Assembly (NCBI GenBank): GCA_947454705.1
Contig: CANGKZ010000004.1
Span: forward strand, 1 to 64,000
Length of the DNA: 64,000 nt
Direction: 5' to 3'
From: Verrucomicrobiota bacterium
Lineage (GTDB): Bacteria; Verrucomicrobiota; Verrucomicrobiia; Limisphaerales; UBA9464
The translations under genes and the position numbers were made by a program. This document shows, in pieces, positions 1 through 64,000 of this stretch; position 1 is the stretch's first letter, and each line of letters starts with the position of its first letter. The notes under the pieces were generated by a model. That model saw only the letters and a program-made list of their open reading frames with translations. It searched no databases and was not told where the DNA came from.

Positions 1-1004
1 AAACATGCTTGTCATCCGCAGGTGTCTGTTTTTGGGTGCAGGAAAAAAGGCAATCTAGAATATGTAGGGGGCACCGATTCTTGGGGTCAAATCTACTGAG
101 GCATCTGGGGTCACCCATTAGAGCGCGGGGTCAACAGGCAAAAGGTTAGTGGCTCCGATTTTTTCCGTCGGTTTCTTCTCGCTGCAAATTCAATCTCGGC
201 GGCTGCTTCGAACCAGGTATTTCCTGGGTTTGATTTCGAACCACTTCCCTTTTTCAGGGGTGATTCGGTCAGTCACCCATCAGGTTCTAGCGAAACGCAG
301 ACGCTGCTTCCATCGCCCACCCATTCGCCCAATCCGCCTCGGCGGATCCAGAAAACAATTTGTGCCGGCCCGTGTTCATTCAGTTCTGAAGAGCTGTGGA
401 TTCATCGGCGATAGGCGCCGGTGCCCAACCTCGGATGGACTCACAGGACGGTCGAATCACCCCACGAAATCTTGGTTGCAGCCTGCTGTGGCTTGGGAGT
501 GAGGCGGGTTCCAATCAGATCTCAATGGCTCGAAGCCAGACCCCAGAACCGGTTCCCAACCTCACTCCCGAAATTCAGTCTTTGGTTTTCTTCGCTCCGG
601 GGAAGATCCGCGCCGGATCATAGTCCGTTTCGCTGGTGACCATGTGCCATGCCGCTTTGCTGAGTTTGCAGGCCAGCGCCTTCGTCGCCACCATCCGGTT
701 GGTCTGGGCCATCTTCCTGTCGAAGAATCGTCGGCAGGCGGGATCAAAGCGTCGGGCGAAGTTCGGCGTCGCTGGAAATCGGGAGAAGCTCCCGGAAATC
801 CAAATCCGTTCGCGGATCCGCAATGGGAATCCTTCGAACGCGGGTTGCGTTGGCGTGCGCTGCCGGGACGAATTCTCGGCTTCCTCGGGCGAAGACTGGG
901 ACGCGTGCTTCCGTCCTCCGCATCCTGACCCGACAGGGGGGGGCGCGGACCCGTTCCTGTTGTTCCGACAGGGACCCTCCCGTTTTTCGATCAGGCGCTA
1001 AGCC
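1..1004. other. Left-end region without an intact gene
   Basis: About 1 kb before mdh holds no reading frame that looks like a conserved protein. The plus-strand frames here are short, arginine/proline-rich and mutually overlapping, as expected of chance frames in GC-rich DNA. The one recognisable piece is a minus-strand transposase remnant, listed separately. This looks like decayed mobile-element DNA. Confidence 0.5.
575..745 (-). pseudogene. IS110-family transposase C-terminal remnant
   Basis: The minus-strand frame reads DPACRRFFDRK, then KMAQTNRMVATKALACKLSK, AAWHM and DYDPARIFPG before a stop. This resembles the end of IS110/IS116/IS902 transposases, where a basic KALACKLAKAAW-type helix follows the second catalytic domain and precedes a short acidic tail. 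Only about 56 C-terminal residues remain. Upstream codons lose the resemblance and neither the DEDD nor the serine catalytic domain is present, so the element is dead. The family call is from pattern memory of the tail only. Confidence 0.55.
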
Positions 1005-1032
1005 TTGCGCTGTGATTCCCGGCAGACATAAT
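1005..1032 (+). promoter_or_regulatory. Possible sigma-70-type promoter of mdh
   Basis: TTGCGC (1005-1010) and CATAAT (1027-1032) are separated by 16 bp and end 20 bp before the mdh start codon, giving a leader of roughly 14 nt. The spacing and the -10 match are reasonable. Verrucomicrobial consensus promoters are poorly known, so this is tentative. Confidence 0.35.
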
Positions 1033-1052
1033 CGGTCTCCGTCGTTTATCTC

Positions 1053-2039
1053 ATGAATCCTCCCATCCATGTCGCCATCACCGGCGCTGCCGGTCAGATC
1101 GGATACTCCCTCCTGTTTCGCATCGCGTCCGGCGCGATGTTTGGTCCCACCCAGCCGGTGGTGCTTCACCTGATCGAAATCGAACCCGCGCTCAAGGCGT
1201 TGAACGGCGTGGTGATGGAGCTCGAGGACTGCGCGTTCCCGCTGCTCCAGGGCGTGATCCCGACTTCCGACCTCAACGAGGGTTTCCGCGGCGTGAACTG
1301 GGCTCTGCTCGTGGGCAGCGTCCCCCGCAAGGCCGGTATGGAGCGCAAGGACCTCCTCGGCATCAACGGCAAGATCTTCACCGGACAGGGCCAGGCGATT
1401 CAGAAGAACGCAGCCAGCGATGTCCGCACGCTCGTGGTGGGCAATCCCTGCAACACGAACTGCCTCATCGCCATGAACAGCGCGCCCGAGATTCCGCGCG
1501 ATCGCTGGTTCGCCATGACCATGCTCGACCAGAACCGCGCCAAGGCCCAGCTGGCCAAGAAGGCCGGCGTCGGTGTCGATCAGGTCAGCAACATCGCCAT
1601 CTGGGGCAACCACTCCTCGACGATGTATCCCGACTTTTACAACGCCCGCATCGGTGGCCGCCCGGCTCCTGCCGTCATCACCGACGAGGCGTGGTTCAAG
1701 GATTCCTTCATCCCCACCGTGCAGAAGCGCGGCGCGGCCATCATCGAAGCCCGCGGCCTGAGCTCCGCCGCCTCCGCCGCCAACGCGGTGGTGGACACGG
1801 TTCGTGCCCTCACCACGCCGACGCATCCCGACGACTGCTTCAGCGTAGCGGTTCACTCCGACGGCAGCTACGGCATCGAGAAGGGCCTGCTCTTCAGCTT
1901 CCCCATCCGCAGCAATGGATCGAAGTACGAGATCATCCAGGGCGTATCGGTTAACGAATTCAGCCGTTCCAAGATCACCGCCACGGAAAACGAACTGAAG
2001 GAAGAGAAGTCCCTCGTGAGCGATTTGCTCCCGAAGTGA
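1053..2039 (+). CDS. mdh: Malate dehydrogenase (NAD-type, MDH type 2)
   Basis: The 328-residue protein interconverts malate and oxaloacetate with NAD(H) in the cytoplasm, a TCA-cycle step. The N-terminus has the dinucleotide motif [11 protein letters not shown] (residues 10-20). Further on come the substrate loop [21 protein letters not shown] and the catalytic histidine in WGNHSS (about H187). Length and motif order match the cytosolic-type bacterial MDHs of about 325-330 residues. The ATG at 1053 puts the Rossmann motif at the usual distance from the start. The gene stands alone: hemB converges from the other side, and the space between them is filled by repeats. Confidence 0.96.
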
Positions 2040-2087
2040 GGTCTCGGAATTGAGCCGAGCCTGGGTTTAGTTAAGGCAGGTGGCGTA

Positions 2088-2136
2088 GAGTCCCGGAGGG
2101 ACGGCAGAGAAGTGTTTCTGTCGTCCCCCGGGACTC
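2088..2136. repeat. Dispersed GAGTCCCGG-type hairpin repeat
   Basis: The left arm starts with GAGTCCCGGAGGGACGG and the right arm ends with CCCGGGACTC. The two form an imperfect hairpin of about 20 bp. The same element occurs as a perfect 21-bp hairpin at 36512-36561. Both lie between convergent genes and are followed by GGGCTATTTTCG (here 2179-2190), so they belong to one composite intergenic repeat family. Confidence 0.75.
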
Positions 2137-2252
2137 GATCCGTTTTTAGGCTCAATCGCCGACCTCGAGGCAAGGCCGGGGCTATTTTCGGCCGCGTCAT
2201 CGGTGGTTCGAACTCTCTTGGTCGAGTTGCCGAGCCGGCGTGACTGAACTCC

Positions 2253-2292
2253 CCTTCAACGCTTCAACTTTTCAACTTTTCAACCCTTCAAC
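2253..2292 (-). repeat. GTTGAA-type tandem repeat downstream of hemB
   Basis: Read on the hemB strand, GTTGAA recurs five times at 8-10 nt spacing, beginning 8 nt past the hemB stop codon. The same unit order, in the same orientation relative to the upstream gene, follows argS (11588-11620) and the cotH-like gene (36392-36423). Function unknown. Confidence 0.8.
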
Positions 2293-2300
2293 TGCCGCGC

Positions 2301-3353
2301 TCAAACCGCACGGCCGTGCGTTGCGGCAAGGTCAGTGGCCAGGGCCTTGGCGAAGTAGGTGAGAATGAGATCGGCCCCGGCGCGCCGGATGGCGAGGAGG
2401 GATTCGTCGCGCGTCTTCCGCAGATCAAGCCAGCCCTTTTCCGCGGCGGCGTGGATTTGCGCGTATTCGCCGCTGACCTGATAGGCGGCGATGGGAAGGC
2501 TCGAGGCATCGCGCAACTCGCGCAGGATGTCGAGGTACGGCCCGGCCGGCTTGACCATGAGTAGGTCCGCGCCCTCGGATTCATCGAGCAGCGCATCGGC
2601 GATGGCTTCGCGTCGGTTGGCGGGATTGAGCTGGTAGGTGCGCTTGTCGAGCAGCTTCGTGCCCGCGGCGGCAGCGCTGCCGACGGCTTCGCGGAACGGT
2701 CCGTAGTAGGCCGAGGCGAACTTCGCCGAGTACGCAAGAATCCCGGTTTGCGGATAGCCCGCGGCATCGAGCGCGGCGCGCAACGCGGCCACGCGTCCGT
2801 CCATCATGTCGCTCGGCGCGACAAAATCCGTCCCCGCCTCAGCGTGCAGCACGGACATGCGGGCGAGGATTTCCACGGTGGCGTCGTTGTCCACATCGGT
2901 GCCGTCCGGAGTGAGTACACCGTCGTGCCCGTGGCTGGTGTAGGGATCGAGGGCGATGTCGGTGAAGAGGACCAATTCCGGTACAGCGGCTTTCACCGCG
3001 CGGACTGCGCGGAGCACGAGGCAGCCGGGGTTGAGGGCTTCGGTGCCCAGGGGATTCTTCAGCGCGGGCGGGGTGACGGGAAAGAGGGCGATGCCGCGGA
3101 TTCCGAGGGCGGCGAGGGCGCGGCATTCGGCGACGAGGTCGTCGAGGTTGAGCCGGAACACGCCGGGCATGGAGCCAACCGGTTCGGGGGCGTCGGTGCC
3201 TTCCTTGACGAAGAGCGGGGCGATGAGATCGGCCGCCGTGACGCGGGTCTCCTGCACCAGGTCCCGGATGGCGCTGGTGCGGCGGATGCGGCGGGGGCGG
3301 AGGACCGGTGCCGGCAGGGCGGCCCCGGCGCCGGGGAGCGAAGCGTTGTTCAC
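2301..3353 (-). CDS. hemB: Delta-aminolevulinic acid dehydratase (porphobilinogen synthase)
   Basis: This enzyme condenses two 5-aminolevulinate molecules into porphobilinogen in tetrapyrrole synthesis. The 350-residue protein has the family's order of motifs: RRIRRTSAIRDLVQETRV, LIAPLFVKEG, the metal-site loop DIALDPYTSHGHDG, the lysine in AYSAKFASAYYGPFR and the Schiff-base lysine in LLMVKPAGPYLD. The metal-site loop lacks the three cysteines of zinc-dependent enzymes and has Ala/Asp instead, which points to the Mg-dependent class. The start is GTG at 3353; the next in-frame ATG lies within conserved sequence. The cytochrome and outer-membrane genes upstream are on the same strand with short gaps, so co-transcription is possible. 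Confidence 0.95.
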   Translation of the reverse strand: MNNASLPGAGAALPAPVLRPRRIRRTSAIRDLVQETRVTAADLIAPLFVKEGTDAPEPVGSMPGVFRLNLDDLVAECRALAALGIRGIALFPVTPPALKNPLGTEALNPGCLVLRAVRAVKAAVPELVLFTDIALDPYTSHGHDGVLTPDGTDVDNDATVEILARMSVLHAEAGTDFVAPSDMMDGRVAALRAALDAAGYPQTGILAYSAKFASAYYGPFREAVGSAAAAGTKLLDKRTYQLNPANRREAIADALLDESEGADLLMVKPAGPYLDILRELRDASSLPIAAYQVSGEYAQIHAAAEKGWLDLRKTRDESLLAIRRAGADLILTYFAKALATDLAATHGRAV

Positions 3354-3428
3354 GCCGGACAGAATAACGCCCCGGACCGGCGCTGGCCAGTTCCGGGGCG
3401 GTACGAGACTCGTGGGGCTCGCTCTGGT

Positions 3429-4304
3429 TTAGAACTCGGTGCCCAGCTTCAAACGGATCTGGAGCTTTTCCGAATCGTCGAGGTGAAGCCCGGCAACCCC
3501 GGATTTGTTGGGCCAACCGCGAAGCTGCGGTAGTACGGTGAGGGTGGCGAAGAAGTCGCCGCGTGAGTAGTGAAGGGTCGGACCGGCGTAGAAGGTGAGG
3601 TGTTCCGCGTGGTTCAGGTCGGCGTCCTCAAACTCCGTGACCAGGCGGGTTTCGGCCCCGATCCGCCATTGGTCATTCAGCTTCCAGGATAGCCCGGCCG
3701 ACCATTCCATCGACAGGCTGGTTTCCCAGTCATGCCCGGTCTCGTGCTCAAATTCCGGTTCGAGAATGTAGTTCACCACGGCAATCAGGCGGTGATCGAA
3801 GAAGTTCTTCTGGGCGATCAGCCGGAGCTCGAGTTCGACCTCCTGATTTCGTTCGCCGCTGACGCGATCAATGGTGGAATAACCCGGCTCGAAATAGAAC
3901 GAGAAGCCGGCCCACTGCTTGTAAGGGTCGGCGAGCTGGTACTTGAGTTCGAGGGAAGTGCCGCTGAGGCCGAATCGGTTCCGATCGTCAAAGGTCTCGG
4001 AACTGCCCGTGGAGTCCTTGAGCAGATGATAATTGCTGGTGAGGTACAGGGCGGCCTGGAAGCGATCGGTGATGCCGTACTCCAGTTCGGTGGCGAAATC
4101 CATGCCGAGGTACCGACCGCTTTCTTTGCCCATGCGTGCGGTGGACCACTGGGTGATCTCCCATTCTCCCTTCTGTTCGCTTTGTGCGCCGCGCACGTAG
4201 CCGAAGGGTTCCCCGTGGGCGGAGACGCGGGAAAGGGAGGAGGTGGACAGGAGTCCGGTGGCCACGCCGCCGGCGAGCATCCAGGTTCTGAAGTTCGAAG
4301 TCAT
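3429..4304 (-). CDS. Exported beta-barrel-like protein (DUF6662-like)
   Basis: A 291-residue protein begins MTSNFRTWMLAGG, has a signal peptide ending near VSAHG, then repeats alternating polar/aromatic strands such as ELEYGITDRFQAALYLTSNY and GLSWKLNDQWRIGAETR, closing with a strand ending in F. This is the pattern of an outer-membrane beta-barrel. The opening GYVRGAQSEQKGEWEITQW matches my memory of the DUF6662 family. An ATG at 4319 is an alternative start five codons earlier; the reading frame itself runs open further upstream without homology. It lies between a two-heme cytochrome gene and hemB on the same strand, so a link to respiration or metals is possible but unproven. Confidence 0.7.
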   Translation of the reverse strand: MTSNFRTWMLAGGVATGLLSTSSLSRVSAHGEPFGYVRGAQSEQKGEWEITQWSTARMGKESGRYLGMDFATELEYGITDRFQAALYLTSNYHLLKDSTGSSETFDDRNRFGLSGTSLELKYQLADPYKQWAGFSFYFEPGYSTIDRVSGERNQEVELELRLIAQKNFFDHRLIAVVNYILEPEFEHETGHDWETSLSMEWSAGLSWKLNDQWRIGAETRLVTEFEDADLNHAEHLTFYAGPTLHYSRGDFFATLTVLPQLRGWPNKSGVAGLHLDDSEKLQIRLKLGTEF

Positions 4305-4414
4305 GTCGAGGGACAGCATGGGATGTCCGGCGAAAGTCCGCTTGCGGCCGGTTGCCAAAGATTGGCGGCCGATTGCACCGCCTCGATTGCGGCTCGGTGA
4401 AGGTTTGGAAACGC

Positions 4415-5155
4415 CTACTTGGCGCCCTGTTGGATCCATTTGCGGACCAATTCCACGGATTTGGGAGGCAGCTTGTGCTTCTCGGGCAGCGGGAGGTCTT
4501 CGTCGAGACCCGACACAATGGTCAGCAGCGGGGACTTGGCGGGCGTGGCTGCGTTCACCGATGCACCGTAGGATTTCCCGCCCTTGAGCACGGCGGCGAG
4601 GGAATCGGACTGGAACCCGCCGCGCGCCTCGGCCCCGCTGTGGCAACTTCCGCACGCGGTGGCGAAGAGGGGTTTGATGTCGGTATCGAAAGTGACGGGT
4701 TTGACGTAGTCGGCGATCGCGCCGTCGGGCCACACCGCCCCCTGATCGATCCATGCCCGGAGGATGCCGATCTGCTCCGGGGTGAGTTTCTCGGATTTGC
4801 CGGGTTTGTCCGATGGCGGCGGCATGAGCATTTCATCGACCAGTCCGCAGACCATGTGGATCAGGGAGCTCTGTTCGCTTTTGCCCGGGACGATGGTGGG
4901 GCCGTAGTCGGTGTCCTTGAAGGCCCCGGCCTTGGTGTCGCAACGGTATTTGCCCTTCTGTTTTTCGGCGCCGTGGCAGCTGAAGCACGACTCCTTGAGC
5001 ATCGGGTACACTTCCTTTTCGAAGTCCACCTTGCGCGGAACGGGCAGGGGAATCTTGGAGACATCGATGGCCGCAGGTTTCTTGTCGGCGGCCAGGGCCG
5101 CGGAGCTGGCCACGAGGATGCAGACAGCCAATCGGTGCAGGAAGAGCGGCTTCAT
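4415..5155 (-). CDS. Secreted two-heme c-type cytochrome domain protein
   Basis: The 246-residue protein starts MKPLFLHRLAVCILVASSAA with a clear signal peptide. Two heme-binding motifs follow: CFSCH in VYPMLKESCFSCHGAEKQKG, and CGSCH in IKPLFATACGSCHSGAEARGG. Both sit in the layout of the planctomycete/verrucomicrobial cytochrome c domain (PSCyt1-like), including the MPPPSDKPGKSEKLTPEQI stretch and the recurring AWIDQGAVWPDG/KWIQQGAK. It should act in the periplasm in electron transfer; partners are unknown. A GTG at 5182 would add nine residues, but the ATG at 5155 gives a cleaner signal peptide. The next gene on the strand encodes a beta-barrel-like protein 110 bp away. Confidence 0.85.
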   Translation of the reverse strand: MKPLFLHRLAVCILVASSAALAADKKPAAIDVSKIPLPVPRKVDFEKEVYPMLKESCFSCHGAEKQKGKYRCDTKAGAFKDTDYGPTIVPGKSEQSSLIHMVCGLVDEMLMPPPSDKPGKSEKLTPEQIGILRAWIDQGAVWPDGAIADYVKPVTFDTDIKPLFATACGSCHSGAEARGGFQSDSLAAVLKGGKSYGASVNAATPAKSPLLTIVSGLDEDLPLPEKHKLPPKSVELVRKWIQQGAK

Positions 5156-5397
5156 AGAAGGGAGATGGAAGAAAGATTTCACACTCCGTTGCGGTTGGAC
5201 AGAGCAAGCTGACGATCCCGTCCGCGGCTGGATTCGGTCGCATTCTCGGGAGGTTGCGTTGCCGAAATGTCACGGACGTGTGCCGGTGCGCGGGGAAGAT
5301 AGGGTTGCGTGTGGGGCGGATTGGAGCATGTTTGGCGAGGATTCGGGCATTGGGATTCTTCGATGCCCAAGTTCACGTCGGTACTGAACCCTTCAAC

Positions 5398-5529
5398 ATG
5401 GCCCAATTTCAGCCTCCTCCTCCCCCGCCCAGCCCGGAGCGGGTGGCGTTCACTGTGGTTGGTATTCTGCTCGCGTGCGTCGCGTTGGTGATTTTCACCG
5501 TGTACCTGTCACGCACCTCGGGCAGCTAG
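5398..5529 (+). CDS. 43-residue proline-rich single-pass membrane protein
   Basis: MAQFQPPPPPPSPERVAFTV opens a tiny protein that continues with one hydrophobic helix (VVGILLACVALVIFTVYL) and a short polar tail. No family is recognised. The frame is open further upstream, but the six-proline run followed by a helix is a plausible complete small protein and ATG is a good start. It stands alone between divergent and convergent neighbours. Confidence 0.5.
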   Translation: MAQFQPPPPPPSPERVAFTVVGILLACVALVIFTVYLSRTSGS

Positions 5530-5570
5530 GTTTGGGTCGCGGCGGTTCCTGTCCCGTTCGGACGGGCCCC

Positions 5571-5612
5571 TAAAAAAACAAACACGACGGAGGGGATGTC
5601 CCCGCCGCCGTG
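5571..5612 (-). terminator. Intrinsic terminator of the threonine aldolase gene
   Basis: On the minus strand CACGGCGGCGGGG and CCCCTCCGTCGTG pair around ACAT, with one wobble and one mismatch. The stem is followed by TTTGTTTTTTT, a standard rho-independent layout 60 nt after the stop codon. Confidence 0.8.
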
Positions 5613-5670
5613 CTTTCGATGCTGGTCTGGTGTCCGTTTTCAGCGACGGATTCCGCGTCGCAGGTTCCGC

Positions 5671-6714
5671 TCAGCCCACTTTGGCGGGCATGGCGGCGGC
5701 AAGGTCGGCCGCGAAGGCGCGGACGTCTTCTTCCTGCGTGTCCCAGGAGCACATGAGGCGGCATCCGCCTTCGCCGATGAAGTTGTAGAACAACCAGCCC
5801 TTGGCCCAGAGCGCCTGGATGGTGGGCTTGGGAAGATCGACGAACACCGAATTCACCTGCTGCGGGAAGAGAACCTTCACGCCGGGAATCTCGCGGATCA
5901 GGGAGTGCATGAGACGAGCCATCGCATTGGCGTGGCCGGCGTATCGGAGCCAGGCGCCATCCTGCAACATCCCGAGCCAGGGGGCGGAGACGAAGCGCAT
6001 CTTGGAGCAGAGCTGTCCGCCCTGCTTGGCGCGGTAATCGAATTCGCGCGCGAGTTCGCGATTGAAGAACACGACGGCTTCACCGACGTGAATTCCATTT
6101 TTGGTCCCGCCGAAGCACAGCACATCGACCCCGGCCTGCCAGGTGATCTCGCGCGGGGCGACACCAAGCGCGGCGACCGCGTTGGCGAAGCGCGCTCCGT
6201 CCATGTGGAACTTCAACCCGTGTTTCTTGGCCATGGACCCGATGGCGCGGAGTTCCGCCGGGGTGTAGATGGTTCCCACTTCGGTGGCCTGGGTGACGGT
6301 CACCACGGCGGGCTTCGGGTAGTGGATGTCGGTGCGGCGTTTGACGGCTTCTTCAATGCCGGCCGGCGTGAGGCGTCCGTCCTCACCCGGAAGCTGGAGC
6401 AGCTTGGTGCCGTTGCAGAAAAACTCCGGGGCGCCGCATTCGTCGGTCTCCACGTGGGCGACGCTGTGGCAGAGCACGCTGTGGTAGCTCTGGGTGGAAT
6501 GGGCGAGGGCGAGGGAATTGGCGGCGGTGCCGTTGAAGACGAAGAAGACTTCGCACGGGGTCTCGAACTGCTCGCGGATCAGGTCGGCGGCGCGCTGGGT
6601 CCAGCGGTCATTGCCGTAGGCGGGTTCGTGTCCCTGATTGGCCTCGGCGAGGGCGGCCCAGGCTTCGGGGGTGATTCCGGCGTAGTTGTCGGAGGCGAAA
6701 TGGCGGGTCGGCAT
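5671..6714 (-). CDS. Low-specificity threonine aldolase / beta-eliminating lyase family
   Basis: A 347-residue PLP enzyme of fold type I, predicted to split threonine or allo-threonine into glycine and acetaldehyde. The protein starts MPTRHFASDNYAGITPEAW; the SDNYAG opening is typical of this family. Later come FVFNGTAANSLAL, HVETDECGAPE, the PLP-phosphate/aspartate region KFHMDGARFANA and the PLP lysine in CFGGTKNG. The upstream frame is open for about 100 codons, but homology begins at this ATG. The 5' side has odd GCACTGCACTGCGCTGCG reiterations just before the start. A well-defined terminator follows. Substrate specificity cannot be read from sequence. Confidence 0.88.
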   Translation of the reverse strand: MPTRHFASDNYAGITPEAWAALAEANQGHEPAYGNDRWTQRAADLIREQFETPCEVFFVFNGTAANSLALAHSTQSYHSVLCHSVAHVETDECGAPEFFCNGTKLLQLPGEDGRLTPAGIEEAVKRRTDIHYPKPAVVTVTQATEVGTIYTPAELRAIGSMAKKHGLKFHMDGARFANAVAALGVAPREITWQAGVDVLCFGGTKNGIHVGEAVVFFNRELAREFDYRAKQGGQLCSKMRFVSAPWLGMLQDGAWLRYAGHANAMARLMHSLIREIPGVKVLFPQQVNSVFVDLPKPTIQALWAKGWLFYNFIGEGGCRLMCSWDTQEEDVRAFAADLAAAMPAKVG

Positions 6715-6923
6715 GGCGATGAACGTGAATGAACAGAACAGAACCGAACTGAGGTGCACTGCACTGCGCTGCGCTGCGTTGAGGTGCGATTCATTCGGCG
6801 GAGCGAATCGAATCTCGAACGTCGGGTCGGCGGACCGGCCCGGAAGCCGGATTGGAGACGAGACCGGGCGGGTCGGCAATCTCGATCCGGCCTGTTGATC
6901 AGGGCTAAATCTTGCGCGGGAGC

Positions 6924-8393
6924 CTACGATTCCGGGCTTTCCGAGAGCTTGCGGTAGAGCGTCGCGAGGCTGACTTCCAAGATGCGCGCGGCCTCGTCCT
7001 TGTTCTGTCCCGCGCACGCGAGCACGTGCTGGATGTAGGCGAGTTCCTGATCGTGGGAGAAGCGTTTCAGGCTGATCAACGTCTGCGGAAGCGCGGCGGC
7101 GGGCCGTCCGTCCGGGGCTGCCGATCCAGCGGGAGACAGCGTGCCGCTGGGTTTGGGGCCGGTGGGGACGACGTCGGGAGCGAGGGATTGTTCCTCGTTC
7201 GGTTCCTCGGTGGTGATGCGCGCGCGGACCACCGGGGGCAGATCGCGCAGGCGCAGCGTGGGCAGATCGGCCAGCAGCGAGGCGCGCTCGATGGCGTTCT
7301 CCAATTCGCGCACGTTGCCGGGCCAGTCGTGGGCCTGCAGTGCCGACATCGCGAGCTGGGTGATGCGGAATGGTTTTCCGGAGCGGGGGTGATTGCGGTC
7401 GCGGAGAAAATGGCTGACCAGCATCGGGATGTCGTCGCGACGCTCCCGCAGGCTGGGAAGATTCACCGGCACGACGTTGAGCCGGTAGTACAGATCCTCG
7501 CGGAAGCGCCCTTCCTTCACCAGGGTTTCGAGATGTTCGTTGGTGGCGGCGACGATGCGCACGTTGACCGTGGTGGCGGTGTTGTCACCCACGCGGCGCA
7601 CTTCCTTTTCCTGCAGCACGCGCAGCAGGCGGCTCTGGAGCTGGGCCGGCATGGTGCCGATTTCATCGAGGAACAGCGTGCCGCCATCGGCCTCGTGGAA
7701 GAGCCCGGTCTTGTCGGTCACCGCGCCGGTGAAGGAACCCTTGCGATGTCCGAAGAGTTCGGATTCCAGCAGGTTTTCCGGCAGGGCCGAACAATTGATG
7801 GGCACGAACGGGCCCTGGCTGCGGCGGGAATTGTAGTGCACGGCCCGGGCGATGAGCTCCTTGCCGGTGCCGCTTTCGCCCAGGATGAGCACGGTGGCAT
7901 CGGTGTCGGCAATGCGCTCGACGAGTTGAAAGACGGCCTGCATCGGAGCGCTGGCACCGATGATCCGGTGGAATTGGTAGCTGCGGCGCAGTTCCTTTCG
8001 CAGCTCCTGGTTTTCCGCGAGGACCTGCGTGTGATTCAGCGCGCGCTGGATGCACAACTTGAGCTCGTCGAGCTTGAAGGGCTTTTCCAGGTAGTCGTAG
8101 CAGCCCAATCGCATGGCTTCGACGGCGCTCTCCACGGTGCCGAAGCCGGTGATCATGATCACGACGGGCGGCGGATTCAGGGCGCGGGCCTTTTGGACGA
8201 TCTCGAGTCCGTGCGGCTTGGTCTTGTCGAGATACAGGTCGGTGATGACGAGATCGGGCCGCTTGGTGGTGAGGGCCTCGGCGACTCCGGTGTAGTTGGT
8301 GAAGGGGAACACCTCGTGTCCCTCCGCACGCAGCACCTCCGACACCATTTGCACCATGGTGTACTCGTCATCCACGAGAAGGATCTTGGCCAT
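6924..8393 (-). CDS. NtrC-family sigma-54-dependent response regulator
   Basis: The 489-residue protein has a receiver domain (residues 1-120; acidic pocket DDE at 8-10, phospho-acceptor about D52, LEKPF lysine), an AAA+ domain and a Fis-like helix-turn-helix at the end ([20 protein letters not shown]). The AAA+ domain has Walker A GESGTGKE near 171, the sigma-54 contact loop as GSFTGA instead of GAFTGA, Walker [11 protein letters not shown] and the arginine region [11 protein letters not shown]. It should activate sigma-54 promoters when phosphorylated. No cognate histidine kinase lies next to it. A Pro/Ala-rich linker of about 60 residues separates the AAA+ and DNA-binding domains. Confidence 0.93.
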
Positions 8394-8469
8394 TGCGAGA
8401 CGCTACTGAGGCGGCCGGTGTGCGAGGAAGCGGAAATCCTCGGATTCGAAGGGGCCGAATGCGGTTGGA

Positions 8470-9057
8470 TCAGGACTCCTGCCGGTGGTGCAGGGCGCGT
8501 TCGATGCGTCGATCGGGCACGAGCCAGATGCAGGCCACGGTGACGTGCAGGGTGGTGGCGATCCACGGATGCCAGCACGCCGCGGCGATGGAAATCAGGT
8601 ACAACGCGAGGGAGACCTTTCCTTTGAGATCGCGTCCAACGGCCGCGGCGAGCAGGGAGTTGGGCCCTTGCTGGGCGATGATTCGTGACTGAAGAAGGTA
8701 GTAGGCCATCGCGGCGAGGAGGAGCACGCCGCCGTAGAGGGCGGTGGGAATGGGTGCCAGGTGATTGCCTCCGACCCAGGCCGTGGCGAAGGGAAACAGC
8801 GAGAGCCAGAACAGCAGATTGAGGTTGGCCCAAAGGATTCCGCCGGTCACGCGACGGGTGGATTGGAAGAGGTGATGGTGATTGTTCCAGTAGATGCCGA
8901 CGTAAATGAAGCTCAGCAGATAGCTCAGGAACACCGGAGCCATGGGTTTGAGGGCCTGCAATCCGGCTCCGCTCGGCACCTTCAATTCAAGCACCATGAT
9001 GGTGATGATGATGGCGAGGACCCCGTCGCTGAACGCCTCGAGGCGGTTCTTTTCCAT
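8470..9057 (-). CDS. TMEM175-family (DUF1211) membrane protein
   Basis: A 195-residue integral membrane protein starting MEKNRLEAFSDGVLAIIITI. The RxxAFSDGVxAIxxT signature on the first helix forms the pore-lining segment in TMEM175 potassium channels. About six hydrophobic helices can be counted, including FLSYLLSFIYVGIYWNNHHH and LLFWLSLFPFATAWV, which fits the single-repeat bacterial form (two repeats in animals). It probably forms a tetrameric cation channel in the inner membrane. It lies 76 bp upstream of the NtrC-type regulator on the same strand. Confidence 0.87.
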   Translation of the reverse strand: MEKNRLEAFSDGVLAIIITIMVLELKVPSGAGLQALKPMAPVFLSYLLSFIYVGIYWNNHHHLFQSTRRVTGGILWANLNLLFWLSLFPFATAWVGGNHLAPIPTALYGGVLLLAAMAYYLLQSRIIAQQGPNSLLAAAVGRDLKGKVSLALYLISIAAACWHPWIATTLHVTVACIWLVPDRRIERALHHRQES

Positions 9058-9189
9058 GCGTCGAGGATAAACGAGGGCTGGAACGCCGTCGTCGTCGAAG
9101 TCGTTCCTGTGAAATGATCGCAGGTCCCTGAACTCCCTGCTTGAATCGTCGGCCCCCTTCCTGCGAAATCACTCCACTCTAACGGACGC

Positions 9190-9657
9190 ATGAATCTCGG
9201 CGACATTCTGACGACCCGGCAGATCGTTCCGGAGCTCAAGGCCACCACGCGGTGGGAGGCCATCGATGAGCTCATCGGCACGCTCGTCGCTGCTGGTCGC
9301 ATTGATCCGGCCCACCGCGAGGCGGTGGTGGCGGTGGTGAAGCGTCGTGAGCAGTCGATGAGCACCGGCATCGGGTTCGGCATCGGCATCCCACACGCCA
9401 GCACGGAACTCATCACCGAGGTCATCGCCGCCTTCGGCCGCAGCAAGCCGGGTGTCAATTTTGATGCGCTGGACAACCAGCCGGTCCACCTGGTGACGCT
9501 GTTCCTGGTTCCGCAGGGCCAGTTCCAGAAGCACCTGCACACCCTGGCAGGCATTGCCAAGGTTCTCCGCAAGGAAGACTTCCTTTCCGCCCTGAATGGT
9601 GCTTCCGACGCCGCTGAGATGATGGAAATCATCCAGCGTTTTTCATCCGCCCGCTGA
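9190..9657 (+). CDS. PTS EIIA-type protein (PtsN-like)
   Basis: The 155-residue single-domain EIIA protein has phosphorylatable histidine H69 in the motif GIPHAS and later LFLVPQGQFQKHLHTLAGIAKVL, both typical of the fructose/nitrogen EIIA family. Such proteins take phosphate from NPr/HPr and usually regulate rather than transport. No permease domains, HPr or enzyme I are nearby, so a regulatory role like EIIA-Ntr is more likely than sugar uptake. The ATG at 9190 gives the standard length. argS starts 118 bp downstream on the same strand. Confidence 0.87.
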   Translation: MNLGDILTTRQIVPELKATTRWEAIDELIGTLVAAGRIDPAHREAVVAVVKRREQSMSTGIGFGIGIPHASTELITEVIAAFGRSKPGVNFDALDNQPVHLVTLFLVPQGQFQKHLHTLAGIAKVLRKEDFLSALNGASDAAEMMEIIQRFSSAR

Positions 9658-9774
9658 GCCGTCCCCGGGGAAGCCGGGTTCGCGGGTTTCCCGGATTCGG
9701 CTCCTGTAGCGGGTTCCAAGCCTCGATTCCTCATTCCCCACCGCGTTCGTTTCACCTCTTTCCCGTTTTCTCCC

Positions 9775-11550
9775 GTGCTTCACCTCGTTCTTGAATCCCG
9801 GCTCCAAGCCGCCGTCGCCTCGCTGTTCCCCGGACTTTCGCTGGATTCGATCCGCGTCCGCCCGGCGTCGGATTCCAAGTTCGGCGATTACCAGAGCAAC
9901 GCGCTGATGGCCCTGGCGCGCGAGCGGAAGATGAATCCGCGCCAGCTCGCCACCGACGTGGTGGCCAAGATGGAGGTCGCCGATTTGTGCGAGCCGGTGG
10001 AGATCGCCGGGCCCGGCTTCCTGAATTTCCGCCTGCGTCCCGGTGCGCTGGAATCGGTGCTCCGAACTGCACTGCTGGGCGAGCACCTGTTCTTTGCCCC
10101 GACTTCGGTCGAGAAACGCCGGACGGTGGTGATCGATTATTCGTCCCCCAACGTGGCCAAGCCGATGCACGTGGGGCACATCCGATCCACGATCCTGGGC
10201 GAGAGCCTCACCCGGGTGCTGCGGTTGCTGGGACACCAGGTCGTCACCGACAACCACATCGGCGACTGGGGCACGCAGTTCGGCATGTTGCTGTTCGGTT
10301 GGAAAACCATGCTCGACGCCGCGGCGCTCGAGGCGGATCCGATCGGCGAGCTGGAACGCATCTACAAGGCGGTCAACGCCGCGTGCAAGGAACAGCCCGA
10401 GACGCTGGAGAAGGCGCGTGCGGAGTTGGTGAAACTGCAGGCCGGAGATGCGGAGAACCTCGGCATCTGGAAGGAAATGATCCGGCTGTCGCAGGTGCAG
10501 TTCGATACCATTTACGGCCGCCTGGGCGTGAAGTTCGATCACACGCTCGGGGAGAGCTTTTACAATCCGTGGCTGCCCGATGTGGTGAGCCAGCTGACCG
10601 GGTCCGGGATCGCGCGCGAGAGCGAGGGCGCGGTGGCGGTGTTCTCCGACGGCACGCTTCCGCCGAAGGAGGATCCGTTCCTCATTTCGCGCGATGGCGA
10701 GTGGGTGGCGAATCCCGCGCTGATCCGCAAATCCGACGGCGCGTTCAACTACGCAACCACCGATTTGGCCACGCTGGACTACCGCATTCGCACCTGGGCT
10801 CCGAGCGAGATCATCTACGTCACCGACGGACGCCAGCAGTTGCACTTCCGCCAGGTGTTCAATGCGTTTCACCGCTGGCAGTCGAAGGCCGCGGCGTCGG
10901 TGCGCCTCACCCACGCGTGGTTTGGATCGATTTTGGGCGAAGATGGAAAGCCGTTCAAAACCCGGAGTGGCGACACGGTGAAGCTGGCCGATCTGCTCGA
11001 CGAAGCGGAAGAGCGGGCGCTGCGCGTGGTGGTGGACAAGCGGCCGGATCTGGATTCCGCCACGCAGCGCGAGATCGCGCGCAAGATCGGTCTCGGCGCG
11101 GTGAAGTATCAGGACCTGCTGCCCAACCGGCAGAGCGATTACGTGTTCTCGTGGGACAAGATGCTGGCCCTCACCGGCAACACCGCGGTGTACGTGCAGT
11201 ACCAGTGCACCCGCGCGGGCAAGGTGATTCGCGATGCGGGGATCACGCCGGGGACCTGGAGCTCGGGTCCGGCCTTGTGCCTGGAAGCCCCGGTGGAACT
11301 GGCGCTCGCGCGTCACTTGCTCAATTTTGGTTTGTCGCTCGAAGCCGTCGCCGACGAGTGCCGACCGAACCTGCTGTGCAACTACCTGTATGAACTGGCG
11401 AGTGCGTACTCGCGATTCTACGACAGCTGCCCGGTGCTGAAGGCGGAGGAACCGTCGCGGACTACGCGTCTCGCGTTGTGCGAGCTCACCGCGCGCGTGT
11501 TGAGGCAGGGCCTCGACTGCCTCGGAATTGAAGCGCCCGAAACGATGTGA
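9775..11550 (+). CDS. argS: Arginine--tRNA ligase
   Basis: Charges tRNA-Arg with arginine. The 591-residue class I synthetase has an N-terminal Add1 domain (to about residue 110), the signature VDYSSPNVAKPMHVGHIRST-type region containing HVGH (HIGH box), and NHIGDWGTQFG. It also has VTDGRQQLHFRQVF, the FKTRSGDTVKLADLLDEA region replacing KMSKS, and a DALR anticodon-binding domain with YELASAYSRFYDSCPVL. The start is GTG at 9775 because the first downstream ATG falls inside the Add1 domain. Nothing unusual in length. Confidence 0.97.
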   Translation: MLHLVLESRLQAAVASLFPGLSLDSIRVRPASDSKFGDYQSNALMALARERKMNPRQLATDVVAKMEVADLCEPVEIAGPGFLNFRLRPGALESVLRTALLGEHLFFAPTSVEKRRTVVIDYSSPNVAKPMHVGHIRSTILGESLTRVLRLLGHQVVTDNHIGDWGTQFGMLLFGWKTMLDAAALEADPIGELERIYKAVNAACKEQPETLEKARAELVKLQAGDAENLGIWKEMIRLSQVQFDTIYGRLGVKFDHTLGESFYNPWLPDVVSQLTGSGIARESEGAVAVFSDGTLPPKEDPFLISRDGEWVANPALIRKSDGAFNYATTDLATLDYRIRTWAPSEIIYVTDGRQQLHFRQVFNAFHRWQSKAAASVRLTHAWFGSILGEDGKPFKTRSGDTVKLADLLDEAEERALRVVVDKRPDLDSATQREIARKIGLGAVKYQDLLPNRQSDYVFSWDKMLALTGNTAVYVQYQCTRAGKVIRDAGITPGTWSSGPALCLEAPVELALARHLLNFGLSLEAVADECRPNLLCNYLYELASAYSRFYDSCPVLKAEEPSRTTRLALCELTARVLRQGLDCLGIEAPETM

Positions 11551-11587
11551 CGCGACGGTGTTCCGGGAGTTGAACCTGGGAACGGAA

Positions 11588-11620
11588 GTTGAAGGGTTGA
11601 AAAAGTTGAAGGGTTGAAGG
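11588..11620 (+). repeat. GTTGAA-type tandem repeat downstream of argS
   Basis: Four GTTGAA units at 9-10 nt spacing begin 37 nt after the argS stop codon, in sense orientation. The arrangement is the same as downstream of hemB and of the cotH-like gene. Confidence 0.8.
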
Positions 11621-11841
11621 GGAAATTGGCCCCGCGGCGTGGCAACGCCGCCGAAACTCAAAAAACGACCAGCGACAGCGCCGTCGTTTTCAGATTGGAA
11701 ACCGGGCGTCAGAAGGTGAAGACCGCTCGTGACTCACCCAGCAGATGAATGGATTGGAGGCGTATCCAACGATTCATCTCCCTCCCCATCCGCGTTCATC
11801 TGCGTCCATTGCGGTTCGAACTGCCGGATTCAGACTGAAAA

Positions 11842-11883
11842 CAAAAAAGCGCCCGGAGTGAATTCCGGGCGCTTTTGTTTTTT
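11842..11883. terminator. Bidirectional intrinsic terminator
   Basis: AAAGCGCCCGGA pairs with TCCGGGCGCTTT around a 6-nt loop. The stem has an A-rich left flank and a TTTTGTTTTTT right flank, so it can stop transcripts from argS (plus) and from the amine oxidase gene (minus, 24 bp beyond its stop codon). Confidence 0.85.
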
Positions 11884-11906
11884 GGAGATTCGAGCCGATC
11901 AGGCGT

Positions 11907-13493
11907 TTAGCAGAGGTCGGCGATGATCTCGGCGGCGACGTTGTTGCCGGTGTCCACGGCCCCGTTGAGGTAGCCCTGGTAATCCTGCGAGGTGTGTTCA
12001 CCGCAGAAGTGGACATTGCCTTCGCGGACGCCCTCGATGCCGGAGAAGCGGGTGTATTGGCCGACCTTCCAGTAGGCGTAGCTGCCGCGGGTCCAGGCGT
12101 AGCCGGGCCAGTAGTCGAGGGTGGAGAGTCCGTTGAACTGGCGGGTGGCGCCGCGCAGGACCGGCTCCAGCTGGGCGAGCACGGTGGTGTTGCGTTGGGC
12201 GATGGTGCCCTGGTTGTAGCTCGCGCCAATCTCACCGCCGGTGAAGTTCACCAGCACGCCGGACCGGCCGGCCTGGGCGCGGGTGGCTTCCCAGGTGTTC
12301 TGGTATCCGGTGTCGGAATAGCTGTCGCCGTTGTTGCCGGCGGCGTTCCAGAAGCGGCGCTTGAACTGGAGCTGGAACTTCGAGTTGGTGCCCATGCCCT
12401 GCTCGGTGATCGCGATGCGCTTGCGGTGGGTGAAGTTGGCCTTCGAGATGTCCACCGAGTAGCGGAGGATGGAAAACGGCAGCGCGAGGACGACGTGATC
12501 GAATACGGCGCTGGTGGTGGTGATGCCGTTGGAGAAGGTCAGCGTCGAGCGGCCGTCGCTACCCTTGGCAATCGCCACCAGCGGGGTGCCGGTTTGGATC
12601 TGACCACCGAGGCGCGAGGCGAGCCCGCTCACCAGCTGGTCGTTGCCGCCGCGGATGTGGAAGCGCTCGTCGGATTCGCCAAAGGTGGAGAACTCGGTGT
12701 TGCCGGAGAAACCAAGCAGGTAGAGCAGGTTCAACGCGCTCTGGTCCTCGGTCTCGGCACCGAACTCGATGTTGTACGCCACGTCGAGCACCTGTCCGAG
12801 CAGCGAGTTGTGGCCGCCAGGAACGATTTGATCGATGTACTGGGCGATCGAGAGCTGGTCGAGCTGGCGTCCGCGCGGCGTGGAGTTGTTGTAGGTGGTG
12901 GGATAGTCCGCGGCGGTGACATCGGCCTGAAGCGTGTCGTAGATGGCCTGGAATTCCGTGAGCAACTGCGCGTAGGTGTAGGATTGTCCACCGAAGTAGT
13001 ACGCAGGCTCGGTGCCGGCGGGTTCGGCGGCGAGGAGGTCGTCGAGCTGAAGCCCGAATTCCACGGCGAGGTCCTGCACGGCGGTGTGGCCGGTGTCGAT
13101 CAATTCGCCGCCGCGTTCTACGATCTGACCGTCGGCAAAATAGCCGCGACGGGTGAAGCAGCGTCCGCCGAGGCGGGGGGCGGCTTCGAACACGGTGGCC
13201 GTGATCCCGGCCTGCTTGAGTCGCCAGGCGCAGGTGAGTCCACCGAGGCCCGCACCCACGATGGCGATCTTCGCGCTGCGTTTCGCCGGGGCGGCGATGG
13301 CGAGTCCACCCATGGCCGAGGCACCGGCGGCCACGACGGCGGCCTGTCCCAGGGTTCCGAGGAATTGACGGCGGCTGGCGGCGCTTTCGGCGCGGCGTTC
13401 CAGAAGCTCATTCACCGGGATTCCAAGCTGGGAGGCGTGGCGGGAATCGCGAAACAGGTCGCGAACAAGGCGGGCGATGGGAGTGCGTGGCAT
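11907..13493 (-). CDS. Tat-exported flavin monoamine oxidase family protein
   Basis: A 528-residue FAD enzyme of the amine oxidase superfamily. Residues about 39-70 form a twin-arginine signal (SRRQFLGTLGQAAVVAAG), so the folded holoenzyme should be exported. The FAD-binding motif is KIAIVGAGLGGLTCAWRLKQ, followed by the GG-motif EAAPRLGGRCFTRRG. The C-terminal FAD clamp reads NVHFCGEHTSQDYQGYLNGA, and an aromatic-rich stretch (LDYWPGYAWTRGSYAYWKVG) precedes it. The family oxidises primary amines or amino acids, giving aldehyde, ammonia and hydrogen peroxide; the substrate here is unknown. It is flanked 5' by a divergent exonuclease gene. Confidence 0.88.
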   Translation of the reverse strand: MPRTPIARLVRDLFRDSRHASQLGIPVNELLERRAESAASRRQFLGTLGQAAVVAAGASAMGGLAIAAPAKRSAKIAIVGAGLGGLTCAWRLKQAGITATVFEAAPRLGGRCFTRRGYFADGQIVERGGELIDTGHTAVQDLAVEFGLQLDDLLAAEPAGTEPAYYFGGQSYTYAQLLTEFQAIYDTLQADVTAADYPTTYNNSTPRGRQLDQLSIAQYIDQIVPGGHNSLLGQVLDVAYNIEFGAETEDQSALNLLYLLGFSGNTEFSTFGESDERFHIRGGNDQLVSGLASRLGGQIQTGTPLVAIAKGSDGRSTLTFSNGITTTSAVFDHVVLALPFSILRYSVDISKANFTHRKRIAITEQGMGTNSKFQLQFKRRFWNAAGNNGDSYSDTGYQNTWEATRAQAGRSGVLVNFTGGEIGASYNQGTIAQRNTTVLAQLEPVLRGATRQFNGLSTLDYWPGYAWTRGSYAYWKVGQYTRFSGIEGVREGNVHFCGEHTSQDYQGYLNGAVDTGNNVAAEIIADLC

Positions 13494-13653
13494 GGTGCTT
13501 CAGGAGTGAAAATTTCGCAGAATCGCAGCGGTGTTATACCAAAGTTGATACATGATCAATCGTACTGTCGATGAGGCAGAACCTTAGGGGGGTCCTTCAG
13601 GTCGGTTTGCTTTTTTCCATGCACCGGGGACCGGATTCGGCGCAGCCTTTCGC

Positions 13654-14646
13654 ATGTCTTCCGAATCCCGTTCCGGCCGTCTTTTGTTGGTGGACGGACA
13701 CGCCTACGCCTACCGGGCGTTTTATGCGATCCGCTCCATGTCTTCGCCCACCGGACGGCCCACCAACGCGCTGTACGGGTTCATCAAGATGCTCCAGAAA
13801 ATGGAGGGTCTGCTGAAACCAACGCACCGGTTGGTGGTGTGGGATGGCGGGCTGGCGGCGGAGCGCATGGCGGAGCTGCCCGGGTACAAATCGACCCGGC
13901 CGCCCACGCCCGAGGCGCTGGACGAGCAATTCCCCCAGCTTCAGGAATGGCTCGGCGCAGCGGGCTGGGCCTCGTTGCAGGTGGAGGGGACGGAGGCGGA
14001 CGACTGGATCGCCACCTACGCACGTCGCGCCCGGGACCGGCATGACTCGGTGGTCATCGCCAGCGCGGACAAGGATTTCATGCAGCTCGTGGATGACTGC
14101 ATCGGGCTGTTCAATCCGAACGACAAGTCGGACAAGGTGTGGACGGCGGCCGATGTGGTGGCCAAGACCGGCGTGCAGCCGGCGCAGGTGGTCGATTGGT
14201 TGAGCCTGGTGGGGGACAGCGTGGACGACATTCCGGGCGTCGCCGGAGTCGGCCCGAAGACGGCGACCGACTTGTTGAAGCGATTCGGAACGATCGATGC
14301 CTTGATCCAGCGGGCCGGGGAGTTGAAATCCGAGACGCAGCGCAATGCGGTGCAATCCAGCGCCGAACTGTTGAAGCGCAACCAGCGCATGATCCGGCTG
14401 AAGGAGGATCTCGCGGGCGGACCGGAACTCGAATCGCTCAAGCCCGCCGCGCTGAATCTTCCCGCGCTGCGCGAGATGTACGCGCGCTGGGGATTCCGAA
14501 GCATGCTGGCCGAGGTCACCGCGGAACTGGAGGCAATCCCCGCCGCGCCGGCACCGGTATCAAAAACGGTACCGGTCCCAGCGGCCGCCCCCGCAACTCC
14601 GCCCTCCGCGCCTTCCACGTCGCCGGTGCAGGGGAATCTTTTCTGA
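13654..14646 (+). CDS. Stand-alone 5'-3' exonuclease (Pol I N-terminal / FEN-like)
   Basis: The 330-residue protein matches the 5' nuclease domain of DNA polymerase I and the Xni/ExoIX group. LLLVDGHAYAYRAFYAI carries the first metal aspartate. GTEADDWIATYAR, SADKDFMQLVDD and the helix-hairpin-helix region VGDSVDDIPGVAGVGPKTA follow, so the acidic metal ligands appear intact. There is no polymerase domain. After the nuclease core comes a Pro/Ala linker of about 45 residues ending in QGNLF at the extreme C-terminus, matching the QxxLF form of sliding-clamp-binding peptides. Likely role: RNA primer or flap removal. The ATG at 13654 places the first motif ten residues in. Confidence 0.9.
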   Translation: MSSESRSGRLLLVDGHAYAYRAFYAIRSMSSPTGRPTNALYGFIKMLQKMEGLLKPTHRLVVWDGGLAAERMAELPGYKSTRPPTPEALDEQFPQLQEWLGAAGWASLQVEGTEADDWIATYARRARDRHDSVVIASADKDFMQLVDDCIGLFNPNDKSDKVWTAADVVAKTGVQPAQVVDWLSLVGDSVDDIPGVAGVGPKTATDLLKRFGTIDALIQRAGELKSETQRNAVQSSAELLKRNQRMIRLKEDLAGGPELESLKPAALNLPALREMYARWGFRSMLAEVTAELEAIPAAPAPVSKTVPVPAAAPATPPSAPSTSPVQGNLF

Positions 14647-14672
14647 TACGCGGCCGCTGCGGTCGCAACGGA

Positions 14673-15485
14673 TCAGCGTCGGTGCGCGGCCCAAAGGGCG
14701 AGGCGTTCGAAGAGTTCCGCGTTCTGGTGGTTGCGCAGGATCACGCCGCCAATGCCGGTTTCGTCGAGCGCATTGCGTGAGAGCCATCCGGCGTCGGTGG
14801 CCACCACGATGCGGCCCTTCACCAGTTCCGCGACCGCGAGAAGGATTCCCGCTTCGTTGCGTTTGCTGGTGGCGGTGGGGGTGGAGGCGTCGTTGACGAC
14901 CCAGGCCTTCGGATGCGCCGGATGCGTGGGCTGGAGGAGGATTTCATTCCCCGTGTAGTAAGCCCAGCGGAGTCCGCCGATCACGGGAGTGGAGTTGGGA
15001 ATCGAGATGAGTTTGGCGTCGTGGTACCGGTTGGTGAGGGACATTCCGCATCGGCCGAGGAGTTGATTGAAGCGGGTGATCTCCAGGTTGTGACCTTCCT
15101 GATTGCCCAGAAGGATCAGCCCTCCGCCATCCTGCAGGTACGAGGCCCAGACCAGCAGGTCGGCCCGTTCGAGATGAACCGGAGGGGGATTGGTGCCGAC
15201 CGCGTTTTCGTTGGGATTGGCGATGAGGACCACCGCGACATCGCGCAGGAGTTTGGGAGACGGAGGCTCGGCGCTGACGCGGACTTCGAAGGTGGCGCGG
15301 AGGTGATTGAGGATGGGCTGGTAGCTGCCATCGGCCGGGTAACGGTTTTCGCCCGGGGCCTGATAGCGGAGCGAATAGAGCAGCACGGGCTTGGACTTCG
15401 CAGCCGGTTCGGCGGCTGAGACGCGCGACAATGCCAAGGTGAGCAGAAGGGTCGCGAGAAGGGGAAGCCGAAGCGCGCGTGTCAT
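14673..15485 (-). CDS. Secreted protein with a ThuA/glutamine-amidotransferase-like look
   Basis: A 270-residue protein with a signal peptide (MTRALRLPLLATLLLTLALS, cleaved near VSAAE). The body contains VLLYSLRYQAPGENRYPADG, VAVVLIANPNENAVGTNPPP, an LLVWASYLQDGGGLILLGNQ segment and VVATDAGWLSRNALDETGIG. Alternating strands around a GGGLILLGNQ turn recall the flavodoxin-like fold of ThuA and GldG-type domains, but I cannot assign a family. The upstream frame is open but has no homology; the ATG at 15485 gives the signal peptide. It converges on the exonuclease gene and diverges from the flavin reductase gene. Confidence 0.6.
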   Translation of the reverse strand: MTRALRLPLLATLLLTLALSRVSAAEPAAKSKPVLLYSLRYQAPGENRYPADGSYQPILNHLRATFEVRVSAEPPSPKLLRDVAVVLIANPNENAVGTNPPPVHLERADLLVWASYLQDGGGLILLGNQEGHNLEITRFNQLLGRCGMSLTNRYHDAKLISIPNSTPVIGGLRWAYYTGNEILLQPTHPAHPKAWVVNDASTPTATSKRNEAGILLAVAELVKGRIVVATDAGWLSRNALDETGIGGVILRNHQNAELFERLALWAAHRR

Positions 15486-15584
15486 GGAGGCATCCAATCG
15501 GAAGCCGGAGTCGGAATCCAGCCGGGAGGAGGAAGGGCCGGCTGACGGCTTGCGGAGGACGGGGCTTTGGAGCCTGATATTGCC

Positions 15585-16193
15585 ATGCAGTTTGATCCCG
15601 ATTCGTTGAACGCCCGCGACATGTACCAATGGATGGTGTCCACGGTGCTGCCGCGTCCGATCGCGTGGGTTTCCACGGTGAATGAAGCCGGGGTGAGCAA
15701 TCTGGCTCCGTTCAGTTTCTTCAACGCGGTGTGTGCGCGTCCCCCGACCCTGATGTTCTGCCCGGCCAACGACCGGTTCGGACGCAAGAAGGACACGTTG
15801 ATCAATATTGAGGCGACCGGGCAGTTCGTCCTGCACCTGGTTTCGTTTGGTCTTGTGGAGCCGATGAATGCCACCGCGGCCACACTTCCGCCGGGGGAGA
15901 GTGAGTTCGAACGGTTCCACGTGGATTCGGTGCCGTCGGTCAAGGTGCGTCCGCCGCGGATCCCGAGTGCACCGGTGGCGTTCGAATGCCAGCTGGACCG
16001 GATCGTGCGCATCAGCGAAGGGCCGATCGGCGGGAATGCGGTGTTCGGAAGAATCGTTCACGTGCATGTGAACGACGCGATCCTGGGCCCGGACGGTCGG
16101 CCGGATCCGTCGGCGATCGATCTCGTGTCGCGCGGCGGCGGGGAATTTTATTTCCGGCTGGGCGAGCGGTTCGCGCTGGAGCGACCGGAATAA
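15585..16193 (+). CDS. Flavin reductase-like domain protein (FMN-binding split barrel)
   Basis: A 202-residue protein with the split-barrel pattern: MYQWMVSTVLPRPIAWVSTV, SNLAPFSFFNAVCARPPTLMF and KDTLINIEATGQFVLHLVS. This matches the DIM6/NTAB flavin reductase family, which binds FMN and reduces it with NAD(P)H or uses it on unknown substrates. A TTG at 15567 would add six residues, but the ATG at 15585 is preferred. The gene is 63 bp upstream of the SGNH hydrolase gene on the same strand. The natural substrate is not evident. Confidence 0.85.
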   Translation: MQFDPDSLNARDMYQWMVSTVLPRPIAWVSTVNEAGVSNLAPFSFFNAVCARPPTLMFCPANDRFGRKKDTLINIEATGQFVLHLVSFGLVEPMNATAATLPPGESEFERFHVDSVPSVKVRPPRIPSAPVAFECQLDRIVRISEGPIGGNAVFGRIVHVHVNDAILGPDGRPDPSAIDLVSRGGGEFYFRLGERFALERPE

Positions 16194-16256
16194 TGGCGGG
16201 GCGGCGGACGGTGTTCGTCCGCTTGCGTCCGATGCCGGGATGCGCATTCTAGCCCC

Positions 16257-17342
16257 ATGAATCCCCGCATTTGCCTTCGCACCTGCCTCTCCGGGTTTGC
16301 TTCGCTCGCGTTTGCCCTTTCCGCATTGGCTCATTCCGCCGTGGAGCCGTTGCCGCGTCCGGACGAGTGGTGGAAGCAGCGTCATGCGACGATGAATTCC
16401 AACGTCGTCACGCTGGGCTCGAAGTCGCAGGTGATCTTCATCGGCGATTCCATCACACAGGGCTGGGAGGGTGAGGGGAAGGCGGTGTGGGCCCATTACT
16501 ATACGCATCGCAACGCCATCAACCTGGGCATCGGCGGGGATCGCACGCAGCACGTGTTGTGGCGCCTTGCGAATGGAAATCTCGACGGCCTGCATCCGAA
16601 GGCGGCGGTGGTGATGATCGGCACCAACAATTCCAACGGCGAGGACAACACGCCGGGTCAGATCGTGGAGGGCGTGCGTGCGATTGTGGACACCCTCAAG
16701 TCCAAGCTCCCGGGCACGAAGATTCTGTTGGTGGCGATTTTCCCGCGCGTCGAAAACTACAGCGTTCAACGCGGCAAGCTCGCGCAGATCAATGCGGTGT
16801 TGCGACGCGCGGCGGACGGACGTGATGTGGTGTGGGTGGACTTCGGTCACCAGTTTCTCAATGACGACGGCACCATCCCGCACGACCTGATGCCGGATTA
16901 TCTTCACCTGTCGCCGAAGGGGTATTCGATCTGGGCTGAGGCGATTGAGGACACACTGAGCCAGATTCTCGGAGACGCCCGCGTGAAGCCTGAGACGGCT
17001 TCGGCGTCGTCAGCAGACAAGCTGAACCTTTCGGGCGAATGGGTGTTCACCACGCCCGGACCCGATGGCAGTCCGGTGAAGTTCCCGCTCGTGCTGGAAC
17101 AAAAGGGATCGACCCTCACCGGCAAGTTCAAGCGCGGGGAGGATCGGTGGTTGAATCTGGAATCGGTCCGCTTGGAGGGAAATACCTTCTCCTGGAAAGT
17201 GAAGCGCGATCGTCAGGGCGGGGAAGTGATGGAGTATGAAATGGCCGGCACGGTGGAAAACGGCGCGCTCTCAGGAACGGTGAAGACCCGCATGGATGGC
17301 AATGACATGACCTCCAAGTGGACTGCCGCTCGCAAGCAATGA
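16257..17342 (+). CDS. Secreted SGNH/GDSL hydrolase with C-terminal beta domain
   Basis: A 361-residue exported esterase-like protein. A signal peptide ends near LSALAHS. The SGNH blocks are all present: FIGDSITQGW (serine about 65), a glycine in NLGIGGDRTQ, MIGTNNSN (block III) and DYLHLSPKGY with Asp and His about 215-218. This group resembles PAF-acetylhydrolase-like enzymes acting on acetylated sugars or lipids. Residues 250-361 form a second beta-rich domain (LNLSGEWVFTTPGPDG to KWTAARKQ) resembling small lipocalin-like or carbohydrate-associated add-ons. The next gene is also a secreted hydrolase 42 bp away, so the two probably form an operon for extracellular polymer breakdown. Confidence 0.88.
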   Translation: MNPRICLRTCLSGFASLAFALSALAHSAVEPLPRPDEWWKQRHATMNSNVVTLGSKSQVIFIGDSITQGWEGEGKAVWAHYYTHRNAINLGIGGDRTQHVLWRLANGNLDGLHPKAAVVMIGTNNSNGEDNTPGQIVEGVRAIVDTLKSKLPGTKILLVAIFPRVENYSVQRGKLAQINAVLRRAADGRDVVWVDFGHQFLNDDGTIPHDLMPDYLHLSPKGYSIWAEAIEDTLSQILGDARVKPETASASSADKLNLSGEWVFTTPGPDGSPVKFPLVLEQKGSTLTGKFKRGEDRWLNLESVRLEGNTFSWKVKRDRQGGEVMEYEMAGTVENGALSGTVKTRMDGNDMTSKWTAARKQ

Positions 17343-17384
17343 TGCAGCTCTGCGGTTTTCATTTCCTGAACATTTTGGAGATCG

Positions 17385-18323
17385 ATGAACATGAAGTCCT
17401 CTCGTTTTAACCGTTGGAATTGCGCCGCGTTGTTGGGGCTGGCGTTGTCGCTGGCTCCGTCGGTTTGGGCCGCCGAGCCCGCCCGGATCACGCTACCGCT
17501 CTGGGAGGGCAAGGCCCCCGGGGACACGCAGGATCTCGGGCCTGAGATCGACATCAGCAAACCGGGCAAGGAACTGGTGGCTGGACGCGATCTCATCCGG
17601 TTGAAAAACGTCAGCAAGCCAACGATTGAAGTCCGCAAACCCAAGGCGGAAATCGACACGGGGGCAGCGGTGCTCGTGTGTCCGGGCGGCGGATACAACA
17701 TTCTCGCCCTCGATTTGGAGGGGAGTGAGATTTGCGACTGGTTGAATTCCTTCGGCGTGACCGGCGTGCTGTTGAAGTACCGGGTGCCGCGTCGCGAGGG
17801 TCGTGAGCCGCACGCGGCGCCGCTCGAGGACGCGCAGCGCGCGCTGGGCATGGTGCGGTTTCATGCCAAGGAGTGGGGCATCGATCCCGCACGCATCGGC
17901 GTGATGGGGTTCTCCGCGGGCGGGCATCTGGCCGCGGTGCTGTCGAACCAGAACTCCCAGCGGACCTACAAGTCGGTGGACGCCGCAGATCAGGCGAGCT
18001 GCCGGCCCGATTTCACGCTCCTGGTTTATCCGGCGTATCTCACGAATCCGAAAAACGGCGATGCAGTGAACCCGGAGCTCCCGGTCTCATCCGCCACGCC
18101 GCCGACCTTTGTGGTGATTGCCCAGGATGATCCGGTGCGGGTGGAGAACGCGCTCGGCTATGTGGCGGCGCTGCAGAAGTCGAAAGTGCCGTTGGAATTT
18201 CATTTGTACACCACCGGCGGGCACGGATACGGGCTGCGCACGACCCCCGAACCGATCACCCTCTGGCCCCAGTTGGCAGGCACCTGGCTTCAGAAGCGCG
18301 GACTGCTCAAGCGGACCCCGTAA
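17385..18323 (+). CDS. Secreted alpha/beta hydrolase (esterase, acetyl-xylan-esterase-like)
   Basis: The 312-residue protein has a signal peptide (to about VWAAEP) and an alpha/beta hydrolase fold: oxyanion segment VLVCPGGGYNILALDLEG, nucleophile elbow GFSAGGHLA (S177), acid VIAQDDPVRVENA (D248/249) and base GGHGYG (about residue 277). The HGGGY-like PGGGY motif and overall layout match BD-FAE/endo-xylanase-associated esterases of the COG0657 group. GGAG-type Shine-Dalgarno GGAG lies 4 nt ahead of the ATG, one of the few clear ones in the window. It is likely co-transcribed with the SGNH hydrolase gene upstream. Confidence 0.87.
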   Translation: MNMKSSRFNRWNCAALLGLALSLAPSVWAAEPARITLPLWEGKAPGDTQDLGPEIDISKPGKELVAGRDLIRLKNVSKPTIEVRKPKAEIDTGAAVLVCPGGGYNILALDLEGSEICDWLNSFGVTGVLLKYRVPRREGREPHAAPLEDAQRALGMVRFHAKEWGIDPARIGVMGFSAGGHLAAVLSNQNSQRTYKSVDAADQASCRPDFTLLVYPAYLTNPKNGDAVNPELPVSSATPPTFVVIAQDDPVRVENALGYVAALQKSKVPLEFHLYTTGGHGYGLRTTPEPITLWPQLAGTWLQKRGLLKRTP

Positions 18324-18419
18324 TTCTCAGCGGTGCGGGTTGTGTTGTCGGTTTGAGTGGTTAGTTTCATCCGGTTCCACGGCCTCCACCCGATTCACGT
18401 TTCCGAATTATCTCCAATC

Positions 18420-18656
18420 ATGAGCACCTCCGAATTCACGGTTCTTCGCACCACCCGCACCGCGATCGAAGCCGATGTATTGATCAGTGCGCTTCAAAGC
18501 GCGGGGTTGAACCCGGAGGATCTCCGCGCGTCCGGCCATGTGATCTCCGGCGGGGCGGATTTCTCGTACGCCGTGCGGGTGCCGACCTCCGAACTCAGGG
18601 AGGCGCGGGAAATTCTCACTGCGTTGGAATCCGAGGGGCCTCTCGACAGGGTCTGA
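18420..18656 (+). CDS. DUF2007-like small protein
   Basis: A 78-residue protein beginning MSTSEFTVLRTTRTAIEADV with the compact alpha/beta pattern of the putative signal-transducing DUF2007 family: an N-terminal strand, a helix containing ADVLISALQSAGLNP, a middle loop and the terminal strand-helix VRVPTSELREAREILTALES. The family is small, cytoplasmic and functionally unclear. The ATG is 96 bp after the esterase gene. Confidence 0.7.
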   Translation: MSTSEFTVLRTTRTAIEADVLISALQSAGLNPEDLRASGHVISGGADFSYAVRVPTSELREAREILTALESEGPLDRV

Positions 18657-18958
18657 CTGCGGGATGGGATTTCACCTGCGGTTTTTAGACAAACACTGCG
18701 GGGATGCATCCGGGCGGCGACGGGGAACGTTAGCCCGATGCGGAGACGGGAATAGGCGGGCACCGGGGATTTCCTGTGGTGGGATCCCTCACTCCGGGCT
18801 GGCACTTGCGTCCACGCAAGGATAAGACTGGCTGGTCTCCTGCTGAATTCCCGGATTTTAATCCTCGGGCGTTGGGCTGTGGAGTCGAAGGAAGTCGGTC
18901 GCGGTGTTGGATTCCAATCCTCCCTACCCAGCTCAGACCTGTGCCCGCGGAAAATCGC
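18657..18958. other. Upstream region of the giant surface-protein gene
   Basis: This roughly 300-bp stretch has no independent gene; the plus frame is open from 18776 with a GTG, but shows no signal sequence or homology before 18959. It contains an operator-like palindrome, CTTGCGT-CC-ACGCAAG, at 18805-18820, about 140 bp ahead of the start codon. It could be a regulator site, with no further support. Confidence 0.4.
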
Positions 18959-21900
18959 ATGTATATGAAGGACTCGTCCCGATTCGTTTCCCTTGTTGCC
19001 TCCGCATGCCTGGCCTTGGCCGCCGCGTTTTCGGTTCAAACCTCCTTCGGCGAAGCAGTGAACGGAGTGAGTGCGCGTCGGGTCGACCGGTTTCAATCCC
19101 GTTTGGGCCTCAACCACAAATGGGTGGAGCGACTGATCCAGAGGACGAACGCGATGGGCCGGTTGGAAACCCGGACCAATGCCTACTGGCACTATCAACC
19201 TGGACTTCATTTTCAGGACGCCTCGGGAGCACTGAGGAAATCCGAGGCCACGTGGAGGCGGGTCGACGAAGCGTTTGTGGCGGATTCGATGCAGCACCAG
19301 GTTCGGCTGGCGCCAAGCCTGTCGGGCGATGGTACCACGCAGGTTCGACTGCCCGGGGGGCGGAGCCTGGCGAGTCAAGTGGTCGAGATCCGCTACCGGG
19401 ATCTGGCGTCGGGACGGAGTGCCACACTGGGTCGGGTGAAAAAGAGCCAGGGTCGCATTCTTGAGGCAACCCAGGTGGTGTATCCCGATGCGTTCGATTC
19501 CCTGGCGGCCGACATTCGGTACACGGTGTCCACCCTGGGGATTGAGCAGGACATCATTCTTCGCGAAGCCCCGCCGTTGCCGGAATCGATCGGGTTGAAT
19601 CCGGAGACCACACGGATCGAAGTCCTGACCCGGTTTTCGGACGCAGAATTCGCCACGGTGGAGGCGGCGCGGGTGGATCAAAAATGGAACCCTGCGGGAA
19701 CGCCGGCGGAGATCCGACCGGTCGAGCGGGAGGATGTGGTGATCCGGTTTGGCTCGATGCAGATCGGCCGGGGAAGGGCGTTTGCCCTTGGCGCGGAGTC
19801 CGGGGAATCGCTTCCGGTGGGCAAGCGCTGGATCGTGGAGGACGGGAAGCGCTGTCTGGTGGAGGCGATCGAGTACCGCTCCGCCCGGCCGCAATTGGCG
19901 AAGCTTCCACGCAACGGACGCGCGGTGGCGAGCGCTTCGCCCGGCGAATTGGAATTATCCCCCGGATTCGCCTCGGCGGAATTGCAGCGGGATTTTCAAC
20001 GACCCGGACTGGTGCTGGACTATCTCCAAACCCTCACGCCGCAACCGATACGGGATTTCGTGTTCCAAGGGGACATGACGTATTACATCGATGGCGAACT
20101 ATTCCTCGAGGGCACCACCACGCTCGAGGGCGGGGCGGTGATCAAGTATCCTCCCTTCGCGGGATCCGTTTGGATTCTTGGCCGGCTCGACTGCATGACG
20201 TCGAGCCACCGCCCGGCGATTCTTACCGGCCGGGACGACGACTCGGTGGGGCATCGCATTGATTCCTCCACCGGATTTCTCGCGGGAACCTACGGGAACC
20301 GAGGGCTCGCCTGGTGGTACAGTCCTGATCCGATCGATCTACATGACGTTCGGTTTGTTCACCTGGGGCGCGGATTGGAGATCAACAGCGCCACGGAGAA
20401 TCGGCTTCACAGCCTGCAGATGGTCTCTCGGGTCGATTACTCGAATCCGGCTGATCCAGTGATCTCCAACCGCGGCGAAGGAATTCTGGTCACGGGTGGA
20501 ACCAATCATATTTACAACGTTCTCTTTGCCTATTTGAACCGGGCAATCGTGGGAGCGGCCCCGAATCAGGTGTCGGATGTGAACACGGTGACGCCCGAAA
20601 TGGGGGTGATGGATGTTGCCTATGTCACCGCTGCGGGGTGCTGGTCCTTTTGCAATCCGGCGGTCTCCCTCTATTTGAACGGGGATGAACCCCTGGAGGC
20701 CCCGAAACGCTTCTACCGTTCGTTCTCCAGTCTGCGGATTCGGAATTCAATCATCGGCCGCACCGTTGCTTCGGCGGATCCGAGGTTGGGCGGGCTGGAC
20801 GTATATGCCGATGCCGGTGGAGCAACGATCCCGACCGATCAGCGTCAGACGCAGCTGGATTCGAAGGGAAATTTCTGGCCCGCGGAGATTCTTGAGTTTC
20901 TCGCACCGAGTCTGGCGGGCAGCTATTACCTCAAGCCCCAGGGATCCCCGGTGTATCAGGCATTGTCCGCGGCGCAGGTGCTGGCGGGGGAGACACCGGA
21001 ACTTTCGACCCGGGATTTCACCACCCTTCGTCCGGTGGATCTGCAACCCGAGTACGTAGACGACGTCGTCCTTGGGGATCGGGCGGAAGTCGCTGCGGAT
21101 ACCTGGAGGAGTCCGGGGTACCATTATCCAAGGATTGATTACCTCTCCATTGCCTCGCGTTTCAACAAGAGCGTGACGCTGACCAACGGGGTGTGTCTGG
21201 GCTGGGCCTATGTCTCGGCGGTGGATCTCGGGGCAACCGGGGCTTCCCTGATCAGTGTCGGAACTCCGGAGGCGATGAACCGGATTCTCAATGTCGCCCA
21301 GGTTCAGGAAGGCACGCCGCCGAGTGGCGGTCTCGGGGTGGTGACCGCGTTGAGCGCGTTTCGGGAGGTGAACGGGAGTCCGGTTCAACGAATCAGCTCC
21401 CTGGGTCAGGTGCGCCTCCGCTTCACCGAAGTGAACACCACCGCGGGGGAATTCTTCCTGCTCAACTTGATCGCCGCGTACGGCAACAACGCGGCGTTGC
21501 CGATTCAATCCATCCACATTTCCGACAGTCAGTTTCACGGGGCGCACCTGAATTACTCGCCGATGAACACGGTTCCCGTGTCCGTGGTGCTGAAGAACAA
21601 TCTCTTCAATCGCGGGCTGGTGTGGTTTGGGGTTTCCGGTTGGGGAGGTGCCTACGTGGGAGGGACTCCGGCTCCGCTGGATTTGGAGATCTCTAACAAC
21701 CTGTTCCGACATCTCCACTACCCGCCGAATCCCGAAGTCGGCTGGTTCATCCTGGCCCGCGAAGCACAACCGGCGAAGGCGTGGACGGTGATCGACAACG
21801 TGTTCGATTCAACCGGTGCCCAAATCTGGGGGCCGTTTGCGGGGACCTTTAGCAACAACGGGTTCTCCCCCAATGTGCCGGCGATCGGTGGATTGCCGGT

Positions 21901-24900
21901 GGTGGCAACACCGCAGTACGCGGTGGCGACGGGAGGGCTCGGCGGATGGTATCAGGCGTTGAATCCGCTCTCCGGAACTTCGCCTTTCTCCAACCGGGGA
22001 AGCCGCAGCGCCGCCGCGGCCGGACTCGCCCGGCACACCGCCCGCGCGGACCAGGTGCGGGTGGTGAACGATCCGGTGGACCTGGGCTTTCATTACGTGG
22101 CGTCGCAATCGATGGGAGGAGCGGTCCGGCCTCTGGATTCCGACGGCGACCAGATCCCGGATTATGTGGAGGATGCGAATGAAAACGGGGTGGTGGATTC
22201 CGCCGAGAGCGATCCGCAGAACGCGGTTTCCCCGCCGCGTCGAATGGGCCTCTGGCAGTTCAGCACCCCGGCGTTCGCCTCGGAGGAGGGAGTGCTTCCG
22301 CGTCCAGGGAGCAGTCTTGGGGCGCGACTGGTGGAGTCGTTCGACGGCAATGCCGCCGCGTTCGATGGAGCTTCCCAGCCCCTGGTTTACAATCTTGCCG
22401 AAGCGGATGGACGCCGGAACATCGACTTCCGCTCGGGTTCCATCCGGTTCACCTACGTGCCGGACTGGATGACCACCCCCTCCCGCCGGCCGTCCCGGAC
22501 CCTCGGATTGTTCCAGTGCGGACGGTGGAAGATGATTGTCACCAACGGAGTCTCCTCGCCGGAGATTCATTTGTTTACAACAATAAACGATGGATTGATC
22601 CCCACGCTGATTCTTCCGGTGGATGTTCCCACCTCGTCGGATCTGCCGGCGGGTGAACGCTGGGGATACGAGGTTCAGATCAACTACAACTCGCAGCGCG
22701 TGTGGGCCTCGATCACCAAGGCGATGGACTTGAACGCGAAGTTTCAGCGCGCCTCCGCCTCGGGCATCGTGTCGGATGTGACCGACGATGAGCGCGCCTC
22801 GGGGCTGTGGATCGGAGGGGCTTCCCCGGGCGGTGGTGGTGCAGTTCTGGATGCCGATGGGTTCATCGATCAGTTTGAGACCTTCAACGTGCCGACGGAG
22901 CGGATCATCGTTGGTTTGCCGCCCACGCCGGAGTTCCAGTTCTCGTCCGACTTTGGCGAGCTCTGGAACCGGCTGAGCATGAAGCGGAATTCGATTCGTG
23001 CGACCGACACCGGCGCCGGGCTTCGGCTCGAATGGCTCGCGGCGTGGGAAGGGGATTGGAAGGGAACGAGCCTGACCAACAGTTATCGGATATTCCGCCG
23101 CGACGTGGGAAACCACTACACGCTCTGGGATGGCCCCGAGGTGGAGGTGGTGGGAGTGGATGTGAGGACGAATCGGTGGACCGACACGACGGCGGTTCCG
23201 GGCCGTTTGTATGAGTATCGAATTGGGCGTCTGCAGACCAGTCCGCGCGAGGCCCGCGGCGAAGAGATCTACGAGTACTCGCCCTATGAGCATCCAACTC
23301 TGGTGGCCGGACGGATCGGGGACCCCTTGCTCAATCGCGGTACGGTGTTTCTCGTGATCGAGGAAAGCCTCCTTGATCCCGCCAGCGAGGCCAACACGTC
23401 GTTCCGACCCAACCTCAGGGCGAGCCTGATCGTGTACCGGAATGATCTGTGGCGGGACGGGTGGAAGGTCATCGAGATTCCGGCGAAGCGGATGAATGAC
23501 CTGGATTGGTACCTGCCTTCGGGACGGCAGGCCTGGCACGACAACATGCTGTCGATCAAACAACAGATCCATTCTGTCTGGTCGGCCAATCCTTCCGGGA
23601 ACTATCAGATTGTCCTGCTGGGACGCGTGCCGATTCCCTATTCCGGATATGTGCCCCTGGACGGTCATGGGTATGGCCAGCCTCCGGATCATTCCGGGGC
23701 TTGGCCCGCGGATGTGTTCTACGGGGACATGTCCCATATGGAGTGGCGCGACGCGACCAATCCGATCTTCCCTCCCGGAGCTCCCGGTCAGACACCGAAT
23801 TCCTGCCCGGGTGATTGCGAGGATGCGCATCCGCTGGGCGGGGACGGCTATGGAATCCAGCTGAACTCCGCGGGGGATTTCAAATACGACAACCAGCTGC
23901 TTCCTTCCGACGCCGAGGGCGGCCCTGGTGGACAGTTGGAGATTCCGGTCGGGCGCATCGATTTTGCGGCACTCGAGTATTACGCGAATCCGACCACGCT
24001 CCTTGCCTCGCCCCATTCGACGCCGCGGCTGGCCGAGTATCAGTTGCTGCGCCGGTACCTGGCCAAGGTCCACAACTATAAACTCGGGCTGAGGACCTAT
24101 CCGCAGGGGATTCGTGTGTATGAAGAGGACGGAAACTTTTTCGAGATGGGCTCAACGATTGGCAACATTCTCGACCGGGCCGGCTACGGGCGCGAATCGC
24201 TCAACGTCTTCAAGCAGGACCTCTTTGCCCAAAGCTCGGATATCCTGTGGGGAGTCCACGGTGGTTTTAGCAGCCGGTCCACAATTCAGGGAAGCCGCCC
24301 TGCAAATTACGCCAGCGAGGAACTGGCGACCGGAGCGATCTCGCCGCGATGCGGATTCCTGTTCCTTCGCGGTTCCCATTTTGTGGATTGGAACCTGCTC
24401 GATTCCTTCGGACTCCATTGCCTCGCGCTGTCGAACGACGTGCTTTCGGTTTCCTGGATTGGAGATGCCTACAGCGGCATTTTCTGTGGCCCCTATCAGG
24501 TGGACCCGGTGGCTGCAGGAATGCACCTCGGTGCGATGCAGACGGCCACCTACAACCGGATCAATCTCCAGCAGGTCACCGGCAACTACCTGCTCGGAGA
24601 CCCAACGCTTCGGATGAAGTACATCGCCCCGCCATCCACGGCGACCGCGGTCAAGGTGTGTGGTGTGGCGGCGGGTGCAGGCACTCCCGGGGCGGAGACC
24701 TTCGCGATCGACCTATCGTGGACGGCGTCGTCCGACGTGGTGGACGGATACGCAATCTACCGCAATGAAGCGAACGCCGGCGCGCTGGGGAGCCAGACGG
24801 AATATCGCAAAGCCTCGAACTGGGTTCTCAAGGGCACGGTCTCCGCGGATCAATTGAGCTTCCGCGATGTTTCCGGTGGATTGAGCAGCTATGGCGCGGT

Positions 24901-25012
24901 CGACTACATGGTCCGGGCTGTGGTTCGCGTCCGTACGGGATCAGGCGGCTACTCTTGCCCCTCTTTGGGGAGCGTCGCCACATGCAATCTCACCGCCACC
25001 GTCTGCCCGTAA
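18959..25012 (+). CDS. Giant exported protein: beta-helix, Ca-type repeat, LamG-like and C25-peptidase-like region
   Basis: A 2017-residue protein starting MYMKDSSRFVSLVASACLAL (signal peptide). Order of parts: an N-terminal region of about 350 residues; a parallel beta-helix region with repeated strand turns (FLEGTTTLEGGAVIKYPPF, VSVVLKNNLFNRGLVWFGVS, LEISNNLFRHLHY); a calcium-type segment DSDGDQIPDYVEDANENG; and a concanavalin-like region around FDGNAAAFDGASQPL. From about residue 1460 to 1885 the sequence resembles gingipain-type (C25) cysteine peptidases: GNYQIVLLGRVPIPYSG, DVFYGDM, a WGVHGG histidine, a cysteine in SPRCGFLFLRGSHF and the ending NYLLGDPTLRMKY. An FnIII-like tail ends VCP. 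There is no type IX sorting domain. Likely cell-surface or secreted; substrate unknown. ATG at 18965 is an alternative start. Confidence 0.78.
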   Translation: MYMKDSSRFVSLVASACLALAAAFSVQTSFGEAVNGVSARRVDRFQSRLGLNHKWVERLIQRTNAMGRLETRTNAYWHYQPGLHFQDASGALRKSEATWRRVDEAFVADSMQHQVRLAPSLSGDGTTQVRLPGGRSLASQVVEIRYRDLASGRSATLGRVKKSQGRILEATQVVYPDAFDSLAADIRYTVSTLGIEQDIILREAPPLPESIGLNPETTRIEVLTRFSDAEFATVEAARVDQKWNPAGTPAEIRPVEREDVVIRFGSMQIGRGRAFALGAESGESLPVGKRWIVEDGKRCLVEAIEYRSARPQLAKLPRNGRAVASASPGELELSPGFASAELQRDFQRPGLVLDYLQTLTPQPIRDFVFQGDMTYYIDGELFLEGTTTLEGGAVIKYPPFAGSVWILGRLDCMTSSHRPAILTGRDDDSVGHRIDSSTGFLAGTYGNRGLAWWYSPDPIDLHDVRFVHLGRGLEINSATENRLHSLQMVSRVDYSNPADPVISNRGEGILVTGGTNHIYNVLFAYLNRAIVGAAPNQVSDVNTVTPEMGVMDVAYVTAAGCWSFCNPAVSLYLNGDEPLEAPKRFYRSFSSLRIRNSIIGRTVASADPRLGGLDVYADAGGATIPTDQRQTQLDSKGNFWPAEILEFLAPSLAGSYYLKPQGSPVYQALSAAQVLAGETPELSTRDFTTLRPVDLQPEYVDDVVLGDRAEVAADTWRSPGYHYPRIDYLSIASRFNKSVTLTNGVCLGWAYVSAVDLGATGASLISVGTPEAMNRILNVAQVQEGTPPSGGLGVVTALSAFREVNGSPVQRISSLGQVRLRFTEVNTTAGEFFLLNLIAAYGNNAALPIQSIHISDSQFHGAHLNYSPMNTVPVSVVLKNNLFNRGLVWFGVSGWGGAYVGGTPAPLDLEISNNLFRHLHYPPNPEVGWFILAREAQPAKAWTVIDNVFDSTGAQIWGPFAGTFSNNGFSPNVPAIGGLPVVATPQYAVATGGLGGWYQALNPLSGTSPFSNRGSRSAAAAGLARHTARADQVRVVNDPVDLGFHYVASQSMGGAVRPLDSDGDQIPDYVEDANENGVVDSAESDPQNAVSPPRRMGLWQFSTPAFASEEGVLPRPGSSLGARLVESFDGNAAAFDGASQPLVYNLAEADGRRNIDFRSGSIRFTYVPDWMTTPSRRPSRTLGLFQCGRWKMIVTNGVSSPEIHLFTTINDGLIPTLILPVDVPTSSDLPAGERWGYEVQINYNSQRVWASITKAMDLNAKFQRASASGIVSDVTDDERASGLWIGGASPGGGGAVLDADGFIDQFETFNVPTERIIVGLPPTPEFQFSSDFGELWNRLSMKRNSIRATDTGAGLRLEWLAAWEGDWKGTSLTNSYRIFRRDVGNHYTLWDGPEVEVVGVDVRTNRWTDTTAVPGRLYEYRIGRLQTSPREARGEEIYEYSPYEHPTLVAGRIGDPLLNRGTVFLVIEESLLDPASEANTSFRPNLRASLIVYRNDLWRDGWKVIEIPAKRMNDLDWYLPSGRQAWHDNMLSIKQQIHSVWSANPSGNYQIVLLGRVPIPYSGYVPLDGHGYGQPPDHSGAWPADVFYGDMSHMEWRDATNPIFPPGAPGQTPNSCPGDCEDAHPLGGDGYGIQLNSAGDFKYDNQLLPSDAEGGPGGQLEIPVGRIDFAALEYYANPTTLLASPHSTPRLAEYQLLRRYLAKVHNYKLGLRTYPQGIRVYEEDGNFFEMGSTIGNILDRAGYGRESLNVFKQDLFAQSSDILWGVHGGFSSRSTIQGSRPANYASEELATGAISPRCGFLFLRGSHFVDWNLLDSFGLHCLALSNDVLSVSWIGDAYSGIFCGPYQVDPVAAGMHLGAMQTATYNRINLQQVTGNYLLGDPTLRMKYIAPPSTATAVKVCGVAAGAGTPGAETFAIDLSWTASSDVVDGYAIYRNEANAGALGSQTEYRKASNWVLKGTVSADQLSFRDVSGGLSSYGAVDYMVRAVVRVRTGSGGYSCPSLGSVATCNLTATVCP

Positions 25013-25030
25013 TTCGCGGTGGAAAGTTGG

Positions 25031-26536
25031 TCAGGAAACCCCTTCAACGGAGCCGGTGGATTCGTCGGAATCAATGGCGTCGCCGGTCTTCAGGGTCAAT
25101 TCTGCCTCGAACCCGGAGGGCTTCCGGTTTCGAAACTGCACCGATCCCTGGCAGGCTTCGATGCAGCTGCGGACAATGGCCAGTCCAAGTCCCACACCGC
25201 CGTCTTCGCGGGTTCGGGCGGCGTCCGGGCGGTAGAAGGGTTCGCCGAGACGCGCGAGTGAATCCTCGGGCACCCCGGGACCGAGGTCGCTGATGCGCAA
25301 TCGGACCTGACCAGCGCTCGATTCGGCGGACAATGCGATTGGCCCCGCGGAGCCTGCATAACGAAGCGCATTGCGAACCAGGTTTCCGATCGCCCGGGAA
25401 AGCAGATCGCGGCTCGCGAGGACATGAAGCTCTTGCGGGATTTCTAGGGTGAACCGACCGGCCTGCGGGCATTCGCGGGCCAGGGTTTTTTCCACCAGCG
25501 GACGCAGGTGCACCGATTCCATCGGCAGATCCCGATGACGAAGTCCGGCCTTGGAGAATGAAAGGAGCTCATTCACCAGTCCGGACATGTGTCGAACTTC
25601 CTCCCGCGCATCCTGCACGTACTCGCGGGCGTTGGCATCAAGTCGTTGATCCAAAATGCCGAGGGCCATTTCCAATCGCGCCAGCGGAGAACACAGCTCA
25701 TGGGCGATGTCGCCCAGGAATCGTTTTTGCCCCAGCACGAATCCGCCGAGGCGGGTGGACATCTGATTAATCGCCGTGCCGAGCCGACCCAATTCATCGC
25801 CGCGTCGCTCGCTGACGGCGTCATCGAAATGCCCCTCCGCAATTCGTTCTGTGGCCGCGGTCAATTTTCCAATCGAACGCGTGATGCTGCCCACAAACGG
25901 AATCCACCAGAGCGCGGACACGATCACCACTGCAGAAGCCGCCCAGAGCCATGGCGTGTAATTGAAGAAGAATCCGCCTCCGGAAAGTTGGTTCGATTGA
26001 ATCAGCAGCATCGTCGGCCGGCGTTGCTCCGGATCGGGCAGAAAGGCGTTCACTGCGAGCCAGTAGCGCGTCGGATTCGAGCTCCTCACGAATCCCAGGA
26101 TTCCCTCGGGACCTCCTCGCCGCGGCGGACGCGGCGCGCCGGGTGGAGGGAAGTCGCTTGGAAATCCTTCGCCCCCTTCGAGTCCGCGCGGCGGACGATT
26201 CGAGGGCCGACGTGCCAGAAGTTGCAGCACCTCGTCCGGCAGCTGCGTGCGCGGTCCGGCGAGCACGTCGCCGCTGTTGCGCGCCACCAGGAATTGAACC
26301 CCGTGAATGCTGCTGTAGCGGGCCAGCTCGTCGGTCCATTGCGGGATCGGACGGCTCCGCAGATCCGAGATCAACGATTCCGCCACCGGCTCGGCGCGAT
26401 CCCCAATAAAATGGGAGAACATCCGGTCCATCCGAAACTCCGATCGGATGACCAACACAGTGCAGATGGCCAGGAGCACCAGGTTCAGGAAGAACCAGAT
26501 GATGAACTGCGCGTAGAGCGGGAGTCGGAGCTTCAT
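25031..26536 (-). CDS. CpxA-like sensor histidine kinase
   Basis: The 501-residue kinase has TM1 at about residues 8-31, a periplasmic sensor to about 195, TM2 at about 195-217, a HAMP linker, HisKA with phospho-acceptor H279 in DIAHELCSPLARLE, then an HATPase domain with N box LVRNALRYAG and G boxes DLGPGVPED and GVGLGLAIVRS. The histidine motif is HELCSPL, not the usual HELRTPL. The periplasmic part includes a Pro/Gly/Arg-rich stretch (PSNRPPRGLEGGEG...PPPGAPRPPRRGG, about 111-143). Its start codon overlaps the regulator's stop by 4 bp (ATGA), so the two are translationally coupled. Likely an envelope-stress or surface-condition sensor. Confidence 0.93.
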   Translation of the reverse strand: MKLRLPLYAQFIIWFFLNLVLLAICTVLVIRSEFRMDRMFSHFIGDRAEPVAESLISDLRSRPIPQWTDELARYSSIHGVQFLVARNSGDVLAGPRTQLPDEVLQLLARRPSNRPPRGLEGGEGFPSDFPPPGAPRPPRRGGPEGILGFVRSSNPTRYWLAVNAFLPDPEQRRPTMLLIQSNQLSGGGFFFNYTPWLWAASAVVIVSALWWIPFVGSITRSIGKLTAATERIAEGHFDDAVSERRGDELGRLGTAINQMSTRLGGFVLGQKRFLGDIAHELCSPLARLEMALGILDQRLDANAREYVQDAREEVRHMSGLVNELLSFSKAGLRHRDLPMESVHLRPLVEKTLARECPQAGRFTLEIPQELHVLASRDLLSRAIGNLVRNALRYAGSAGPIALSAESSAGQVRLRISDLGPGVPEDSLARLGEPFYRPDAARTREDGGVGLGLAIVRSCIEACQGSVQFRNRKPSGFEAELTLKTGDAIDSDESTGSVEGVS

Positions 26537-27261
26537 GGCTCGGCGTCGGGATCCACCATCATGTAACCCGCCGCACGCAGCGTGCGGATGAACCGCGGCT
26601 GACGCGGATCGTCGCCGAGTTTCTTCCGCAGCGCGGAGATGTGGACATCAATGGACCGATCGAACACCTCGTAGTTTCGATCCCGGCATTCATCCAGAAG
26701 CTGCTCGCGCGATTTCACCCGTCCCTTGGCCTTGGCCAGCGAAACCAGCAGGTCGAACTCCACCGGGGTCAGCGCAATGGGCCGGTCGCCCAGGATAGCC
26801 GTCCGGGCGGACGGACGCACGTGCAGGTCCCCGACCACCAGATCGGGCGGATCGTCATTCTCGGATTCCGGCTTCGACCGGCCGGTCCGCCGCGTGACCG
26901 CCCGCAGGCGCGCGAGCAATTCGCGGGTGGAAAACGTCTTGGGCAGGTAATCGTCCGCACCGATCTCCAGTCCCACAATCCGGTCGGCCTCGTCGCCGCG
27001 CGCGGTGAGCATCAAAACTGGTACATCGCTCGTGTGCCGGATGCGCTTGAGCACCTCGAAGCCGTCCAATCCCGGCAGCATCAGGTCGAGGATGATGGCC
27101 TGCCAGGGGTGCGAGGTGGCGAGCGTGACCCCCTCGGGACCGGTGTGGACCGCTTCGACGGCGTATCCCATGGGCTCCAGATAGTCCCGGATCAGGCGGC
27201 AAAGCTTCCGGTCGTCGTCGATGACGAGGATTCGGCTGACTTCGTTGGACGAGTTGGGCAT
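26533..27261 (-). CDS. CpxR/OmpR-family response regulator
   Basis: The 242-residue regulator has a receiver domain (DDD at 15-17, phospho-acceptor D59 in IILDLMLPGLDG, invariant lysine in DDYLPKTF) and an OmpR-type winged-helix domain (ALTPVEFDLLVSLAKAKGRV, RSIDVHISALRKKLGDDP, IRTLRAAGYMM). The usual KPF of the fifth receiver loop is KTF here. It is the partner of the overlapping kinase gene. A direct-repeat motif resembling a CpxR box lies 50-70 bp upstream of its start, in the region shared with the divergent YHYH gene, so autoregulation is plausible. Confidence 0.94.
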   Translation of the reverse strand: MPNSSNEVSRILVIDDDRKLCRLIRDYLEPMGYAVEAVHTGPEGVTLATSHPWQAIILDLMLPGLDGFEVLKRIRHTSDVPVLMLTARGDEADRIVGLEIGADDYLPKTFSTRELLARLRAVTRRTGRSKPESENDDPPDLVVGDLHVRPSARTAILGDRPIALTPVEFDLLVSLAKAKGRVKSREQLLDECRDRNYEVFDRSIDVHISALRKKLGDDPRQPRFIRTLRAAGYMMVDPDAEP

Positions 27262-27310
27262 GGCGCGTGTTTGATGGGGATCCTATCGGGCCGGGCGTGG
27301 TTGTCCGCAC

Positions 27311-27331
27311 GATTTACCGCGCCTTAACAAT
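27311..27331. promoter_or_regulatory. Candidate CpxR-type direct-repeat operator
   Basis: GATTTACC-N3-CCTTAACAAT lies between the divergent regulator and YHYH genes. The identical layout, with only the N3 differing, recurs at 34405-34425 ahead of the cotH-like gene. On the reverse strand it reads as two GTTAA/GGTAA half-sites 10 bp apart, the geometry of CpxR/OmpR-family sites. A further CTTAAC lies at 27356-27361. Confidence 0.55.
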
Positions 27332-27411
27332 TTTCCGTGCTTCTCCAAATGCGGACTTAACTGACGGGACGTGAACTGGTGCCAGAACGTCAGCCCTTAA
27401 ACGCCTGTCTT

Positions 27412-29172
27412 ATGAATTCCAAACTGCCTCTGCTCTTCGCCGCCTGCCTCGGCGGACTTTCGGCCCTTTCGGTCAGCGCCGGGGATCCCATCGTCGATCA
27501 ATGGTACACCCAGCAATCGGGGCTCTACGCCCGGATTTATGTGAACGCCGCGGCCAAGGCCGCCGGCACCCAGGTCACCACCTGGAGCAACGGCTCGCAG
27601 ACCCAATCCCAGCCCGCCTACTCGGGCATCCAGGAAATCTACTCCTCGGCCTCCTGGGTGTATCTGCGCACCACCGGTCTCGGCGTGCATGTGATGGGGC
27701 CGTGGTCCGCGGGATTCCCGAACCTTCCGTCGAATCAGAAGGTGCTGTACCGCATCCCTCGCACGACTTCGATTCCGTCGACGCCCTCGCTGACCGGGCT
27801 TGGATCCATCGGCTATTTCGTCGATGGCGTCGCCATGTTTGATTCGCGCGATGCCTTCTACTGGAACGGCACCAGCGAAGGCCAGGGCAGCGGCAATTGG
27901 AATCGCGAGGCCTACGTGAACGAGGGCGCCACCTTCGATCCCGCCTACGCGCATCAGCAACAGCAGGGCACCTACCACTACCACGCCAATCCGATCGCGC
28001 TGCGCTACCTGCTCGGGGATCACGTGGATTACAACGCCACCACCGGCACCTACTCGGAATCCACCACCGCGGTCACCCGTCATTCGCCGATTCTTGGATG
28101 GGTGTCCGACGGCTTCCCGATCTACGGCCCCTACGGCTATGCCAACGCGACGAATCCCGCGAGCGGACTCCGCCGGATGATTTCGGGGTACCAACTTCGG
28201 AACAGTCAGAAGGGCACCGACAACCTGACCACCGCCGGCCGCTCCTCGATTCCCGCCTGGGCCAAGCGTCTTTACGGAACCACCGGAGTTCAGACCGGGC
28301 CGGCCGTCTCCACCACGTATCCGCTAGGGCGCTACATGGAGGACAACGCCTACCTCGGGGATCTCGGATTCAAGCAGGGGGTGGATTTCGATCTGGATGA
28401 ATCCAATGGCCGCTTTTGCGTGACCCCGGATTTCCCCAACGGGACCTATGCCTACTTCGTGTCCATCGCGGCGGATGGCACTCCGGTGTATCCGTACAAC
28501 ATCGGACGCGCCTTCCACGGCTCGCCGACCGGCGGATCGGTGACGACCCTGTCTGAAACGGTCACCACAAACTTCGTTGGCGGAGCAAGCCGTCCCATTG
28601 TGTTCGATGCGCCTGCGAATCGGTCCGGTCAGGTGACCCTCACGTGGTCTGCCGTGGAGGGCGGGAGCTATCAGTTGGAGACCTCCACCAATCTCGCCAC
28701 GTGGAACAATGCGGCTGGAGCGGTGGCAGCGACCGGGAATCGCGGTTCCGTGACGCTCGATGCGACCCCCGCGGGAGTCGATCGACGATTCTATCGGGTG
28801 GGTTCGGTCACGGTCGCCAGCTATGACCCGGCGACCGGCACCGCGAACACCGGTGGTGGAACCGGCGGCGGCGGCACGCAGGGACCTCCGCTCGCCTCCA
28901 TCACCCCCACCAGTGGCACTCGTGGAACCAGCGTCACCATCACCATGACCCTTGGAACCAATCCTCCTCCGACTGCGGTCAATCCGAAGGCCGCTGCGTT
29001 GGGAACCATTTCTGGTACTGACGTTCGACGCTCTGGAAATACGGTCTCGGCCACGTTTGCGATTCCGGCAACGGCCACTCCGGGCACGGTCACGGTCAGC
29101 GTGACCTTCCCGGGGCCTCCGGGATCTGACGATGTCACCTTCGCGCTTCAGAACGGATTCACCATTCGCTGA
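27412..29172 (+). CDS. Secreted YHYH-domain protein
   Basis: A 586-residue exported protein; signal peptide MNSKLPLLFAACLGGLSALS, cleaved near VSAGD. Residues 130-370 contain the YHYH domain with its namesake motif in GTYHYHANPIALRYLLGDHV, plus GWVSDGFPIYGPYGY and PDFPNGTYAYFVSI, all typical of the family. It is followed by a beta-sandwich with VEGGSYQLETSTNLATW, then a TGGGTGGGG linker and an IPT/TIG-like domain (LASITPTSGTRGTSVTITM). The YHYH function is unknown; such proteins are found beside CotH and two-component genes. The ATG is preferred over a GTG 33 bp earlier. It diverges from the CpxR-like gene. Confidence 0.85.
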   Translation: MNSKLPLLFAACLGGLSALSVSAGDPIVDQWYTQQSGLYARIYVNAAAKAAGTQVTTWSNGSQTQSQPAYSGIQEIYSSASWVYLRTTGLGVHVMGPWSAGFPNLPSNQKVLYRIPRTTSIPSTPSLTGLGSIGYFVDGVAMFDSRDAFYWNGTSEGQGSGNWNREAYVNEGATFDPAYAHQQQQGTYHYHANPIALRYLLGDHVDYNATTGTYSESTTAVTRHSPILGWVSDGFPIYGPYGYANATNPASGLRRMISGYQLRNSQKGTDNLTTAGRSSIPAWAKRLYGTTGVQTGPAVSTTYPLGRYMEDNAYLGDLGFKQGVDFDLDESNGRFCVTPDFPNGTYAYFVSIAADGTPVYPYNIGRAFHGSPTGGSVTTLSETVTTNFVGGASRPIVFDAPANRSGQVTLTWSAVEGGSYQLETSTNLATWNNAAGAVAATGNRGSVTLDATPAGVDRRFYRVGSVTVASYDPATGTANTGGGTGGGGTQGPPLASITPTSGTRGTSVTITMTLGTNPPPTAVNPKAAALGTISGTDVRRSGNTVSATFAIPATATPGTVTVSVTFPGPPGSDDVTFALQNGFTIR

Positions 29173-29177
29173 ACGCC

Positions 29178-29465
29178 ATGAATGCGCCGAATCGATCCGG
29201 ATCCGATTCAAAGCAGGTTCAATCCCCGACGCCGTCCGCACGTGCGGTCGGCGTCGGACTGGTTCTGTTTCTCGTCACCGTGGGCGTCGGATGGAGACTG
29301 AGTGGGGTGCATCGCTCCACCGAATCACCGCTTTCGATTCCGACCGAAACCCATGCGTCCCTGCCGCAGCGCGTGGTTCCTTCCACCAACGCGTCGCTGC
29401 CAAACCAAGAGGAGTTTCCGTTGGCCGATGCGATTTCCAGGGGAAGGGCTTCCGGGAGAAAATAG
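29178..29465 (+). CDS. Small single-pass membrane protein
   Basis: A 95-residue protein starting 5 bp after the YHYH stop codon, so almost certainly co-transcribed. It has a polar N-terminus (MNAPNRSGSDSKQVQSPTPS), one hydrophobic helix (AVGVGLVLFLVTVGVGW) and a Ser/Thr/Pro-rich tail predicted to be periplasmic. No family recognised. The tight coupling suggests a partner of the YHYH protein or of the surface process it serves. Confidence 0.55.
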   Translation: MNAPNRSGSDSKQVQSPTPSARAVGVGLVLFLVTVGVGWRLSGVHRSTESPLSIPTETHASLPQRVVPSTNASLPNQEEFPLADAISRGRASGRK

Positions 29466-29791
29466 GATGTCGTTCGTGAAGGGGTGATCTTTGGATGAGC
29501 GGGGTGCCATGCGACTTGGGGAATGACACCCAAACCGCACACTTTTGACGGATAGTTCTAGCCTTTCACCCACGGGGTTTGAATAAGCTAAAAGAAACCC
29601 CGGAAATGAATCGCCTTCGCAAGACTCCGAACTGCGGGACGCAGTGTCGGCGGTGTTGTCGCATGTGTCGGTGCCCGAAAGCGGACTCGGGCGCGGTGCA
29701 TGGGAATGACATGAGGTGGTTTCACCGGGCGGTGTCGGATGTGAACCTATTCTGACCAAGCCAGCCCACGGCGCGGGAACCCCTGATCGTC
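29466..29791. other. Gap before the SET gene
   Basis: About 325 bp with no convincing coding frame. It is less GC-rich in its middle (around 29560-29620) than its neighbours, which fits a promoter region for the SET/NRPS pair. I see no clear operator or terminator. Confidence 0.4.
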
Positions 29792-30325
29792 ATGCTGAAG
29801 CCCACTGTTCCTTCTCCCTCCATTCACCTGACCCATTGCGGCCGGGTGGGTGTCGCCCAGGTCCTCAACGAGTTCTCCGTGCTCGCAGCGGTGCCCATCC
29901 GCCCGGGAGAGTTGGTGTTCCGAATCGAGGGCGTACAGGTCCCGGTGGCCTCGCGCTTTTCGGTTCAGGTGGATGACCAGTGGCACGTGGACCTTTCCAA
30001 GGACGCCACCGAGAAGGACATCATCCTTTACCACCCCTGGCGTTTCATGAATCACAGCTGCGATCCCAGCGTGCGGGTGATCGGACGCGAGGTGCGTGCG
30101 CTGCGTGCCATCCTGCCCGGGGACGAGATCACCTTCGACTACGACACCACCGAGTTTGACATGGCCGAACCCTTCGACTGCCGATGCGGTGCCGCAGCCT
30201 GCCGCGGATGGATCGGTGGATTCGCTCATCTTGATCCCGCGCATCACGAAGTGTTGCGTGAGATGCTCGCGCCTCATCTCTTAACACGGGTTGAGCAGAT
30301 GGACGGGGCAAGTACGAAGGCATGA
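29792..30325 (+). CDS. SET-domain protein methyltransferase
   Basis: A 177-residue SET-domain protein. The catalytic pseudoknot motifs are clear: FMNHSCDPSV (about residues 84-93) and GDEITFDYDTTE, followed by a cysteine-rich post-SET-like tail CRCGAAACRGWIGG that would bind zinc. Such enzymes transfer methyl groups from SAM to lysine side chains. Bacterial SET proteins are uncommon outside a few phyla and their substrates are mostly unknown. Its stop codon overlaps the start of the large NRPS-like gene by 4 bp (ATGA), so the two products are coupled. That context suggests the methyl acceptor could be the NRPS product, its carrier domain or an amino-acid precursor (inference). Confidence 0.88.
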   Translation: MLKPTVPSPSIHLTHCGRVGVAQVLNEFSVLAAVPIRPGELVFRIEGVQVPVASRFSVQVDDQWHVDLSKDATEKDIILYHPWRFMNHSCDPSVRVIGREVRALRAILPGDEITFDYDTTEFDMAEPFDCRCGAAACRGWIGGFAHLDPAHHEVLREMLAPHLLTRVEQMDGASTKA

Positions 30326-33300
30326 ATCCGCAGGCGGAAGGTCAAGCCGTCGGACCTGGATCTGATTCCGCCACCGGATTGCCGCCGCTTCCGACGACAC
30401 TCCTTCATGAAGTGTTTCGCCGGTCGGCCCGGCGATGGCCCGATGCCGTTGCATTCGAAGCGCCGCCGGGGCCTGGGCGATCCCATCGCAGCATCCTCAC
30501 TTACGCCGAGCTCGATCGACTCTCCGACCGCCTGGCCGCGTGGCTTCGGCCGTTCGTGCAGCCGGACTCCGTGGTCGCGCTGCTTCTCCCACGAACCGAG
30601 ATTGAGTTCGCCGTCGCCCAGCTCGCCGTGCTCAAAGCCGGGGCGGCCTATGCGTGCCTGGATGCTGCGTTCCCGGACCGGCAAGTGGTTGAAATTCTTT
30701 CGGACTCGGAATCCCGCATCCTGCTGACCGATGCAACCGGCGTCGCCCGCTCGGCCTGGAGCGGTGTTCGAGCGCTCGATTGTCGGCGGCTTCTGGAGGA
30801 AGCGACTGCCGATCTGACGGAGACGCCCAACGTTCAGCCTTCGCATCTCGCCTACCTCATCTACACCTCGGGTACCACCGGGCGTCCGAAGGGCGTGATG
30901 ATCGAACACGCGTCGATTGTGAATCTCGTCGAGTCCGATCGAGACGAATTCCATCTCGGCCCCGGCGACCGCGTGGCCCAGGGATCTTCGGCCGCGTACG
31001 ATTCATCGGTCGAGGAACTCTGGCTCGCATGGGGCAGCGGTGCGACTGCAGTGGTGATGGACGATGAGGCCGCCCGGCTCGGACCCGATCTCATTCCGTG
31101 GCTCCAGCAGGAGCGCATCACCGTGCTGTGTCCTCCGCCGACGCTTCTGCGCACCACCGGGTGCGACCGGCCTGATCTCGCGCTTCCAGATCTCCGCCTG
31201 CTGTACGTCGGCGGCGAGGCGCTGCCCTCGGATGTTGCGGAGCGTTGGGGACGCGGCCGACTTCTCGTCAATGGATACGGGCCCACCGAGTGCACCGTCA
31301 CCTCGGTCCGGGGCCGTATCGAAATCGGTGCACCCATCACCATTGGCCGCCCGGTGCGTGGGTTCACGGCCTGGATTGTGGATGAATCCCTCCAGCCGGT
31401 GGCCGAAGGGGCGGAAGGCGAGTTGTGCCTCGGCGGAGTGGGATTGGCGCGCGGGTACCGGAATCTTCCCGAAGTCACGGCGGAGAAATTCCCGATTCAT
31501 CCGCAGTTTGGACGCATCTATCGCACCGGCGACCTGGTGTCGCGCGGACCCAATGGCGTGATGACCTGCCACGGCCGCGTCGATGCCCAGGTGAAGATCC
31601 GCGGATATCGGATCGAACTGGAAGCCGTGGAGTCGCGACTGTCGGAATGCCCCGGGGTGCGCTCCGCCGCCTGCGCGGTACGGGGCGACTCCTCCCGTCA
31701 GATGCTGGTGGGCTACATCGTGGCCGATGATCCGGCATCGCCCCCGGAAGCGTCCGCATTGAAGGACGAGCTTTCGCGGGTGTTGCCGGCGTACATGGTG
31801 CCGTCGGCGTTCGTGTTTCTTGCCGATCTGCCGCGAACCGTCGGAGGCAAGATCCAGCGTCGGGCCCTGCCGGAACCGCTGGTGAACCCCGTTGCCGAGT
31901 CGGCAGCGGATTCTTCGAACGAGGGCGATGTTTCCACGTTGAGCGAAGTGGAGCGGATTCTCCTCAAGGCCTGTGCTCAGGCGTTGAACCGCCCCGAACT
32001 TGGCGCCGCGGCGGTGCACGCGGATTTCTTCAATCAACTCAACGGCGATTCGCTGACGGCCGCGCTCTGGGTGTCGAGATTGCGCGAACACGCCGGGACC
32101 GCGGCGTTGACGGTGCGTGATGTGTACGAGCACCGGACCCCGGCCCGCCTCGCCGTGCGGGCCGCCGAAGTGCGGAGGGAGTCGGGCGGCGATGCTCCGG
32201 CTTCTTCGGCGGGAACTTCCGCAGACCCCATCGGTGCCGGCGGACGCTTCATCGCCACCTGCCTTCAACTCGCGTCGATTGCCTGGTCCACGGTGGTGTT
32301 TTCCCTTTTGTTGTACTGGGGCGTGTTCCATGCGCTTCCCTGGTTGGCAATCCGCGTGGGGCCGGTGCCGATCATTCTGGGCTTTCCCGGAATCGTGTTT
32401 GCCGTGGTGGCGATTTACACGCCGGTGTCGATCGCCATCGCAGTGCTTCTCAAACGACTCCTGATTGGTCGCTATCAACCGGGACGCGAACCGGTGTGGG
32501 GATCCTTCTATCTCAAACACTGGGCCGTTCAGAACGCGGTTCGACGCATCCCTTGGAATTTCCTCGAAGGCACCGAGTTCCTGAACATGACGCTTCGGGC
32601 GCTGGGCGCGCGGGTCGGGCGCCGGGTTCACATTCACCGCGGCGTGGATGTGTTCCGCGGTGCGTGGGATTTGTTGGAGATCGGCGACGACGTCACGCTG
32701 TCGCAGGAGGCTTCATTGCGTTTGGTGGAACTCGAGGATCGCCAGCTGGTCATCGGTCCGGTGGTGATTGAATCCGGCGCCACGCTGGAAGTGCGGGCAG
32801 GTGTGGGATGCCACACGCGCGTGGGAGCGGGCGCGTCGCTCACCGCACTGTCTTCACTGCCCCGCGGTGGAAGCATCCCCGCGGGCGAGCGTTGGGATGG
32901 CATCCCGGCACGCTGCATCGGAACCACGCCCAAGCCGGATCTCGATCCCGCAGCGCCGCAGCCGCTGTCCCCGGTGGCGTATTCGTTGTTGCTGATCCTC
33001 GCGCGTCTCGCGCTGGGCTGGATCCTCGCGCTGCCGCTCGAGTTCATCGCGCTGTTGATCGCCCGCTGGACCGGGACCGATGTCGAGCAGGCCCTCGATT
33101 GGCTGGAGTCGCCCACCGTTTCGGCCACTGGAGTTTTGACGGCGTGCATTGCCATGTTTGCCCCCGTCCCGCTCGCACTGCTGCTGGAGGCTGCGTTGTG
33201 CCGGGCGCTGGGGCGTATCAATCCGGGTACAATCCCCCGGTCGAGTGCGGCATTTCTCCGGGTGTGGATGAAGACCGGCATGGTGCAGTCGGCCGGGAAC

Positions 33301-34377
33301 TGGCTGTACGGAACGCTCCTCTGGCCCTTCTGGCTGCGACTCGCGGGGGCGAAGATCGGAAAGGACTGCGAGATCAGCACCATCATCGACGTGGTTCCCG
33401 AGATGCTGGAGATCGGCAACGGGAGTTTTCTTGCCGATGGAATTTATCTGGCCGGCCCGCGGATTCATCAGGGTTGCGTGACGCTCGCGCCGATCCGGAT
33501 TTCCGAACGGACCTTTCTCGGAAACGGCGTGGTGATTCCCGCCGGCGAGAAGCTGCCGCCGGATTTGCTGCTCGGGGTGCTTACGGTGGCCGATGCGCGA
33601 TTCTGTCGACAGGGCTCGGCGTGGTTTGGTCACCCGGCGTTTGAACTGCCCCGACGCGAGGTGCTAGAGGTGGATGCCCAGCTCACCCATCAACCGTCAG
33701 TGCTGCGTCGCGCAAATCGATGGTTCTGGGAGGGACTGCGGTTTCTCGTGCCGTTTGTTCCCGCCGCTGTGGTGCCGCTGTGGTGCAGCCTGCTGCAGCA
33801 ATTTGGAGGCGATCAGCCCACGACTGCGTTTTTCTGGTTGGGAGTTCCTGCTGCCACGGCCATCGCGGGACTCACGCCTTGTTTGGTGGTGATCGCGCTG
33901 AAGTGGCTCGTGCTCGGCCGGGTGAAGCCCGGTGTTCATCCGCTGTGGTCGTGTTGGGCGAGTCGATGGGACTTCGTGTGCCTCGCGTGGAGCCTTCTCG
34001 CGCGCGACGTAATCGGCACGCTCGATGGCACCCTGGTGCAGGCCTGGTTCCTCCGCCTGCTCGGGGTTTCGGTGGGCCGCGGTGTCGTGTTGGGACCGGG
34101 CTTTGCGCAGGACATCCCGGATCCCGACATGTTGCATCTCGGCGATTGCGCGACCGTGGATGGACTGTTCCAGGCCCACACCTTTGAGGATCGCGTGCTC
34201 AAGATTGATCGCGTGTCGATCGGGGCCGGTGCCACCATCGGCATCAACGCCGTGCTCCTCTACGGATCGGAGATCGGCGACGGCGCGCGGGTGGAGCCCC
34301 ACTCGGTGGTGATGAAGCGCGAGCGCCTACTGCCGGGCCACGTGTACCTCGGATGCCCCACGCGTCGGGTGCGGTAA
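30322..34377 (+). CDS. Pls/PosA-type membrane NRPS (epsilon-poly-lysine-synthetase-like)
   Basis: A 1351-residue protein with the layout of membrane poly-amino-acid synthetases. Residues 20-535 are an adenylation domain (core LIYTSGTTGRPKGVMIEH, NGYGPTE, YRTGDL, final lysine in GGKIQRRALP). Residues 545-610 are a carrier domain with phosphopantetheine serine S577 in LNGDSLTAAL. From about 640 on come three pairs of membrane helices (643-710, 883-960, 1139-1200) alternating with three hexapeptide beta-helix-like soluble domains (for example MLEIGNGSFLADGIYL, VSIGAGATIGINAVLLYGSEIG). There is no condensation or thioesterase domain. Hand alignment to GrsA gives specificity residues near D-S-E-C-Y-G-G-V-T-K; D235 with E239 is compatible with a basic amino acid. 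The upstream SET gene overlaps by 4 bp. Confidence 0.88.
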   Translation: MNPQAEGQAVGPGSDSATGLPPLPTTLLHEVFRRSARRWPDAVAFEAPPGPGRSHRSILTYAELDRLSDRLAAWLRPFVQPDSVVALLLPRTEIEFAVAQLAVLKAGAAYACLDAAFPDRQVVEILSDSESRILLTDATGVARSAWSGVRALDCRRLLEEATADLTETPNVQPSHLAYLIYTSGTTGRPKGVMIEHASIVNLVESDRDEFHLGPGDRVAQGSSAAYDSSVEELWLAWGSGATAVVMDDEAARLGPDLIPWLQQERITVLCPPPTLLRTTGCDRPDLALPDLRLLYVGGEALPSDVAERWGRGRLLVNGYGPTECTVTSVRGRIEIGAPITIGRPVRGFTAWIVDESLQPVAEGAEGELCLGGVGLARGYRNLPEVTAEKFPIHPQFGRIYRTGDLVSRGPNGVMTCHGRVDAQVKIRGYRIELEAVESRLSECPGVRSAACAVRGDSSRQMLVGYIVADDPASPPEASALKDELSRVLPAYMVPSAFVFLADLPRTVGGKIQRRALPEPLVNPVAESAADSSNEGDVSTLSEVERILLKACAQALNRPELGAAAVHADFFNQLNGDSLTAALWVSRLREHAGTAALTVRDVYEHRTPARLAVRAAEVRRESGGDAPASSAGTSADPIGAGGRFIATCLQLASIAWSTVVFSLLLYWGVFHALPWLAIRVGPVPIILGFPGIVFAVVAIYTPVSIAIAVLLKRLLIGRYQPGREPVWGSFYLKHWAVQNAVRRIPWNFLEGTEFLNMTLRALGARVGRRVHIHRGVDVFRGAWDLLEIGDDVTLSQEASLRLVELEDRQLVIGPVVIESGATLEVRAGVGCHTRVGAGASLTALSSLPRGGSIPAGERWDGIPARCIGTTPKPDLDPAAPQPLSPVAYSLLLILARLALGWILALPLEFIALLIARWTGTDVEQALDWLESPTVSATGVLTACIAMFAPVPLALLLEAALCRALGRINPGTIPRSSAAFLRVWMKTGMVQSAGNWLYGTLLWPFWLRLAGAKIGKDCEISTIIDVVPEMLEIGNGSFLADGIYLAGPRIHQGCVTLAPIRISERTFLGNGVVIPAGEKLPPDLLLGVLTVADARFCRQGSAWFGHPAFELPRREVLEVDAQLTHQPSVLRRANRWFWEGLRFLVPFVPAAVVPLWCSLLQQFGGDQPTTAFFWLGVPAATAIAGLTPCLVVIALKWLVLGRVKPGVHPLWSCWASRWDFVCLAWSLLARDVIGTLDGTLVQAWFLRLLGVSVGRGVVLGPGFAQDIPDPDMLHLGDCATVDGLFQAHTFEDRVLKIDRVSIGAGATIGINAVLLYGSEIGDGARVEPHSVVMKRERLLPGHVYLGCPTRRVR

Positions 34378-34404
34378 TGGCAACGATTCGTCGGCTGCCG
34401 GGAG

Positions 34405-34455
34405 GATTTACCATTCCTTAACAATAAACCCGGTTCCTTGAACGGGTCCTTAACA
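34405..34455 (+). promoter_or_regulatory. Candidate CpxR-type operator pair upstream of the cotH-like gene
   Basis: GATTTACC-N3-CCTTAACAAT (34405-34425) repeats the motif found between the regulator and YHYH genes, with 18 of 21 positions equal. A second copy follows as TTGAAC (34438-34443) and CTTAAC (34449-34454), 11 bp apart. The two CCTTAACA elements start 32 bp apart, three helical turns. The set lies about 190-240 bp ahead of the start codon. Confidence 0.5.
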
Positions 34456-34647
34456 GTGCCGCGGTCATCACACTTGGAAACCGGTTGTGATCCGGATTCC
34501 GAAACGAAGTCACCCATGAATTGCGGTCCACAACCGAGCCCAACGTTGAACGCGGCAGGAGCGGTTCTCCGTGTCGCTAAAAGTTGAAACGGTTGCGAAG
34601 CCGCAACGGTCTTGAGTTCACGTATCCCGAATTCCCATAGGTCCCGT

Positions 34648-36378
34648 ATGAAAACCCCGTCTGCATCCTGGATTGCCACGAGCCTCGCCGCGCTGTGCGT
34701 GGTGACCAGTTCCGTCTCGGCTCAATTCCCACCCGATGGTCCCGGAGGTGACTTCGGTCCTCCTCCCGGTTTTGGTGGCCCCGGCGGTCCCGGCGGCGGA
34801 CGCGGCCGCGGCGGCCCGGGAATGGGCGGCGTTCAGGAGAAGACCAAGCTGCTCAAGAAATACGACGCCGACACCAACGGCTGGCTCAACGCCACCGAGC
34901 GCAAAGCCGCTCTTGCCGACATGGGCAATGGCCGGCAGGGCGGCGGCGGATTCCGCGGAGGACGCGGCCCCGGTGGCGGTGGAGAACTCGAACCCGTCTC
35001 CCCGGGCGCCAAGATCACGGTGGACTCCGTGACGCCGGTTACCGGCAAGGCGTTCTACGATCAGTCCACGATTCGCACGCTGTTCCTCGAATTTGAAAAC
35101 GGCGATTGGGAGAAGGAACTCGAAGCCTTCCACAAGTCCGACGTGGACCTGCCTGCAAAGCTCACCGTGGACGGGAAGACCTATCGGGACGTGGGCGTGC
35201 ACTTCCGCGGCATGTCGTCGTACATGATGATTCCCGCCACGCACAAACGTTCGCTCAACCTGTCGCTCGCCATGGTTCACAAGGATCAGGCGATCGAGGG
35301 ATTCAAGACTCTCAATCTGTTGAACTCCCACGAGGATCCGACATTCCTCCGCCCGGTGCTCTACTCGGTGATCGCCCGGAACTACATCCCGGCCCCGCGA
35401 TCCAGCCTCGTGCGCGTGGTGATCAACGGCGAGAACTGGGGCGTTTACATCAATGAACAGCAGTTCGACAAAGAGTTCGTCCGCGAGTGGTTCGGCACCA
35501 CCAAGGGAGCCCGATGGAAGGTCCCCGGCAGTCCGCAGGGACGCGGCAGCCTCGCGTACCTCGGCGAGGACGCCTCGGCGTACAAGAAGATCTACGACAT
35601 CAAATCGAAGGACGATGCGAAGTCGTGGGCCGATCTCATCAAGCTCTGCAAGGTGTTGAACAACACCCCGACCGATCAGCTGGAAGCTGCACTGGAACCG
35701 ATCCTCGATGTGGAAGGGGCACTCAAGTTCCTCGCGCTCGAAAACGCGTTGATCAACAACGACGGCTACTGGGTTCGCACCAGCGACTACAATATCTACC
35801 AGGATGAAACCGGCCGGTTCCACATCCTGCCCCACGACACCAACGAGACCTTCAGCAAGCCGGGTGGCCCGGGCTTCGGCGGCGGCGGCCCCGGCGGACG
35901 GCGTGGAGGTCCTCCCGGATTCGGTGGACCACAGGGCAACGGCGGGCCTCAGGGGAATGGCGGACCTGGAGGGCCTGGTGGCCCCGGCGGTCCTGGAGGC
36001 ATGGGCGGAGGCGCGCAGATCAAGGGCGTGGAAGCCGATCCTCTCTACGCGGCGAAGGACACAGGCAAGCCGCTGATTTCAAAACTGCTCGCGGTGCCCA
36101 AATTCCGTGCGCGCTACCTGGCCATCGAACGCGACATCGCGGAGAAGTGGCTCGATTGGGAAAAGCTCGGACCGATCGCCACCAAGATGCACTCGATGAT
36201 CGATGCCGAGGTGAAGGCCGACACGAAGAAACTGGAGTCCTACGACGCCTTCAAGAAAGGCCTCACCGACGACATTCCGGGGAACGGATTTGGTCCCGGC
36301 GGCGGCGGAACCATCGGGTTGAAATCCTTCGCCGACCAGCGCCGCGCGTATTTGCTGAAGACCATTTCGGCGCAGTAG
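34648..36378 (+). CDS. Secreted CotH kinase-like protein
   Basis: A 576-residue exported protein with a signal peptide ending near SVSAQ, a Gly/Pro/Arg-rich stretch (GPPPGFGGPGGPGGGRGRGG), an EF-hand-like loop DADTNGWLNATE (about 73-84) and then a CotH domain. The CotH part shows VHFRGMSSYMM, KRSLNLSLAMVHKDQ, FKTLNLLNSHEDPTFLR, GVYINEQQFDKEFV and the acidic metal site LPHDTNETFSKPGG. A second Gly-rich insert of about 55 residues sits straight after that site. CotH proteins are atypical secreted protein kinases (spore coat in Bacillus). The upstream operator motif links it to the CpxR-like regulator. Confidence 0.88.
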   Translation: MKTPSASWIATSLAALCVVTSSVSAQFPPDGPGGDFGPPPGFGGPGGPGGGRGRGGPGMGGVQEKTKLLKKYDADTNGWLNATERKAALADMGNGRQGGGGFRGGRGPGGGGELEPVSPGAKITVDSVTPVTGKAFYDQSTIRTLFLEFENGDWEKELEAFHKSDVDLPAKLTVDGKTYRDVGVHFRGMSSYMMIPATHKRSLNLSLAMVHKDQAIEGFKTLNLLNSHEDPTFLRPVLYSVIARNYIPAPRSSLVRVVINGENWGVYINEQQFDKEFVREWFGTTKGARWKVPGSPQGRGSLAYLGEDASAYKKIYDIKSKDDAKSWADLIKLCKVLNNTPTDQLEAALEPILDVEGALKFLALENALINNDGYWVRTSDYNIYQDETGRFHILPHDTNETFSKPGGPGFGGGGPGGRRGGPPGFGGPQGNGGPQGNGGPGGPGGPGGPGGMGGGAQIKGVEADPLYAAKDTGKPLISKLLAVPKFRARYLAIERDIAEKWLDWEKLGPIATKMHSMIDAEVKADTKKLESYDAFKKGLTDDIPGNGFGPGGGGTIGLKSFADQRRAYLLKTISAQ

Positions 36379-36391
36379 CTCGGTGGCACTG

Positions 36392-36423
36392 GTTGAAGGG
36401 TTGAAAAGTTGAAGCGTTGAAGA
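36392..36423 (+). repeat. GTTGAA-type tandem repeat downstream of the cotH-like gene
   Basis: Four GTTGAA units at 8-9 nt spacing begin 14 nt after the stop codon, in sense orientation. The unit order matches the array after hemB apart from one fewer unit. Confidence 0.8.
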
Positions 36424-36470
36424 GGCGATCAGACAGGGACGTGATCCGAATTTGGATTGATTGAAAATAG

Positions 36471-36604
36471 CCCCGGCCTTGAGGCCGGGGGATTAGGTCT
36501 CAGCACGGATCGAGTCCCGGAGGGACGGCAGAACCACACCTCTGCCGTCCCTCCGGGACTCAACGCCACGCGCAACATCTTTACCCCAAGGCCTGAAGGC
36601 CTGG
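36471..36604. repeat. Composite intergenic hairpin repeat
   Basis: Three hairpins stand in a row between the cotH-like gene and metH. CCCCGGCC-TTGA-GGCCGGGG is at 36471-36490. A perfect 21-bp stem with an 8-nt loop is at 36512-36561 (arms start GAGTCCCGG and end CCGGGACTC). AAGGCC-TGAA-GGCCTGG is at about 36589-36603. The outer ends are AAAATAG and GGGCTATTTTCG, so the whole is framed by inverted TAGCCC/GGGCTA. A partial copy sits at 2088-2190. Confidence 0.8.
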
Positions 36605-36675
36605 GCTATTTTCGTTCCGAATCAGCGAAGGCTCGGTCGAGCGCTGGCTCGCCGACCTTCGTCAGCCGACTTCGC

Positions 36676-40539
<3,864 letters not shown>

Positions 40540-40697
40540 AAAACAGGCCGAATCCTAACCCTTCATCGGCAACAGACAAGCCTTCAAATCAACGTATCCG
40601 GATTTGAGGATTCAAAATTCAAAAATGGGTCGTATTGGCCCGTGAACGTCACGGGTGCGTCATCTGTTCGTAACCTTCGGGGCCTGAACTATGCACC

Positions 40698-41168
40698 ATG
40701 AATGGTACAGCATTTCCCTCCCAGTGGGATGCCGGTTCGGAACCGGTGGGGGTCCCCCTGGATTTGGCGGAGCGCACCGGAGCGGTGCGACTGATGCGCC
40801 TCGCCTTGGAATCGGTTCAGGGCGTGGAGCTTCCGGCGAAGCATTTCAAGGCGTCGCCGGAGGATGCGATGTACAGCTTTCCGGTCGTGTTGACCGCCGT
40901 GGCGTATGCCCTGGCGCGCGGGGTGGGGGCCGGGGCCAGGTTGGAGGCCTGCATCGAGGCGCAACCGGATTTCCGGTACCTGTGCTCGGGACGGGGGATT
41001 GATTCCCGCACCTTGACCACCTTTTTTGAGCTTCACCGCGGGTTGGTTCGCGACGTGTTGACCCGCATTTTTGTGGGAGCCACCGGTCATCCCGCCTCGG
41101 TGATTGCGGCCCAGGTGGAAGGACGTTTGACCCGTGCCTCGGACCTGGAGCTGCCGCTGGCGGCCTGA
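40698..41168 (+). CDS. Stand-alone protein resembling a transposase N-terminal (DUF772) domain
   Basis: A 156-residue protein. Residues 58-115 read SFPVVLTAVAYALARGVGAG, then ARLEACIEAQPDFRYLCSGR and GIDSRTLTTFFELHR. This has the spacing of the DUF772 helical DNA-binding region of IS5/IS1182-type transposases, where the family shows a helix with LLYGY..GIRSSR, a second with DxxFRYL, and PDHxTI..FR. No DDE catalytic domain follows; the frame ends after about 50 more residues and the coding sequence looks intact, so it may be domesticated. It is intact, ATG-started and lies between metH and the LysM gene without inverted repeats that I can see. Confidence 0.6.
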   Translation: MNGTAFPSQWDAGSEPVGVPLDLAERTGAVRLMRLALESVQGVELPAKHFKASPEDAMYSFPVVLTAVAYALARGVGAGARLEACIEAQPDFRYLCSGRGIDSRTLTTFFELHRGLVRDVLTRIFVGATGHPASVIAAQVEGRLTRASDLELPLAA

Positions 41169-41254
41169 GTTTCCCGGAGAGTGGGATCCAGGTTTTGCAG
41201 GATTCCGTTCACCCGATCCTTGCTTGGAGCGCGGGTGGTTTCTAGCCTGTCGCC

Positions 41255-41917
41255 GTGACTCGTCCTCGTCTTGCTTCGATTCTTCTTTCCATCGCCCTTC
41301 CGCTTGCTGCTCTGGATGCTCGAGCGCAGGTGGACGCGGAATCGTTCAAACGCCTGGAGTCGGATGTAACCGCGCTCACCGAGAGCCGCGATGCGCTGCT
41401 CCGCCAGGTCCGCGAGCTGCGCGACGCGATCGTCCAACTGCGCACCGAGAACGCCAAGCTCCGCGCCGACCTTTCCCTCGTCGGGAAGGACAATGTCACC
41501 CGCGAGGAATTGAAGAAGGTGGTGGACCAATTCCAGGAGGCCGATCGCAAGCGCATCGCCGACGGCAAGATGGTTCACGACAAGCTGGAAGAGATCGCGC
41601 GCCTGGCCAGCAAGCCGGTGGTGCTGCCGCCGGTCGAGGAGGTCAAGGCGCCCAAGCCCAAGTCGGAACCTGCGGTCACCCGCAAGCCGGCCAATGAGCC
41701 CGCCGCCAAGCCGGAGGATGACGGCGTCGAGCTGCCTGCGGAATACTACGAACACGTGGTGGCCGAGGGCGAAACGCTCGGGGCGATTATTTCGGCCTTC
41801 AACAAGGACCGCGGACTCAAGGTGCGCGTCGCCCACGTGCTGAAGGCGAATCCGAAGCTCAAGGATGCCCGCAAAATCTACGTCGGCATGAAGCTGCGGA
41901 TCCCCGCCGTGAAGTGA
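41255..41917 (+). CDS. Periplasmic coiled-coil LysM protein
   Basis: A 220-residue protein starting from GTG (MTRPRLASILLSIALPLAAL, signal peptide cleaved after ARA). Residues 28-115 form a coiled coil rich in Leu/Glu/Arg heptads (FKRLESDVTALTESRDALLR, QVRELRDAIVQLRTENAKLR). A Pro/Lys/Ala linker follows, then a C-terminal LysM-like domain (YYEHVVAEGETLGAIISAFN ... VLKANPKLKDARKIYVGMKL, about 163-216). It would bind peptidoglycan or related glycans. No in-frame ATG precedes the signal peptide, which decides for GTG. Confidence 0.8.
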   Translation: MTRPRLASILLSIALPLAALDARAQVDAESFKRLESDVTALTESRDALLRQVRELRDAIVQLRTENAKLRADLSLVGKDNVTREELKKVVDQFQEADRKRIADGKMVHDKLEEIARLASKPVVLPPVEEVKAPKPKSEPAVTRKPANEPAAKPEDDGVELPAEYYEHVVAEGETLGAIISAFNKDRGLKVRVAHVLKANPKLKDARKIYVGMKLRIPAVK

Positions 41918-42004
41918 TTCGAGACTCTGTCGAAGTCGCACATTTCGGCAGTGCGTGCGGGGTCGGTTGGTTGGGTTTGATTTGAACTGCGGCCATTGCT
42001 CTTG

Positions 42005-42385
42005 ATGAAACAATTGCGGCAGCTCCACCTGTACCTCGGGGTTTTCTTCACCCCGTTGCTGCTGTTTTTCATCGCCACCGGATGGTTGCAGACGGTGAGT
42101 TCCGACCGGTTGAAATCCCCAAGCGAAGCCGAGACGCTGGCGCAGAAACTTCGCGTCGTGCACACCGACCAGATCTATCCCGAGACTGGCGTGCTGCGGC
42201 AGAAGGCCTCGCCCAAGGTCTTCAAGGTGCTGGTGGTGGTGATGTCCATCGCCCTCATTCTCACCACCGTGCTCGGACTGGTGCTCGCGTTCCGGTTTGG
42301 TCGTGCACCGATCGCCGTGGGCGCGGCCCTTGGGCTTGGGATCCTGGTTCCCGTGCTGATTCTCTGGGCGGCTCCGCATCGATGA
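42005..42385 (+). CDS. Small membrane protein, PepSY-TM-like
   Basis: The 126-residue protein starts MKQLRQLHLYLGVFFTPLLL, which resembles the first helix of PepSY-associated membrane proteins (LHRWLGL..F-type). It is followed by a short periplasmic segment and two more helices (VFKVLVVVMSIALILTTVLG and IAVGAALGLGILVPVLILW). The stop codon overlaps the next start by 4 bp (ATGA), so it is coupled to the PH-like protein gene. Function unknown. A TTG at 41996 is an alternative start. Confidence 0.65.
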   Translation: MKQLRQLHLYLGVFFTPLLLFFIATGWLQTVSSDRLKSPSEAETLAQKLRVVHTDQIYPETGVLRQKASPKVFKVLVVVMSIALILTTVLGLVLAFRFGRAPIAVGAALGLGILVPVLILWAAPHR

Positions 42386-42786
42386 CTCTTCCGCTTCCGC
42401 CGCTCCGTGAATCGCTTTGGCTGGCCGGGATCGCCTCGGGGTTGATCGTCCTCTGGCTGCTGGCCAAGGGACGGATGGAGTATCACATCGGGAAGAACGC
42501 ATTCCGCGTCCGCCTGGGCCGGCTCACGCTTCGGAGGATTCCATTCTCGGAAATCGTCCGCGTGAGCAAACCGCGCAGGAACCATTCCTGGTTCACCACG
42601 GAAAACTGGCGCAGCGTTTTCCGGGATTCGCATCGACTGCTGATGATCGAGCGCCGGTCCGGAGTGTTTCGGCGGCTGATGATCACCCCGCGGCATCGCT
42701 ACGAATTCCAGGAGCGTCTGCGAATTGCGATCCAAGAATCGCTGGGGGCGGAAGCCCTGGTGAATGCCGACGACGAGGAAGAATGA
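42382..42786 (+). CDS. Single-pass membrane protein with PH-like cytoplasmic domain
   Basis: A 134-residue protein with one N-terminal helix (LAGIASGLIVLWLLAK), then a beta-rich domain: MEYHIGKNAFRVRLGRLTLR, RIPFSEIVRVSKPRRNH, LLMIERRSGVFRRLMITPRH and an amphipathic helix. This is the strand-helix order of small bacterial PH (bPH) domains. It is coupled to the preceding membrane protein by a 4-bp overlap, suggesting a two-component membrane complex. Role unknown. Confidence 0.6.
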   Translation: MTLPLPPLRESLWLAGIASGLIVLWLLAKGRMEYHIGKNAFRVRLGRLTLRRIPFSEIVRVSKPRRNHSWFTTENWRSVFRDSHRLLMIERRSGVFRRLMITPRHRYEFQERLRIAIQESLGAEALVNADDEEE

Positions 42787-42837
42787 GCGGAAGTTTCCGA
42801 CCGCGACCAGCCGGACTCCGGAACCGGCGGGGTCAGC

Positions 42838-43602
42838 TTAGAATTCCGAAGGACGGAACCACACCACGCGGGTGCGGGCGATGAGGTCGTGCAGGGCCCG
42901 CTTTTCCGGGGTGAACAGCACGAGAAGGAATCCCAGCCCGAAGGTCAATCGCGTGATCCACTCGGCGCAGTGACGCAGGAAGGCGCGCTTGAATCCGATC
43001 GGCCCGCCGTTGGCATCGAGGATGCGGAGTCCGAGGATCAATTTCCCCGGCGTGGCCCCCCAGGCTCCGTTGAAGCCGACGAAATAAAGGAAGTTGGCCG
43101 GTACATTGATCGCCAGCACCAACAGCCAGAAGTGCCACAGGATTTTGAAATCCGGCGCCGCCTTCTTCACCTCGGCCAAGGCCGCGGTTTGCGACGCTTC
43201 CAGCAGGTCGGCCCAGGGCAGGGTGACCAGCGCCACCATGGAACCCAGGATGAGAAAATCCACCAGGTACGCGGTGAAGCGGATCCAGAATCCGGCTTCG
43301 CGGACGTTGATCCCGGGAATGTGGATGCCGGCATCGAGGTCGTCGCGCGATCCCGCTGCGGAGGAGCCGGAGCCTGAACCAGAACCTGAATTGGACGACG
43401 CCGTTTGGATCGGGGGCGGGGCGGGCAGATCCCACTTCAACTGATCCACGGCCGCGGCGGGTTGCCAGCGGGTTTCCTCGGCCATCCAGACGAGCGTGGC
43501 CGGGCCGACGCGCCCTTCGGTGCACCACTGGCGCAGTTCTTCCAGTTTGACGGGTCCGTACTCGCGACCGTCGGTGCCGATGATTTTGTAGGATTCCTCC
43601 AC
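42838..43602 (-). CDS. GYF-2/RDD membrane protein
   Basis: About 254 residues from a GTG at 43602. Residues 1-55 form a GYF_2 domain (YKIIGTDGREYGPVKLEELR, then QWCTEGRVGPATLVW), followed by a Gly/Ser spacer (NSGSGSGSGSSAAGS). An RDD-type membrane domain follows (FWIRFTAYLVDFLILGSMVA, WGATPGKLILGLRILD, RALHDLIARTRVV) with about four helices and the family's Arg/Asp signature residues. The frame is open to a GTG at 43755, but the extra 51 residues show no homology. Function unknown; RDD proteins are proposed ion or osmolyte exchangers. Confidence 0.8.
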   Translation of the reverse strand: MEESYKIIGTDGREYGPVKLEELRQWCTEGRVGPATLVWMAEETRWQPAAAVDQLKWDLPAPPPIQTASSNSGSGSGSGSSAAGSRDDLDAGIHIPGINVREAGFWIRFTAYLVDFLILGSMVALVTLPWADLLEASQTAALAEVKKAAPDFKILWHFWLLVLAINVPANFLYFVGFNGAWGATPGKLILGLRILDANGGPIGFKRAFLRHCAEWITRLTFGLGFLLVLFTPEKRALHDLIARTRVVWFRPSEF

Positions 43603-43797
43603 GAGGAGATGGTGGCTGTTCCCTAAATGGGAGGCGGGTTGATAAGCGCGGATGCGGTCCGGGGCAAATCGAATTCTCGAAAGATTCGCCCCCGGGACCG
43701 GCCTGGAGAGCGGTGTCCGAAGGGGGGTGGCGACCCAAGTTCCATAAAATACCACTTGTCAGCGGACCTTCCGATGCTAGCGTCCGCCCTCCATTTT

Positions 43798-44094
43798 ATG
43801 AAGGCAGATATTCATCCGAAGAACTACCGGCCCATGATTTTCCGGGACTCGGCCTCCGGCCAGTCCTTTTTGACCAAGTCGTGCGCCCACACCAACCTCA
43901 CCGCTGTCTGGGAGGACGGTAAGGAGTATCCTCTTTATCTGATGGGTATCAGCGCATTCACCCATCCGTTCTACACGGGTCAGCAGAAGTTCGTGGATAC
44001 CGCCGGCCGCGTGGACAAGTTCCAGCAGCGCTTGGCGAAGACCCAGGCCGCCCAGGCTGCGAAGGCCGAGGCGACTGCCAAGAAGAAGAAGTAG
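43798..44094 (+). CDS. rpmE: 50S ribosomal protein L31 (type B)
   Basis: The 98-residue protein reads [20 protein letters not shown] and [20 protein letters not shown], the pattern of type B L31, with no CxxC zinc motifs. A lysine/alanine-rich tail of about 25 residues extends past the conserved end. The frame is open upstream, but the ATG at 43798 matches the universal MK(x)DIHP start. It is followed by a strong terminator, then prfA, the common rpmE-prfA arrangement. Confidence 0.95.
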
Positions 44095-44108
44095 CCCGGA
44101 CTCTGACA

Positions 44109-44149
44109 ACCGCCCGCCGACCGGCCCTCCGGTTGTCGGGCGGTTTTTT
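44109..44149 (+). terminator. Intrinsic terminator of rpmE
   Basis: ACCGCCCG pairs with CGGGCGGT across a 20-nt GC-rich loop that can itself pair, followed by six T. It sits 15 nt past the rpmE stop codon. Confidence 0.88.
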
Positions 44150-44160
44150 CATTCCCGCAT

Positions 44161-44203
44161 CCCTTCCCAACGCGGGGCGTCGATCGCCCCGCGTTGGGAA
44201 GGG
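44161..44203. promoter_or_regulatory. Perfect 19-bp hairpin upstream of prfA
   Basis: Arms CCCTTCCCAACGCGGGGCG (44161-44179) and its exact complement (44185-44203) enclose the loop TCGAT. There is no T-run, so it is not an ordinary terminator. It ends 66 bp before the prfA start, immediately after the rpmE terminator. It could be a leader structure, an operator or a repeat. Confidence 0.6.
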
Positions 44204-44269
44204 GGATGCTGCCGACCTTTCGAGCCCAGATTTCTTCGTTTCGTTCCCGACCTCCGAGTCTACCGCGCC

Positions 44270-45349
<1,080 letters not shown>

Positions 45350-45402
45350 TCGGGCGCCTGCGGAGTGCCAAATTTGATACGCCCCATTTCCCTGCTGAAC
45401 CC

Positions 45403-45978
45403 ATGAGTCTCCAAGCGTTGATCTTCGATTGCGACGGCACCCTGGCCCACACCATGCCGGTTCACTGGGAGGCGTGGCAGGAGGTGACCGCGCGGCATCG
45501 GATTCATTTTCCCGAGGACCGCTTTTACTCCCTCGGCGGCGTTCCCACGCGCGACATCGTTCGCATGCTGGCGACCGAGCAGCAGCGACCCGACATTGAT
45601 CCGATCGCCTTCGCCCGCGAGAAGGAGGAGGCGTACTTCCGGCGCTTCGACAAGATCGGTCCGGTGCCCGAAGTGGTGGCCATCGCAGCGGAATATCGCG
45701 GACGCCTGCCCATGGCCGTGGCCAGCGGCGGTTCCCGCGGAGCGATCACCCGGGTGCTCACGCATCTTGGGATTCTCGACTGGTTCGGTGCGGTGGTGAC
45801 CAACGAGGACGTGGTGAACCAGAAACCCGCGCCCGACATTTTCCTCGAAGCGGCCCGCCGCCTCGGAGTGGACCCGCGTCATTGCCGTGCCTTCGAAGAC
45901 ACCGACCTCGGCATGCAGTCCATCCGCGCCGCCGGCATGGAAGCGGTGGACATTCGCCACCACACGCGGGTGGGCTGA
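45403..45978 (+). CDS. HAD-family hydrolase (beta-phosphoglucomutase-like)
   Basis: A 191-residue HAD protein with motif I IFDCDGTLAHTMPVH (nucleophile Asp and acid/base Asp), motif II VASGGSRGAI, lysine in VVNQKPAPDIFLEAAR and motif IV FEDTDLGMQSIRAAGM. The layout is subfamily I with an alpha-helical cap between motifs I and II, as in phosphoglycolate phosphatase and beta-phosphoglucomutase. The substrate cannot be read. It follows prfA by 53 bp on the same strand. Confidence 0.88.
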   Translation: MSLQALIFDCDGTLAHTMPVHWEAWQEVTARHRIHFPEDRFYSLGGVPTRDIVRMLATEQQRPDIDPIAFAREKEEAYFRRFDKIGPVPEVVAIAAEYRGRLPMAVASGGSRGAITRVLTHLGILDWFGAVVTNEDVVNQKPAPDIFLEAARRLGVDPRHCRAFEDTDLGMQSIRAAGMEAVDIRHHTRVG

Positions 45979-46054
45979 AAATCTTTCGATCCGTTAGCAA
46001 CTGATCTCATTGCTTGCGGTTTTGGGTGCCGACAGAGAGGCTGTCGAGAACGCG

Positions 46055-46825
46055 ATGAAGTGGCTTCCCTGTTGCCTCCTCCTGATCGGGCTCTCCGGAG
46101 TCCGGGGATTCGCGTTTGACCTCACCCACGCCCGATTCGCAGCGGTCCTCACGCAGCATGTCCGCGACGGCATGGTCAATTACGCCGCGATCAATGCAGC
46201 CCCCGGGGATCTCGACGCCTACCTGAAGGAGACCGCCGGGGTTGCCGAGAAAGAGTTCCAATCCTGGTCCAGGACCGACCAGATCGCCTTCCTGGTCAAT
46301 CTCTACAACGCCGCCACCATCCGGCTCATTGTGGACAACTACCCGGTGACCTCGATCCGCCGCATCGGCGGGTTCTTCGGTTCTCCGTGGGGGATTGAGT
46401 GCGTGTCCCTGTTTGGAAAAAAGACCACGCTCAACTACGTGGAGCACGAATTCCTCCGCCCCAAGTACAAGGAGCCGCGCGTCCACTTTGCGCTGGTCTG
46501 CGCCGCCAAGAGTTGTCCGCCGCTGCGCGGTGAACCGTACGTAGGATCGAAGCTGGAGATGCAGCTCGTCGAACAGGGCAAGCTGTTCTTCTCCCAGGAG
46601 CAGAAGAACCGGTTTGATCCGGTGCTCGACACCCTGGTGCTCTCACCGATTTTCAACTGGTACGAGGGCGATTTTCCGCGGGATCCGCGCGCCCTCGCTG
46701 GATTCCTTTCCCCGTTTTTCCCCAAGGCCGAGGCCGATGCCTTGTGCGACGGGACGTTCCGAATTCGGTACTCGAGCTATGATTGGTCGCTCAACGATCA
46801 GGCCGGGCGGGACTCCAAGCGCTGA
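46055..46825 (+). CDS. Secreted DUF547 protein
   Basis: A 256-residue exported protein (signal peptide MKWLPCCLLLIGLSGVRG) with the DUF547 pattern. It shows MVNYAAINAAPGDLDAYL, QSWSRTDQIAFLVNLYNAAT and IDNYPVTSI-type VDNYPVTSIRRIGGF. Further on are NYVEHEFLRPKYKEPRVHFA, LVCAAKSCPPLRGEPYVG and LSPIFNWYEGDFPRDP. The conserved histidine, cysteine and ASxSCPPLR segment make it look enzymatic (papain-like suggestions exist), but no activity is established. The ATG at 46055 is chosen over an upstream TTG because it starts the signal peptide. Confidence 0.85.
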   Translation: MKWLPCCLLLIGLSGVRGFAFDLTHARFAAVLTQHVRDGMVNYAAINAAPGDLDAYLKETAGVAEKEFQSWSRTDQIAFLVNLYNAATIRLIVDNYPVTSIRRIGGFFGSPWGIECVSLFGKKTTLNYVEHEFLRPKYKEPRVHFALVCAAKSCPPLRGEPYVGSKLEMQLVEQGKLFFSQEQKNRFDPVLDTLVLSPIFNWYEGDFPRDPRALAGFLSPFFPKAEADALCDGTFRIRYSSYDWSLNDQAGRDSKR

Positions 46826-46884
46826 GTCCCCGTTGGGGTGACTCGAAGCGTGTAAGGTTTGTTCCGCCATCCCGACTCCCCTGC

Positions 46885-47646
46885 ATGGCGATGGAATCCA
46901 CACCCACTCCGGAAGCACCCCGGGCCGGCTCACGGCAGGCCCTCCGCGGAATCGCCTTCATCGCCGGTGCGGTGATCCTCGGAATCGTTGCGCAGCGGCT
47001 ACAATTGACCGCGCGCATTCCGGCGTTTCTGGAACAGCTCCGTCAGGCCGGACCGTGGGGATGGTTGATCTTTGTCGGCGCGTATGTCGCCGCCTGTGTG
47101 TTTCTGGTTCCAGGATCGGTCCTCACGCTCGGGGCCGGTGCGGTGTTCGGGGTCGCGCAGGGATTCGGTCTGGTCTCGCTCGCGTCCACGCTTGGCGCCT
47201 CGGCGAGTTTTCTGATCGGACGCTTCTTCGCCCGCGAATGGGTGGCCGCGCGGGCCTCGGCCAATCCGAAGTTTGCCGCCATCGATGCCGCCGTGGGTGC
47301 CGAAGGCTGGCGCATGGTGGGGCTGCTTCGGTTGTCGCCGGTTTTTCCCTTCAACCTGCTGAACTACGCGCTCGGTCTTACGCGGGTGCGTTTTCGCGAC
47401 TACGCGTTGGCCTCGTGGATCGGGATGATGCCCGGCACGCTGCTCTTTGTGTGGATCGGTGCGGCGGCCGGCGATGTGGTCGGCGCAGCTGCGGGAAAGC
47501 GCACGCGGCAACCAATCGAGTGGGTGCTGTACGGCGCCGGATTGCTCGCGACGGTGTGGGTGACGATCCGGATCACCCGCGTGGCCCGCGCCGCCCTCGC
47601 CAGCCGTTTGGAATCCTCCCCGGCATCGAACCCGAACGCCCGCTGA
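46885..47646 (+). CDS. TVP38/TMEM64 (DedA-like) membrane protein
   Basis: A 253-residue membrane protein of the SNARE-associated/VTT group. It shows GWLIFVGAYVAACVFLVPGS and TLGAGAVFGVAQGFGLVSLA, the signature region ASTLGASASFLIGRFFARE, then RLSPVFPFNLLNYALGLTRV and IGMMPGTLLFVWIGAAAGD. VTT proteins act as lipid scramblases or transporters in some systems. The disulfide-reductase gene starts 2 bp after its stop; the same two proteins occur fused in some bacteria, so they likely work together. A second ATG at 46891 is possible. Confidence 0.88.
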   Translation: MAMESTPTPEAPRAGSRQALRGIAFIAGAVILGIVAQRLQLTARIPAFLEQLRQAGPWGWLIFVGAYVAACVFLVPGSVLTLGAGAVFGVAQGFGLVSLASTLGASASFLIGRFFAREWVAARASANPKFAAIDAAVGAEGWRMVGLLRLSPVFPFNLLNYALGLTRVRFRDYALASWIGMMPGTLLFVWIGAAAGDVVGAAAGKRTRQPIEWVLYGAGLLATVWVTIRITRVARAALASRLESSPASNPNAR

Positions 47647-47647
47647 C

Positions 47648-49186
47648 ATGAGTTCCAACTTTGATTCCAACTGGCCCGAGCCGGCCGATGCCAATAACGC
47701 CGCGTGGAATGCGCTGGTGAAACCGGCGAACTGGCGAAACCCGGAGCCCGCCGCGCGCTACAATCTGGTGGTGATCGGTGCTGGTACCGCGGGCCTGGTG
47801 ACCGCCGCCGCGGCCGCAGGGTTGGGGGCGAAGGTCGCACTGGTGGAGCGGAATCGCATGGGGGGCGATTGCCTCAACACCGGATGTGTCCCGTCGAAAA
47901 CACTCATCCGCTCCGCACGCGCTGCCGCTGCGGTTCGCGAGGCCGGTCGATTCGGCGTTCGCGTGCCTGCGGGCGTTGAGATTGATTTTGCCGCGGTGAT
48001 GGAACGGGTGCGTTCCCTGCGCGCCGCGATCAGCCCGCACGATTCCGCGAAACGTTTTCAGGAGCTGGGCGTGGACGTGTTCCTCGGCGAGGGGCGCTTC
48101 ACCGGGCCCGGCGCGCTGGAGGTGGGAGGAAAGGTGCTGCGGTTCCGCAGGGCCGTGATCGCGACCGGCGCGCGCGTGGCGATGCCGGGCGTGCGCGGAT
48201 TGGAATCGGTGCCGTACCTCACGCATGAAACGGTGTGGTCGCTCACCGAGCAGCCGCGTCGGATGGCCATCCTCGGCGGCGGTCCGATCGGATGCGAACT
48301 CGCCCAGGCCTTCGCGCGACTCGGCACGGAGGTGACCGTGTTCCATTCGCATTCCGGAATCCTCGACAAGGAGGATGCCGATGCCGCGGCCGTGGTTCGC
48401 ACGACCTTGGAGCACGATGGCGTCCGGTTTCAGCTCGGCGTCCGGGTGGAGTCGGCGTCGCGCGATGCTTCGGGTTCCATTCGTCTCGGATTCAAAACGG
48501 CGGCGGGCGCAGCGGAGCATGCGGAGGGATTCGACACCCTGCTGGTCGCCACGGGGCGGCGGCCGAATGTCTCAGGATTGGGGCTCGAAGCCGTCGGCGT
48601 GACGTTCGATCCGCAACGCGGCGTGGTGGTGAACGACCGGCTGCAATCCACGAATCCCGACATCTACGCGGCGGGCGATGTGTGCCTGACGCACCAGTTC
48701 ACGCACGCGGCGGATTTCTCCGCGCGGATCGTGGTGCAGAATGCGTTGTTTTACGGACGCAAGAAGGCGGGCGCGTTGTTGATTCCGCGTGCGACCTACA
48801 CGGATCCGGAGGTGGCCTCGGTCGGGCTGACCCAGCGCACCGCGCAGGAATCCGGCACTGTGGTGACCGTTTTCGAGCGTCCGTTCAGCGAGGTGGATCG
48901 CGCCCGTACCGACGATGAGGGCGGGGGATTTGTGAGGATCCTGGTGGCGACGGGCACGGACCGAATCGTTGGCGCGACGATCGTGGGACCGCACGCGGGC
49001 GACATGATTAGTGAGGTCTCGGTGGCAATGCAGAGCGGGATCGGACTCGGCTCGTTGGCATCGGTGATTCATCCGTACCCGACCCTGGCCGAGGCGATCC
49101 GCCAGTGCGGGGACCGTTACAACCGCACGCGTCTCACGCCGCGGGTGAAGGCGCTGATGGAGCGCTGGCTTCGCTGGACGCGTTGA
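47648..49186 (+). CDS. Pyridine nucleotide-disulfide oxidoreductase (MerA-like, no Hg site)
   Basis: A 512-residue FAD protein with FAD motif VVIGAGTAGLVTA (41-53), redox-active disulfide CLNTGCVPSK (C75, C80), NAD(P) motif AILGGGPIGCELAQAFARLG and second FAD motif NPDIYAAGDVC. The C-terminal dimer domain ends at HPYPTLAEAIRQCGDRYNR. It resembles mercuric reductase overall but lacks the N-terminal metal-binding domain and the C-terminal Cys-Cys pair that binds mercury, so mercury reduction is unlikely. A 35-residue N-terminal extension (ANNAAWNALVKPANWRNPEP) is typical of the TVP38-linked group. It overlaps the oppositely oriented phosphatase-like gene by 53 bp at the 3' ends. Confidence 0.9.
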   Translation: MSSNFDSNWPEPADANNAAWNALVKPANWRNPEPAARYNLVVIGAGTAGLVTAAAAAGLGAKVALVERNRMGGDCLNTGCVPSKTLIRSARAAAAVREAGRFGVRVPAGVEIDFAAVMERVRSLRAAISPHDSAKRFQELGVDVFLGEGRFTGPGALEVGGKVLRFRRAVIATGARVAMPGVRGLESVPYLTHETVWSLTEQPRRMAILGGGPIGCELAQAFARLGTEVTVFHSHSGILDKEDADAAAVVRTTLEHDGVRFQLGVRVESASRDASGSIRLGFKTAAGAAEHAEGFDTLLVATGRRPNVSGLGLEAVGVTFDPQRGVVVNDRLQSTNPDIYAAGDVCLTHQFTHAADFSARIVVQNALFYGRKKAGALLIPRATYTDPEVASVGLTQRTAQESGTVVTVFERPFSEVDRARTDDEGGGFVRILVATGTDRIVGATIVGPHAGDMISEVSVAMQSGIGLGSLASVIHPYPTLAEAIRQCGDRYNRTRLTPRVKALMERWLRWTR

Positions 49187-49637
49187 GGCAGGTCTCGATC
49201 CATTCGGTCCACACGGCATCGGGCAGCCACACCTTGCGCAGTTCCGCGAGCGCGTTGTCCCGGGTCCATCCCTGATTCCGCACGCGGTGCACGGCGAGAA
49301 ACGCCGAGACGCGGTAGTTCATCGCGCAATGAATCCACACTGCGGTTCCCGCACGTTGACGCATCTCGTGTTCGAAGCGTTGGAAGTGTTCCCACTGCGG
49401 CGCCTCGAAGGGAACGGGGAGGTGCGCGTAGTTCATGCCCAGCGTTTGAACGGTGGCGCGTTCATCGGGCAGCGCGCCGGGCGAGGTGGGAAGCGCGAGA
49501 TTGAGGACGGTTCGAAATCCCGCTGCGGCAATCTCGCGAAATTCGGCCTCGGTGGGTTGGCCCGAGGTGGCGAGTGTGGAGTCGATCGGAACGTACGCCT
49601 TGATCGTGTTCAGCGAATTCGAAGGCAATGCGTTCAT
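49134..49637 (-). CDS. Dual-specificity-phosphatase-like protein with altered active site
   Basis: A 167-residue protein of the bacterial DSP-like group (VPIDSTLATSGQPTEAEFRE, AGFRTVLNLALPTSPGALPD, MNYAHLPVPFEAPQWEHF). The active-site loop reads IHCAMNYRVSAF: the cysteine is followed by four residues before the arginine (C104, R109) rather than the canonical five, and has no glycine. Either this subfamily has a different loop or it is catalytically weak. A downstream Arg/Glu-rich helix and a Ser/Ala/Pro tail complete it. It is followed upstream on the same strand by the YggS gene, 23 bp apart. Confidence 0.75.
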   Translation of the reverse strand: MNALPSNSLNTIKAYVPIDSTLATSGQPTEAEFREIAAAGFRTVLNLALPTSPGALPDERATVQTLGMNYAHLPVPFEAPQWEHFQRFEHEMRQRAGTAVWIHCAMNYRVSAFLAVHRVRNQGWTRDNALAELRKVWLPDAVWTEWIETCLNASSEASAPSAPSPAA

Positions 49638-49660
49638 TACGGGAGGATTCGAGGTTGGGC

Positions 49661-50425
49661 TTAGTCCGCTCCGGCGCCGGTGTCGTCGTCTGCGTTTCGG
49701 CGGAGTTTTGGCCGGTCGCCAAAGAGCGCCGTGCCCACGCGAACGATGGTGGATCCTTCCTCGATGGCCACTTCGAGATCACCGCTCATGCCCATGCTCA
49801 ACACCGGCAGCGGCGCCCCGAGCAGATCGGTACAACGGTCGCGGAGCTCGCGCAGCTTGCGGAAATAGGGGCGTACCTTTTCTGGGTCGGTGGCGTAGGG
49901 CGCGATGGTCATGAAGCCGTGGATTTCGAGCCGGCTGAGGGCGTTGACTTCGAGAAACTCGGCGAGGAGGCGGTCGGGGGCCCATCCGAATTTGGAGGAT
50001 TCACCAGCCACGTTGACCTCGAGCAGGACCTCGGGATTGCGCGCCTGTTTCTCGGCCTGCTTCTGGATTTCCTGGGCGAGGGAAAGGCTGTCCACCGACT
50101 GGATGGTTTCGAACAGCGCGACGGCATCTCGCGCCTTGTTCGACTGAAGATGTCCGATGAGATGCCATCGGCAGCGGGAGGGGCATTGCGGGATTTTGGC
50201 GCGGGCCTCCTGCACCTTGCTCTCGCCGAACTGGGTCAACCCGAGCCGCACGGCCTCGGCCACTGAATCGGCCGGATGGGTCTTCGAGACCGCGAGCAGG
50301 GTGACCTCCTCCCGGGCGCGTCCCGCACGCACGCAGGCTGCAGCAATGCGCGCCTCAACGGCGGCGAGGCGGGCTTCGAGCGATGAGGAGTCGCCAGGGG
50401 ACGAAGTGGTATCAACACCAGACAT
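49661..50425 (-). CDS. YggS-family PLP homeostasis protein
   Basis: A 254-residue PLP-binding protein of the COG0325 group: LLAVSKTHPADSVAEAVRLG carries the PLP lysine, then FGESKVQEARAKI, WHLIGHLQSNKARDAVALFE, SRLEIHGFMTIAPY and MGMSGDLEVAIEEGSTIVRV. These proteins have an alanine-racemase-like barrel without racemase activity and buffer free PLP. The ATG at 50425 gives the typical length. It diverges from the large hybrid kinase gene, sharing a short intergenic region. Confidence 0.93.
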   Translation of the reverse strand: MSGVDTTSSPGDSSSLEARLAAVEARIAAACVRAGRAREEVTLLAVSKTHPADSVAEAVRLGLTQFGESKVQEARAKIPQCPSRCRWHLIGHLQSNKARDAVALFETIQSVDSLSLAQEIQKQAEKQARNPEVLLEVNVAGESSKFGWAPDRLLAEFLEVNALSRLEIHGFMTIAPYATDPEKVRPYFRKLRELRDRCTDLLGAPLPVLSMGMSGDLEVAIEEGSTIVRVGTALFGDRPKLRRNADDDTGAGAD

Positions 50426-50561
50426 GCGGGGATCGTGAATTGACCCGCCGATGATGTCATCTGTCCAAGAAGCGGGATTGGCAGGTTTTGGCGGCGGCCG
50501 GTTGGCCCGAATTCTGTGGGCATCCGGGTGGGGAATCGCGAAGAATGCGCGGTCGTCATCC

Positions 50562-53500
50562 ATGGTGTGCGGAAGTCAACGGAACGCGGCCTGGTTCGCG
50601 GTGTGTCGCGTTGTTCTCCTGCTCGGAATGTTCCTTGGCGCGGGCCGGGGGATGGGAGTGGCAGCGGAGAATCATGCCCTGTCATTGGGAGGGCAGGGGG
50701 ACTATTTGCGCTTTCCAGCGGAGGTGCTGTTTTCGCAGGACGAATTCACCCTCGAATGCCGCGTCAATTGCCGGGACGCCGGCCGCTACTCGCAGGTCTT
50801 CGGCGTGGGCGTGGCCCGCAGCATGATCGGCCTCAACACGGGCGATGTCCCGGCACGGTTCCGTCTCTTCGTTTACGCACCGGGGGAGCCCGATGCCGCG
50901 CTGGTGATTCCCACCCAGCACCCCATTCAGTTGGATCGTTGGTACCACCTCGCCGCCACCGTCGGGCGATCCGAGGTGCGGTTGTACGTCAACGGCGTGC
51001 TGGAGGGCACAGCTCCGTTTGCGGGCGGACCCAAACGGTTTCTCCAGTCGGGACAGGGGCTCATCGGTCGCTCGCAGTGGACCGCCAATCCGGATTTCAA
51101 CGGGCTCGTGGATGACTTCCGCATCTGGCGTCGCGCGCTGACCTCCGCCGAGGTGCAGCAGTTGTCGAAGGGAATTCCCGGAGTTCCGTCCGCGGGATTG
51201 ATCGGGGAGTTGAACTTCGAGAACGGATCGATGGATGGAACTGCGGGGCTGCGATCTTCCGTCGCTCGTGTGGGCAATGCCGCCATTGTGTCCTCCGACA
51301 GCTCGGTGTTCGAAGGAACTGCGGTTTCGGGCGAGGTGATGAATCCCGCCGGGGTGACGGTGCCCGGAAGAGTCCGGGTGATCCGTAACGGGCGCGTGTT
51401 GCTGATCTCCACGGCGGAAACCTCAGGACGGTTTTCCTTCAATCTGCATGCGCAGCCCGGGGATCGATTGGATTTTGGGGCTTCCTTCGGACCGACGGCG
51501 CAATGGATTTCGGGAGTCACGAGGTCGTCGCTTACTGGTTCGAATCTGGTGTTGCGATTGAAACCGGAGGCGGTGCTGGGTGGACGTTTGACCGGATTTG
51601 ACAGCAGTCCGCACGCGAATGTGGCGGTGGATTTGATCCGGATTCGCGAGGTCGAGGCCGGTCGATGGGAGGAGGACGAGGTGGTGGATACCACGGTGTC
51701 GGACGCCAGTGGTGCCTACCGGTTTCGGAACCCGATTCCCGGCAGGTATTGGGTTCGTTGCCATTTGGCGGAGGGCTACGCGTATTATCGCGAGACCCCG
51801 GGGGCGAGCGCCCGCGAGTCCGCCATGGCCAGTCCTTTGACCTGCGATGGCGCGGGTTCCCACGATCGGGTGGACTTCCGCTTCGCCCCGTTTCGCAAGG
51901 GACGATGGCGCACCTGGACCACGCTGGACGGACTGGCGGACAACCGGGTCCAGGCGTTGTGTCAGGATCGGGATGGCTTCGTGTGGATCGGCACCGCGGG
52001 GGGATTGTCCCGCTTTGATGGCAAACGGTTCGATTCCTTTGGCGAGCGGGACGGACTCCCCGCACGGTCGGTCACCGCGTTGATGTTGGATGGCGCCGGC
52101 CGGCTTTGTGTTGGCACTCCGCGGGGGCTGGCGATTTGGAACGGCGCCGCATTCCAACTCGCGAAGTTGAACGGCGCAGTGGCCACGAACTCGATCACCT
52201 GCTTCGCCGACGCAGGGCAGGGCAGGTTACTCGTCGGAACCCAACGCGGGCTGAAACAGTGGAACGGAACGGCGCTCGAGGAGTTGCCCGGGTATGAGGC
52301 GATCGAGTCCACAGTGATTCGGTGCGTGCGGGTCTCGGGAGTGGAGACCTGGGTTGGGGTTGCAACGGAGGACGGGACGTTGATGGGGCTTTGGCATCGG
52401 GAGGCTGGACTCTTGAAGCAATTCGGAGTGGCCGATGGTCTCTACAACCTCAATGTTTTCGGTTTCGCCGAAACTGCGGATCGAAGTGTGTGGATTGGAA
52501 GCGGGTTGGGACTCTCGATCTGGAGGAAGGGAAGGCTGGTGGCTCCGATGGATTTTGGAGCGGATCCGACCTTCTCCGCACAAAGCGTGGCGCTTGCGGT
52601 GGATTCGCGGGACCGGCTGTGGATTTCACGGCTGGGAAGCGGACTGATCCGATGGGAGCAGGGACGGAGCGTGCGTTATGGCGTCACCGAGGGGCTTCCG
52701 GATTCAGTCGTGTTGACGCTGTTTCCGGATGCCGATGGCAGCTTGTGGGTGGGCATGGAAAGCGGCGGAGTGGCCCGGTACGAAGAGGCGGGGTTCGATG
52801 TGTATTCCAGCCGCGATGGAATGCCGTCGGAGCCGGTGAGCGTGTTGTCGGTGTCGGGGAAGGGCGAGGTGATTGCCGGTGCCCAAAACGGAGGCCTGGC
52901 GCGGATTGATCACAATCAGGTTCGCGTGTTCACCGCCGAGGATGGCCTGGCGGATCATCATGTTCGCAGCCTGCATCGGGACGCTTCGGGCGTTCTCTGG
53001 CTGGGCAGCGATCAGGGCCTCCAACCGTATGCTAATGGACGCTTCGGACGGTTCGAAGCGACGGGCAGTCCAGTGCGGCAAATCAGTCCGGGCGCGGACG
53101 GGGAGTTGCTCCTCGTGCTGGAAACTCAGGGCCTCTACGCGCGGACGCCCAGGGGATTGGTTCAGCGGGTGGAAAACCGGGTGGGCGGAATAATGGCGTA
53201 TCTCGCCGATGAAGCCGGAACCACCTGGATGGTGGCCCATGGAGAAGGGATGTTCCGCGTGGATCGGAACGGCCTCGGTCCCAAGTTTGGAGACCTGGAG
53301 CTTTCCCGAAGCATGATCACCTCGGTGACCCGCGCTCCCGGCGGCGGGCTGCTGCTCGGGACCCGGTTGGGATTGTACCGATTTCGATCGGAACGCTTCG
53401 AGGGATACAAGGTGCCCGGCGTGTCCGAGACCCAGGGAATCCTGTCCCTCGCGTCGGATGCCCGCGGCCGGGTCTGGATCGGTACCGGAAATGGTGCGGT

Positions 53501-55607
53501 GCTTTTCGACGGGAATGCCGCCTCGATTCTGGATGTCTCCGACGGAATCGGCGGCCGTCATGTCCACTCAATCCAGCCGTCCACCAATGGCGTGGTTTGG
53601 TTCGGAACCGAGGCCGGCGTCACGCGTTATGAGGCGAGCCGCTCGCATCCGCGGATTCGCGTGACCGCGGTTCGTGGGGATCGTCTGGTTGCCGATCCGG
53701 CACCCTCCATTCCGCAGAGGGTCACCCTGGGAGGCGAGGTTACCGTCCAATTCAGCGCGCTCGATTTCAAAACCCAGCCAAGTCGGAGGCAGTATCGTCA
53801 TCGGGTCCGCCCGTTCGGTTCTGCTTCCGATGCGATCGGCTTTGAGGCGGCTTCGGTTGCCACGAGCTGGTCGTGGACCCCTTCGGAAGCGGGGAGTTAC
53901 GTCTTCGAGGTTCAGGCCATCGATCGCGACCTCAACATGTCCCCGACGGCCTCGGTGGAACTGGTGGTCGTCGCACCCTGGCACGCGCTCCCCTGGGTGC
54001 GCGGGCTCGGCGTGGCCGGGTTGGGCGGATTGAGCCTCTCGTTTGCCGTGCTCTTGATCCGGGTCCGCGCGGGCCGCCTGGAATCCAGACGACTGCGCGA
54101 ACAGTTGGCGGAGGAGGATCGGCGCTCCCGCCGCTCGCTCGAGGAAAAGAACCGCGAACTGTCCGAAGCCAAGCTCCAGGCGGATTCGGCGAATCGGGCG
54201 AAGAGCCTGTTCCTCGCCAACATGAGCCACGAGATCCGAACGCCGATGAACGTGATTCTCGGCTACGCGCAGATTCTCAACCGTTCCGCCGCACTACCGC
54301 CGGAATTCAAGAGCGCCGTGGGGGCGATTGAATCCAGCGGATCGCATCTGGTTTCCTTGATCAACGAGGTCCTGGATTTGTCGCGCATCGAGGCAGGGCG
54401 CTCCGAGCTGGTGCCCGAGGATGTGGATCTGATCGGATTCCTGGCCGAGCTCGACACCATCTTCCGTCATCTCTGTCGCGAGAAGGGATTGAAGTGGACG
54501 CTGTCCCCTCCGGAGGTTCCCGCGCTCTGGGTGCGGGCCGATGGCACCAAGCTGCGGCAGATCCTCGTGAACCTGGTGGGCAACGCGGTGAAGTTCACTC
54601 CGGAGGGGGAAGTGCGATTGACCGTGCGCTGGGATCGGGATGCGAACGATCCGGACGCCTCCGTCCGGACTCCGGCGCGAATCACGTTTGAGGTGCGCGA
54701 CACCGGACCGGGCATTCGTGCAGAGGACCGTGCCATCATCTTTGAGGCCTTCCAGCAGGGCGAAGGCGGGCGCCGCGTGGGTGGGACCGGTCTGGGGCTC
54801 GCGTTGTCACGCCGGTTCGTTCAGATGATGGGTGGAGAGCTTCTGGTGGAATCGAGTCCCGGAAACGGGGCGTCGTTTTTCTTCACCGTTTCCCTGGAAC
54901 GCGCGGCGGCGGTTCAAGCGCCACGGATGGATGGAGTGGATCGCGTCGCTCGGCTGCGGCCCGGGACCGAGTTGAAGGTGTTGATCGTGGACGATGTGGC
55001 GGCGAACCGCGATCTGCTGCAGCTGCTCCTTCAGGGCATGGGTGCAGAAGTGCGTCTGGCCTCCGATGGCGCATCGGCCCTCGCCCTCGTGGCGGAATTT
55101 GTTCCCGACCTGGTGTTCCTCGATCTGCGACTCCCGGGGATGGATGGTTATGAGCTTCGCCGGCGGCTGGCCTCGGGGGCCCGCGTTCCGAAGACCGTGG
55201 CCGTGTCCGCGTCGGTGCTGGCGACGGACGAACCGGCCTTTGTCCAGTCGGGTTTCGATGCCTTCCTCCCAAAACCCTTCGCGCTCTCCCAGCTGTGGGA
55301 ATGTTTGATTCGGGTATTGCCTCAGCACGTGGTTCCGATGAACGCCGTTCCCTCGCCGCAGGCATCGGAACTGGAATCGGATGATCCGATCCCGAATGTT
55401 GAAGTTCCAGCGGATCTGGCATCCCGGTTGCTGACAGCCGTCCGACTGCAGCGCGTGACCGAGTTGCGGCGCGGGCTGCGTGAGCTTTCCGAGCTCGGTC
55501 CCGGGGCGCGGGAGCTGGCGCAGCGAATTGAGCCGCATCTGAACCGTTACGACATGACCCGCGTGGCCGAGCTTTTGGCCGGGCTGAGGTCCAAAGACTC
55601 CGTGTGA
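50562..55607 (+). CDS. Hybrid histidine kinase with LamG and beta-propeller sensor
   Basis: A 1681-residue hybrid kinase starting MVCGSQRNAAWFAVCRVVLL (signal peptide/anchor). Order: a LamG/concanavalin domain (about 40-200, HALSLGGQGDYLRFPAEVLF...); a CNA-B/carboxypeptidase-regulatory-type domain (about 250-430); two-component propeller repeats (from about 440 on, e.g. DGFVWIGTAGGLSRFDGKRF); a Y_Y_Y domain; and a membrane helix (GLGGLSLSFAVLLIRV). Inside the cell are a coiled coil, HisKA with H1223 (NMSHEIRTPMN), HATPase (DTGPGIRAEDR, GTGLGLALSRR), a receiver with D1521 (FLDLRLPGMDG) and a C-terminal extension of about 90 residues. This recalls the hybrid systems of Bacteroides that sense oligosaccharides, but LamG is unusual there. 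ATG at 50451 would add 37 residues. Confidence 0.88.
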   Translation: MVCGSQRNAAWFAVCRVVLLLGMFLGAGRGMGVAAENHALSLGGQGDYLRFPAEVLFSQDEFTLECRVNCRDAGRYSQVFGVGVARSMIGLNTGDVPARFRLFVYAPGEPDAALVIPTQHPIQLDRWYHLAATVGRSEVRLYVNGVLEGTAPFAGGPKRFLQSGQGLIGRSQWTANPDFNGLVDDFRIWRRALTSAEVQQLSKGIPGVPSAGLIGELNFENGSMDGTAGLRSSVARVGNAAIVSSDSSVFEGTAVSGEVMNPAGVTVPGRVRVIRNGRVLLISTAETSGRFSFNLHAQPGDRLDFGASFGPTAQWISGVTRSSLTGSNLVLRLKPEAVLGGRLTGFDSSPHANVAVDLIRIREVEAGRWEEDEVVDTTVSDASGAYRFRNPIPGRYWVRCHLAEGYAYYRETPGASARESAMASPLTCDGAGSHDRVDFRFAPFRKGRWRTWTTLDGLADNRVQALCQDRDGFVWIGTAGGLSRFDGKRFDSFGERDGLPARSVTALMLDGAGRLCVGTPRGLAIWNGAAFQLAKLNGAVATNSITCFADAGQGRLLVGTQRGLKQWNGTALEELPGYEAIESTVIRCVRVSGVETWVGVATEDGTLMGLWHREAGLLKQFGVADGLYNLNVFGFAETADRSVWIGSGLGLSIWRKGRLVAPMDFGADPTFSAQSVALAVDSRDRLWISRLGSGLIRWEQGRSVRYGVTEGLPDSVVLTLFPDADGSLWVGMESGGVARYEEAGFDVYSSRDGMPSEPVSVLSVSGKGEVIAGAQNGGLARIDHNQVRVFTAEDGLADHHVRSLHRDASGVLWLGSDQGLQPYANGRFGRFEATGSPVRQISPGADGELLLVLETQGLYARTPRGLVQRVENRVGGIMAYLADEAGTTWMVAHGEGMFRVDRNGLGPKFGDLELSRSMITSVTRAPGGGLLLGTRLGLYRFRSERFEGYKVPGVSETQGILSLASDARGRVWIGTGNGAVLFDGNAASILDVSDGIGGRHVHSIQPSTNGVVWFGTEAGVTRYEASRSHPRIRVTAVRGDRLVADPAPSIPQRVTLGGEVTVQFSALDFKTQPSRRQYRHRVRPFGSASDAIGFEAASVATSWSWTPSEAGSYVFEVQAIDRDLNMSPTASVELVVVAPWHALPWVRGLGVAGLGGLSLSFAVLLIRVRAGRLESRRLREQLAEEDRRSRRSLEEKNRELSEAKLQADSANRAKSLFLANMSHEIRTPMNVILGYAQILNRSAALPPEFKSAVGAIESSGSHLVSLINEVLDLSRIEAGRSELVPEDVDLIGFLAELDTIFRHLCREKGLKWTLSPPEVPALWVRADGTKLRQILVNLVGNAVKFTPEGEVRLTVRWDRDANDPDASVRTPARITFEVRDTGPGIRAEDRAIIFEAFQQGEGGRRVGGTGLGLALSRRFVQMMGGELLVESSPGNGASFFFTVSLERAAAVQAPRMDGVDRVARLRPGTELKVLIVDDVAANRDLLQLLLQGMGAEVRLASDGASALALVAEFVPDLVFLDLRLPGMDGYELRRRLASGARVPKTVAVSASVLATDEPAFVQSGFDAFLPKPFALSQLWECLIRVLPQHVVPMNAVPSPQASELESDDPIPNVEVPADLASRLLTAVRLQRVTELRRGLRELSELGPGARELAQRIEPHLNRYDMTRVAELLAGLRSKDSV

Positions 55608-57244
55608 CTTCCAAGAACTCTCCATCGACCGCATCAACGGCAGCGAACGCGACCGCGACTGCGACGGCGACCATCCTCGTGGTGGATGACACGCCCGCGA
55701 ACATCAGTCTGCTCGCCACCCTGTTGGAAGGGGCGGGATACGCCATCGCGGCCGCCTCCGACGGGGCGAGCGCGCTGAAATTGGTGCAGTTGGATCCGCC
55801 GGACCTGGTGCTGATGGATGTGATGATGCCAGGGATGGACGGCTATGAAGCCTGCCGTCGGCTGAAGGCGGACAAGCGCACGCAGACCATTCCGGTGCTG
55901 TTCATCACGGCACGCGAGGACATGCAGAGCCGCATCGAGGCGTTTGCGGCCGGCGGGGTGGATTACATCGTCAAACCGTTTCACGCCGAAGAAGTCCTCG
56001 CGCGGGTGAGTGCGCATCTTCGCATCCATCATCTCACGCGCGATCTCGCGCAGAACAACGAGCGACTGCAGCGGGAAATCTCGGGTCGCGTCCGCGCGGA
56101 GGAGGCGCTCGACCTCGCGGATCAGCGGGCCTCGCTCATCTCCGAGCGTGAAATCGAGCGCTGGGGAATTCCCGGTTTCGTGGGCGAGAGCTCGACCTTT
56201 CGAAAGATCCTGGGGGACATCCGCCAGCTGCAAAACTTCGATGCCACCAATGTTCTCATCACCGGGGAAAGCGGCACCGGCAAGGAGCTCGTCGCGCGGG
56301 CGATTCACTTCGGCGGCGGCCGACCGAACCGTCCCTTCCTGCCGGTCAATTGCTCGGCCATTCCGATGGAACTCGCGGAGTCGAATTTCTTCGGTCACGT
56401 GCGCGGTGCCTTCACCGGCGCGGTGTCCGATCGCAAGGGCTACTTCCATCTGGCCGATGGCGGCACGTTGTTCCTCGACGAATTGGGCGACATGCCGTTG
56501 TCCATTCAGGCCAAGCTGCTCCGCGTTCTGGAGGATGGCCTGATCACGCCGGTCGGATCCACCGAACCTCGCGAGGTCCGCGTGCGCATCATCAGCGCGA
56601 CGCATCAGGATCTCGCTGCGAAGATCCGTCAGGGCACGTTCCGCGAAGACCTCTTTTACCGTCTTGCCGAGTACACCGTGGTCTCTCCGCCGTTGCGCGA
56701 TCGTGTGGACGACATCCCGCTGCTGGCGGCGCATTTTCTTCAGCTGCTTTCCGGCGAGTACGGGGTTCCCAAACCGATGCTGGAACCGGACGCACTTGCG
56801 GTGCTCCAGGCGCATCCGTTTCCGGGGAACATCCGTCAGCTTCGCAACGTGCTCATGCGGGCGATGATTGAGGCCGGAGGTGGGGTGATCCGACGCGAGC
56901 ATCTCGACGGCGCACTGGCACTCACGCGTGTTTCCGGCCGTGCGTCGCAGCCGGCCGCGCCTGGCGGAGCGGGAGCGCAGGCCGGATTGACGGATGCCGA
57001 CGGGGTTGCGCGTGACCTGCTTGCCCGCATGAAACGTGGGGACGGAACCTTTTGGGAAGTGGTGCAGGAACCCTATCTCAACCGCGACATCAACCGCCTT
57101 GAGGCGAGAACCACCGTGGCCCTGGCCCTCGGGGAATCGGGTGGGAGTTACAAGAAGGCCATGGCTGTGCTCGGACTTCCCGAAACAGACTACACGCGCT
57201 TCATGGACTTCCTCCGCCACAACCGCATCAAACCTGTCGACTGA
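55604..57244 (+). CDS. Sigma-54-dependent response regulator partner
   Basis: A 546-residue regulator whose GTG start overlaps the kinase stop codon (GTGA), so it is coupled to it. It has an Ala/Thr-rich N-terminus, a receiver (ILVVDDTPAN, D72 in VLMDVMMPGMDG, IVKPF) and a coiled linker (NNERLQREISGRVRAEEALD). An AAA+ domain with Walker A GESGTGKE near 222, the canonical GAFTGA loop and [11 protein letters not shown] follows, then a Fis-like end (TTVALALGESGGSYKKAMAV, LGLPETDYTRFMDFLRHN). The AAA+ sigma-54 contact loop is intact, unlike the GSFTGA of the other regulator in the window. It likely receives phosphate from the hybrid kinase and activates sigma-54 promoters. Confidence 0.92.
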   Translation: MTSKNSPSTASTAANATATATATILVVDDTPANISLLATLLEGAGYAIAAASDGASALKLVQLDPPDLVLMDVMMPGMDGYEACRRLKADKRTQTIPVLFITAREDMQSRIEAFAAGGVDYIVKPFHAEEVLARVSAHLRIHHLTRDLAQNNERLQREISGRVRAEEALDLADQRASLISEREIERWGIPGFVGESSTFRKILGDIRQLQNFDATNVLITGESGTGKELVARAIHFGGGRPNRPFLPVNCSAIPMELAESNFFGHVRGAFTGAVSDRKGYFHLADGGTLFLDELGDMPLSIQAKLLRVLEDGLITPVGSTEPREVRVRIISATHQDLAAKIRQGTFREDLFYRLAEYTVVSPPLRDRVDDIPLLAAHFLQLLSGEYGVPKPMLEPDALAVLQAHPFPGNIRQLRNVLMRAMIEAGGGVIRREHLDGALALTRVSGRASQPAAPGGAGAQAGLTDADGVARDLLARMKRGDGTFWEVVQEPYLNRDINRLEARTTVALALGESGGSYKKAMAVLGLPETDYTRFMDFLRHNRIKPVD

Positions 57245-57252
57245 TCGGGAGT

Positions 57253-57390
57253 TAAACCGCAGAGGCGCAGAGGCGCAGAGAAATCGAACTGCATGATGGA
57301 GGCGGTTCCTCCGCAGAGTTGGTGTTGAGCGCTGCTTCCCTCATTTCAAACTCTTCTTACGCTCTGCGCCTCTGCGTCTCCGCGGTTCCA
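57253..57390. repeat. Inverted pair of CTCTGCGCCTC repeats
   Basis: CCGCAGAGGCGCAGAGGCG (57257-57275 region) and CTCTGCGCCTCTGCGTCTC (57362-57380 region) face each other about 85 bp apart after the sigma-54 regulator gene. The same unit recurs at about 61790-61812 and 63909-63932. It is a dispersed intergenic repeat of unknown role. Confidence 0.65.
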
Positions 57391-57410
57391 TTGCAGTTGG
57401 AATCGAACGG

Positions 57411-57455
57411 GAAAAACGAAAACACCGCCCCAGTCGTTGCAGACCAGAGCGGTGT
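57411..57455 (-). terminator. Terminator of HAF/CARDB gene 1
   Basis: On the minus strand ACACCGC pairs with GCGGTGT, followed by TTTTCGTTTTTC. An almost identical element follows gene 2 (59705-59749). Confidence 0.72.
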
Positions 57456-57488
57456 GAAGTCGAATCGAATCGAATCGGACCGGAAACC

Positions 57489-59201
57489 TCAGTCTTCCTT
57501 GATCGTGAAGGTGGTCTTCAACGTGTTGTTGGTCTCGTTGGTTTCATCTACCTGCGCAGCCGAATCGGCCGTGGCGGTGAGGGTGTGTTTGCCTTCCTCG
57601 ACCTTCTTGAGGTCCCAGGTGTAGGTGAGCGTGACACTCTGTCCCGCCGGGATCGCAGGGGTGGCCAGCGTGGTCAGCAACTTCTTGCCATCGACGATCT
57701 TGGTGCTGGAGGCCACCGCATTGCCGCTGCCTTGGTTGGCAACGAAGACTTTGACGGTCGCAGTCTTGGCATTCTTGGAGTCGTCGTCATCGCAGTCCTT
57801 CTCGGAACCCTTACCCTTGCCTTTGCCCTTGCTGCTGGCCGGGGTTTTCTTGGGATCGGGGGTGACGGTGAATCCGGTGATTTGCAGGTCCGGCTTTCCA
57901 GCCACCGCGGACGGCAGCTTCACAACGTAGTAGTGGGCGGTGCCGTCGGTGGAGAAGTTCACGACCACGGCCGTGGTGTCCTGGACAAAGTACGGGTACC
58001 CGCCAAATAACTCTGGGCTGACCAGGAGTTGGAAACCGTCTGTCTGGCTCCATGCAAACGAGGTGGAGAACTGGGTGTCCAGAATCGCCTGCCCGAAGAC
58101 CACGCCGTTGTTGTTGATGAACTGCGGCAATGCCCTCGACCACCCGGACGGTAGGGGCACCGTCACGCCCCCATGGACGCGATCCCAGATCAGGAACCCG
58201 CCCGACGGGTCCGATGCGGCAAACTGGTTCCTGGCGTTGCCGGCTGTCCAACTGCCGCCCAAGTGAAGCGCCGTGATGCTCGTGGAGTCGGGGTCGAGCA
58301 CAAAGGTGCCAGAGAACATGTCCCATCCAACGAACAGATTTCCCCCGGAAGTGGGCGCGGTAAGGCTCGGGGTAAACCATTGAAAGTCCGTCGGAGCCGC
58401 GAACGAGCGCATGCCGCGCGTGGCATCCCAGGTGAAAAAGGTCCGGGCGCCGGAGTCTGGGTCGTAGCCGAACCACACAACCGAACCGCGATCGCTTGTA
58501 GCGAGGCTACCGAACGGGGCGGAATTGCCCGAGATGTCGCGGAGGCCGCTGTTGGAGTCCCAGACAAACACCGCGGAAGACCCATCGGCCCGGCCGGCAA
58601 CTCCGACCACGGTTCCCGAAGGTGTGACGGTGTAGGGAGAGACATAGGATCCTCCGAGGGAGCCCAGTTCCCGAAACCCACCGGCCAGATCCCAGGCGAG
58701 CGCGACGTCCCCCGAGGTGGGGCTGGAGGCGATGCCGATCACCAATCCCGCCTCGCTCATGCCCGTCGCGCTGTAGTTGTTGTAGCCAGCCGGTTGCAGG
58801 GGGAGGAGTCCCAGTGACGCGCTCCAGACAAACGGGGTGGTGCTCGATCGATCGGCGGTCGTGACGGATCCGAGGAGAACCCCGTTGTCCGTTAACCTCC
58901 AGACCATCGGCATGTCGGTTCCGAAGTCGGGCAGCAGGGTGAAGCCCTTGGATTCCTCCCACAGAGCGATCTCAATCTTAGGGACGCCATTCGGAGAAAT
59001 CTGTGAAGGGTCGAGCAGGACCACCGCCAGTTGCCCGGACGCATTGAGTGCGCTGACCGATCCGACGGTTAGGCCGGGCGGAGGGACCAGCTCGGTTATC
59101 GGATAGGGCGCCGCGAGGCTCGCAACCGCGACGGTGGAGATTGCGAGAAGTCGGGCGAGAAAACTCAGGCTTCGAAGGCGGGGAACGGGAGAGATTTGCA
59201 T
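57489..59201 (-). CDS. HAF-repeat/CARDB secreted protein, copy 1
   Basis: A 570-residue exported protein (signal peptide with FLARLLAISTVAVASLAAPY). Residues 40-440 are HAF-type repeats of about 45-55 residues with a GTVVGVAGRADGSSAVFVWD/ELGSLGGSYVSPYTVTPSG rhythm, probably a beta-propeller. Residues 450-570 form a CARDB domain (KPDLQITGFTVTPDPKKTPA ... TLTATADSAAQVDETNETNN). A charge-patterned insert, KGKGKGKGSEKDCDDDDSK, interrupts the CARDB domain. It is the most divergent of the three copies in its N-terminal half. Function unknown; likely surface or matrix protein. It faces the sigma-54 regulator gene tail to tail. Confidence 0.78.
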   Translation of the reverse strand: MQISPVPRLRSLSFLARLLAISTVAVASLAAPYPITELVPPPGLTVGSVSALNASGQLAVVLLDPSQISPNGVPKIEIALWEESKGFTLLPDFGTDMPMVWRLTDNGVLLGSVTTADRSSTTPFVWSASLGLLPLQPAGYNNYSATGMSEAGLVIGIASSPTSGDVALAWDLAGGFRELGSLGGSYVSPYTVTPSGTVVGVAGRADGSSAVFVWDSNSGLRDISGNSAPFGSLATSDRGSVVWFGYDPDSGARTFFTWDATRGMRSFAAPTDFQWFTPSLTAPTSGGNLFVGWDMFSGTFVLDPDSTSITALHLGGSWTAGNARNQFAASDPSGGFLIWDRVHGGVTVPLPSGWSRALPQFINNNGVVFGQAILDTQFSTSFAWSQTDGFQLLVSPELFGGYPYFVQDTTAVVVNFSTDGTAHYYVVKLPSAVAGKPDLQITGFTVTPDPKKTPASSKGKGKGKGSEKDCDDDDSKNAKTATVKVFVANQGSGNAVASSTKIVDGKKLLTTLATPAIPAGQSVTLTYTWDLKKVEEGKHTLTATADSAAQVDETNETNNTLKTTFTIKED

Positions 59202-59704
59202 AGGGTTTGGGGTGTTACGATTTTGAGATCGGATTGAAAACCCGACCTGACTGCTCCTGTCCGAAGCTCGAAATGTACCAACCCTGGAGCGGTCGATTCG
59301 CACACCGAAAACCTCGTTTCGTGGCCCGAAAATCCCGCTCCAACAGGCTTCCGCCTCGCAGACACGCCGCGTGTAGGCGCATCCAGGGGGGAAGCAGGTC
59401 AGGAGATGGAGCTATGGCTCGACTGGAATGGAGCTGGGGCTCCATTCGACCCTGCCGAAGACGGAGAGATTGAGGAGAAAATGGCAGGGCTGGTCGCGGA
59501 ACCGGGATGAATCGTCCGCGCAATGGACGCACCACCGACCCTTCGCCGTATCGGAACGAGAATTAGTCACGCCTCAACGCCTGGGCTATTCTCAATGGTT
59601 TGAGAGGCGAAGCACCCCTCGAACATCCAGCATCCTTAGATCAATCTTCGAACTTGGATCGTGTTCCCCGTCTTCGCGGTTCCATTGCGGTTCGAATCGA
59701 ACGG
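59202..59704. other. Spacer between HAF genes 1 and 2
   Basis: No gene seen in this stretch. It includes an ATGGAG-CTGGGG-CTCCAT hairpin (59428-59445), part of the GCCTGGGCTATT repeat (around 59580-59592) and, at its right end, a near-copy of the 57399-57421 sequence that precedes the terminator of copy 1. Confidence 0.6.
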
Positions 59705-59749
59705 GAAAAACGAAAACACCGCCCCAGTCCTTGCAGACCAGAGCGGTGT
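59705..59749 (-). terminator. Terminator of HAF/CARDB gene 2
   Basis: The same ACACCGC/GCGGTGT stem and T-rich tail as after copy 1, differing at one loop position. The adjoining GAATC triple repeat is also shared with copy 1. Confidence 0.72.
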
Positions 59750-59782
59750 GAAGTCGAATCGAATCGAATCGGATCGGAAACC

Positions 59783-61522
59783 TCAGTCTTCCTTGATCGT
59801 GAAGCTGGTCGTCAACGTGTTGTTGGTCTCGCTGGTTTCGGTCACCTGCGCGGCCGAGTCGGCCGTGGCGGTGAGGGTGTGTTTGCCTTCCTCGACCTTT
59901 TTGAGATCCCAGGAGTAGGTGAGCGTCACGCTTTGGCCCGCGGGGATGGCCGGGGTGGCCAGCGTGGTCAGCAACTTCTTGCCATCGACGATCTTGGTGC
60001 TGGAAGCCACCGCGCTGCCGCTGCCCTTGTTGGCAACGAAGACTTTGACAGTCGCAGTCTTGGCATTCTTGGAGTCGTCATCATCGCAATCCTTGTCCGA
60101 GCCCTTGCCTTTGCCCTTGCTGCTGGCCGGGGTTTTCTTGGGATCGGGAGTGATGGTGAATCTGGTGATTTGAAGGTCGGGTTTGCCGCCGTCCAGCTTG
60201 GCGTAGAACACGTGAGTGCTGCCGTCGGCCATTTTGGAGGTGCCGGCGATCATCGTGTCAGTGATTTGCCAGGCGAAGCTTTCATCTCCCCCCAGAGTAC
60301 CCAGCTTTTGCAGGCCGTTCACATCGTCCCACAGGAATGCCTGCCCCGGACCGCCGGTGGTTGGATACGTGTATCCCACCACCTGACCGCGGCTGTTGAC
60401 CGACGCGGGAAAGCAGAAGTTGTCGACGTCGCCGATCTGCCGCTTCCCATTGACCAAATCCCATACGAAACCGCCGTTCTCGTCATTGCTGATCACATGG
60501 CCGCCGGGTCCAGTCGGGCGTTGATTGTTGCCCTGCCCGAGAAAGGTAATGGTGTCGCGGGTCGTGTCGATGGCCATGGTGCCGCCAAACATGTCGGAGG
60601 CCGAGGCGATGGCTCCGGAGTCGCTGATTCCAGCAAGCTGGGGACCCATGATGAACATGCCGCTTGGGAACTCGATGAATCGTCCTCCACGCGTCGCATC
60701 CCAGATGAAAAAGCCGCGGTTTCCCGTGGTTTCCGACGCGCCGTAGGCCACCACGACTCCGGAGCGACTGATCACCGGCCCCGAATAGGGCGTTGCGATT
60801 CCGGCGGAAATGTTCTGGAGCCCGTTGACGGCATCCCAAATAAAGCAATAGCCCGTTTGTCCGGGACTCCCGCTGCTCCCAACTACCACGCCGCCATCGC
60901 TCACACCGGTCGCATATGAGAACTCATTGGCGGGAGTGCCGAGATCCCGAAATCCCAACGAACGATCCCAAATGAATCCGCTCGTCGCCAAGTTCCGATT
61001 GGGATCTGCAAAGGAGCCGACGACCTGTCCCTGATCGCTCAGGTTGAAGACCTGGAGTTGGCTGACTCCGGCGGGGCTGAAATCCACGGGGCCGGTGGTT
61101 AGCGACCCAACGAATTCGTGAGCGATCGTATCGCCAGAAAGCGTGGAATAGGCCTCGAAGGTTCCCTGTTTGTTGAGCTGCCACACATGAATATAGCTTC
61201 CCCCCAATCCGACGATGGGCCGCAGTCCGGTGGCTTCGCTCCAGATGAATGGAATTCTCCGACCATAGATCCCAAATCCGGGATCGTCGGCGGTGCAGGT
61301 GATGACTCCCGAGGCACTCAGCAGTACTTCATCTGACGGAGTAATTCCGCCCGAGCTGCCGATGTCGATCAGCGTTGGAAGTGCAGCACGTGCGGCCGCG
61401 TTGAGGGAAAGAGCGATGAATGCTGCGATCGGCAGCGAACGACGGGAACGGTGCGTTGGTAGGGGAATGATCAATGCGCTTGATTGGGGATCCGAATGAA
61501 GGGTTGGTGCTTGGTTCAACAT
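59783..61522 (-). CDS. HAF-repeat/CARDB secreted protein, copy 2
   Basis: A 579-residue exported protein (MLNQAPTLHSDPQSSALIIP, hydrophobic core SLPIAAFIALSLNAAARAA). HAF repeats fill the middle (e.g. DLGTPANEFSYATGVSDGGV, KLGTLGGDESFAWQITDTMI). The C-terminal CARDB domain is nearly identical to that of copy 1, with insert KGKGKGSDKDCDDDDSK, one KG unit shorter. The N-terminal signal region and 5' leader match copy 3 rather than copy 1, so this gene is a mosaic. Start ATG at 61522 is directly followed by TTG. Confidence 0.78.
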   Translation of the reverse strand: MLNQAPTLHSDPQSSALIIPLPTHRSRRSLPIAAFIALSLNAAARAALPTLIDIGSSGGITPSDEVLLSASGVITCTADDPGFGIYGRRIPFIWSEATGLRPIVGLGGSYIHVWQLNKQGTFEAYSTLSGDTIAHEFVGSLTTGPVDFSPAGVSQLQVFNLSDQGQVVGSFADPNRNLATSGFIWDRSLGFRDLGTPANEFSYATGVSDGGVVVGSSGSPGQTGYCFIWDAVNGLQNISAGIATPYSGPVISRSGVVVAYGASETTGNRGFFIWDATRGGRFIEFPSGMFIMGPQLAGISDSGAIASASDMFGGTMAIDTTRDTITFLGQGNNQRPTGPGGHVISNDENGGFVWDLVNGKRQIGDVDNFCFPASVNSRGQVVGYTYPTTGGPGQAFLWDDVNGLQKLGTLGGDESFAWQITDTMIAGTSKMADGSTHVFYAKLDGGKPDLQITRFTITPDPKKTPASSKGKGKGSDKDCDDDDSKNAKTATVKVFVANKGSGSAVASSTKIVDGKKLLTTLATPAIPAGQSVTLTYSWDLKKVEEGKHTLTATADSAAQVTETSETNNTLTTSFTIKED

Positions 61523-61832
61523 CGGCCTTCAGCGCGAAGTGTACCAAGATTGGAATTCACTCTTGACGGTACGAAACGCGGCAATTCCCCAACTCCGGAA
61601 TCGCATCCGTGCAATCATATGGAGCCCGGGCTCGCGCGGTGGAGCCCTGGGTCCATGTTGATGGAGCCGGGCCTCCATGCCGCGCGACGCGTGGCCACTT
61701 TGTAAGGCAACAGACAAGGGGCTGAATTCGCCCGAAAGCGTCGGTTCAACTTCACCCCGGCAAACGTTCTTGCCCCCATTTGCTCCTCTCTGCGCCTCCG
61801 CGCCTCTGCGGTTCAACTCCATCGAGATGAGG
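61523..61832. other. Spacer between HAF genes 2 and 3
   Basis: No gene seen. It holds stacked hairpin-forming elements: ATGGAGCCCGGGCTC (from 61619) and ATGGAG-CCGGGC-CTCCAT (61661-61678). A CTCTGCGCCTC repeat lies at about 61790-61812. Most of the segment is duplicated at 63660-63950 ahead of copy 3. Confidence 0.65.
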
Positions 61833-61875
61833 CAAAACAAGAACACCGCCCCCGTCGGCGCAGACAGGGGCGGTG
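61833..61875 (-). terminator. Terminator of HAF/CARDB gene 3
   Basis: CACCGCCCC (61844-61852) pairs with GGGGCGGTG (61867-61875); on the minus strand a TTGTTTTG tail follows. It is longer than the stems after copies 1 and 2 and recurs exactly at 63965-63996. Confidence 0.75.
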
Positions 61876-61907
61876 CGGAATCGATCCAGGAGGACTGTCG
61901 GAAAAAC

Positions 61908-63641
61908 TCAGTCTTCCTTGATCGTAAAGACGGTCTTCAACGTGTTGTTGGTCTCGTTGGCTTCATCTACCTGCGAAGCCGAATCGGCCGTGGCGGTGAG
62001 GGTGTGTTTGCCTTCCTCGACCTTCTTGAGGTCCCAGGTGTAGGTGAGCGTGACACTTTGTCCCGCGGGGATTGCCGGGGTTACGAGGGTGGTAAGGAGT
62101 TGCTTGCCGTCGGTGATCTTGGTGGTGGAGGCCGCCGCACTGCCGGGCCCCGTGTTGGCGACGAAGACCTTGATCGTGGCGGTCTTGGCATTCTTGGAGT
62201 CGTCATTGTCACTGCCCTTGCCCTTACCCTTGCTGCTGGCCGGGGTCTTCTTCGGATCCGGGGTGATGGTCAGTCCGGTGATTTGCAGGTCGGGCTTGCC
62301 GCCTGCGAGTCGGGCGTAGAAGACGTGGACGCTGCCGTCAGCCGTGGTGGAGGTGCCGGCGATCGCGGTGCCGGTGATCTGGTCGGCGGAGCTCATGGAT
62401 CCTCCAAGAGTGCCAAGATCCTGCGCTCCGTTCACGGAATCCCACAGGAATGCGCGTCGACTCTGGAAGTCATTGAAATAGGAGTAGCCCACCACCTCTC
62501 CACGACTGTTGATGGAGGTTGGGATGTAGTAGCCGGAGCCGGGGATACCCAGGTAGCGCTTTCCGTTGATGGCGTCCCAGATGTAGCCGCCGCCGATACT
62601 ATCATATCCCGTGACCTGTCCTGAGTCTCCGACTGACGCGATAGCAAGGTAGTCGCCTAGAAAGGTGATCGTATCGGCGTCCGTATCGATGACCATCATG
62701 CCGAGGAACATGTCCCAAGCCACCACGGTTTTCCCGTTTCTGCTGATCACGCTGATCTGAGCAAACGTGAATTGCTTGTCGGCCGGGAGGGCGATAAAGC
62801 GTCCGCCCCGGATGATATCCCAAACGAACACACCGGAAGCTCCCGTGACTGTTTCCCGCGCAAGGGCGGCGACGACGCCGGATGGGCTGATCACTTCGCG
62901 TTGGGTTGAATTCCACGCGGGATTCAAATCCGACGAAATGCTTCTCAGCCCGCCAGCGGCGTCCCAGACGATGAATTGTGAATCTCCCGATGGAAGATTG
63001 CTTTCACCCACCACAAGCCCCGAATCACTAATTCCCGAGGCAAAGGTGTTCATCCCTCCGAGGTTGCCAATGTCCCGAAATCCCGCCACCGGATCCCAAA
63101 CGAATCCTCCGCCGTTTCCGGAGGGGGTGCTGAACACCCCGACGACTTGTCCCTGAGAATTCACCTGACTGGCATAGATCCAGTCCACGCCTGCGGGCCT
63201 GATAACGGTGGTCCCCGTGGTGGTGCTCCACACAAACGGATAATCGGTGGACAGTTCCGGTGCGCTGGCTTGGCCGAGCACCATCCCTGTCGCGCTGATG
63301 GAGTACGCGTTCACGGATCCGCCACTGAACCCCAAAATTGGTTTCCATCCCAGGGATTCAGTCCAGCTGTAGCTGAGAGTGGCTCCATACGGAGCGATAC
63401 TTGGATCGAACGAGGAGCTGATCAGCGTTCCCGAGGCACTGAGCAGGGGGGAGGTATTCGGTGTGAATCCACCCACGCTTCCAAGGTCGATCAGAATGGG
63501 AAGTGCGGCATGAACGGCCGCGTTGAGAGAAAGAGCGATGAATGCTGCGATCGGCAGCGAACGACGGGAAGGATGCGTTGGTAGGGGACTGATCAATGCG
63601 TTTGAATGGGAATCCGAATGAAGGGTTGGTGCTTGGTTCAA
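61908..63641 (-). CDS. HAF-repeat/CARDB secreted protein, copy 3
   Basis: About 577 residues if it starts at the TTG at 63641, which aligns with the LNQAPTLHS start region of copy 2. An ATG at 63728 (MRFRSWGIAAF) is the alternative and one at 63863 lies in repeat DNA. The signal region SLPIAAFIALSLNAAVHAA is nearly the same as copy 2. HAF repeats (DLGTLGGSMSSADQITGTAI and others) are followed by the shared CARDB domain, whose insert is shortened to KGKGKGSDNDDSK and lacks the cysteine. Likely secreted; function unknown. Confidence 0.75.
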   Translation of the reverse strand: MNQAPTLHSDSHSNALISPLPTHPSRRSLPIAAFIALSLNAAVHAALPILIDLGSVGGFTPNTSPLLSASGTLISSSFDPSIAPYGATLSYSWTESLGWKPILGFSGGSVNAYSISATGMVLGQASAPELSTDYPFVWSTTTGTTVIRPAGVDWIYASQVNSQGQVVGVFSTPSGNGGGFVWDPVAGFRDIGNLGGMNTFASGISDSGLVVGESNLPSGDSQFIVWDAAGGLRSISSDLNPAWNSTQREVISPSGVVAALARETVTGASGVFVWDIIRGGRFIALPADKQFTFAQISVISRNGKTVVAWDMFLGMMVIDTDADTITFLGDYLAIASVGDSGQVTGYDSIGGGYIWDAINGKRYLGIPGSGYYIPTSINSRGEVVGYSYFNDFQSRRAFLWDSVNGAQDLGTLGGSMSSADQITGTAIAGTSTTADGSVHVFYARLAGGKPDLQITGLTITPDPKKTPASSKGKGKGSDNDDSKNAKTATIKVFVANTGPGSAAASTTKITDGKQLLTTLVTPAIPAGQSVTLTYTWDLKKVEEGKHTLTATADSASQVDEANETNNTLKTVFTIKED

Positions 63642-63953
63642 CCCGCGACTCCAGCGCGAAGTGTACCAAGATTGGAATTCACTCCTGACGGTACGAAACG
63701 CGGCAATTCCCCAACTCCGGAATCGCATCCGTGCAATCGAATTGAGCCCGGGCTCGTGCGATGGAGCCCTGGGTCCATGTTGATGGAGCCGGGCCTCCAT
63801 GCCGCGCGATGCGTGGCTACGGCGTAAGGCAAAAGACAAAGATCCGAATTCACCCGAAAGCATCGGTTCAACTTCACCCGAGCAAACGTTCTCCCCCCAT
63901 TTGCTCCTCTCTGCGCCTCCGAGCCTCTGCGGTTCAACTCCATCGAGATGAGG
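63642..63953. other. Leader region of HAF gene 3
   Basis: Close duplicate of the copy 2 leader (61523-61832), with ATGGAG-CCCTGG-GTCCAT (63761-63778), ATGGAG-CCGGGC-CTCCAT (63783-63800) and a CTCTGCGCCTC repeat (about 63909-63932). No gene is seen other than possible N-terminal codons of copy 3. Confidence 0.6.
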
Positions 63954-63996
63954 GAAAACAAGAACACCGCCCCCGTCGGCGCAGACAGGGGCGGTG
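63954..63996 (-). terminator. Terminator of a presumed fourth HAF/CARDB gene
   Basis: The stem CACCGCCCC/GGGGCGGTG (63965-63973 and 63988-63996) and its flank are the same as those after copy 3. In copy 3 the stop codon lies 33 nt beyond the stem, so the corresponding coding sequence should begin just past the window. Confidence 0.6.
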
Positions 63997-64000
63997 CGGA

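Follow-up and report, generated by a model that had tools for sequence, protein, structure and literature searches.

What does a SET-domain methyltransferase do when its gene runs directly into that of a poly-lysine-type synthetase? The two genes lie in a window of 64,000 nucleotides from a Verrucomicrobiota bacterium, the whole stretch of DNA analysed here, and a direct reading of the sequence bore out the coordinates and the 4-bp overlap that the initial annotation had given them (Table 1).

Table 1. Features of the SET-synthetase locus, in window coordinates
Feature	Position	Strand	Evidence or remark
SET-domain methyltransferase gene, 177 aa (P0001), BurB-side small SET protein	29792..30325	+	Pfam SET, AF2 model, PDB fold match
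NHSC motif, SET domain residues 87-90	30050..30061	+	Translation; H88 and C90 invariant in 45 relatives
ATGA overlap (SET stop and synthetase start)	30322..30325	+	Read from sequence; 17 of the 30 linked relatives also overlap by exactly 4 bases
Pls/PosA-type single-module synthetase, 1351 aa (P0002)	30322..34377	+	TIGR02353, AMP-binding, PP-binding
Adenylation domain	30415..31851	+	Pocket D227 S228 E231 C270 Y295 G297 G318 V326 T327 K510 = DSECYGGVTK
Carrier (thiolation) domain with LNGDSL	31960..32154	+	PF00550; motif at residue 573
Hexapeptide-type beta-helix segment 1, membrane tail	32608..32928	+	AF2 model
Hexapeptide-type beta-helix segment 2, membrane tail	33346..33588	+	AF2 model
Hexapeptide-type beta-helix segment 3, membrane tail	34066..34362	+	AF2 model; sole segment detected by Pfam (PF00132)

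Elsewhere in the window, positions 18776-25012 (+) hold a 2078-aa open frame with no Pfam match, which is a candidate gene only, and at 50451-57244 the gene of a hybrid sensor kinase (Reg_prop propeller, laminin-G-like domain) overlaps that of a sigma-54 response regulator by 4 bases.

The partnership between the SET protein and the synthetase is real, well conserved and undescribed in the open-access literature searched. SET orthologs (E below 1e-39) were found in 9 of the 58 genomes searched, the window's own included, and were separated by a gap from the generic SET proteins, which begin at E above 1e-13; in all nine genomes the synthetase, either full-length or cut by the contig end, is located directly downstream of the SET gene. 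A scan of named genomes yielded 46 members of the SET clade, several verrucomicrobial loci among them coming from genomes already counted in the nine, and a synthetase follows immediately downstream in 30. The initial annotation had made its proposal depend on conservation of the pairing in relatives, and these 30 of 46 loci, from at least five phyla, show the pairing to be conserved. The linked pairs span Verrucomicrobiota, two Planctomycetota, an Armatimonadota (Chthonomonas) bin, a gammaproteobacterial bin and many Actinomycetota (Streptomyces nanshensis, Kutzneria, Lentzea, Amycolatopsis, Kibdelosporangium, Actinocrispum, Planosporangium and Pseudonocardia); in one of them (L073) the synthetase is split into two ORFs. 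The distances among the SET proteins correlate with those among the synthetases (r = 0.80, 29 pairs, none of 5000 permutations as high), a correlation that is owed in part to common ancestry among the hosts. In both the SET and the synthetase trees, however, the pair from the gammaproteobacterial bin falls with a verrucomicrobial one, which suggests transfer as a unit. Pls-type synthetases were found in 74 of 200 genomes from the order to which Kutzneria belongs, and the SET clade occurs only in Kutzneria itself.

Outside close relatives the flanking genes differ between families, with YHYH and CotH genes in the window's genus only, and regulators, acyltransferase-like proteins, a pseudouridine synthase and others elsewhere. 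Since the flanks are unshared beyond close relatives, the conserved unit is two genes; a larger cluster was considered and rejected, as the differing flanks hold no third conserved gene. In the window the YHYH protein is encoded at 27379-29172, upstream of the pair, and on a Deinococcus plasmid a YHYH gene lies about 2.7 kb from a SET gene.

The genes also tend to occur together when they are not adjacent. A whole-genome search found a low-scoring TIGR02353 synthetase elsewhere in the genome for 7 of the 16 unlinked SETs; they include Streptomyces melanogenes, where both genes are on one contig about 14 kb apart. Besides these, there is a Streptomyces plasmid on which they are about 10 kb apart. 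Six of the seven synthetases have the pocket code of the window enzyme, as does the plasmid one, and the remaining one (L116) is too short to be read. The same search detected no low-scoring synthetase in the other nine SET-bearing genomes, most of which are draft bins; in one of these (L083) the contig ends shortly past the SET gene, and a Mycobacterium (L089) has only a canonical enzyme with a lysine code. The neighbours of unlinked SETs include a GDSL lipase and an asparagine synthase (Gemmatimonadota-type), RecG (Holophagaceae) and LPMO and SulP (Streptomyces), and no functional theme common to them was found. The reverse situation is found in G247, a 98% complete genome that has the synthetase without this SET clade and, elsewhere, a generic SET (E 7e-11); at its synthetase locus (L110:2718-8154) an aminotransferase gene lies upstream and genes for a DEAD-box helicase and argG lie downstream on the other strand. 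Chance neighbourhood was rejected on the nine of nine orthologs, the 30 linked loci, the unlinked co-occurrence and the correlation of distances. A search of open-access papers for a SET protein with a poly-lysine synthetase, or for trimethyllysine with an NRPS, found nothing, in agreement with the initial statement that no SET-Pls pathway was known.

Pfam matched the AMP-binding, AMP-binding_C and PP-binding families in the synthetase and detected no condensation or thioesterase family. This agrees with the initial description, and so does the Pls/PosA-type layout, a single A-T module that continues into a membrane tail of three soluble domains in tandem. The claim of three hexapeptide domains, of which Pfam recognizes only the third, stands because the AlphaFold2 model of the tail (residues 630-1351; pLDDT 86.1, pTM 0.88) shows three units, each consisting of long helices, as a helix pair, and then a hexapeptide-type beta-helix. 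Foldseek matched this tail to maltose, galactoside and serine acetyltransferases and proteins like them, always single hexapeptide proteins, and no solved structure covers the membrane tail among the sequence hits listed. With the TIGR02353 'Pls/PosA' model the synthetase scored 422.1 bits, or 424.6 in the genome search, against an NCBIfam cut-off of 423.1, and its homologues from the SET clade mostly score lower (343-407 bits when full length). Judged from sequence, the window synthetase is a distinct clade within the known Pls/PosA kind, with an isopeptide homopolymer as its putative product. The SET-clade-specific invariant residues of the tail were also inspected for a possible ammonium cage; 6 of 11 are tryptophan, but little weight is given to this, tryptophan being generally conserved and a small control clade giving 5 of 42.

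The substrate of the synthetase was approached through its adenylation pocket. Ten specificity positions were mapped through conserved adenylation motifs, and the mapping recovered the published PosA string DMEHNGTVSK in a canonical enzyme (L113) and DAESIGTV(V/I)K in the Lys-type enzymes. Every SET-linked synthetase with a fully readable pocket has the code DSECYGGVTK; in L060 the first three positions are truncated and the remainder agrees. The code is absent from 13 canonical synthetases of the same or related genomes, which have DAESIGTV(V/I)K, DMEHNGTVSK, DFE types and others, and in the synthetase tree a fully supported branch of length 1.56 separates the enzymes with the SET code from the 13 canonical ones. 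Kutzneria viridogrisea (G699) by itself encodes six Pls/PosA-type synthetases with several different pocket codes. The initial annotation had taken D235 and E239 to fit a basic amino acid. The acidic pair survives as the equivalent D227 and E231, at pocket positions 1 and 3 and present in all fully read relatives, and agrees with a basic pocket; the code as a whole is neither of the lysine nor of the ornithine type and falls outside the known diamino-acid types (Lys, Orn, Dab/Dap, beta-Lys). A diamino-acid code is typical of the characterised Pls/PosA members, although it is not a strict criterion of the family. In PosA the Asp and Glu hold the alpha-amine and the side-chain cation, and T304 is one of two hydroxyl residues contacting the side-chain amine; in the window pocket T304 is replaced by G318 and the chain-length residue by Ser. 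With Asp and Glu kept, Ser at the chain-length position and Gly for T304, the pocket would suit a longer cation that forms fewer hydrogen bonds.

An adenylation domain with the identical ten-residue code, that of Bdellovibrionales OFZ39577.1 (compared with the window by code alone, as printed), activates L-arginine and none of Dap, Dab, Orn and Lys (PMC10522769). Provided that equal codes mean equal specificity, plain lysine is an unlikely substrate of the window synthetase, and a plain epsilon-poly-lysine methylated afterwards would be disfavoured because the pocket has neither a lysine nor an ornithine code and the same code activated arginine and no diamino acid. Taken at face value, this preference among the substrates tested would make arginine, or a larger amino acid resembling it, the monomer, with the SET enzyme methylating either the monomer or the finished chain of an arginine-type polycation. 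The argG gene of G247, two genes downstream of its synthetase and on the other strand, would suit such a monomer, but argG has a housekeeping function and its position may be accidental. A guanidine is moreover a poor nucleophile for isopeptide formation, and we know of no SET enzyme that methylates arginine. The arginine activity was itself only modest, and its authors suspected a larger analogue (PMC10522769); we regard an arginine-type polymer as rather unlikely.

The second line of evidence comes from the SET protein, in which Pfam matched a single family (PF00856, E = 3.7e-10) and the NCBIfam search matched no model. Its NHSC motif and post-SET cysteines, the latter as CxCx4C at residues 130-137, are intact as first read. 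In an alignment of 45 relatives the clade retains the catalytic Tyr117, the HxC of NHSC and the zinc cysteines, together with a nearly invariant loop, TTExxMAEPF, and an invariant Phe115 at the Phe/Tyr-switch position, where Phe is usual for multi-methylating lysine enzymes (PMC3585878). The motif-II tyrosine that lines the lysine channel (the position of DIM-5 Y178 and Set1 Y967) is replaced by Ile45. Generic bacterial SETs from related genomes almost all have this tyrosine where the motif could be aligned, and BurB lacks it too; in yeast Set1 its Ala mutant is inactive (PMC3585878), and Suv4-20 is an example of a non-canonical lysine pocket (PMC3874154).

BurB, which converts free methionine into S-methylmethionine for an NRPS/PKS pathway (PMC12542666, PMC7496086), is the best solved match to the window protein by profile (E 1.9e-14 vs 1.4e-10 for the next), by Foldseek and by VIA-align (Z 13.5 vs 11.2 for ASH1L), the AlphaFold2 model having been built with the 45 relatives (pLDDT 94.1). 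In the SET tree BurB is on the side of the window clade, and most generic SET protein-lysine methyltransferases fall opposite; as long branches separate BurB from the window clade, no sisterhood is claimed. By these resemblances the SET partner is of the BurB rather than of the histone kind. Hence the premise of the initial annotation that SET enzymes methylate lysine side chains should not be assumed here, because BurB is the nearest relative and the motif-II tyrosine is missing.

The kinship with BurB raises the question of whether the window enzyme simply makes S-methylmethionine, the synthetase then activating this sulfonium amino acid. The shared loss of the motif-II tyrosine, BurB being the nearest solved structure, and the SulP sulfate transporter gene that follows the SET gene in Streptomyces are in line with it. 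The active-site residues differ, however: where the window clade keeps the Asn of NHSC, BurB has Leu, and its switch residue is Met instead of Phe; no burI/D/E-type gene is adjacent to the pair, long branches divide BurB from the window clade, and S-methylmethionine is short whereas the pocket code suits a long cation such as arginine, so that we see at most a slight chance for a sulfonium monomer. Most characterised SET enzymes modify proteins, and with Tyr117, NHSC and the post-SET cysteines intact the window enzyme might have as its target a lysine in the synthetase or in some other protein, its role in the pathway being merely regulatory. We hold this role to be decidedly unlikely, given the missing motif-II tyrosine, the presence of some more distant SET relatives in amino-acid or natural-product operons, and the altered substrate pocket that accompanies the SET protein, which would be unexpected for a mere regulator.

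Some members and distant relatives of this SET group occur in other settings. The Gemmatimonadota-type SETs (L086, L088, L094, L095) have Asp for the Asn of NHSC, as in WRYMDHAC, and three of them (L086, L088 and L095) have genes of a related asparagine-synthase family downstream, on the opposite strand. On a 21-kb conjugative plasmid of Tabrizicola piscis (L134:1124-6128) a distant SET heads an operon-like row continued by genes for a GHMP kinase, a PLP-dependent enzyme, a DMT transporter and an alanine racemase, and is another candidate for small-molecule amino-acid chemistry. On an Eleftheria terrae plasmid a distant SET lies beside aminotransferase and aldehyde dehydrogenase genes, which are flanked by PKS/NRPS genes. 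On plasmid p7 of Rhizobium bangladeshense (L138:5868-7780) asparagine-synthase-like, SET-like and S-adenosylmethionine decarboxylase genes adjoin one another; the plasmid also carries genes for ribonucleotide reductase and ParB-domain proteins.

Taking together the conserved pair, the divergent pocket and the likeness to BurB, we propose a pathway of two genes: the SET enzyme would methylate a free amino acid, which the synthetase would then activate and polymerise to a cationic homopolymer. We give this proposal nearly even chances. In the model, the SET enzyme, as a small-molecule methyltransferase of the BurB kind, would draw the methyl group from S-adenosylmethionine. The synthetase, translated together with it from one mRNA, would activate the methylated product through an adenylation pocket whose specificity is for cationic side chains exceeding lysine in size. 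The activated monomer would be loaded on the carrier domain and joined repeatedly, by means of the membrane tail, into a cationic homopolymer at the membrane. The pairing, its conservation, the unique invariant pocket and the BurB-like fold are results of the computation; methylation before activation, the identity of the monomer, its polymerisation and the linkage are what we infer. The leading guess for the monomer is an N6-methylated (di- or tri-methyl) lysine, which would fit the pocket changes and connect both genes. Trimethyl-lysine is without the side-chain amine for the isopeptide bond typical of the Pls/PosA family; a trimethylated side chain would then imply linkage via the alpha-amines, and with a monomethylated one an isopeptide bond would still be possible. 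Further points weigh against this proposal: with Ile45 in place of the motif-II tyrosine, lysine may not be the substrate of the SET enzyme; G247 has a DSECYGGVTK synthetase without the SET clade; and nine SET-bearing genomes, most of them draft bins, show no such synthetase. More tentative is the fuller version, a horizontally spread two-gene pathway with the SET enzyme as precursor supply and a polycation whose repeat is the SET-methylated amino acid, for example poly(N6,N6,N6-trimethyl-lysine), which we consider possible but less than probable.

Translational coupling and strict co-occurrence would suit any step of one pathway, and the SET enzyme might act after activation, as a tailoring enzyme whose substrate is the amino acid on the carrier or the completed polymer. 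If plain lysine came first, though, a pocket like DAESIGTV(V/I)K would be predicted, whereas the pocket differs and the domain with the matching code was inactive on lysine; BurB, the nearest relative, works on a free amino acid. Action after activation is thus unlikely in our estimate, and methylation of the free amino acid is the preferred order.

In sum, the pair points to an undescribed natural polymer whose building block is a cationic amino acid enlarged by methylation or in some other way. Poly-lysine-type polymers serve as food preservatives and delivery agents, and to our knowledge all known ones are built from plain diamino acids. If the proposal is correct, the SET-synthetase cassette, found in five phyla and on chromosomes and plasmids, would add to this family a new class of monomer, perhaps permanently charged, and would extend the BurB precedent, with SET enzymes supplying amino acids to assembly lines instead of acting as histone writers. 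It would also offer a candidate answer to the Bdellovibrionales result, in which an adenylation domain of matching code took arginine but left the usual diamino acids unused. The proposed pathway can be tested now in carriers that grow in culture (Lentzea aerocolonigenes, Kutzneria, Amycolatopsis, Kibdelosporangium and Streptomyces).

Compared with known systems, the window SET protein shares with ASH1L, SETD2, MLL1 and the generic SET lysine methyltransferases the SET fold, the NHSC motif, the catalytic Tyr and the post-SET zinc cysteines, but these enzymes keep the EYxGE tyrosine and do not have the TTExxMAEPF loop. BurB of Burkholderia thailandensis (malleicyprol pathway; PDB 9l4t, 9l4v) is likewise a small stand-alone SET protein of an NRPS-type pathway and has the same Y-x-x-T-E ahead of the post-SET cysteines; the two are about 28% identical and differ at BurB Leu92 and Met122, which correspond to Asn87 and Phe115 of the window. 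BurB feeds a DMSP pathway along with decarboxylase, aminotransferase and dehydrogenase genes, whereas in the window annotation and the neighbourhood families no such genes are linked to the pair. The synthetase has in common with Pls of Streptomyces albulus (epsilon-poly-L-lysine) and PosA of Acinetobacter baumannii (delta-poly-L-ornithine) the adenylation domain with Asp and Glu at pocket positions 1 and 3, the carrier domain, the tail with three tandem soluble segments and the lack of condensation and thioesterase domains. It differs from them in its separate long-branch clade, its TIGR02353 score at or below the cut-off, its DSECYGGVTK code and, while PosA is reported as a single-gene operon, in its conserved SET partner.
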